Notes under the pieces: generated by a model
Databases searched by the model: none
What the model was told of the DNA's origin: nothing
Seen by the model: the letters and a program-made list of their open reading frames with translations, nothing else
Source of the DNA: Myxococcota bacterium
GTDB lineage: Bacteria; Myxococcota_A; Bradymonadia; Bradymonadales; GCA-2716585
Length of the DNA: 35,461 nucleotides
Direction of reading: 5' to 3'
Assembly: GCA_963169075.1 (NCBI GenBank)
Contig: CAUJGC010000464.1
Coordinates: 1 to 35,461 of the forward strand
Shown here: piece after piece, positions 1 to 35,461 of the stretch
Layout of the letters: each line of letters begins with the position of its first letter
How positions within the stretch are numbered: position 1 is the stretch's first letter
Program-made: the position numbers and the translations under genes

Positions 1-95
1 ACGACGGAACCACCGCAGCAGAGCGCCTCTTTGGCCACAAACCACTAGACTTATTCAGCTTTATGCTTGAAAGACTGGCCCCGCCCAGGCCGCCA

Positions 96-1049
96 TCAGG
101 CAGGCTTGGATCTCACAGAACAGCTCATGCATGACGAGTTGACGGACAAGGCCTCAATAAATATAGTTGTGGCATTCTCAGCACTCATGGGAGGAGCAAC
201 GCGCTCGTGGATCGTGTTATGAGCAATTAATACATCTTCTGCATGGTGAATTTGAATCTCACCATGGTGAACAATGTTATGTAGAATGGAGGCCTGACGA
301 GGATGGAAGTAGCTATTTCCTATAATGCCAATAGACTTACTGCTGAAATCAGATGAACTTGGTATTTCAAACATACAATGAGATACAACCAATCCGGCGT
401 TTAATTCGGGGGAGTCTGTTCCTGTTGAACCTGGCTCCATTTTTATGCTGAAATCATCAATATCCTTAAAGGTGCATCCTGAGATCGTGATGTTGGAACA
501 TGAGTGAGTCATAGATATGCCGATTCGATATATTGACTCAAGGATGCAGCCGCGGATGATGATGTGTTGAGAGGAGAGAGGTTCACTGTTTGATATTTCA
601 CCACTCCTTGAAATGTGAATGCCATCGCCGCCACAGTTCTGGATAGTCAAGCCCTCAACGTTGAGCCCTTGGCAACCACGGATATCGATGGCATGAAGTC
701 GCATGATACTTGGATTTGGGTCTTCAATTTGTCCGTTATTCAGGAGGAGATTTGAAAACTTCAGATTTCGCCTCATGACGTTGTAGGGAGTGTAGAATAG
801 GTACTTGTCATTGGCGAGAGGTGATGGTGATTCTCTGAATATTTTAGAGGAGGGACCGTCTCCACGGAATTCAATATTGTTTTTTGTGATTTCAATTCCG
901 GCGGATATGTCCTCAATGAGATAGTCTCCCGTCGGGAAGTAGATGACACCCCCGCTCGCGGGGAGGCTGTCGATCAAGGCTTGGATGACACCTTGGTCAG
1001 GCGTTACTCCATCTCCAGCTGCACCGTGATTCTTGACATTATAGATCAT
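96..1049 (-). CDS. Right-handed parallel beta-helix / pectate-lyase-superfamily-like protein (317 aa), no evident signal peptide
   Basis: N-terminus MIYNVKNHGAAGDGVTPDQGVIQALIDSLPASGGVIYFPTGDYLI matches the Pectate_lyase_3-type start (GAxGDGxTxDxxxIQxAIDxxxxxGGxVYFPxGxYxI), followed by beta-helix-like repeats (GLTIQNCGGDGIHIS, NITISGCTFKDI). ATG overlaps the upstream gene's stop by 4 nt (ATGA at 1046-1049). Confidence 0.85.
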   Translation of the reverse strand: MIYNVKNHGAAGDGVTPDQGVIQALIDSLPASGGVIYFPTGDYLIEDISAGIEITKNNIEFRGDGPSSKIFRESPSPLANDKYLFYTPYNVMRRNLKFSNLLLNNGQIEDPNPSIMRLHAIDIRGCQGLNVEGLTIQNCGGDGIHISRSGEISNSEPLSSQHIIIRGCILESIYRIGISMTHSCSNITISGCTFKDIDDFSIKMEPGSTGTDSPELNAGLVVSHCMFEIPSSSDFSSKSIGIIGNSYFHPRQASILHNIVHHGEIQIHHAEDVLIAHNTIHERVAPPMSAENATTIFIEALSVNSSCMSCSVRSKPA

Positions 1050-3286
1050 CGTACTCTGCTCCAGTGGCGGATTACATTCTGATGTCCGTAGAAGATCCAG
1101 GTGGAGTAGTTATGCGGTTCAGTGAAGAGTAGATCCGAGTAACCATCGGAGTCAATATCTGAGATGGCTACATGAAGACCAAGCAGGATCTCTGGAGTAT
1201 ATGTGGGGGTATAATTTCGGATTCCAATGGAAAGATCTGCTAGATTTGTGGTGATCTCTCCTTGGGGGGTAAAGGGGCCAAGAAAGACCAGGATATAGCC
1301 TCCCGCGGAGGAGTTTTCTAGACGCTGATTCTCCCCATGACCTGAGTCACCACCTTCGGGTGCGCCTACCACGAGATCTTGGTAGCCATCTCCGTTCAGG
1401 TCACCTGCCGCGAAGCTGTATCCCAAGATGCCCCGATTCGAAGCAAAGAGCGAGGGGCCAGGAGTGAGGGTCCAGTTGGCCTCTTCATGTGAAATACTTG
1501 TGAATGGGCTATAGAAATCATGTACTTTGTTCTCTTCTGGAGAGCTGAGTACAATATCACAGCGTCCGTCGGAGTCGAGGTCTACCAATTCAAAGGGCTT
1601 CTGCTGAAATCCATAGGATGGTTGCCACTCTCCAAGATCCTGTAAAGATGGATAGTCTGAGTTTATTGGGCCATAGGCGATGAAGGCATGTGTGATCCCC
1701 TCTCGCTTGGCGAGAAGGAAGAGATCACCAGCACCATCAGCATTGAAGTCACAAACACCTGCAGTAGAGAAAGTGGTGTCACTGATGCTGGCGTTTTCTG
1801 CCAAAATTAGAGTCGGCTCCGTTTGAGAATCAAGAAAATCTGATGTGTTACTCCAGAGTGCCCAGTCAACCTTTGTGACATTTCCAGAGGAGGGATCTGT
1901 TTCCACGACCCAGGAGACAATGTCTTCAACGGAGTCTCCCGTGAGCTCCCCGAAGGCTGCAGATGGTCGGACAGACGGGATGATTGTGGAGGGGAGCCAC
2001 TGCGTTGAAGCTCCTGGAGGTGGCCCGTCATAGATCCGGGTGGACCATTCAACTGTCGGGGTCGAGAATCGTCCAGGTTGAATCAGGTCAAATGTGCCAT
2101 CATTGTTGATGTCAAATATGGATGAGTATGGGAATACTCCAAATCCGCCTGGAGGTGTTGAAAAGTGTCCAAGATTGGTTGCTTGTCGGGTCTCTCGATG
2201 GATGCTGTAGATGTGAGAATAACTATGCTCTCTTTCTCCAGGGCTTAGCGTGACGATAGTCTCCCCATGGCCTATAGGGTTTACGTTTATCTCGCTATCG
2301 CGTGCTTCTCCCATCAAACCTATATCAGCGCGTGTTGTTGTGATAAATCGCGGTACAACGCCCAGAATAGCTTCGTCTTCATGTACAGCCCAGAGGATGG
2401 ACTGCCCGGCCTCAAGCCATAGAGGGATGTCCATCCGGAACCCCACACTCCCGCTTACGAGAGGTCGTCCACCGGGGAGTCCATCGGGTATCTCCTGAGA
2501 TGAGAAAGAGCAGATGGTATTTGATGTAGAGCGGCAATCTGAGGTCTTCAATATAAAAAAAGGAAAATCATCAGGATGAGGGTAGTTGTCGTTTATGGTG
2601 AGATCAAAAGTAAAGAGCCCTTCATAAGGTGCGGTCCATTTGAAGACGCGATAGGGGACCTCTCCGAGGCATTCCCCATTAAAGGAGCCCTGGTGCGCCG
2701 TCAGCGGAGGTACCTCCAGGGGTCTGCCGAGGCTGGAGCCGAGGTCGTGGTCCACACAGGACCAGTCTTGGCAGGCATCGAAGCTGTCACACGCGGGGTC
2801 GAGGCAGTCGGTGAGTCCGTTGCCATCGTTGTCGATGAGGTCATCGCAGCGAAGGGCCTCGTTCTGGCAACTGAGGGAGCCGCCCTGGCATGTGAGGGCG
2901 GCGGTGCCGTCACAGGCGAGCCTTCCGTCGAGGCAGGGGCCGCAGGGGTCGTCGGGCATCGCGGTGAGGGCGGTGCAGCCTCCGCAGGCGTTGGGCTCGG
3001 CGCAGGAGGTGGTGTCGGTGTCGGTGTCGCTGTTGCTCCCCACGTCGGGTGGCTTTGCGGTGTCGGGCTCGGTGTCTGGTGAAGCGTCGAGGGCGTCGGT
3101 GTTGAGGTTGGCGTCATCAGACTCGGCAGTGTCGGCTTGGGAAGGGGCATCGTCCGCGGTGTCTTGTGCGCTGTGGTTGCCTGCATCCGTGGCGGGCTCG
3201 TCCTGCTCATCGGGGTCGGAGCAGGCGAGGAGCAGGCTGAGGAGCAGCGTGAGCGGGAGGCGAAGGTCAAGTTGAGGCCGATACAT
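1046..3286 (-). CDS. FG-GAP/VCBS-repeat lipoprotein (about 746 aa from internal Met at 3286)
   Basis: MYRPQLDLRLPLTLLLSLLLACSDPDEQ... is a lipoprotein signal peptide with lipobox LLLAC. It is followed by an Asp/Thr-rich linker, a Cys-rich segment with RCDDLIDNDGNGLTDCLDPAC, and FG-GAP-like units (DINNDGTFDLIQPG, DFNADGAGDLFLL, DLNGDGYQDLVVGAPEGG, DIDSDGYSDLLFTEP). The ORF extends to 3316, but 3286 gives a proper signal peptide. Confidence 0.88.
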   Translation of the reverse strand: MYRPQLDLRLPLTLLLSLLLACSDPDEQDEPATDAGNHSAQDTADDAPSQADTAESDDANLNTDALDASPDTEPDTAKPPDVGSNSDTDTDTTSCAEPNACGGCTALTAMPDDPCGPCLDGRLACDGTAALTCQGGSLSCQNEALRCDDLIDNDGNGLTDCLDPACDSFDACQDWSCVDHDLGSSLGRPLEVPPLTAHQGSFNGECLGEVPYRVFKWTAPYEGLFTFDLTINDNYPHPDDFPFFILKTSDCRSTSNTICSFSSQEIPDGLPGGRPLVSGSVGFRMDIPLWLEAGQSILWAVHEDEAILGVVPRFITTTRADIGLMGEARDSEINVNPIGHGETIVTLSPGEREHSYSHIYSIHRETRQATNLGHFSTPPGGFGVFPYSSIFDINNDGTFDLIQPGRFSTPTVEWSTRIYDGPPPGASTQWLPSTIIPSVRPSAAFGELTGDSVEDIVSWVVETDPSSGNVTKVDWALWSNTSDFLDSQTEPTLILAENASISDTTFSTAGVCDFNADGAGDLFLLAKREGITHAFIAYGPINSDYPSLQDLGEWQPSYGFQQKPFELVDLDSDGRCDIVLSSPEENKVHDFYSPFTSISHEEANWTLTPGPSLFASNRGILGYSFAAGDLNGDGYQDLVVGAPEGGDSGHGENQRLENSSAGGYILVFLGPFTPQGEITTNLADLSIGIRNYTPTYTPEILLGLHVAISDIDSDGYSDLLFTEPHNYSTWIFYGHQNVIRHWSRVR

Positions 3287-3300
3287 CGCAGATCTCCGGG

Positions 3301-4905
3301 CTATTTGCTCACCCATGCATCGTCTTCGCGGACGTAGAGAACCGGCTGGCCAGCCGCAGCGGCGCGGTTGACGAGCAGGGAGCCGTTGGGAGCGTGGGTG
3401 ATGTGGTCATCAGGGACGGAGGCCGGAGCCTGCTTGACGACGTAGAGTGCGACGGCCTCCTTCTCGCCGGAGTCCTTGCCCATGACGCCAGCGGCGAGGG
3501 TGTTGGGGATGCGGCCATTGGAGTCGTCGACGCTGTAGTCGAAGTGGTTGTCGGTGATGAAGCCGGTCAAGGCGACCCGATCCAGGTTGTAGGTCCAGCC
3601 CTTGAGTCCTGAGGTCGCGGTGGTGACCTCCGCATCGACCTGGGCCAGCGTGTTGGCGATCAGGATTTGAGATTGGATTGCGTTGTTGTAGCCGCCGAGG
3701 CTCATCGAGGTGCGGAAGCGAGACAGGATGTTCTCAGCGGCGAGGTAGACGCGGCGCGTGGCGGGCGGCGTGGTGTTGTCGAGGGTGGTGTTGCTGTTGC
3801 CGGTGTTGAGGGCGAGGCCGGTGTTGGTCGGGTCGGTGTTCCCCGTATAGCGCATGACGTTGCCGACGACCATAAGTCGATCGCAATTTTCAGCGTAGAC
3901 CGCGGATTTTGCGGAGTTGGCCTGTGTGATGATGTTGTGGGTCACCAGGAGGTCTTGGCATGGCGTCTCAGCGGTGGCGCCGCTGGGTGCTTTGCCGTCA
4001 ATGAAGATGGCGTGGTTGCCAGTGGCTGCGATGTCGTTATTGGAGACGCGGCCCTGACGGCAGGAGGTCAGCGCGATGGGGTAGCCACTGGGCGCGGCGA
4101 TCCGGTTGAGATCGATGCCGAAGTTGGAGACGACGCTGAGGGAGACGTTGGCTGGAATGCGGTTGGCAGAGAGAAGGACGTCTGTGACGGGGTAGAAGCC
4201 GCCGCTGCCTGTACGAATGCCCGCGATCTCCAAATCGAGGTCAGCGTCGCTGAAGTTGTTGGCGAAGGTGATCGATGAGAGCGTGGTGGCCGAGGTAGAG
4301 GTTGATATGGCCGAGAGGGCTTTGTAGAGGGTGCCTGAGGCGAGGCGTGTGAAGGAGCAATCCAGTATGCGGACGTCATGGACGTTATCTCGCAAGCGGA
4401 TGGCCTGCTCTCCGAGTTGTTGGAAGTGGCAGGATTGAATATCGAGGTGTGAGGAGGACCCCGAGGAGGGGGCGGCTTGGATGCCGTAGCCACGGCTGGC
4501 GTTGTAGGTCGTCGTGAAGGCGACGCGTAGGACACGGACGCGGGTGCTTTGAGGGATGTTGAGTGCAACAGGGCGGTTGTTGGTGTCACCCTGGCCGCTC
4601 AGATCCAGCGTCATGTCCCGGATGAGCACATCCGTGGCAGCAGCGGCGGTCTCGATGAGTCGCGTGGTCGGGTTGCTCGTGTCAAGCTTGATGATGGTGG
4701 CGCCGAGACCATCTCCCATAAGCTGAACCCTGGATTTCAGGAGAAGTCCCCAGGCCGAGGGGCTATCTGCGCTGATAGTGTAGGTTCCCGCAGGTAGATA
4801 CACAACCCCGCCGCCTGCATTGTAGGCGTCCTCAATAGCAGTTTGGATGGCTTTGCGTTTATTGGGTTCGTTCGAATAGGGCGGCTGGCTGACATCGTAG
4901 ATCAT
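3301..4905 (-). CDS. Right-handed beta-helix / pectate-lyase-superfamily-like (tailspike-like) protein (534 aa), no evident signal peptide
   Basis: MIYDVSQPPYSNEPNKRKAIQTAIEDAYNAGGGVVYLPAGTYTIS start plus repeated beta-helix rungs. C-terminus ...NGSLLVNRAAAAGQPVLYVREDDAWVSK. GAGGAG ribosome-binding site just upstream of the ATG, and an in-frame TAG a few codons upstream excludes an N-terminal extension. Confidence 0.88.
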   Translation of the reverse strand: MIYDVSQPPYSNEPNKRKAIQTAIEDAYNAGGGVVYLPAGTYTISADSPSAWGLLLKSRVQLMGDGLGATIIKLDTSNPTTRLIETAAAATDVLIRDMTLDLSGQGDTNNRPVALNIPQSTRVRVLRVAFTTTYNASRGYGIQAAPSSGSSSHLDIQSCHFQQLGEQAIRLRDNVHDVRILDCSFTRLASGTLYKALSAISTSTSATTLSSITFANNFSDADLDLEIAGIRTGSGGFYPVTDVLLSANRIPANVSLSVVSNFGIDLNRIAAPSGYPIALTSCRQGRVSNNDIAATGNHAIFIDGKAPSGATAETPCQDLLVTHNIITQANSAKSAVYAENCDRLMVVGNVMRYTGNTDPTNTGLALNTGNSNTTLDNTTPPATRRVYLAAENILSRFRTSMSLGGYNNAIQSQILIANTLAQVDAEVTTATSGLKGWTYNLDRVALTGFITDNHFDYSVDDSNGRIPNTLAAGVMGKDSGEKEAVALYVVKQAPASVPDDHITHAPNGSLLVNRAAAAGQPVLYVREDDAWVSK

Positions 4906-5107
4906 GGACTCCTCGCGTAGCTGCTAACACCTGGGGTGATAACGCAAGAGAGAGTCTCCCCCCCCCCTTGTCCCCTTGTCAACTCTTTTTTCATAGGTGT
5001 CTTGAGCGTCGTCGTAGACGGAGCTACCGGGTGACAGGTCGCTATGTAGGGGAGAAGAGGGGGGGGGAAGCGCCTCAAGCCGCGACGCCGGGCGCGCTGA
5101 GGCGCGC

Positions 5108-6532
5108 TCAGCGCTTGCAGCTCGCCGTGTGGCCGCCCTGGCAGGCCTTGTCGTGGAGGGTCCAGGCGCGGGCCTTGTCGGCGGGGACGCCGCGGCCCTG
5201 CTCGTAGAGGTTGCCGAGGTTGGCGCAGCTCACCGCGAGGCCGCGGTCACAGGCGGCCTCGTAGAGCTCGGCGGCGCGCTTGAGATCGGCGGGGACGCCG
5301 TCTCCTGTCTCAAAGCGCCGCCCGAGGTTGTTGCAGGCGCCGTCGTGGCCGTGGTTGCACGCTCGTTCAAAGTATCGGGCGGCGACCTTGGCGTCGCGCG
5401 GGACGTCCTGCGCGGCGTCGTAGGTGATGCCGAGGTTGAAGCAGGCGCTCCCGGAGCCTGCGTCGCAGGCTTTCTTGTAGAGGGCGAGCGCCTGGGCGAG
5501 GTCGCGGGGGCGGAGGTTGCCCTCGTCGTAGATCACCGCGAGGTTGTAGCAGCCGTTGGCTTGGCCGAGGTTGCAGGCGCGCTGGAGGAGGTCCAGCGCC
5601 TGGGCGTCCTCGCGGAGCTTGACGCGCCCGAGGAGGTGGAGCCCGGCGAGCTTGACGCAGGCGTCTTGATCGCCCGCCTCGCAGGTCGGGTCGAGGAGCT
5701 GGAGGATCCGGGCGTTGTTGTCGGGGGTGTCGGGGCCGTCGATGGAGAGCACGGCCAGGTTGTAGCAGCCGTAGCGGCTCCCGGCGGCGCAGGCCTCCTG
5801 GTAGAGCGCCTCTGCGCGCGCGAGGTCCTGCTGGACGCCGCGGCCGTTTCGATAGAGGAAGCCGAGGTCGCTGCAGTCATCCGCCGATCCGGCGTTGCAT
5901 CCCAGCCGGTGGAAGTAGGCGGCCTTGGCGTCGTCCTGGTTGAAGTGCCGCTTCGCGACCTCCTGGCAGCTCTGCGCGAAGCCCCCCTCGCAGGCGGCGG
6001 CGAGGTAGCGGAGCCCCTTGTCTTCATCGCGGGGCACCTGGGCGCCTCTCAGGTAGAGGATCCCCAGGTTGTTGCAGGCGAGCGGCTCCTTGCCCTGACA
6101 GGCTTTATTGTAAAATTCTATAGCTTTTTTGATGTTTTTAGGCTTTCTTTTGCCGAACTCGTAGTTGATCCCGAGGTTGGCGCAGCTTGACATGTAGTTG
6201 AGCCGACAGGCCTTCTCGTAGGCGAGGTCGCCTTTTACGGGGGCCTGGAGCGCTGCGGGGCCTTGGGTGTAGATGACGCCGAGGTTATGGCAGCCGCCGG
6301 GCGAGCCGCCCTCGCAGGCCTTCTTGAAGAGGCTCAAGGCCATCGCGAGGTCTTGCGGGACCTCGGCGCCCTCGTGGTAGAGGACGCCGAGGTCATCGCA
6401 CGCCTGGCTGTCGCCCTGATCGCAGCGCGCCTTGTAGGCGGCAGCCTTGTCCTGGGCGTCGGCGGGGGCGACGTGGAGGAGCAGGCCGAGGGCCAGCGCG
6501 AAGGAGGGGGCGGTGTATCGGGGGCGTCGCAT
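5108..6532 (-). CDS. Secreted Cys-rich Sel1-like repeat (Hcp-like) protein (474 aa)
   Basis: Signal peptide MRRPRYTAPSFALALGLLLHVAPADAQ, then about 13 SLR units each with a CX7C pair (CDQGDSQACDDLGVLYHEG, CEGGSPGGCHNLGVIYTQG, CQGKEPLACNNLGILYLRG ...). Confidence 0.92.
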   Translation of the reverse strand: MRRPRYTAPSFALALGLLLHVAPADAQDKAAAYKARCDQGDSQACDDLGVLYHEGAEVPQDLAMALSLFKKACEGGSPGGCHNLGVIYTQGPAALQAPVKGDLAYEKACRLNYMSSCANLGINYEFGKRKPKNIKKAIEFYNKACQGKEPLACNNLGILYLRGAQVPRDEDKGLRYLAAACEGGFAQSCQEVAKRHFNQDDAKAAYFHRLGCNAGSADDCSDLGFLYRNGRGVQQDLARAEALYQEACAAGSRYGCYNLAVLSIDGPDTPDNNARILQLLDPTCEAGDQDACVKLAGLHLLGRVKLREDAQALDLLQRACNLGQANGCYNLAVIYDEGNLRPRDLAQALALYKKACDAGSGSACFNLGITYDAAQDVPRDAKVAARYFERACNHGHDGACNNLGRRFETGDGVPADLKRAAELYEAACDRGLAVSCANLGNLYEQGRGVPADKARAWTLHDKACQGGHTASCKR

Positions 6533-6538
6533 GGTGCC

Positions 6539-8083
6539 TCAAGGCCTGTGGGAAGCGGAGGTCGGCAGGAGGACCGTGATGCGGGTGCCCTCGCCGGGGG
6601 TGGAGTCGCAGAGGAGCTGCCCGCGGTGCTCCTCGATGATCTGGAGGGTGAGGGGGAGGCCGAGGCCGGTGCCCTTGGCCTTGAGGCTGAAGAAGGGCTC
6701 GAAGCTGCGCGCGCGCTGGGCTTCGGGGATGCCGACGCCGGTGTCCTCGATGGTGAGGGTGACGTGGTCTGGGTGGTGCGCGGTGCGGACGGTCAGGCGT
6801 CGGCTGGGGGCGTCCTCCATGGCCTCGCGGGCGTTGCGGATGAGGTTGAGGAGGGCGCGGCGGAGCTGGGGGGCGTCGATGAGGACGGGGGGGAGGTGGG
6901 GGGTGAGGTGGAGGTGCAGGGCGACGCCGGAGGCTTCGAGGTCGTCGCGCTGGAAGTCGATGACGGCCTCGACGAGCGCGTTGAGGTCGCCGGGGATGGG
7001 GTTGGGGTCGGGGAGGCGCGCGAAGCGGAGGTAGTCCTCGGTGAGGACGCCGAGGCGCTCGGCCTCCTCGATGACGGCGCGGAGGGTGAGCTGGGGCTCG
7101 GCGTCGGGGGGGATGCCGTGGTCGATCAGCTCGTCGGAGAGCAGCTCGGCGTTGAGGCGGATGGTGGAGAGGGGGTTGCGCAGCTCGTGGGTGACCTTGG
7201 CGGCCAGCTCCCCGATGGCGGCGAGGCGCTCGCTCTTGATGAGGGCCTGGGACTGATCGCGGAGGGCGGCGTCGCGCTCCGCGATGGCGGCGACCATGTG
7301 GTTGAACTCTCCGGCGAGGACGCCGATCTCGTCGCGCGAGCGGACGGGGGGGATGGGTCGGTAGTCGCCGCCTGCGATGCGCCGGGCGCCCTCGGCCAGC
7401 AGCGAGAGGGGGCGGATGGTGAGCTGGACGACGAACATGATGCTCGCGGAGACGAGGAGCGCGACCAGGGAGAGGGCGACGGCGGCGCCGAAGGCGGAGG
7501 ACTCGCCGCTCTGGGCGCGGAGGAGGGCGCGGTCGATCTGCTCGCGGACGTTGCGCTGGGAGGCGCGGATGCGCGTGGCGAGGCGTCGCTCGGTGCGTCG
7601 CAGCTCGGCCTGGAGGGCCTCGGCTTCGTCGGTGCGGCCTGCGGTGAGGGCCGCGGCGAAGCGGTCGGAGGTGGCGCTGAACTCGGCGTTGAGGGCGCGC
7701 GTCTCGTCGAGGTCGCGGTCGAGCGCCTGGAGGAAGGCCAGCTCGTCAGGGCTGCGCGGGAGGAGGAGCTGGGTGTGGACGTGGTCGCGGGCGCGGGCGA
7801 GCTTGAGGTCGATCTGCTCGGGGAAGTTGTAGAGGGAGCGGCTGGCGAGGAGGTTCTTCTTGAGGGCGAGGGCGTCGCGCTCGTTGAGGACGACGCTGTA
7901 GGAGCGCAGGTCGCTGCGCAGGTCGTTGAGGGCCAGGCTCAACGGGACGTAGCCCGCGTTGATCAGCTCGACTTCATTATAGATCGCGCGCATCTGCACG
8001 ATCTGGAAGGTCAGGACCGCCCCGAAGGTGAGGAGCATCAGGGTGAAGGCGAGGAAGATCTTGGTCGCGATGGAGAGGCGCAT
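6539..8083 (-). CDS. Membrane-bound sensor histidine kinase (HAMP + HisKA + HATPase_c), 514 aa
   Basis: TM1 near the N-terminus, TM2 near residue 215, HAMP (RPLSLLAEGARRIAGGDYRPIPPVRSRDEIGVLAGEFNHM), H-box KVTHELRNPLSTIRLNAELL, N-box LLNLIRNAREAM, G-boxes IEDTGVGIP and KGTGLGLPL. 6 bp upstream of the Sel1 gene. Confidence 0.95.
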   Translation of the reverse strand: MRLSIATKIFLAFTLMLLTFGAVLTFQIVQMRAIYNEVELINAGYVPLSLALNDLRSDLRSYSVVLNERDALALKKNLLASRSLYNFPEQIDLKLARARDHVHTQLLLPRSPDELAFLQALDRDLDETRALNAEFSATSDRFAAALTAGRTDEAEALQAELRRTERRLATRIRASQRNVREQIDRALLRAQSGESSAFGAAVALSLVALLVSASIMFVVQLTIRPLSLLAEGARRIAGGDYRPIPPVRSRDEIGVLAGEFNHMVAAIAERDAALRDQSQALIKSERLAAIGELAAKVTHELRNPLSTIRLNAELLSDELIDHGIPPDAEPQLTLRAVIEEAERLGVLTEDYLRFARLPDPNPIPGDLNALVEAVIDFQRDDLEASGVALHLHLTPHLPPVLIDAPQLRRALLNLIRNAREAMEDAPSRRLTVRTAHHPDHVTLTIEDTGVGIPEAQRARSFEPFFSLKAKGTGLGLPLTLQIIEEHRGQLLCDSTPGEGTRITVLLPTSASHRP

Positions 8084-8124
8084 GGTCCTCAGAGAGCCGG
8101 TGGTGAGGGCCGCCGGGGGCGGCT

Positions 8125-8153
8125 TTGACTGGTAGGAGAAGGTGTGCTAGTGA
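8125..8153 (+). promoter_or_regulatory. Candidate promoter for the PEGA gene / envelope block
   Basis: TTGACT (8125-8130), 17-bp spacer, TAGTGA (8148-8153), in the 158-bp divergent region before ATG 8242. Same TTGAC-N17-TAG spacing as at 29092. Confidence 0.35.
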
Positions 8154-8241
8154 GTCGGGTTTTCATGGTCCCACCCCCGTGCTGGTGTGGGGCTGCCGCG
8201 GACGGCGTCCCGAGCATAGAGCAGGTTGAGGGTGGTTGGCC

Positions 8242-9690
8242 ATGTGTGAGCGAGGAGCGTGGGGGCGTGGGGTGGTCGGGGTGGTGGCGTGTGTCGCGGC
8301 GCTGGTCGCCTCCTCGCCGGCCTGGGGTCAGGAGGCGACGCTCTACACGTTGCCCACAGCCAGCTATAAAGGTGAGGTATCTTCGGTGGTTGCGCCGAAG
8401 ATCGACTCCGTGCTGAAGGAGCGCCTGAGCGGTCGCCCGAAGCTGAAGCTGGCGCCGCGCTACGGCGAGGAGGGGACGAAGACGGGGAACGCGGCGATCC
8501 AGGAGGCGAAGGACGCCTACAACTCGGGGATCGGGCTCCTGGTGACGGAGGACTTCGAGGGGGCGGCCAAGAAGTTCCAGCGGGCGGTGCAGCTCTTCGA
8601 GCAGAACCTGGCAGGCGTGGACAGCTTCGAGCTGCTGGCCGACGCGCAGCTTCGGATGGGGCTGGCCTTCCTGAAGGCGGGCTTCGATCTGGACGCGAAG
8701 ACGGCGCTGAAGGCCTACGCCAACATGGTGCCAGACGCCAAGCTCTCCCGGGAGGACTACCCCGAGGAGCTGGTGGAGCAGGTCGAGAAAGAGCACCGCC
8801 GGATGGAGAAGCGCGGTCCGGGGGTCCTGAAGGTGGACTCGACGCCCGCGGGCGCGACGGTGGAGCTGGACGGCAAGGCGGTGGGGGTGACGCCCCTGGA
8901 GCTGAAGACCGCCCCTTCGGGGTCGCACTACCTGGTGGTGCGGCCTCCGGGCGGCGGCGGCGTGCCGTTCGCGCAGAAGATCACAGTGCAGGGCAAAGGG
9001 GAGGTGGACGCCTTCGCCGCGAACCTGACCACAGGGACGCCGCAGGTGGACGCGGGCGGCGAGGAGGGGCCGGTCTTCCTCGTGGAGGCCAAGCGCCGCG
9101 CCCAGGCCGGTGAGGTCGATCCGTCGATGGCGCCCTACCTGAAGGAGCTGGCGGAGCAGACGAGGTCGAGCGCGGTGGCGTTCGTGGTCATGCGCAAGGG
9201 GAAGGGGGGGCGCTTTGTGGCGTGGCCCTTCGTCTACGAGGCGTCGAGCGATCGGATCGCGCTGCTGGATCGCGTGGAGTTCGACGCCTCGCTGACGACG
9301 GTGCAGGTGGACGGCTACAAGCTGAGCGAGGCCCTGGCGTCGGCGGTGCTCGCCTTCCCCGCCGAGCGGGCGATCACGGGCAACCCCTTTGACGAGGCCC
9401 CTGCGGTGGCGGTGGTCACGCCGCCCACGGGCGGCGGCGTGCTGACGCCCGTGGAGCCGGTGGAGCCGGCGGGCGGCGGGGTGGTGACGCCGCTGGTGCC
9501 GATCGAGCCGGTGGTCGGGGAGGGGCCGCCGGTGCCGGAGGCGGACGAGGACAAGTGGTACACGTCCTGGTGGATGTGGACCGGGGTGAGCGTGCTGGTG
9601 GTCGGCGGCGCGCTGGCGGGCGGCGCGCTGCTTTTGGACTCGGAGGCCCCGGAGCAGCCCAAGGGGTTCTCGACGACGGTGCGGTGGTAG
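8242..9690 (+). CDS. PEGA-domain envelope protein with N-terminal signal peptide and C-terminal TM helix (about 482 aa)
   Basis: MCERGAWGRGVVGVVACVAALVASSPAWGQ signal peptide. TPR-like helical segment. PEGA motif GVLKVDSTPAGATVELDGKAVGVTPLELKTAPSGSHYLVVRPPGG. C-terminal WTGVSVLVVGGALAGGALLL. Confidence 0.88.
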   Translation: MCERGAWGRGVVGVVACVAALVASSPAWGQEATLYTLPTASYKGEVSSVVAPKIDSVLKERLSGRPKLKLAPRYGEEGTKTGNAAIQEAKDAYNSGIGLLVTEDFEGAAKKFQRAVQLFEQNLAGVDSFELLADAQLRMGLAFLKAGFDLDAKTALKAYANMVPDAKLSREDYPEELVEQVEKEHRRMEKRGPGVLKVDSTPAGATVELDGKAVGVTPLELKTAPSGSHYLVVRPPGGGGVPFAQKITVQGKGEVDAFAANLTTGTPQVDAGGEEGPVFLVEAKRRAQAGEVDPSMAPYLKELAEQTRSSAVAFVVMRKGKGGRFVAWPFVYEASSDRIALLDRVEFDASLTTVQVDGYKLSEALASAVLAFPAERAITGNPFDEAPAVAVVTPPTGGGVLTPVEPVEPAGGGVVTPLVPIEPVVGEGPPVPEADEDKWYTSWWMWTGVSVLVVGGALAGGALLLDSEAPEQPKGFSTTVRW

Positions 9691-9758
9691 CGGGTGTCTG
9701 GGGTGAGTGAGCTGTTGTTGGATGATGTCATGATTTATCGAGTCAGCGTGAGGCAGCG

Positions 9759-11489
9759 ATGAGGACGATGGGGAGGCGTGCAGAGCGTTGGGTGCGTGCG
9801 GGGTGGGCGGCGCTCCTGGCGACGGGGCTCCTGGCGGGTTGCACCGAGGCGCGGGTGGACGAGGAGCAGCTCTCGGCGCTGGTCTTCACGCCGGAGGGGG
9901 CGCAGATCCCGGCGGTGAGCGGTCTGGAGACGGTGCGCCTGACGGCGATGGACTACTCGCGGCGCGAGGTGCTGGCGCAGGCGGAGTTCCCCTACGGCAG
10001 CGGCGGCGGGACGCTGGGCGGGGTGACCTTCGCGGAGCGCCTCCAGCTGGTGGTCGAGGGGCTGGACGCGCTGGGGAACCCGCTCCTGCAGGGGCGGAGC
10101 ATGCCGTTCCGCTACCTGGCGGGGGATCGCGTGGACGCGCCGCGGATCTTCCTCTCGACGCCGGACACCTTCTCAGAGGCGACCGCGCTGACGGGGGAGG
10201 GCGACGCGCTCCAGCCGCAGGAGGTGCGCTTCCAGGTGGCGTCGCCGCGCGCGGGTCACGCGGCGGTGCGCCTCAAGAACGGGCTGGTGCTGGTGGTGGG
10301 CGGCGCGCAGCTCACGACGGAGGCGGCGGAGGGGCTGGCGCTCCCCGGGCTGCCGGAGGGGTTGGAGGTAGACAGCGCCGAGGACGACGGGGGCGTGCTG
10401 GACACCGCCGAGCTCTACGATCCGGCGACGGGGCTCTTCTTCCCGATGCCGTCGATGCGCTTCCCGCGCGCCTTCCACACGGCGACGCTGCTGGATGACG
10501 GCCGCGTGCTGGTGGCGGGCGGCGTGACGGTGCTGGACGGGGACGACGGGCCGGAGTTGGCGACGCTGGCCTCCGCCGAGATCTTCGACCCCTCCCAGCC
10601 GAGCGCGCCCTGGACGCTGGTGGCGGGCTCAGGCGAGGGGTTGAGCGACGGGCGGGCGTGGCACACGGCGACGCTGCGGCGCTCGGACGGGAGCGTGGTG
10701 CTGATCGGGGGGCGCCAGATCGACGACGGCGCGGTGGAGGTGCTGGGGACAGCGGAGATCTTCAACCCGCAGCGCGACCGCTTCGAGCTGAACCCCGGCG
10801 ACGAGCCCATCGAGATGGAGACGCCCCGCGCGGGTCACACGGCAGAGCTGGTGTTGAGCGGCCGCGGCGCAGGCAAGACGATCCTGGTGCTGGGCGGCGA
10901 AGGGGAGGGCGGCCCGCTGCGGAGCACGGAGGTGCTGACGGTGGTGGGCGATGGGGCGCGCTCGGCCTTCAGCGAGGGCCCCGCGATGCGCTCGGCGCGG
11001 GTGGGGCACGCGAGCCGCACGGCGTCGGGCAACGGCGGTCGCCAGATCGTCGTGGTGGGGGGCCGCGGCGCCGACGGCGCGCTGGTGGAGGAGATCGAGG
11101 CGGTGGACGTGACGGTGGGGGAGTTCACCTCGCAGGGCCGCCTGAGCGAGCTTCGGGACGCGCCGAGCCTGATCGAGCTGCCACAGACGCAGGACATGGT
11201 GGTGCTGGGCGGCCTCGGCGAGGACGGGCGCCCGGTGCGAGCCGCCGAGCGCCTGGCCTTCAACCCGGTGGACGGGAGCTATACGCGGGTGCCTGTGGAC
11301 GGGCCGATGGTCCGCGCCCGCCACCTGCACACGGCGACGCTGATGGACAACGGCCTGGTGCTGGTGACGGGCGGCGTGAGCGGCGCGTCGCTGACAAGCC
11401 AGGACGACGTGGAGTTCTTCAACGCCGACGACGGTGAGCCGGGCTTCAGCTATGAGGCCTCCGGTGGGGAGAGCGGCTTCTCGGAGTAG
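9759..11489 (+). CDS. Kelch-repeat lipoprotein (576 aa)
   Basis: Lipobox LLATGLLAGC. Repeated Kelch-type units RAGHAAVRLKNGLVLVVGG, RAFHTATLLDDGRVLVAGG, RAWHTATLRRSDGSVVLIGG, RARHLHTATLMDNGLVLVTGG. Confidence 0.9.
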   Translation: MRTMGRRAERWVRAGWAALLATGLLAGCTEARVDEEQLSALVFTPEGAQIPAVSGLETVRLTAMDYSRREVLAQAEFPYGSGGGTLGGVTFAERLQLVVEGLDALGNPLLQGRSMPFRYLAGDRVDAPRIFLSTPDTFSEATALTGEGDALQPQEVRFQVASPRAGHAAVRLKNGLVLVVGGAQLTTEAAEGLALPGLPEGLEVDSAEDDGGVLDTAELYDPATGLFFPMPSMRFPRAFHTATLLDDGRVLVAGGVTVLDGDDGPELATLASAEIFDPSQPSAPWTLVAGSGEGLSDGRAWHTATLRRSDGSVVLIGGRQIDDGAVEVLGTAEIFNPQRDRFELNPGDEPIEMETPRAGHTAELVLSGRGAGKTILVLGGEGEGGPLRSTEVLTVVGDGARSAFSEGPAMRSARVGHASRTASGNGGRQIVVVGGRGADGALVEEIEAVDVTVGEFTSQGRLSELRDAPSLIELPQTQDMVVLGGLGEDGRPVRAAERLAFNPVDGSYTRVPVDGPMVRARHLHTATLMDNGLVLVTGGVSGASLTSQDDVEFFNADDGEPGFSYEASGGESGFSE

Positions 11490-11504
11490 CAGGTGCGTCG
11501 CGGG

Positions 11505-11528
11505 GCGCCGTCAGAGAGCTGACGGCGC
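11505..11528 (+). other. GC-rich stem-loop downstream of the Kelch lipoprotein gene
   Basis: Perfect 10-bp inverted repeat GCGCCGTCAG-AGAG-CTGACGGCGC. No U tract. Confidence 0.7.
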
Positions 11529-11648
11529 GCCGTGGTACGGATCTTGATGCTTCGCGGAGGTGAGATCAGGGACCGCGTCGTGTGTTGGTTTGAAGCACGG
11601 CGTCAACGACGACCTCGGCGGGTGCGCCCGCAGAGCGAGGCAGGAAGC

Positions 11649-14600
11649 ATGGTCAAGGACGCGCGCGCTTGGTTGGGTCGCTCGGGGTGGATGCCGGGTC
11701 GGCTCTCGTTCGGGGTGGTGCTGGCGGCGCTGGCCGCGCTGGCCTCCTTCGTGTGGGCGGCGCCTGCGGAGGCGGTGGTGTCGGGGGTGCGCCACACGCG
11801 CTTCCAGACCTTCCAGGTCTTCGGGGACGCGGTGAGCGTGGGGAACACGCTCATGGGCAACACGGTGAGCCAGCCCGCGGTCAACTCGTTCCTCTTGAGC
11901 GAGAGCCAGGCGATCCTCCAGGGGCTGCCCAGCAACGCCGGGATCGAGGGCGCCTACCTCTTCTGGTCGGGCTCCACCGAGGGGCGCCCGGATCGCGACG
12001 CCCGCCTGGTCCTCCCCAACGGCGTCACGCGGACCGTCACCGCCGACACCTGCTTCACCTCGCCTGTCTTCGGGGGCTTCTTCTACTGCCGCGCCGATGT
12101 GACGGCGCTCCTGGCAGCCAACCCCGCCAGCGCCGGCAACTACAACGGAACCGTCCGGGTGGGGGACGTGCAGGCGCGCCCCGGGACGCTGGACGAGAAC
12201 GGCGAGTGCATCGAGCCGAACCTCTGCCAGGCCTTCTACGCGGCGTGGTCGCTGGCGGTGGTCTACACCGATCCCAACGCGACGACCCTGCGCGACGTGA
12301 CAATTTTTGATGGATTCCGTCAGTTTGACGAGGATTTTTCATCAGGAATCGACACATTTGCCATCGACGGCTTCGAGGTCGCCAACCCGCCCCAGGGGCG
12401 CTTCGCCTACTTCGCCATGGAGGGGGATGAGCTGCTCGGGGTGCCGCCGCAGGACGTGGACTCGTCCCCGGATGTGCGCTGCTCGGACTGCTTTGACTTC
12501 ATGGACTTCAACGGCACCCGGCTGGTGGATGGGCGCGGGTGGCCGAACAACCTCTTCAACTCGACCACCTCGCTCGGGGTGGATCTGGACTCGTTTGACG
12601 TGTCGGGGCTGGTGCGGTCCGGGGATCGCTCGGTGACGATCACGGTGGGGAGCGGGGACGGGAACCCGACCTTCCAGGGGGGCGGCGGCGAGTCCTTCTT
12701 CCTGGGCTATGTGCTCCTGAGCCTGAACCGCCTGGCGCCCAACTTCCGCACCAACGCCACCGTGAAGACGGTGGACCCCAGCGAGGCCGGCCCCGGCGAG
12801 ACCGTCTTCTTCTCGATCACGGTGACCAACGGCGGGAGCCTGGACGCGACCAACGTCGTGCTGCGGGACGCGCTGAACTCGAATTTGATCTATGTGCCCG
12901 GCTCGACCCGCGTGGATGGGGCGGCGGTGGCGGACGGCCCCGGCGGCGCGGCGCCCTTCGCGTCGGGCCTGAGCCTGGGGACGATCCCCTTCAACGGCGA
13001 CAACGACCGCCGGGTGACCTTCCGGGCGACGGTGCGGGCCGGGGTCGCAGGCGGCACGGTGATCCCCAACGTGGCGACGATCACGGCGCGGGAGCTGCCC
13101 GAGCCGACGCCCACCAACGAGGCCACGATCCGGGTGGCGGCGCCGACCCTGGGGCAGCCCACCAAGTCCTTCCAGGACGCCAACGGCGGGAGCATCGAGC
13201 CCGGCGACATCATCAACTACACCATCTTCATCCCGAACGACTCGGGCCGCACGGCCTCGGCGGTGACCTTCGTGGACGATATGCCGGGCTTTGTGCAGCT
13301 CCGCTCGGTGGCGCCGACCCCCTACACCGACCGCTCCGACCCCAACGGGGGCCTCAACGGCACGGGGCGGGTGGAGGTGCGCGACATCTTGATACCTGCC
13401 AACATCAGCGGCGTCTTTATCAGCTATAGTGTCCAGATCGACAGCGTCGAGGAGCTGATCGCGCAGGGGGTGGACCCGGCGTCCATCGACGGGCTGACGA
13501 TCGTGAACCAGGGCCGGGTGTCGGCGCCCTTCCTGAGCGCGGCGCTCCTGACGGACAACCCGGCGACGGCGGCGACGCCGGACCCGACCTCGTTCCGCAT
13601 CACCAGCAGCATCAACTTCCAGAACCCGGACACCTTCAAGCGGGTGGAGGATCTGAACGGCGGGTCGCTGGTGCCCGGGGACCGCCTCCGCTACACGATC
13701 TCGCTGCGGAACACGGGGAACCGCGCGACCTCCATCAACCTGAGCGACGATCTGCCGCCCTTCGTGGAGGGCTTCACGCTGGAGACGCCGCTGGCGGAGG
13801 CGACGTTCGCCCCGGCGCCCGCAGGCGCGAACGCGACAGGTCGCCTGACGGTGACCGGGCTGGAGGTGGCTGGGGGCAGCCGGGTGGAGCTGCGCTTCAC
13901 CGTGACGGTGCGGGACGACGCGCCGGGGGGCTCGCGGATCGGGAACGTGGCGCAGCTCCAGGTGCCTGCGGCGCCGACCCAGAGCCGCGCGCTGGCCTCG
14001 ACGGTGCTGACGGTGACCTCGGGGCCGGACCTCAGCGGAGCCACCAAGGAGGTCGTGGGCGCGCCGCCGGGCGGCTTCCAGCCCGGCGATGAGGTGACGT
14101 GGCGCCTGGCGGTGACCAACACCGGGAACCGGGCGGCGACGAACGTGCGCCTGGACGACGACGTGGCGCTGAACCTGACCTTTGTGTCGGCCACCGACGG
14201 CGGGGCCTTCAACGCGGCGCAGCGCCGGGTGCGCTGGACGCTGGGGGACATCGCCGCAGGCGAGACGCGCCAGGTGACGGTGGTGACGCGGATCAACTCG
14301 CCGCTGGCCAACGGGACGCGCATCCGCAACCAGGGCGTCCTCTTCGCGGACAACCTCGCCAGCGGGGTCGTGACCGACGACCCGAGCACGGCGGCGGTGG
14401 ACGACTTCACGATCATCACGGTGCGCTCGGAGCCCTCGTTTGTCGGCACGACCAAGACGGTCGAGGATCTGAACGGCGGCGAGTTCGAGCCCGGCGACCG
14501 CGTGCGCTACCGCATCGAGGTCCGCAACACCGGCCGCGAGGTGGCGACCGGGGTGGCCCTGAGCGATCCCGTCGACGGCGTGCGCCTGAGCGTGGAGTCG

Positions 14601-17600
14601 GTGGGGCAGGGCGGGCAGCTGGGCGGCGGGGTGATCCAGTGGACCCCGGCGACGACGCCGGCGCTGGCCTCGGTGGCGCCCGGCTCCTCGGTGGTGCTGG
14701 ACTTCACGGCGCGGCTGGCGGGGACGCTGACCAACGGCGAGGAGGTGCGGAACCAGGGCTTCATCGTCTCGGCGCAGACGCCGGAGCCGGTGGGGACCGA
14801 CGATCCGGTGACGCCGGAGGTGGGGGACCCGACCTCGATCTTCATCCGGGCGACCCCGGCGCTGGCAGGCGCCATCAAGTCGGTGGTGGACGAGAACCAG
14901 GGGCAGCCCCAGCCGGGCGATGTGCTCACCTGGACGATCCAGCTCCCCAACAGCGGCACCGGCCCGGCTCGCGGCGTGGTGGTGAGCGACGTGGTGAGCG
15001 CGTCGCTGACCGACGTGGCGCCGCTGGACGGCGGCGTCTTCGACGCCGCGACCCGCACGATCACCTGGCGGCTCGCCGGGCCGATCCCGCCGGGCGAGCA
15101 GGCCGAGGTGCGCTTCCGCTCGACCATCGCGCCCGGTACCGCCGATGGTACCGCCGTCTCCAACCAGGCCCGGGTCACCACGGTGGATCTCCCCGGTGAG
15201 ACGATCCTGAGCGACGACCCCAACACGGCGGCGGTGGATGATCCCACGACGCTGGTGGTCCGCGCCCAGCCCGACTTTGTTCTGAGCACCAAGTTCGTCC
15301 GCAACGAGGACAACCCCGGCGCGGGCTTCCAGCCCGGCGACACGATCAGCTACGAGCTCACCGTGCGCAACACCGGCTCCCAGGCCGGGACCGCGGTCCA
15401 GGTCATCGACGATCTCCCCGAGGGCCTGGAGGCCATCGAGGTGCAGGACGGCGGGACCCTCACCGGGCGCCAGGCCCGGTGGTCGCTGGGGACGCTGGCC
15501 CCCGGCGCCGAGGAGACGCTCCTGATCCGCGCCCGGATCGTGAACCCCATCGACGACGGCACCCAGATCGCCAACCAGGCCTTCATCTCCAGCGCCGAGG
15601 TGCCCACCCCGGTCCCCACCGACAACCCCAACACCGCCGAGGAGGACGACCCGACGGTCTTCGCCGTCTCCTCCCGCCCGGTCTTCCTGGGCAGCCGCAA
15701 GCTCTTCACCGATCTGGACGCCGCCCCCGGCGAGCCGGTCAAGCCCGGCCACCTCCTGCGCTGGACCATCGACGTGATCAACAGCGGCACCTCCTCGGCG
15801 CGGGACGTCGTGGTGAGCGACGTGGTGGACGCGAACCTGGTGGACGTGACGCCGGAGCTGGGCACCTTCGACGCGGCCTCCCGCACGATCCGCTGGAGCG
15901 CCGCCGAGATCCCCGCCCTCGCCAATGTGGCCCCCGACGGCCAGCCCATCCAGGTGGCCTTCACCGCGCGGGTGCGCCTGCCGCTGGACAACGGCACCCT
16001 CATCGCCAACCAGGCCCGCATCGCCTCCGCCGAGATCCCCGAGGGCGAGCTGAGCGACGACCCCCGCACCGCCGACTTCCCCGACGCCACCACCGCGCAG
16101 GTCGTCTCGGCGGCGGACTTCACCGCCGCCACCAAGGCCGTCTCGCCCCCCGCCGCAGGCGTCTACCGCCCCGGCGACGAGGTCACCTACACCCTCTCCT
16201 TCACCAACAACGGCGACGCGGTGGCCTCCAACGTGGTCGTGACCGACGTCCTCGACCCCAGCCTCCTCTTCGTCTCGGCCACCGACGGCGGCCGCTTCGC
16301 GGCGCCCCAGGTGACCTGGGATCGCCAGAGCACCCCCGCCCTCGCCAGCGTCGCCCCCGGTCAGACCGTCGTCCTCCGCCTCACCGCCGCCCTCTCCTCG
16401 CCGCTCACCAACGGCCTGGAGGTCTTCAACCAGGCGCGGATCACCGCAGAGGGCTTCGTGAACCCCGTGGTCACCGACGATCCCTCCACCGACGCGCTGG
16501 ATGATCCCACGCTCCTGACGGTGACCTCGGCGCCGACGCTCACGGCCAGCACCAAGGCCGTCCGCGATCTGGACGGCGACGGCTTCTTTGAGCCGGGGGA
16601 CGTGGTGGAGTATACGATCCGCGTCCAGAACGACGGCAGCGACGAGGCGCGCAGCACCGTCGTGACGGATCAGGTGGACGTGGCCTCGCTGGAGGAGGTG
16701 ACGCCGCTGGACGGCGGGCGCCTCCAGGGGAATACGATCACCTGGACCTCCGCGGGCACGCCGGGGCTGGCCTCGGTGCGCCCCGGCGCCGCCGGGGTCG
16801 TCTCGGTCCGCTTCCGCGCCACGCTCCAGCGCGGCCTCCTGGACGGCGCCCGGATCCTCAACCAGGCGTCCCTGAGCGCCGAGGGCGCCGAGCCCACCGT
16901 CACCGACGATCCCGCCACCCCCGAGGTGGACGACCCCACCGCCCTCCGCGTCACCGCCGCGCCCCGCTTCACCCGCTTCACCAAGCGCGTCGAGGATCTC
17001 AACGGCGGCCAGATCGAGGGCGGCGACCGCCTCCGCTACACCCTGACCGCGACCAACGACGGCACCCAGCCCGGCCAGCTCGTCCAGATCAACGATCCCC
17101 TCGATCCCAACCTGGAGGCGGTGGCGGCCCAAGACGGCGGCGCCGTGGTCGGCCGCGCCGTCCAGTGGTCCCTGGGCACCGTCGCGCCCGGCGAGCAGCG
17201 CGAGGTGCGCTTCGAGGCCACCGTCCGCGGCGGCGTCGAGGACGGCACCGCGATCGTCAACCAGGCGGGCCTGACGGCCACCAGCGTCCCCCAGGTCCTC
17301 AGCGATGACCCCTCCACCCCCGCCGAGGGCGACGCCACGGTGGTCGTGGTCAACGCCGAGCCCGACTTCTCGGCCCTCACGATGGGGGTCCGGGTGGTGG
17401 ACGGCGGCGCGGTCGCTCCGGGCGCCCTCATCGAGTACGAGCTGATCGTCACCAACACCGGCTCCGGCCCGGGCCGGGACGTGATCCTCCGCGACCCCAT
17501 CGACGCGGCGCTGCTGGAGGACATCCAGCCCAGCGACAACGGCCGCGTCGAGGCCGGGGTGGTGACGTGGACCGCGGCGGAGCTGCCGATCCTGGCGGCC

Positions 17601-20600
17601 TTCCCCACCACCGAGACGCGGCGCCTGACGATCCGGGCCCGCATCCGCGAGGGGCTGCCCAACGGCGTCGTCATCCTGAACCAGGTCAACCTCATCGCCC
17701 AGGACACGCCGGAGGTGCTCAGCGACGATCCGACCACGGCGGCGCTGGACGATCCCACCCGCATCACGCTGGCCTATCCCGCCATCGCGGCCTTCGACAA
17801 GGAGGTCCGCGACGTGGACGGCGGGCTGGCCGAGGCCGGCGATCAGGTGGAGTACACCCTCACCCTCCGCAACGACACCGGCGTCCCCCTCAACAACGCC
17901 GTCGTCGAGGACACCCTGGACGCTGCGCTCACCGAGGTGCAGGTCGAGGGCGGCCGCTTCGACGAGGGGACGCGCCTCGTGCGCTTCGACGCCGGGACCA
18001 ACGGCGCGCTGGGGGCGGTGGCGCCCGGCGGCCAGGTGGCCCTGCGCTTCACCGCGCGCATCGCCCAGGACGCGCAGCCGGGGCTCCAGATCGCCAACCA
18101 GGCGCGGGCCTCGTCGCCGCAGGTGGCCGGGCTGGAGCGCCGCTCCGACGACCCCAACACGGCGGCGGTGCAGGACCCCACCGTGATCACGGTCCAGGCG
18201 CCGGCCCTGGCGGATCTGAACAACACGACGAAGCTCGTCATCGACGAGAACGGCGGCCTGGTCGAGCCCGGTGACCGCCTGACCTGGGAGATCACGGTGC
18301 GCAACGAGGGGCGCGTCGCCGCCACCCGCGTCGCGCTCCTGGATCCGCTCCCTCGCCTGACCCGCTTCATCCCGGGGAGCCTCTTCGTGAACGGGCAGGC
18401 CGCTCCCGGCGCCGAGACGCGCGGCCAGCTCCTCCAGCTCCCCCTGGAGCTGCCCGATCTGGCCCCCGGCGAGTCCGCCGTGGTGCGCTTCTCCACCGAG
18501 GTGTCCGAGGAGGCGCCCACCGGGGCGGTCCTGACCAACCAGGCCATCGTCACGGCCCAGAGCGGCGGAGACGTGGGCGGCGCCCAGGCCACCTTCCAGG
18601 TGGTGACCGACGACCCGACGACCTCGGCGGTGGATGACGCGACGCAGGCGGTGGTGGGCGCGGGGCCGAACGTCTCGCAGCTCAGCAAGATCGCGCGGAT
18701 CGTGGATCAGAACGGCAACGACCGCCTGGATGTCGGGGAGCTGCTGGAGTACGAGATCCGCATCCCCAACCGCGGCAACCTCCCCACCGAGGGGGCGGTC
18801 CTCACGGACGTCCTGCCGATCAACACGACCTACATGTCCGGGACCCTGAGCATCAACGGGGTCGCCCAGACCGACGCCCCCGGCGACGACGTGCTCTCGG
18901 TGGAGGGCAGCGTGCTGACGGCCCGCCTGGGGAGCATCGATCCGGGGACGGCGCCGGTGATCCGCTTCCGCGTCCGCACCGAGCGCGGCCCGGAGGTCAT
19001 CAACCAGGGCGAGCTCTCCGGCGACAACTTCCCCCCCGAGAAGACCGACGCGGACGGCAGCGAGGCCAACGGCGACCAGCCCACGGTGACCCCGGTGGGG
19101 AGCCGCGCGGGCTCGCTGGTGGTGGGCAAGGTGCTCTCGGACGTCAACGGCGGCCGGGTCGCCCCAGGGGACACGCTCCTCTACACCATCACCATCACCA
19201 ACGCCTCCGACGCGCTCATCGAGGACGCCACGCTGGTGGATGAGCTGCCCGCCGAGGTGGACTTCGTGGATCTGGCGCTCGCGCCGGAGGGCACCCTCAC
19301 GGGTCGCCGGACCCTGGAGCTTGCGGGCTTCACGGTGCCGCCCCGCGAGAGCCGGACGGTGGTGATCCGGACGCAGCTCCAGGCGGAGGTCCAGGAGGGC
19401 ACCCGGAGCTGCAACCAGGCGAGCGTCCGCGCGCTGGCGGGGACCCTCAACGTCAGCTCCGATCCGGCCTGCTTCACGGTGGGCGGCGTCCTGGGCGCGG
19501 GCCTGGTGAGCGGCCTGATCTTTGAGGACGCCAACGCCAACGGCGTCTTCGACGAGGCGGGAGATCTGACCTTCCCCAACTTCCTGGTGCGGGTCTTCCG
19601 CGCGGGGGCGTCCTCGGCGCTGGCGGAGGTGGTGACGGGCGACGACGGCGGCTACAACCTGCCGACGCTCACGGAGGGGCGCTACACGCTGCGCTGGTTC
19701 ACCCAGCCCACCGGCGGCGCGCCCGTGCGCTTCGGTCAGATCGAGGGGGTCAGCGTCGGTGACGGCGAGGTGAGCCAGCGCAACCTGCGCATCGACCCGT
19801 CGGGGCGCGTCTACAACGCCCAGAGCGGCGAGGTGATCAGCGGGGCGGAGGTGCAGCTCTTCTACGCGGACGAGGAGCCCGATACGGCGCTGGCGGGTAA
19901 GCTGGTGGCGCCGCAGGATCTCCCCGAGGGGCAGCAGGGCCAGCGCACCGTGGACGGCCTCTACCGCTTCGACGTGGTGCCGGGGCACGTCTACCGCATC
20001 GCGGTGGTGGCCCCGAGCCAGGCCTTCGTCTTCCCCAGCGTCCGCATCCCGGCGGAGCCGCGGATCTGGCGGAGCAGCGAGGACCCGCTCCTGGTGGTCG
20101 AGAGCGCGACGCCGGATCTGAGCGGCCCCACGACGTGGTTCACGACCTTCAACATCACCCCGGACCTGCCCCCCGAGGGCGTCCGCAACAACCACATCCC
20201 CCTGGACCCCCTGAGCGGCTTGATCCAGGTGGACAAGTTCGCCAGCGTCCGCACGGCGACGATCGGTGACGTGGTGACCTACACGGTGCGCGTGACCAAC
20301 CGCTCGTCCCGTGACTTTATCTATGATACGTCCAATAACGTGGGCGGTATCTATATCCAGGATCTCCTGCCGCGCGGCTTCGACTATGTGAAGGGCAGCG
20401 CGCGCCTGCGCCGCATCCGGGGCGGCCAGCCGGTCGCCAGCCAGGAGGCGACCCGCGCGGGAGCGCTCTCCTCGACCTTCGGCCTCCCGGTAGGCGACCT
20501 GAAGATCACGGGCCCGCGGCCGCTGGAGCTGCTGGCAGGCGAGGTCATCGAGCTGCGATATCAACTGCTGGTTGGTATCGATACGAAGCCGGGTGATGAC

Positions 20601-23600
20601 TATCTCAACCGCGCCAGCGTGGTGCTGGCTGATGGCCGGGTGCCGATCTCCAACGAGGGCCTGGCGCGGGTGCGCGTGACCTACGACCCGATCTTCGATC
20701 AGGGCGTGGTGCTGGGGCGGGTCTTCTGTGACGACAACGCCAACGGCGAGCTGGACGCCGAGGAGCGCGGCGTGCACCGGGCCCGGGTCTACCTCGACAA
20801 CGGCTGGTACGCGGTGACGGACGCCAACGGGCTCTTCCACTTCCAGGCGGTGAACCCGGGGAACCACCTCATCAAGCTGGACGTCAACACGCTGGCACCG
20901 GGCGCGGTCCTCACGACCGACGTGCGGCGCGTCTTCTACACCACGCGGGGTCTGCCGACGAAGGTGGACTTCGGCGCGACCTGCCCGACCCACTGGGTGG
21001 ACGCGGTGGACGTGAACGAGAGCGCGGCGACCCAGGAGGCGCGGGCCGCCGAGCGTCGCAAGAACTTCATCCAGGTGGACGGCAGCGCCGCCACCTACGA
21101 GGTCAAGGTAGACAACGAGCCGCTGCCGCTGGCGAAGGCCCGGCTGTGGATCTCGCGCGGCGAGGCGGCGGCGGAGCCCGCCGCTGAGGTTCCCCACGTC
21201 GCGGTGCGCGGCGAGAAGCTGGAGGCCCCCCTGGTCTTCAACCCCCGCGTGGAGGGCCTGGAGGGGATGCGCGGCTGGGCGATCCGCGTCTGGCGCGCCG
21301 ACGCCGCGGATAAGGTGCTCGGGACGGCGCGGCTCCTCACCGGGAGCGGGCCGCTGCCTGCGGCGCTCCCCTGGGAGGGCCAGGACGGCGCCGCCAAGGT
21401 GCCCGTCCTGAGCGGCCCGGTGGGCTATCTGGCGGAGGTGGTGGTCTGGGACGCCGACGGCAACGCGGCGACCTCGGCGCCTGCCGCCTTCGTGGTGGAC
21501 GGCCTGGGCGGCGGCGCGCTGCTGGACGAGACGATCAGCGGCGACGTCTTCGTCGCGAAGAAGGCCGAGCTGACCCGCGAGCTGGAGACGCGCCTGGGCG
21601 CCCTGGGCGAGAAGCTCCGCGGCAAGAAGGCCAAGATCAAGATCACCGTCCACACCGCCGACGATGGCCGCCCCGAGCAGGCCCTCGCCTTGAGCCGCGA
21701 GCGCGGCGACGCGGTCAAGCGCCTGCTGGTGGCGCGCTACGGCGTGGCGGCGGCCGACGTCGAGGTGGAGGGTCTGGGCGACACGCGCCCCCTGGTGCCG
21801 AACATCGGCAACCGCGAGCGCCAGATCAACCGCCGCCTCATCCTCCAGGCCACCGACCTCAGCCCCGCCACCGTCGCGGGGGAGGCGCCCTCCCTCCCGG
21901 CGCCCACGCCGGGCGTCGCGCTGAACAACGAGCGCGTCGAGGTCGGCGCCGACGGCGCCTTCTCGCGCCTGCTGAAGAAGCCCGCCGACGGCGTGCTCAT
22001 CCTCGTGGTGCGCGGCCAGGACGGCGGGGCGGCGACGCGGGTGCTCCGCCTCCAGGGCGAGGCGGGCGCCAGCGCGAACCCGGCCCTCCTGCCGATGCCG
22101 GTCATCCCGGTGCGCGGCGACCTCAAGAGCGGGACGCTGAACCTCGGCACGAGCACCACGACGGTGGGCCTCCTCCAGGTGGCCCTCAAGCCGGGCGCGG
22201 AGGTCTACAGCCTCGATCAAGGCGTCCTCCGCCCGCCCGCGGAGTTCACCGTCTTGGCCCCGGCGGGGCTGGAGGTGGCGAGCTACCAGCTGGAGATCCT
22301 GGACGCCGACGGCAAGGTCATCCACGCCGACACCCAGAGCGGCGGCGCGCCGACGCGCGTGCGCTGGACGGGCGCCGCAGGGCAGGGCGCCTTCCTGGCG
22401 CCGGGCTGGTATCGCGCGCAGCTCACCCTCACCACCGCAGACGGGCAGCTCGGCGCCTCGGCGCCCGCCCTCTTCCGGGTCCAGCTCGCCGCGCCCGAGC
22501 CCAAGCCCAAGCCTCGCCGCGGGGCCCCTCCCGAGATCATCCCCGCTGCGCCGACCCTGACCTTCGCCCCGGCGGCCTTCGTCAACGGCCGCCCGGCGGC
22601 GCTCGCGCCCGACGGCAGCTTCAGCGTCGAGGCCGAGGGCTACTCCGGGCAGCGCCTCGTGGTGGAGATCCGGCGCGCCGACGGCGCCCGGGCCATCCAG
22701 TACGTCGAGGTCCCGGCGCTCTACCCGCCGCCGACCTCCGCGACGCCTCCGGCGACGCCTCCGGCGCCCGCGGAGGAGGCCGCGCCCACCGACGCTGCCC
22801 CCGAGGCCGCGCCTGCGGGCGACGGCGCCAGCCTCCCGGCGGCGCCGGTCGGCCCCCTGGGCAGCGCGGGCGGCGTCCTCTACGGGGCGGACAGCCCCGT
22901 GCGGGTGCCTGCGGTGGCCTCGTCGCCTGCGGCGCAGCCGCAGGTCCGCCTCCTGCTGGCGCAGGAGAGCGGGGCCGCCGCAGACGCGCCCGTCTCCTCG
23001 GGCGCTGGCCCGAAGGAGGCCGGCGCGCTGGAGTCGCTGGGCGGCGCCGAGCTGGAGGCCGCGCTGGCCTCCGGCGATGACGCCGAGCGTCAGCGCCTGC
23101 TGGCGGCCACGAAGGCCGCCAACCTCAAGGTCCAGCTCCCGCCGCAGGGGGTGGAGCTGAAGAGCCGCGAGCTGGTGGTGCTGGGCACCACCGACCCCAC
23201 CAACGCGATCACCATCAACGGCGCCACCGTCGAGAACCTGGAGGGCACCTTCCGCCACGTCCTCACCCTGCCCCTGGGCGAGAGCGAGGTGGTGGTGGAG
23301 GCGCGAGACGCCGACGGCAACACGGGCGTCATCCGCTGGCCGGTGAAGGTGGCGGAGCGGGCGATGTTCCTCATGGCGTTCGCGGATACGGCGGTCGGCG
23401 CCGAGGGCGCCGAGCTGGACAACCTCACCGCGGCCAACTCCACCCAGGCGGGCGGCGCCTTCCTCTACGGCGAGGCCAAGGTCTACACGAAGGGCTACAT
23501 GTCCGGGCGTCAGTTTCTGGACAACTTCTTCTCCGAGTATCGCTACACCGCCTACTTCAACTCCGCCCGTCAGGGCGAGCTGGAGCAGTTCCTGACGGAC

Positions 23601-26156
23601 ACGATCAAGGCGGATCAGTACTACCCGATCTTCGGAGACAGCGCCGAGTCAACCAATGATATCAACGCGCGCGGCAAGCTCTATATCTTGGTCGAGGCGG
23701 ACGCCTCGCGTCTGATCGTCGGCAACGCGCGCCCCAACATCCAGGGCGTCCACTTCTTCCGCTACGACCGCCCCTTCTACGGCGCGATGCTGGACTTCAA
23801 CAAGGTCCTCGGCCAGCACTACAAGACCGAGGTGAAGGCCTTTGTGTCGGACGACGATCTGGAGGTGGCCCACACGTGGAACTTCCTCCAGGGCACGGGC
23901 GGCTCGCTCTACTACCTCCGCAACCGGGACGTGGTGGAGGGCAGCGAGAAGGTGGCGGTGGTCATCCGGGATGAGGCCAGCGGCATCGAGCTGGCGCGGG
24001 TGCCGATGGCGCGTAACGTGGATTACACGGTGGACTACCCCTCCGGGCGCCTCCTCTTCAAGTCGCCGGTGCCGAGCGTGGCCCGCGGCGAGTTCCTGGC
24101 GACCCGCGTCGCCACGACCCGCCAGGTGCTCGACGGCAACCCGGTCATCGTCGAGGTGTCCTACGACTACGAGGTCCTCGCGGGCGATCCCACCGGGACC
24201 ACCTTCGGCGGCCAGGTCCGCGAGACGCTCTTCGACACGGTGAGCGTCGGCGCGGGCTACGTCGAGGAGGGCCGCGGCCAGGGCGGCGCCCCGGCCTACC
24301 GTCTCTGGTCGGTCGAGGCCGGGGCCAAGTACACCGAGCGGACCCGCGTCGACGTGGAGTACACGGCGAGCGAGTCGTTCGACGTGGCGAGCTTCTTCTC
24401 GGCAGACGGCGGCTTGACCTTCGACACCTCCTCGCGCCGCGACGGGAGCACCGCCTCAGGCGAGGCCTGGGCGGTGAAGGGGAAGGTGGAGCTTGGGGAT
24501 CTCTTCTATGATGAAAAAATGGAAGAATTCCTTAGCATTTCGTCATATTTCCAAACGACGACGCCCAACTTCTACAGCAACGGCACCATCCTGGAGCAGG
24601 GGCAGGACAAGTTTGGCGGCGAGGCGATGTGGCGGATCACGGCCTCCAACCGGCTGCGGCTGCGCCACGACGGGGTGATCTCGACGGTGGACGACCTCCA
24701 GAGCCCCAACCCGGAGGCGACGCGCCTGCTGGAGCGCCAGATCACGACGCTCCAGCACGTCTACCAGGGCGAGTCGCTCTCGCTGACCAGCGAGTACAAC
24801 CGCACCTTCTTCGACGACAACACCCTCGCGGGCGGGGCGAGCAGCCACACCCTCGGGGAGCGGGTGACGTACCGCTTCACGCCGAACCTCTCAGGGTTCA
24901 TCGGGCAGCAGTTCGTGGTGGAGGGCGACGAGCGCCTCTACAACGAGCTCTCCGATCGTCTCCAGACCGACCTGGGCCTCTCCTACCGATTCTTTGAGGA
25001 CTGGTCGGCGGAGGTCATCGAGTCGCTGCGCTGGAACGGCGAGAACGCCACCCAGCTGGGCCTGACCACGGCGCTGACCGAGAACACCAACCTCTACCTC
25101 CGCGAGCGGATCCAGACCCGCGAGGACAACAGCGGCGTCAGCACCACCAGCGTGGTGGGCGGCGAGCAGCGCTTCGCGGGCTCCTCCGGGCGCCTCTACT
25201 CCGAGTATCAGGTGGACACCGGCATGATCGGGGACCGGAGCCGCGCCGTCATCGGCATCGGCAAGGGCTTCAAGCTCATGGACGGCCTGACGCTGGACGT
25301 GGCCTACGAGCACAGCCAGACCGTCGCGGCGTCCACCGTGGGCGAGCAGAGCCGCGACGTGGGGAGCATCGGGTACGAGCTCCTGCTGCCGCGCAGCCTC
25401 AAGTTCAGCCAGAAGCTGGAGCTGCGCTACGACGAGGGCGACGCCCGCTTCCCGCAGAACAACCCCTGCTTCGGGGACGGCGTCTACGCCAACCCGGACT
25501 TCTGCCGCGACAACTTCGCGGGGGGCCAGGACAAGCTCCAGCTGGTGACCACCAACAACCTCGTCCTGACCTTCTGGGAGGATCACAACCTCCTGGCGAA
25601 GTTCGACTACGCCACCACCGAGAACCTCACCTTCAACCTGGAGGAGAGCAGCCACCTGCTCCTGAGCTTCGGCTACGCGCTGCGCCCGATCCACTGGGAT
25701 CACCTCAACGTCCTCCTCAAGTACTCCTATGTGGAGGATCTGCGCCCCGTGAGCCTCACCGGCCTCCGCGAGGAGCGCCAGGCGGCCCACGTCGTCAGCC
25801 TGGTCCCGATCATCGAGCTGCCCTTCAGGCTCCAGCTCGTCGAGAAGCTCGCCTGGAAGCGCGCCGCGGTGCGCTACGACGACCTCCCCGAGGTCGAGTC
25901 CGACACCTGGCTCTGGATCAACCGCCTCAACTACCACCTGACGGACACCTTCGACGCCAGCCTGGAGTATCGCTTCCTGACCAACTCGCTCTCCCAGGAC
26001 GTCAAGCACGGCGCCCTGCTTGAGCTGAGCTACATCCTGGCCGAGTACGCTCGCCTGGGCATCGGCTACAACTTCACCCGCTTCAGCGACGACGAGCTGA
26101 GCGATCTCAACCGCGACGTCGGAGGCTTCTTCTTCCGCGTCCAGGGCACCTATTGA
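11649..26156 (+). CDS. Giant multidomain surface/outer-membrane protein (about 4,835 aa): signal peptide, N-terminal domain, ~17 DUF11-like repeats, SdrD/B-like modules, OmpA-C-like domain, Ig-like modules, C-terminal beta-barrel
   Basis: One uninterrupted frame. The called ORF starts at 11532, but Met at 11649 has an upstream AGGAAG and gives the signal peptide MVKDARAWLGRSGWMPGRLSFGVVLAALAALASFVWAAPAEA. Recurrent (T)KxVxDxNGGxxxPGDxxxYxIxxxNxG units. OmpA-like LSRERGDAVKRLLVARYGVAAADVEVEGLGDTRPLVPNIGNRERQINRRL. C-terminal aromatic-rich strands ending GGFFFRVQGTY. Confidence 0.92.
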   Translation: MVKDARAWLGRSGWMPGRLSFGVVLAALAALASFVWAAPAEAVVSGVRHTRFQTFQVFGDAVSVGNTLMGNTVSQPAVNSFLLSESQAILQGLPSNAGIEGAYLFWSGSTEGRPDRDARLVLPNGVTRTVTADTCFTSPVFGGFFYCRADVTALLAANPASAGNYNGTVRVGDVQARPGTLDENGECIEPNLCQAFYAAWSLAVVYTDPNATTLRDVTIFDGFRQFDEDFSSGIDTFAIDGFEVANPPQGRFAYFAMEGDELLGVPPQDVDSSPDVRCSDCFDFMDFNGTRLVDGRGWPNNLFNSTTSLGVDLDSFDVSGLVRSGDRSVTITVGSGDGNPTFQGGGGESFFLGYVLLSLNRLAPNFRTNATVKTVDPSEAGPGETVFFSITVTNGGSLDATNVVLRDALNSNLIYVPGSTRVDGAAVADGPGGAAPFASGLSLGTIPFNGDNDRRVTFRATVRAGVAGGTVIPNVATITARELPEPTPTNEATIRVAAPTLGQPTKSFQDANGGSIEPGDIINYTIFIPNDSGRTASAVTFVDDMPGFVQLRSVAPTPYTDRSDPNGGLNGTGRVEVRDILIPANISGVFISYSVQIDSVEELIAQGVDPASIDGLTIVNQGRVSAPFLSAALLTDNPATAATPDPTSFRITSSINFQNPDTFKRVEDLNGGSLVPGDRLRYTISLRNTGNRATSINLSDDLPPFVEGFTLETPLAEATFAPAPAGANATGRLTVTGLEVAGGSRVELRFTVTVRDDAPGGSRIGNVAQLQVPAAPTQSRALASTVLTVTSGPDLSGATKEVVGAPPGGFQPGDEVTWRLAVTNTGNRAATNVRLDDDVALNLTFVSATDGGAFNAAQRRVRWTLGDIAAGETRQVTVVTRINSPLANGTRIRNQGVLFADNLASGVVTDDPSTAAVDDFTIITVRSEPSFVGTTKTVEDLNGGEFEPGDRVRYRIEVRNTGREVATGVALSDPVDGVRLSVESVGQGGQLGGGVIQWTPATTPALASVAPGSSVVLDFTARLAGTLTNGEEVRNQGFIVSAQTPEPVGTDDPVTPEVGDPTSIFIRATPALAGAIKSVVDENQGQPQPGDVLTWTIQLPNSGTGPARGVVVSDVVSASLTDVAPLDGGVFDAATRTITWRLAGPIPPGEQAEVRFRSTIAPGTADGTAVSNQARVTTVDLPGETILSDDPNTAAVDDPTTLVVRAQPDFVLSTKFVRNEDNPGAGFQPGDTISYELTVRNTGSQAGTAVQVIDDLPEGLEAIEVQDGGTLTGRQARWSLGTLAPGAEETLLIRARIVNPIDDGTQIANQAFISSAEVPTPVPTDNPNTAEEDDPTVFAVSSRPVFLGSRKLFTDLDAAPGEPVKPGHLLRWTIDVINSGTSSARDVVVSDVVDANLVDVTPELGTFDAASRTIRWSAAEIPALANVAPDGQPIQVAFTARVRLPLDNGTLIANQARIASAEIPEGELSDDPRTADFPDATTAQVVSAADFTAATKAVSPPAAGVYRPGDEVTYTLSFTNNGDAVASNVVVTDVLDPSLLFVSATDGGRFAAPQVTWDRQSTPALASVAPGQTVVLRLTAALSSPLTNGLEVFNQARITAEGFVNPVVTDDPSTDALDDPTLLTVTSAPTLTASTKAVRDLDGDGFFEPGDVVEYTIRVQNDGSDEARSTVVTDQVDVASLEEVTPLDGGRLQGNTITWTSAGTPGLASVRPGAAGVVSVRFRATLQRGLLDGARILNQASLSAEGAEPTVTDDPATPEVDDPTALRVTAAPRFTRFTKRVEDLNGGQIEGGDRLRYTLTATNDGTQPGQLVQINDPLDPNLEAVAAQDGGAVVGRAVQWSLGTVAPGEQREVRFEATVRGGVEDGTAIVNQAGLTATSVPQVLSDDPSTPAEGDATVVVVNAEPDFSALTMGVRVVDGGAVAPGALIEYELIVTNTGSGPGRDVILRDPIDAALLEDIQPSDNGRVEAGVVTWTAAELPILAAFPTTETRRLTIRARIREGLPNGVVILNQVNLIAQDTPEVLSDDPTTAALDDPTRITLAYPAIAAFDKEVRDVDGGLAEAGDQVEYTLTLRNDTGVPLNNAVVEDTLDAALTEVQVEGGRFDEGTRLVRFDAGTNGALGAVAPGGQVALRFTARIAQDAQPGLQIANQARASSPQVAGLERRSDDPNTAAVQDPTVITVQAPALADLNNTTKLVIDENGGLVEPGDRLTWEITVRNEGRVAATRVALLDPLPRLTRFIPGSLFVNGQAAPGAETRGQLLQLPLELPDLAPGESAVVRFSTEVSEEAPTGAVLTNQAIVTAQSGGDVGGAQATFQVVTDDPTTSAVDDATQAVVGAGPNVSQLSKIARIVDQNGNDRLDVGELLEYEIRIPNRGNLPTEGAVLTDVLPINTTYMSGTLSINGVAQTDAPGDDVLSVEGSVLTARLGSIDPGTAPVIRFRVRTERGPEVINQGELSGDNFPPEKTDADGSEANGDQPTVTPVGSRAGSLVVGKVLSDVNGGRVAPGDTLLYTITITNASDALIEDATLVDELPAEVDFVDLALAPEGTLTGRRTLELAGFTVPPRESRTVVIRTQLQAEVQEGTRSCNQASVRALAGTLNVSSDPACFTVGGVLGAGLVSGLIFEDANANGVFDEAGDLTFPNFLVRVFRAGASSALAEVVTGDDGGYNLPTLTEGRYTLRWFTQPTGGAPVRFGQIEGVSVGDGEVSQRNLRIDPSGRVYNAQSGEVISGAEVQLFYADEEPDTALAGKLVAPQDLPEGQQGQRTVDGLYRFDVVPGHVYRIAVVAPSQAFVFPSVRIPAEPRIWRSSEDPLLVVESATPDLSGPTTWFTTFNITPDLPPEGVRNNHIPLDPLSGLIQVDKFASVRTATIGDVVTYTVRVTNRSSRDFIYDTSNNVGGIYIQDLLPRGFDYVKGSARLRRIRGGQPVASQEATRAGALSSTFGLPVGDLKITGPRPLELLAGEVIELRYQLLVGIDTKPGDDYLNRASVVLADGRVPISNEGLARVRVTYDPIFDQGVVLGRVFCDDNANGELDAEERGVHRARVYLDNGWYAVTDANGLFHFQAVNPGNHLIKLDVNTLAPGAVLTTDVRRVFYTTRGLPTKVDFGATCPTHWVDAVDVNESAATQEARAAERRKNFIQVDGSAATYEVKVDNEPLPLAKARLWISRGEAAAEPAAEVPHVAVRGEKLEAPLVFNPRVEGLEGMRGWAIRVWRADAADKVLGTARLLTGSGPLPAALPWEGQDGAAKVPVLSGPVGYLAEVVVWDADGNAATSAPAAFVVDGLGGGALLDETISGDVFVAKKAELTRELETRLGALGEKLRGKKAKIKITVHTADDGRPEQALALSRERGDAVKRLLVARYGVAAADVEVEGLGDTRPLVPNIGNRERQINRRLILQATDLSPATVAGEAPSLPAPTPGVALNNERVEVGADGAFSRLLKKPADGVLILVVRGQDGGAATRVLRLQGEAGASANPALLPMPVIPVRGDLKSGTLNLGTSTTTVGLLQVALKPGAEVYSLDQGVLRPPAEFTVLAPAGLEVASYQLEILDADGKVIHADTQSGGAPTRVRWTGAAGQGAFLAPGWYRAQLTLTTADGQLGASAPALFRVQLAAPEPKPKPRRGAPPEIIPAAPTLTFAPAAFVNGRPAALAPDGSFSVEAEGYSGQRLVVEIRRADGARAIQYVEVPALYPPPTSATPPATPPAPAEEAAPTDAAPEAAPAGDGASLPAAPVGPLGSAGGVLYGADSPVRVPAVASSPAAQPQVRLLLAQESGAAADAPVSSGAGPKEAGALESLGGAELEAALASGDDAERQRLLAATKAANLKVQLPPQGVELKSRELVVLGTTDPTNAITINGATVENLEGTFRHVLTLPLGESEVVVEARDADGNTGVIRWPVKVAERAMFLMAFADTAVGAEGAELDNLTAANSTQAGGAFLYGEAKVYTKGYMSGRQFLDNFFSEYRYTAYFNSARQGELEQFLTDTIKADQYYPIFGDSAESTNDINARGKLYILVEADASRLIVGNARPNIQGVHFFRYDRPFYGAMLDFNKVLGQHYKTEVKAFVSDDDLEVAHTWNFLQGTGGSLYYLRNRDVVEGSEKVAVVIRDEASGIELARVPMARNVDYTVDYPSGRLLFKSPVPSVARGEFLATRVATTRQVLDGNPVIVEVSYDYEVLAGDPTGTTFGGQVRETLFDTVSVGAGYVEEGRGQGGAPAYRLWSVEAGAKYTERTRVDVEYTASESFDVASFFSADGGLTFDTSSRRDGSTASGEAWAVKGKVELGDLFYDEKMEEFLSISSYFQTTTPNFYSNGTILEQGQDKFGGEAMWRITASNRLRLRHDGVISTVDDLQSPNPEATRLLERQITTLQHVYQGESLSLTSEYNRTFFDDNTLAGGASSHTLGERVTYRFTPNLSGFIGQQFVVEGDERLYNELSDRLQTDLGLSYRFFEDWSAEVIESLRWNGENATQLGLTTALTENTNLYLRERIQTREDNSGVSTTSVVGGEQRFAGSSGRLYSEYQVDTGMIGDRSRAVIGIGKGFKLMDGLTLDVAYEHSQTVAASTVGEQSRDVGSIGYELLLPRSLKFSQKLELRYDEGDARFPQNNPCFGDGVYANPDFCRDNFAGGQDKLQLVTTNNLVLTFWEDHNLLAKFDYATTENLTFNLEESSHLLLSFGYALRPIHWDHLNVLLKYSYVEDLRPVSLTGLREERQAAHVVSLVPIIELPFRLQLVEKLAWKRAAVRYDDLPEVESDTWLWINRLNYHLTDTFDASLEYRFLTNSLSQDVKHGALLELSYILAEYARLGIGYNFTRFSDDELSDLNRDVGGFFFRVQGTY
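12748..20690 (+). repeat. Tandem array of about 17 DUF11-like domains (about 120-140 aa each) within the giant protein
   Basis: Unit starts read by eye: NATVKTVDPSE, QPTKSFQDANGG, TFKRVEDLNGG, GATKEVVGAPPGG, GTTKTVEDLNGG, GAIKSVVDENQG, LSTKFVRNEDN, GSRKLFTDLD, AATKAVSPPAAG, ASTKAVRDLDGDG, RFTKRVEDLNGG, ALTMGVRVVDGG, AFDKEVRDVDGG, NTTKLVIDENGG, QLSKIARIVDQNG, VVGKVLSDVNGG, VDKFASVRTATIGD. An SdrD/B-like module interrupts near 19500-19750. Boundaries are approximate. Confidence 0.85.
20695..20930 (+). other. SdrD/B-like (prealbumin-like) module within the giant protein
   Basis: GVVLGRVFCDDNANGELDAEERGVHRARVYLDNGWYAVTDANGLFHFQAVNPGNHLIKLD. A related unit, SGLIFEDANANGVFDEAGDL...VVTGDDGGYNLPTLTEGRYTLRWF, lies near 19500. 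Confidence 0.75.
21510..21860 (+). other. OmpA C-terminal-like (peptidoglycan-binding) domain inside the giant protein
   Basis: LTRELETRLGALGEKLRGKKAKIKITVHTADDGRPEQALALSRERGDAVKRLLVARYGVAAADVEVEGLGDTRPLVPNIGNRERQINRRLIL follows the OmpA-C pattern (LSxxRAxxVxxxLxxxGV...GxGxxxP...N...xxNRRV). Confidence 0.8.
23355..26156 (+). other. C-terminal outer-membrane beta-barrel region of the giant protein
   Basis: AMFLMAFADTAVG start; QYYPIFGDSAESTNDINARGKLYILVEADASRLIVGNARPNIQGVHFFRYDRPFYGAMLDF; then many amphipathic Tyr/Phe-rich strands; terminal residues GGFFFRVQGTY resemble an outer-membrane beta-signal. Confidence 0.75.
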
Positions 26157-26189
26157 CGGCAGCCGGGGGCGCCGCCCCCGGCGGCCGTC
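26155..26189 (+). other. GC-rich stem-loop overlapping the giant gene's stop codon
   Basis: GACGGC-a-GCCGGGGGC-gcc-GCCCCCGGC-g-GCCGTC: 6 + 9 bp stems with one internal mismatch and a 3-nt loop. No U tract. Confidence 0.7.
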
Positions 26190-26213
26190 GGCGCCTCCTC
26201 ATACGGAGCACCC

Positions 26214-27056
26214 GTGCGCGGTCGAATTCTTGAGTGGGCCAACGCGATCTTCGGGGAGACCTGGGCGGCGCTGCTCTTCCCGGATCAGCCCGTCCTCTCC
26301 TCCCTGGGAGGCCTCCTCGCGGTGCTGATCGCCATGCTCTGGGGACGCCGCGAGGGCCTGAGCTGGTGGCGCGTCGCGCTGGCAGGCGGCGCGGCGGCGC
26401 TGGTCGGCTCGGGCATGGCCCGCGTCTTCTGGGCCATCACCAGCTACGAGGCGGTCCTCAAGGAGCCCTACCTCCTCATCGACCCCTACCGCGGCGGCGC
26501 CACCAGCTTCGGCGCGCTGGCGGGCGGCGCCCTCGGCGCCGCGCTCGCCGCCTGGCTCCTCAGGCTCCCGCTCTGGCGTCTGGCCGACGTGATGCTCCCG
26601 CCGGGGCTCTTCGGCATCGCCTTCGCCCGGGTGGGCTGCCTCATGCGCGGCTGCGACTACGGCACCCCCTCCGACCTGCCCTGGTCGGTGCGCTACCCCT
26701 ACCGCTCCTCGGTCTGGCTCCACCACTACGGCGAGGACTGGATCGAGCGCAGCGACCGCCTCTCCCTCCCGGTCCACCCCTTCCCCATCTACCTCGCCGT
26801 CTGGTGCGTCGCCGTCTTCCTCCTGGCCTGGCGGCGTCCCCACCTCTTCGGGGACCGACCCGGGCAGCGCGCCCTCGGCACTGGCCTCCTCTGGCTGGCG
26901 GGCCGCTTCCTCCTGGAGCTGCTCCGGCAGCCCGGCAACGCCCCGCAGGTCGTCGGCCCCTTCAACATGGGGCAGGCCCTCGCGCTCCTGGGCATCGTCG
27001 TCTTCGCGCTCCTCTACCTCCGCACCCGCCGCCCCGAGGCGCGCGGCGCCGCCTGA
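26214..27056 (+). CDS. Lgt-like prolipoprotein diacylglyceryl transferase family protein (280 aa, GTG start)
   Basis: Multi-TM protein with RGGATSFGALAGGALGA, ARVGCLMRGCDYGTPSDLPWSVRYP (compare Lgt GRIGNFxNGExxGxPTxxPW) and HPFPIY (compare HPTQLYE). Confidence 0.82.
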   Translation: MRGRILEWANAIFGETWAALLFPDQPVLSSLGGLLAVLIAMLWGRREGLSWWRVALAGGAAALVGSGMARVFWAITSYEAVLKEPYLLIDPYRGGATSFGALAGGALGAALAAWLLRLPLWRLADVMLPPGLFGIAFARVGCLMRGCDYGTPSDLPWSVRYPYRSSVWLHHYGEDWIERSDRLSLPVHPFPIYLAVWCVAVFLLAWRRPHLFGDRPGQRALGTGLLWLAGRFLLELLRQPGNAPQVVGPFNMGQALALLGIVVFALLYLRTRRPEARGAA

Positions 27057-27079
27057 CGGCGCTGCAAGCTCAAAAAAGT

Positions 27080-27119
27080 AGAAAACCGTGCAAATCCGAT
27101 TGGATTTGCACGGTTTTCT
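27080..27119. terminator. Bidirectional intrinsic terminator between convergent genes
   Basis: Perfect 18-bp inverted repeat AGAAAACCGTGCAAATCC-GATT-GGATTTGCACGGTTTTCT. T-rich 3' side on plus, A-rich flank (caaaaaagtagaaaa) on the other, between the lgt-like gene (+, ends 27056) and the lipoprotein (-, ends 27162). Confidence 0.9.
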
Positions 27120-27161
27120 GATGCATCACACGTCAGGGGGCGCCCCCCCCGACGCTGCGGA

Positions 27162-28520
27162 TCACTGCTCCGCGGTGAAGGTCATCTTCGCGGCCTTGCC
27201 GTTGACGTCGCCGTTGATCTGCCCCTGGAGCTTCTTGGGGTTGATCGCCTTGCCCGTCAGGGTCAGGTTCGTGTTCTTGTTCGAGCCGTTGCCGCTCAGG
27301 GCGCCGCCCTTGAAGCCGCCCGAGAGGCCCGTCACAAACTTCTCGTCGGCGCCGCGGGTGCCCTTCAGGTTGCCCGTGAACTTGTCGCCCTTGATCGAGA
27401 TCATCACCTCACCCTTGATGCCCGTGGTGCCGGTGACGCCGCCCTTGAACACGCCGGAGGGAGTCACCTCCTTCTTCGGCTCGTCCTTCTTCGCGATCTC
27501 GGTCGGGACCTCGCCGCTCAGCGAAGGCGCCACGTCACCGAAGGCCACGGCGTACTCCTTCTCCTTGCCAGCGAACTCGAACTTCACGAACACGCGACCG
27601 ATCGCCGCGTCCACCTTCTCCACCGTCGCGCTGCGGTAGCTGCCGATGTAGGGGATCCACACGCTGTCGCCCTTCTTCACCGAGGGCTTCACCGGCAGGG
27701 CCACGACGTCCTCCTTCTTGGAGACGCTCACGCGACCCGCGAAGCCGACCGTCAGGACCTGCTCGCCGGCCACGTTGACCACCTGGCCGTGGCTGTAGTT
27801 GCTGCCGTTCTTGATCGCGACCGTGGTGCCGGGCTCCATCGCGTTGGAGAGCACGACGAAGGAGTCAGGCTTCAGCTTCTCCTCCTTGGTGCCCAGCCCG
27901 GAGGGGTTGTCCAGGTCCGCGTCGAGGTAGCGGATGACCGGCTCGGTGTCCGTGCCGCCCACCACATAGCCGCGCTTCATCCCCGAGCCGCTCTGCCACC
28001 AGGTCAGGACCACGTCGCCCTTCTTGGCCTTGCCGCCCTTCGGGAGCGGGATGATCATCGAGTTGGGGACCTTCTCGTCCTTGCCGATCTTCTTCAGCGT
28101 GGACTCGATCTCGCCCGGCTCCACCATCTCCGCCGAGTAGAAGATGAAGGTCGTCTTGTCGCCGCCCTTCTCAAAGCCCTTGTCGATCCACTCGCGCGGC
28201 GGCGCCAGCACGAACTCGCCCGCCTTCGCCGTCGTCGCCACCGTCGGGTACTCGAAGGGGATCTTGCCGGGCTCCACCGGGGCAGCCGCCTGCTCCTCCT
28301 CCTTCTTCTCCTCGGCAGGCTCCTCGGCCTTCTCCTCGGCCTTCTCCTCAGCCTTCTCCTCGGGCTCCTCAGCCTTCTCCTCAGGCTCCTCAGCCTTCTC
28401 CTCGGGCTTCTCGGTCTCGGCCGCAGGCTTCTCCTCTTCCTTCTTCTCCTCGGTCTTGCAGCCGATGAAGGCGAAGGTGCACAGCGAAAGAATGATCGAA
28501 ATCAGGATGGAACGCTTCAT
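27162..28520 (-). CDS. Lipoprotein with long Glu/Lys/Pro/Ala-rich linker (452 aa)
   Basis: MKRSILISIILSLCTFAFIGCKTEEKKEEEK: lipobox FIGC, then a low-complexity (EEPEEKA)n/(EEKA)n linker and a globular C-terminal part of unknown family. Confidence 0.88.
   Translation of the reverse strand: MKRSILISIILSLCTFAFIGCKTEEKKEEEKPAAETEKPEEKAEEPEEKAEEPEEKAEEKAEEKAEEPAEEKKEEEQAAAPVEPGKIPFEYPTVATTAKAGEFVLAPPREWIDKGFEKGGDKTTFIFYSAEMVEPGEIESTLKKIGKDEKVPNSMIIPLPKGGKAKKGDVVLTWWQSGSGMKRGYVVGGTDTEPVIRYLDADLDNPSGLGTKEEKLKPDSFVVLSNAMEPGTTVAIKNGSNYSHGQVVNVAGEQVLTVGFAGRVSVSKKEDVVALPVKPSVKKGDSVWIPYIGSYRSATVEKVDAAIGRVFVKFEFAGKEKEYAVAFGDVAPSLSGEVPTEIAKKDEPKKEVTPSGVFKGGVTGTTGIKGEVMISIKGDKFTGNLKGTRGADEKFVTGLSGGFKGGALSGNGSNKNTNLTLTGKAINPKKLQGQINGDVNGKAAKMTFTAEQ
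28300..28436 (-). repeat. Low-complexity tandem repeat encoding EEPEEKA/EEKA units
   Basis: Forward strand reads repeated ctcctc(g/a)gccttctcctc(g/a)g(g)ctcctc units. Boundaries approximate. Confidence 0.8.
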
Positions 28521-28634
28521 CCAGGGTCTCCTCTTACGTGTCTATGGTGGCTCGGCCACCACCCGGGTTTCGACGTGTGCCGCAGCGCTGAGAGGGCGCA
28601 GGGCGCTTGTCTAGACCGACTAAAACAGCCGCAG

Positions 28635-28664
28635 AACGTAGTCAGGTCGCACAGAATTTGTCAA
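28635..28664 (-). promoter_or_regulatory. Candidate sigma70-like promoter for the Glu/Lys-rich lipoprotein
   Basis: Minus strand TTGACA (28664-28659), 18-bp spacer, TACGTT (28640-28635), about 115 nt before the ATG at 28520. Confidence 0.4.
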
Positions 28665-29091
28665 GTGATATCTCGACCATCTGCACCGCGGCGACCCGCT
28701 TAGTACACCAACCCCGCGCGCAACGCCAGCCCTCTTTAGAGAGGACATACGACGCACCGCGCTGGGTCCCTGGCCCCGCTGCGAGCCTCTGCCGCTTGGA
28801 CATCACCCCGGATCAGGAGCGGACACGTTTTTTGTCGCGCGCGCTGAAGACGCCACCCACACCTCACGCGCCCAGGCGGGGCACGCGCAGCAGCCGACGC
28901 GACCTGCGAACGGAGGACCGGACCGGTTGACGTCATACGAATCGAACCTTGCGAAGAGCTGCCGGTGGCGTCTCCAGCGCGCGCCACACGCGCGCCTCGC
29001 TCCTGTTATCGGCCGCTCGCCGCACCGGTTGCGCCGCCCGCCGATCTTTCCCAACATCACCCCGCGCCGACCCCCGCGCCGACGCCCGGCG

Positions 29092-29120
29092 TTGACACCC
29101 CGGACGCGCTGGAGTAGATA
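29092..29120 (+). promoter_or_regulatory. Candidate sigma70-like promoter for the 29187 cluster
   Basis: TTGACA (29092-29097), 17-bp spacer, TAGATA (29115-29120), 66 bp before the ATG. The -10 is only a partial match. Confidence 0.5.
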
Positions 29121-29186
29121 CGTCCCGCGCTCGGGCGGCGCCTGAGGACTGCGCCCCCGCACCACCCTTCCCGCAGGAGCGGCACC

Positions 29187-29795
29187 ATGGCCAACGTCAA
29201 CATGTTCGAGCTGGAGGACTGCCTCAACACCCTCCTCCCGTTCATCGACAAAAACCCCTCCAAGCCCTACGTCAAGGACTACGGTCGCTCCGTGCGCGCC
29301 TCCATCGATCTCCTCAAGGACGCCATCCAGGAGACCGACCAGCACTACCTCGACTGGCGCAACGGCGAGTTCACCTCCCAGACACACCTCAAGAAGCTCC
29401 ACCGCGCCTACAAAGAAGCCCAGCAGCAGCTGGCCCTCGTCGGCGCCCAGGGCTACCCCACACACCCCGTGGACTACCTCGACATGGACGCCATGGAGAG
29501 CGCCGCGCGCGAGATGCTCGCCTTCCTCAAGGCCAACAAGAACCTCGTAGACGGCGCCCAGAGCTTCGTCGAGGCCCTCAACACACACCTCGACAAGAGC
29601 GCGCGCACCCTCAGCGAGAGCGTCCGAGCACGCGAGGACTACTCCCGCTCCGTCTCCCGACGCATCCGCGCCATCGAGCAGGCCGAGGACGTCATCCGCG
29701 TCCTCCGCGTCCACATCCGCGCCGACCTCGGGCACCGACACCCCGAGTATGCAGCCGTCCGCTGGCCCGCTGTCCTCGCCCCAGACCCCCGCTGA
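29187..29795 (+). CDS. Conserved-looking helical/coiled-coil protein of unknown function (202 aa)
   Basis: ATG preceded by GCAGGAGCGGCACC. Helix-forming, charged sequence (MANVNMFELEDCLNTLLPFIDKNPSKPYVKDYGRSVRASIDLLKDAIQETDQHYLDW...). First gene of a closely spaced plus-strand cluster. Confidence 0.75.
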   Translation: MANVNMFELEDCLNTLLPFIDKNPSKPYVKDYGRSVRASIDLLKDAIQETDQHYLDWRNGEFTSQTHLKKLHRAYKEAQQQLALVGAQGYPTHPVDYLDMDAMESAAREMLAFLKANKNLVDGAQSFVEALNTHLDKSARTLSESVRAREDYSRSVSRRIRAIEQAEDVIRVLRVHIRADLGHRHPEYAAVRWPAVLAPDPR

Positions 29796-29835
29796 GCCAC
29801 GCCGGGCCTGGCACCCGGCGACGCCGAGGAAGACC

Positions 29836-31566
29836 ATGCCGCACCCCACCCGCATACGACCCGGCGCCCGCCTCCTCCTGGCGGGCGCCCTGGCTGCCCT
29901 CGCCCTCCTCCTCCCGACGCGACCCGTCAGCGCCGAGCCCTATGTCTCCTGCGCCACGCCGCGTCAGGCGACGATGACCTTCATCAACAACCTCCAGGAG
30001 GATAACCTCTACCCCGAAGCGGCCACCGCCTGCTTCGACTGGGCCGCCACCCCCAGCCTCTCCCCCGCCGACAGGCAGCAGCGCGTCCGACAGCTCCTCG
30101 CCGTCTTCGACGCCCGCGGACACTTCATCCACTACGAGCGCATCCCCGACAGCGCCGACCACCGCGACGCCGAGTCCGGCTGGGAGAAGGTCGCCCTCAT
30201 CCCCGATGACCTCCCCGCCGTCTACCTCACCAAGCAGAGCGGCGTCTGGCTCTTCTCCCAGGAGACCGTCAGCGCCACCCCGCGACTCTACGACGCCACC
30301 TTCCCCCTCGGCCTCGAACGACTCGCCCTGGAGCTGCTCCCCCGCTCCTTCCAGAACCGACTCCTCGGCGTCGCATGGTGGCAGGTCCTCGCCATCGCCC
30401 TCCTCCTCCTCGCCGCCATCTTCCTCGGCAAGCTCGTCGAGATCTTCGCCATACACACCGCCAGACGCCTCATACGGCGCACCAACCTCCTCAACTGGGG
30501 CGAAGACGCCCTCCAGGCCGCCCGCTGGCCCATCACCCTCTCCGTCGCAGGCGGCCTCGTCCTCCCCTTCATCACTGAGCTGGCCCTCCCCGTTCGACTC
30601 GCCTTGATCCTCAACGTCGCCGCCCGCACCGTCGTCACCGGCGCCGTCGTCGTCCTCCTCTTCCGCATGATCGACGCCCTCGCCTCCTACCTGGAGCGAC
30701 GCGCCGCACGCACCGACACCCGCCTCGACGACCAGCTCGTCCCCCTCATCCGCAAGAGCCTCAAGGCCGCCCTCGCCATCATCGCCACCCTCTTCATCCT
30801 CCAGAACCTCGACGTCGATGTCGCCTCACTCCTCGCGGGCCTCGGGCTCGGCGGACTCGCCTTCGCCCTCGCCGCCAAGGACACCCTCGCCAACATGTTC
30901 GGCTCCCTCACCATCTTCCTCGACCGACCCTTCCAGATCGGAGACTGGATCAAGGTCTCCGGCGTCGAGGGCACCGTCGAGGAGGTCGGCTTCCGCTCCA
31001 CACGCATCCGCACCTTCGACAAGGCCCTCGTCACCGTCCCCAACTCCACCATCGCCAACGCCATCATCGACAACATGAGCGAGCGCCCCCTGCGCCGCCT
31101 CAAGATGACCATCGGCCTCACCTACGACGCCACCCCCGAGCAGCTCCAGGCCTACTGCGAGGGCGTCCGCGCCATCCTCCAGGCCAACCCCGGCATCTAC
31201 AAAGACGCCTACGAGGTCCACCTCTACGCCTTCGGACCCCACGCCCTCGAGATCCTCGTCTACACCTTCCTCGACGTCGCCTCCTGGACCGAAGAGCTGC
31301 TCCACCGACACAACATCCTCCTGGAGTGCATCCGCCTCGCGGACGCACTCGGCGTCTCCTTCGCCTTCCCCACCCAGACCCTCCACATCGAGACCCTCCC
31401 CGGCGCCCGCGCCGAGCACCCCCCGCTACCCGACGCCGACGCCCTCCGACGCACCGTCGAGCGCTTCGGACCCGGCGGCGAGCTGGCACGACCCCGCGGC
31501 CTCGGCCTCGTCCCCGGAGGCTTCATGCCCGACGTCGGCTCCCGCCGCGGCGGCGACGACGCCTGA
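29836..31566 (+). CDS. MscS-family mechanosensitive channel with secreted N-terminal domain (about 576 aa)
   Basis: Signal peptide MPHPTRIRPGARLLLAGALAALALLLPTRPVSA. MscS core LLAGLGLGGLAFALAAKDTLANMFGSLTIFLDRPFQIGDWIKVSGVEGTVEEVGFRSTRIRTFDKALVTVPNSTIANAIIDNMSER. Confidence 0.93.
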   Translation: MPHPTRIRPGARLLLAGALAALALLLPTRPVSAEPYVSCATPRQATMTFINNLQEDNLYPEAATACFDWAATPSLSPADRQQRVRQLLAVFDARGHFIHYERIPDSADHRDAESGWEKVALIPDDLPAVYLTKQSGVWLFSQETVSATPRLYDATFPLGLERLALELLPRSFQNRLLGVAWWQVLAIALLLLAAIFLGKLVEIFAIHTARRLIRRTNLLNWGEDALQAARWPITLSVAGGLVLPFITELALPVRLALILNVAARTVVTGAVVVLLFRMIDALASYLERRAARTDTRLDDQLVPLIRKSLKAALAIIATLFILQNLDVDVASLLAGLGLGGLAFALAAKDTLANMFGSLTIFLDRPFQIGDWIKVSGVEGTVEEVGFRSTRIRTFDKALVTVPNSTIANAIIDNMSERPLRRLKMTIGLTYDATPEQLQAYCEGVRAILQANPGIYKDAYEVHLYAFGPHALEILVYTFLDVASWTEELLHRHNILLECIRLADALGVSFAFPTQTLHIETLPGARAEHPPLPDADALRRTVERFGPGGELARPRGLGLVPGGFMPDVGSRRGGDDA

Positions 31567-31574
31567 CACACCCC

Positions 31575-32582
31575 ATGCGCCCCCACCCCCCTGGACGCCA
31601 CCTCGGCGCGGCCCTCACCCTCACCCTCCTCCTCGCCTTCGCCGCCCCCGCGCACGCCCACCCCCGCTCCGTCGGCGTCTTCCAGGCCCAGCTCACCGAC
31701 GACGGCGCCCGCGTCCTCGTCAAGCTCGACGCCCCCCTCCTCTTCGAGGCCCTCGCCCTCGGCCCCCCCGAGGCCTACACCCCCGCCGCCCTCACCCAGC
31801 CCGAGGCCCGACACCGCGCCCTCGCCTACCTCGCCAAGCACGTCCGCCTGGAGAGCGCGCAGGGCCTCTGCGAGCGCGACGCCATCGACCTCTACCAGCT
31901 CACCCCCTCCGAGGCCTACCTCGACGTCATCATGAGCTTCCACTGCGCACGACCCCGCGCCTTCCTCCGCGTCACCGCCACCCCACTCCTCGACGGCGAA
32001 GGACACCGCCTCAAAGGCACCTTCGCCGCCGGAGAGCACGTCGCCCGACGCAGCCTCCGACAGGCCGACGCCACCTTCACCTTCACCGTGGACGATCCGC
32101 CCCCCCCACCGCCTCCCGACCCGCCCCCACCCCACCTGCCCGGGCCCTGGATCGCCCTCGGCGCCCTCGCGCTCCTCCCGCTCGCCGCCGACGCACCCCG
32201 ACGCCAGCGCCTCCTCGACGCCTCCACCACCCTCGCCTTTGGCCTCGCAGCGGCCCTCAGCGCTCTCGCCGCTGGCGTGGAACCCCACGGGGTGCCCCTG
32301 GGCGTCCTCGGCCTCCCTGGAGCCACCCTGGCCGCCCTGGGCCTCATCCTGGAGCGCCTCCCGACCTCGCCTTGGGCGCAGCGCGCCTGCTGGGGCGGCG
32401 GCGCCCTCTCCGCTGGCCTCCTCACCCCCGCCGCCGCCGGGCCCCTCGTCCCCTGGGCCTGGGCCGCCGCCGCCGCCAGCGTCGCGCTCGCCGCCCTCCT
32501 CACCCCCTCGCCTCCCCCCCCCGCCACGCGGCGCCTCCTCGGCGCCCTCTGCGTCGCCGCAGCACTCGCCGCAGCCCTCTGA
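31575..32582 (+). CDS. Secreted-then-membrane protein with Pro-rich linker and several C-terminal TM helices (about 335 aa)
   Basis: MRPHPPGRHLGAALTLTLLLAFAAPAHAHPRSVGVFQAQL signal peptide, soluble domain, PPPPPPPDPPPPHLPG linker, hydrophobic helices. ATG 8 bp after the MscS stop codon. Confidence 0.75.
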   Translation: MRPHPPGRHLGAALTLTLLLAFAAPAHAHPRSVGVFQAQLTDDGARVLVKLDAPLLFEALALGPPEAYTPAALTQPEARHRALAYLAKHVRLESAQGLCERDAIDLYQLTPSEAYLDVIMSFHCARPRAFLRVTATPLLDGEGHRLKGTFAAGEHVARRSLRQADATFTFTVDDPPPPPPPDPPPPHLPGPWIALGALALLPLAADAPRRQRLLDASTTLAFGLAAALSALAAGVEPHGVPLGVLGLPGATLAALGLILERLPTSPWAQRACWGGGALSAGLLTPAAAGPLVPWAWAAAAASVALAALLTPSPPPPATRRLLGALCVAAALAAAL

Positions 32583-32605
32583 ACCCTCAACCCTGGAGCG
32601 CCGAC

Positions 32606-32935
32606 ATGCCCGCCTTCCGACAGATCTCACCCACCCAGCTCCGCGACTGGCTCCAGAGCGACCCCGACGGGATCTTCCTCCTCGACGTCCGCGAACCCCA
32701 CGAGCACGCACGCTGCAAGCTCCCCCAGAGCTACCTCATCCCCCTGGGCGCCGTGCACCACCGCACCCAGGAGATCCCCCGCGACGCCCGCGTCATCTGC
32801 TACTGCCACCACGGCATGCGCTCCGCCCGCGCCTGCGCGCTCCTCGCCGAGCAGGGCTTCACACGCCTCTACAACCTCGACGGCGGGATCGACCGCTGGT
32901 CCGAGGAGATCGATCCCGCCGTGCCACGCTACTGA
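32606..32935 (+). CDS. Rhodanese-like sulfurtransferase domain protein (about 109 aa)
   Basis: FLLDVREPHEHARCKLPQSYLIPLGAV; active-site loop ICYCHHGMRSARACALLAEQGFTRLYNLDGGIDRW. Confidence 0.92.
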   Translation: MPAFRQISPTQLRDWLQSDPDGIFLLDVREPHEHARCKLPQSYLIPLGAVHHRTQEIPRDARVICYCHHGMRSARACALLAEQGFTRLYNLDGGIDRWSEEIDPAVPRY

Positions 32936-35328
32936 CAGCTCGGCACCTCCAGCGTCGCCAGGTTGTTCAGCTCAAAGCACTCGGTGTTGCGGTTGACCAG
33001 CTGACCCCCCTCATAGGACGTGTCCGCCAGCACCGTCACCTGCGCCGCCGCGTCGGGGGCCGCCGCCCAGACGCACCCCACCTCCTCGCCTTGGCCCGGC
33101 TCCAGCCGCGTCGTCGTCCGCGCCGTGCAGATGAACACACCCTGCGCCGGATCCCCCTCGAAGAACGACACCGGCACCCCCGTCGCCACAGGCTGCGAGC
33201 CCCGGTTGTAGACCGTGATCCGCAGCTCCACACCGCCGCAACCGCCCCGCACCACCGGCGCACCCCCCCCGCTCGCCGTCAGATCCGGCGCGTCCAGCGC
33301 CTTCCCCTCCTGCTGGATGTTCTGGCGGTAGCTGTTGAAGATCTGCCAGCTCGGCGACTCCACACGCGGGATGCGGCCGTCGTCCTCCACGTTGGTCACA
33401 TGGTAGGTGTGCTGGTTCCAGATCGGGCGGCTGTTCACCCACCGATCCGTCACGTCGCGCAGCACCAGGATCCCCCGCGTTGACCCCGGCGCCACCCCCG
33501 TCTCCGCCTCCGGCTGGCACGGCGCGCCGATGTTGTTGGCCGGCAACACGATCTCCGAGTTGAAGTCACCGTCCACATCCACCACGATGGGGTTCTCATA
33601 CGTCGTGTTGGTCGTGTTCGCGAACGCGAAGCGGATCGCACCGGTCGTCCCATCGTAGACCCGCATGAAGCACTCGTCGTTGTAGACGACCTCCACGCTC
33701 CCGTCCCCCTCAAAGTCAAAGAGGCTCGACCCCGTGTTCCCCGACGACGCGTCACGCGTCGGCTTGAACCACCGGATCCCCGGCTGGGCGCACCCCGCAG
33801 GCAGCGGCGTCGCCGCGCACTCCAGATCAAACACCGCGTAGTTGTTCCCCCCCGCCGTGCCGATCTCCACCTGACCGTCCCCGTCAAAGTCCCCCACGTT
33901 CGGCGCGCCCCCCGGCGACTGGTACGCACCCGGCACCGCGTACGGCCCGAAGATCACCTCCCCGGTGTGGCGCTGCACCCGCACCTGATTCACCCCGAAG
34001 ACCACCGCGATCTCCGGCTCCGGCGTGCTGGGATCAAAGTCCGCGATCGCCACATGGCCGGGCTCCAGCCCCGCCATCAGCGGCGGCGTCTCGTCCTGCC
34101 CCGTCGCGCTGTAGATCCGGTTGCCCAGCACCACCTCGCCCTGACCGTCGTTGTCCACGTCCGCCACCGCCGAGAGCGGCCCGATCCCGTAGCGCTGCGC
34201 GCCCTGGTTGAAGTGGACCGACCCGTCCTCCCCGTTGAAGACCACCGCGCCGTGGATGATCTCCGCCGTCCCGTCCTGATCCAGATCCGCGATCGCAGGA
34301 CCACCCCAGGTCCGCGCGTCCACCGGCACCGCGCTCTGCCAGATCCGCTGGAGCTGGTTGTTCAGCGCCACCAGCCGACCGTCGCTCTGCACGATCACGA
34401 TCTCCGGCGCGCCGTCGCCGTTGATGTCGCCGCCTGCCATCGACGACTCCGCGTGGGCGCGCTCCGGAGACTGGAAGACCACCTCGCAGGTGTCACCCCG
34501 GATCGCCGTCACAAACGACTGCGCGTAATCGTTGTTGTCCCACCACGAGAACACGATCTCCGGCGTCTCGTCCCCGTCCAGATCGATGACCACCGGCTGC
34601 ATGATGACGTTGCCCCCCTCCCAGCGACACTGCACCGCAGGCGCGAACGCGCCCTCGTAGGGATCCTGGATGCAGCCCGGGTTGTTCTCCGCTCGCGGGC
34701 CGCTCCCATACGGGATGCAGATCCCCGCCTGGCAGTAGTGATCGTCCCGGCACTCGTCGTCGTCCGCGCACGTCCCCGCCCCTTGCAGGCACACGCCGCC
34801 GATGCACCGCGTCTCCCCCTCGCACCGCTCCACCACCCGCGCCGTCCCCTGCCCGTTGCAGAGCACCCGCAGCGTCGTGTCCTGGCACCCCAGCGCCTCA
34901 CCCGCCGGGCAGATCAGCGGCGCGCACGACCCCAGCTCGCTGTCGCAGATCGAGCCCTCACCGCACGCCTCCGCCACCCAGCCCGACCCATCGGCGCTGC
35001 ACCGCTCCTGCGTCGCGCCGTCCACGCAGCGCAGCGCCTCACCCTCGCAGATCGGCGCCGGGATCGTGCTGTTGTTGGTCCCGCTGCTGTTGTTGGCGCT
35101 GCTGTTGTTTGGGTTGTTTGTGCTGTTGTTTGTGCTGTTGTTTGTGCTGTTATTTGGGCTGTTTGTGTTGTTGTTTGTGCTGTTGTTCTGCGGGGTGTTG
35201 TTGGCGGGAGCCGCGTTGTCTGCGCCGCTGTTGTCCTCCTGGCCTCCGCCTCCGCCCGGCGTACCCACCGCGCACCCCGCCACCATACCCAAGACCAAAC
35301 CAAGCGCTACGCTGCGTCCCACCTTCAT
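32929..35328 (-). CDS. FG-GAP/VCBS-repeat lipoprotein with Asn/Ser/Thr-rich linker (about 799 aa)
   Basis: Met at 35328 (upstream GGAGCGGAGAG) gives MKVGRSVALGLVLGMVAGCAVG, lipobox MVAGC. Linker NNSTNNNTNSPNNSTNNSTNNSTNN. Cys-rich module. FG-GAP-like units (DLDGDETPEIVFSWW, DINGDGAPEIVIVQSDG, DLDQDGTAEIIHGA, DFDGDGQVEIGTAGG). Confidence 0.9.
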   Translation of the reverse strand: MKVGRSVALGLVLGMVAGCAVGTPGGGGGQEDNSGADNAAPANNTPQNNSTNNNTNSPNNSTNNSTNNSTNNPNNSSANNSSGTNNSTIPAPICEGEALRCVDGATQERCSADGSGWVAEACGEGSICDSELGSCAPLICPAGEALGCQDTTLRVLCNGQGTARVVERCEGETRCIGGVCLQGAGTCADDDECRDDHYCQAGICIPYGSGPRAENNPGCIQDPYEGAFAPAVQCRWEGGNVIMQPVVIDLDGDETPEIVFSWWDNNDYAQSFVTAIRGDTCEVVFQSPERAHAESSMAGGDINGDGAPEIVIVQSDGRLVALNNQLQRIWQSAVPVDARTWGGPAIADLDQDGTAEIIHGAVVFNGEDGSVHFNQGAQRYGIGPLSAVADVDNDGQGEVVLGNRIYSATGQDETPPLMAGLEPGHVAIADFDPSTPEPEIAVVFGVNQVRVQRHTGEVIFGPYAVPGAYQSPGGAPNVGDFDGDGQVEIGTAGGNNYAVFDLECAATPLPAGCAQPGIRWFKPTRDASSGNTGSSLFDFEGDGSVEVVYNDECFMRVYDGTTGAIRFAFANTTNTTYENPIVVDVDGDFNSEIVLPANNIGAPCQPEAETGVAPGSTRGILVLRDVTDRWVNSRPIWNQHTYHVTNVEDDGRIPRVESPSWQIFNSYRQNIQQEGKALDAPDLTASGGGAPVVRGGCGGVELRITVYNRGSQPVATGVPVSFFEGDPAQGVFICTARTTTRLEPGQGEEVGCVWAAAPDAAAQVTVLADTSYEGGQLVNRNTECFELNNLATLEVPSCQ
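35116..35163 (-). repeat. 12-bp tandem repeat (three perfect copies of gtttgtgctgtt plus a degenerate fourth) encoding NNST units
   Basis: Direct reading of 35116-35151 as three identical 12-mers, then atttgggctgtt at 35152-35163. Confidence 0.85.
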
Positions 35329-35461
35329 CTCTCCGCTCCTCGTGCTGTGCTCGATCCCCCGGCCTCTCGCTGCCTCACCATAGCCTACCTGGCGCCGCAG
35401 GCCAAATGGGGGTCCGGGGGCGGCTCGCCCCCGGCCGCCGGGGGCACCCCCCAAAAAATAA

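Follow-up and report, generated by a model that had tools for sequence, protein, structure and literature searches.

An uninterrupted frame of 4,835 codons in a myxococcotan contig encodes a giant, probably surface-displayed protein. Judging from the gene organization of its relatives, it is the single-chain form of a system that many bacteria encode in two genes, one for a DUF11 stalk and the other for an OmpA/barrel protein. With a probability of roughly 0.6, we take the product to be an isopeptide-locked fibrillar adhesin that is displayed outside the cell by a very large barrel, either its own or that of a partner. DUF11 stalk adhesins are by now an established finding in Gram-negative bacteria, and their long Ig-like fibres have to cross and be held in the outer membrane. 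The barrel belongs to an unclassified family that is tied to DUF11 stalks by gene adjacency, a 4-base overlap and repeated fusion, which makes it a candidate anchor and exporter, and it may be a means of displaying such fibres.

Architecture of the giant protein

The window (the whole stretch of DNA that was analysed, 35,461 nucleotides) had previously been read from its sequence alone as carrying one uninterrupted 14.5-kb frame of about 4,835 residues. This frame was recovered in full: it is open from 11523 and begins with an ATG, an in-frame GTG at 11532 being an alternative start (Table 1). The parts described in that sequence-only reading, namely a signal peptide, an N-terminal domain, DUF11 repeats, SdrD_B-like and OmpA-like segments, Ig-like modules and a barrel, were found in the same order. 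The most hydrophobic stretch of the entire protein spans residues 19-37, ahead of the AAPAEA motif, and by inspection residues 1-42 appear to constitute a signal peptide. Pfam matches to SdrD_B were located at about residues 2620-2690 and 3024-3079, and the Ig-like matches comprise a FlgD_ig module (3543-3598) and a Glucodextran_B module (3826-3894).

Table 1 Features of the giant gene and its product in the window
Feature	Residues	Position	Strand	Basis
Whole giant gene, 4,835 aa and stop (ATG at 11649)	1-4835	11649..26156	+	Open reading frame; single-frame orthologues
Signal peptide region (core 19-37, ...AAPAEA)	1-42	11649..11774	+	Hydropathy, sequence
N-terminal domain	40-365	11766..12743	+	All-beta, six Cys
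Stalk, 16 tandem DUF11/CLIPPER modules	375-2610	12771..19478	+	Pfam, own profile
SdrD_B-like conserved junction region, including 17th DUF11 (20244-20666)	2605-3154	19461..21110	+	
OmpA-like domain	3296-3398	21534..21842	+	Pfam, solved OmpA/Pal homologues
Ig-like modules and Pro/Ala-rich linker	3400-3906	21846..23366	+	Pfam, AlphaFold2
C-terminal outer-membrane barrel domain, 929 aa, GTY end	3907-4835	23367..26153	+	

Other Myxococcota possess single-frame orthologues of 4,075-5,146 aa, in which the N-terminal domain, DUF11 stalk, SdrD_B-like junction, OmpA-like domain, Ig-like modules and barrel follow each other as they do here. Relatives from the same family, with barrels about 60% identical, are likewise encoded without interruption, the longest frame measuring 4,921 aa.

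Opposite the giant gene lies an antisense frame of 3,638 aa (12342-23258, minus strand). We rejected it as a gene and regard it as a codon-bias shadow, since the sense frame never uses TTA or CTA, uses TCA only 6 times and has a GC3 of 95%. Immediately upstream of the giant gene, at 9759-11489 on the plus strand, a Kelch-repeat (beta-propeller) protein of 576 aa is encoded. Pectate-lyase-like beta-helix and FG-GAP-repeat proteins are encoded near both contig ends (96-4905 and 32929-35454, both on the minus strand), which makes this a contig with many secreted or surface proteins. Once overlapping shadow frames had been removed, the conserved neighbours beyond the stalk/barrel pair were only lineage-level and mostly housekeeping genes.

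The DUF11 stalk and the N-terminal domain

Behind the signal peptide, Pfam detected DUF11 in 17 stretches (E 9e-158), with the tandem modules above the curated cut-off; the protein also scored 150.9 bits against the NCBIfam model TIGR04226. A profile built from the protein itself resolved the approximately 17 repeats of the sequence-only reading into 16 tandem modules, spaced about 139 residues apart, and one separate module at residues 2866-3006. The best PDB match of these modules was Grappling hook protein A of Aureispira (9flp, E 1.4e-8). DUF11 has been characterised as a domain that builds the stalks of extracellular fibrillar adhesins and contains Lys-Asn isopeptide bonds; one Gram-negative adhesin of this kind carries a C-terminal OmpA-like anchor (PMC12617251). 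In the DUF11 crystal structure, the isopeptide triad is formed by K715, D748 and N806 (PMC12617251). Our alignment of the 17 modules places Lys at the corresponding position in 14 and Asp and Asn in all, with a spacing approximately that of the crystallised triad, and the stalk modules are predicted to be isopeptide-locked.

The length of the stalk differs widely among relatives, from about 1 to 48 DUF11 modules, and is fairly constant within the window's class (14-18 modules). The longest relative is a single fused frame of 11,777 aa, with about 48 DUF11 modules and the same barrel at its end, from the class sampled around a Halothiobacillaceae bacterium; it was obtained by joining L161 (4163-19999) to L160 (1-19493), both of G275:C2. 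A second giant frame, found at L056 (10506-19967, contig C320 of the same genome), encodes 3,154 aa with 19 Calx-beta modules and one DUF11, without a barrel.

The N-terminal domain, which would form the tip of the stalk, comprises about 330 residues, is all-beta and holds six Cys, while the stalk contains almost none. Pfam searches assigned it to no family and revealed no CshA-type domain. Its AlphaFold model, computed from four sequences, is weak (pLDDT 62.6) and gave scattered structural matches to beta-sandwich and jelly-roll folds; we therefore dropped a fold assignment, and no adhesive fold was recognised in the domain because of the weakness of this model. The same domain, followed by one DUF11, recurs in small Myxococcota proteins of 569-1,448 aa (L179-L194). 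MYXO-CTERM tails on these proteins score above the NCBIfam cut-off in L181, L185 and L186 and near it in L179, L192 and L193. MYXO-CTERM sorts proteins to the cell surface (PMC11980579). L179-L194 make up a Myxococcota surface-protein family with the N-terminal domain, one DUF11 and, in several members, a MYXO-CTERM tail.

The OmpA-like domain

The segment following the junction region matches OmpA (PF00691) at residues 3301-3395 with an E-value of 2e-11 and 44.4 bits, above the cut-off of 27.2, and it also matches solved OmpA/Pal domains. Its OmpA fold is secure. In the OmpA of A. baumannii, D271 and R286 contact diaminopimelate (PMC6572160). In the giant protein, the contact Asp is replaced by Ala (HTADDG), while the contact Arg and the NRR motif are kept. 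The pseudomonadotan and Geobacter-type members that were checked keep the full GHTD...LSxxRA...NRR signature in their first OmpA copy, and the contact site is eroded in the fused forms of Myxococcota. Peptidoglycan binding is accordingly likely to be ancestral and is doubtful in the giant protein, to judge from these residues. Of the earlier proposal of a peptidoglycan-binding OmpA segment, the fold is thus borne out and the binding weakened.

The domain lies at the stalk/barrel junction in split loci as well, either at the end of the stalk gene (L107, E 2e-9) or at the start of the barrel gene (L109, E 6e-12). Two or three tandem OmpA-like domains precede the barrel in L162, L167, L172, L178 and L128. 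In some split loci, a degenerate OmpA-like remnant could be recognised by eye at the end of the stalk gene, so that the break between the genes may fall between two OmpA copies.

The C-terminal barrel

We predicted the structure of residues 3807-4835 with AlphaFold2 from a 59-sequence alignment (mean pLDDT 81.7, pTM 0.68). The model comprises one Ig domain followed by a long run of strands, with 34 beta strands of at least 7 residues between model residue 358 and its end and up to ten earlier ones. The C-terminal strand run is amphipathic, the last residue is aromatic and a barrel fold is predicted, all general hallmarks of outer-membrane barrels. On this model, the C-terminal 929 residues are a barrel-type outer-membrane protein, in agreement with the GTY-ending barrel expected from the sequence-only reading.

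The last 929 residues match no Pfam or NCBIfam family, and a sequence search of the PDB returned no relative; weak Pfam matches to OMP_b-brl were seen among related barrels. Pfam and NCBIfam searches detected neither POTRA, TPS domain nor Omp85/TpsB barrel in the giant protein, nor a match to the autotransporter (Va/Vc) or intimin (Ve) barrel families, and the protein did not match the TraB model of NCBIfam (NF033763).

The solved folds nearest to the model in Foldseek were mostly outer-membrane barrels, all at low TM-scores; ranked by E-value, SprA came first, followed by BtuB, LptD, SlpA and FimD. SprA is a 36-strand translocon (PMC10994853). When the SprA model TIGR04189 was run against the genome, the barrel of the giant protein was its sole candidate, with 8.3 bits (E 0.64) against a cut-off of 200. 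Given this score and a TM-score of 0.18, we rejected membership of the SprA family and take the resemblance as an analogy of size class only, not as homology.

Split and fused forms

A profile scan of genomes with the barrel alignment identified 311 relatives, reaching far beyond Myxococcota, among others in Variovorax, Methylophaga, Cycloclasticus, Halothiobacillaceae, Trichlorobacter and other Geobacteraceae, Alphaproteobacteria and Elusimicrobiota. When the class around a Geobacteraceae bacterium was sampled, 55 of 117 genomes had the barrel. At most non-myxococcotan loci, the product of the barrel gene measures only about 1,190-1,790 aa, and a separate gene directly upstream on the same strand encodes the DUF11 stalk and SdrD_B-like junction in about 2,200-3,000 aa. 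We collected 26 split loci with a DUF11/SdrD_B gene directly upstream of an OmpA/barrel gene, a pair that also occurs in cultured species (Variovorax, Trichlorobacter thiogenes). The two genes overlap by exactly 4 bases at 16 of the 25 measurable junctions, and at 21 of the 25 the spacing falls between -4 and +2. Both products start with a hydrophobic N-terminus, signal-peptide-like in the stalk product, and the last residue of the barrel product is mostly aromatic. Because elsewhere they are made by two overlapping genes, the fibre and the barrel probably work together.

Fused forms also occur outside Myxococcota, ranging from proteins of 2,000-2,300 aa with approximately one DUF11 module up to the 11,777-aa frame. 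In a maximum-likelihood tree of 92 barrels, 57 labelled fused and 26 split, six changes between the two states were needed, at least 4 of them forced by well-supported branches, compared with an average of 22.5 when the labels were shuffled. This repeated fusion and fission indicates, at the level of gene architecture, that stalk and barrel function as a single unit, with or without a covalent link between them.

Several further loci stood out. A distant second subfamily (L168, L169 and many others), with DUF11, OmpA and barrel in one chain of about 1,900-2,300 aa, occurs very often in the class around the Geobacteraceae genome; its match to the barrel profile is confined to the first third and the last part. 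In L135 (7397-12493), a stop or a change of frame interrupts a Desulfuromonadales barrel gene and leaves it in two frames. A record titled Klebsiella pneumoniae (L074, a metagenome bin) contains a Myxococcota-type fused gene that falls inside Myxococcota in the tree, and its label is probably wrong.

Neither the DUF11 stalk nor the concept of a DUF11 adhesin anchored by OmpA is new. In the literature that we searched, we found no description of a gene pair of DUF11 and OmpA/barrel proteins, nor of the barrel family or its recurrent fusion with the stalk, and to that extent these appear to be new.

Location of the stalk and route of export

With the parts and their order confirmed, the topology problem raised by the sequence-only reading stands: a stalk that precedes both an OmpA-like domain and a barrel would have to be either outside the cell or in the periplasm. 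Its first option, a stalk threaded out in the manner of an autotransporter passenger, is favoured as regards the side of the membrane, and the route is one that we infer. We consider it probable that the stalk is displayed outward. A length of about 1 to 48 modules, in chains of up to 11,777 aa, is too variable and too great for a periplasmic spacer; DUF11 is a known stalk of adhesins, including one anchored by OmpA, and its triad is present here; and the N-terminal domain recurs in surface-sorted MYXO-CTERM proteins. A weaker line in the same direction is the erosion of the peptidoglycan site in the long fused forms of Myxococcota.

In the mechanism that we propose, the chain would enter the periplasm by way of its Sec signal peptide, and BAM would insert the C-terminal barrel, which ranks among the largest of that type, with the OmpA-like domain and the proximal Ig-like modules staying below. 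The isopeptide-locked DUF11 stalk would then move outward, N-terminal domain first, through or beside the barrel. The tip domain would be held tens of nanometres off the cell for adhesion or cell-cell contact, a function that we find reasonably likely. In split species, the barrel protein would be the anchor, and probably the exporter, of a separate stalk.

That the barrel itself is the conduit for the stalk has, in our estimate, somewhat less than an even chance. The known passengers of type V systems are exported unfolded and are mostly beta-helical; the Ig-like modules of the stalk may lock before export, which counts against export through the barrel. By analogy, PlpD would speak against outward display of the N-terminal domain: in this protein, too, a periplasmic domain stands between the N-terminal domain and the barrel, and its N-terminal domain was shown to lie solely in the periplasm (PMC11116518). 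It is conceivable, if rather doubtful, that the barrel represents the first case of a system for export and display at the outer membrane that has not been described before. Occurring in two-gene and fused forms, such a system would pass folded or isopeptide-locked Ig-like stalks, hundreds to thousands of residues long, through a pore that one chain forms from about 36 or more strands, in the size class of SprA, without POTRA or T9SS motor.

Alternatively, the stalk could reach the outside by another route, such as type II secretion or BAM-assisted hairpin insertion, with the barrel as a mere anchor, as TraB is for TraA. TraA and TraB provide a precedent, being operon partners that form a 1:1 complex of a surface stalk adhesin with a barrel/OmpA protein, of which TraA leaves by type II secretion (PMC12045341, PMC11980579). 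DUF11 adhesins ending in an OmpA-like domain, moreover, have been described as complete with no barrel mentioned (PMC12617251). In the fused form, however, stalk and barrel are one covalent chain with the stalk upstream, and any separate exporter would need to let go of a chain that BAM is inserting at its other end. That fusion and fission have recurred at this one junction is also more in keeping with a pair of substrate and carrier. We therefore regard this route as unlikely.

The stalk might also stay periplasmic and serve as a very long spacer or scaffold, so that the protein would tie the outer membrane to either the wall or the inner membrane. The order of N-terminal domain, OmpA and barrel is what one would expect of an outer-membrane protein that extends into the periplasm, and besides PlpD, the Deinococcus SlpA barrels among the Foldseek matches offer a model in tethers of the SlpA/OmpM type; the fairly constant module number in the window's class would also suit such a role. 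Yet at about 4 nm per module, a stalk of 16 is already longer than a typical periplasm is wide (20-30 nm), and relatives extend to about 48. The use of the tip domain in surface-sorted proteins and the erosion of the peptidoglycan contact site precisely in the long fused Myxococcota forms also disagree with a periplasmic stalk, which we consider quite improbable. Finally, a merger of two genes by sequencing or assembly error, a concern already voiced in the sequence-only reading and suggested by the fragmented metagenome-assembled genome (627 contigs) and the separate stalk and barrel genes of other organisms, is ruled out for practical purposes by the unbroken frames of identical domain order in independent genomes, same-family members included.

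Comparison with known systems

Type Vb two-partner secretion and the type Vd protein PlpD resemble the system described here in pairing a long protein with an adjacent (Vb) or fused (Vd) barrel and in placing a periplasmic domain just before that barrel. Unlike them, the giant protein has no POTRA, TPS domain or Omp85 barrel by Pfam, and its passenger consists of Ig-like modules instead of a beta-helix or patatin; the N-terminal domain of PlpD, furthermore, is periplasmic. TraA/TraB of Myxococcus likewise combine a surface stalk protein with a barrel/OmpA partner, encoded together in Myxococcota, but TraB has its barrel first and OmpA last, the reverse of the giant protein, and TraA has a MYXO-CTERM anchor. 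SprA is comparable to the barrel in predicted size and gave the best Foldseek E-value, but the TM-score is low and the barrel remains below the family cut-off, with no other T9SS feature seen.

Intimin and invasin (type Ve) join a periplasmic peptidoglycan-type domain, a barrel and an Ig-like stalk in one chain. Their order is opposite to that of the giant protein, where the stalk is N-terminal and the barrel C-terminal, as the sequence-only reading had pointed out. Grappling hook protein A of Aureispira (9flp) is also a giant surface protein of a diderm with DUF11-like modules; no C-terminal barrel was reported for it in this comparison, and its export follows a different route, the T9SS. Acinetobacter silvestris B9T28_05395 (PMC12617251) shares with the giant protein an N-terminal domain, tandem DUF11 modules with Lys-Asp-Asn triads and an OmpA-like domain after the stalk. 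The N-terminal domains of the two differ, that of the giant protein showing no CshA-type domain by Pfam, and while B9T28_05395, at 2,129 aa, was described without a barrel, the giant protein adds one of 929 aa in the same chain.
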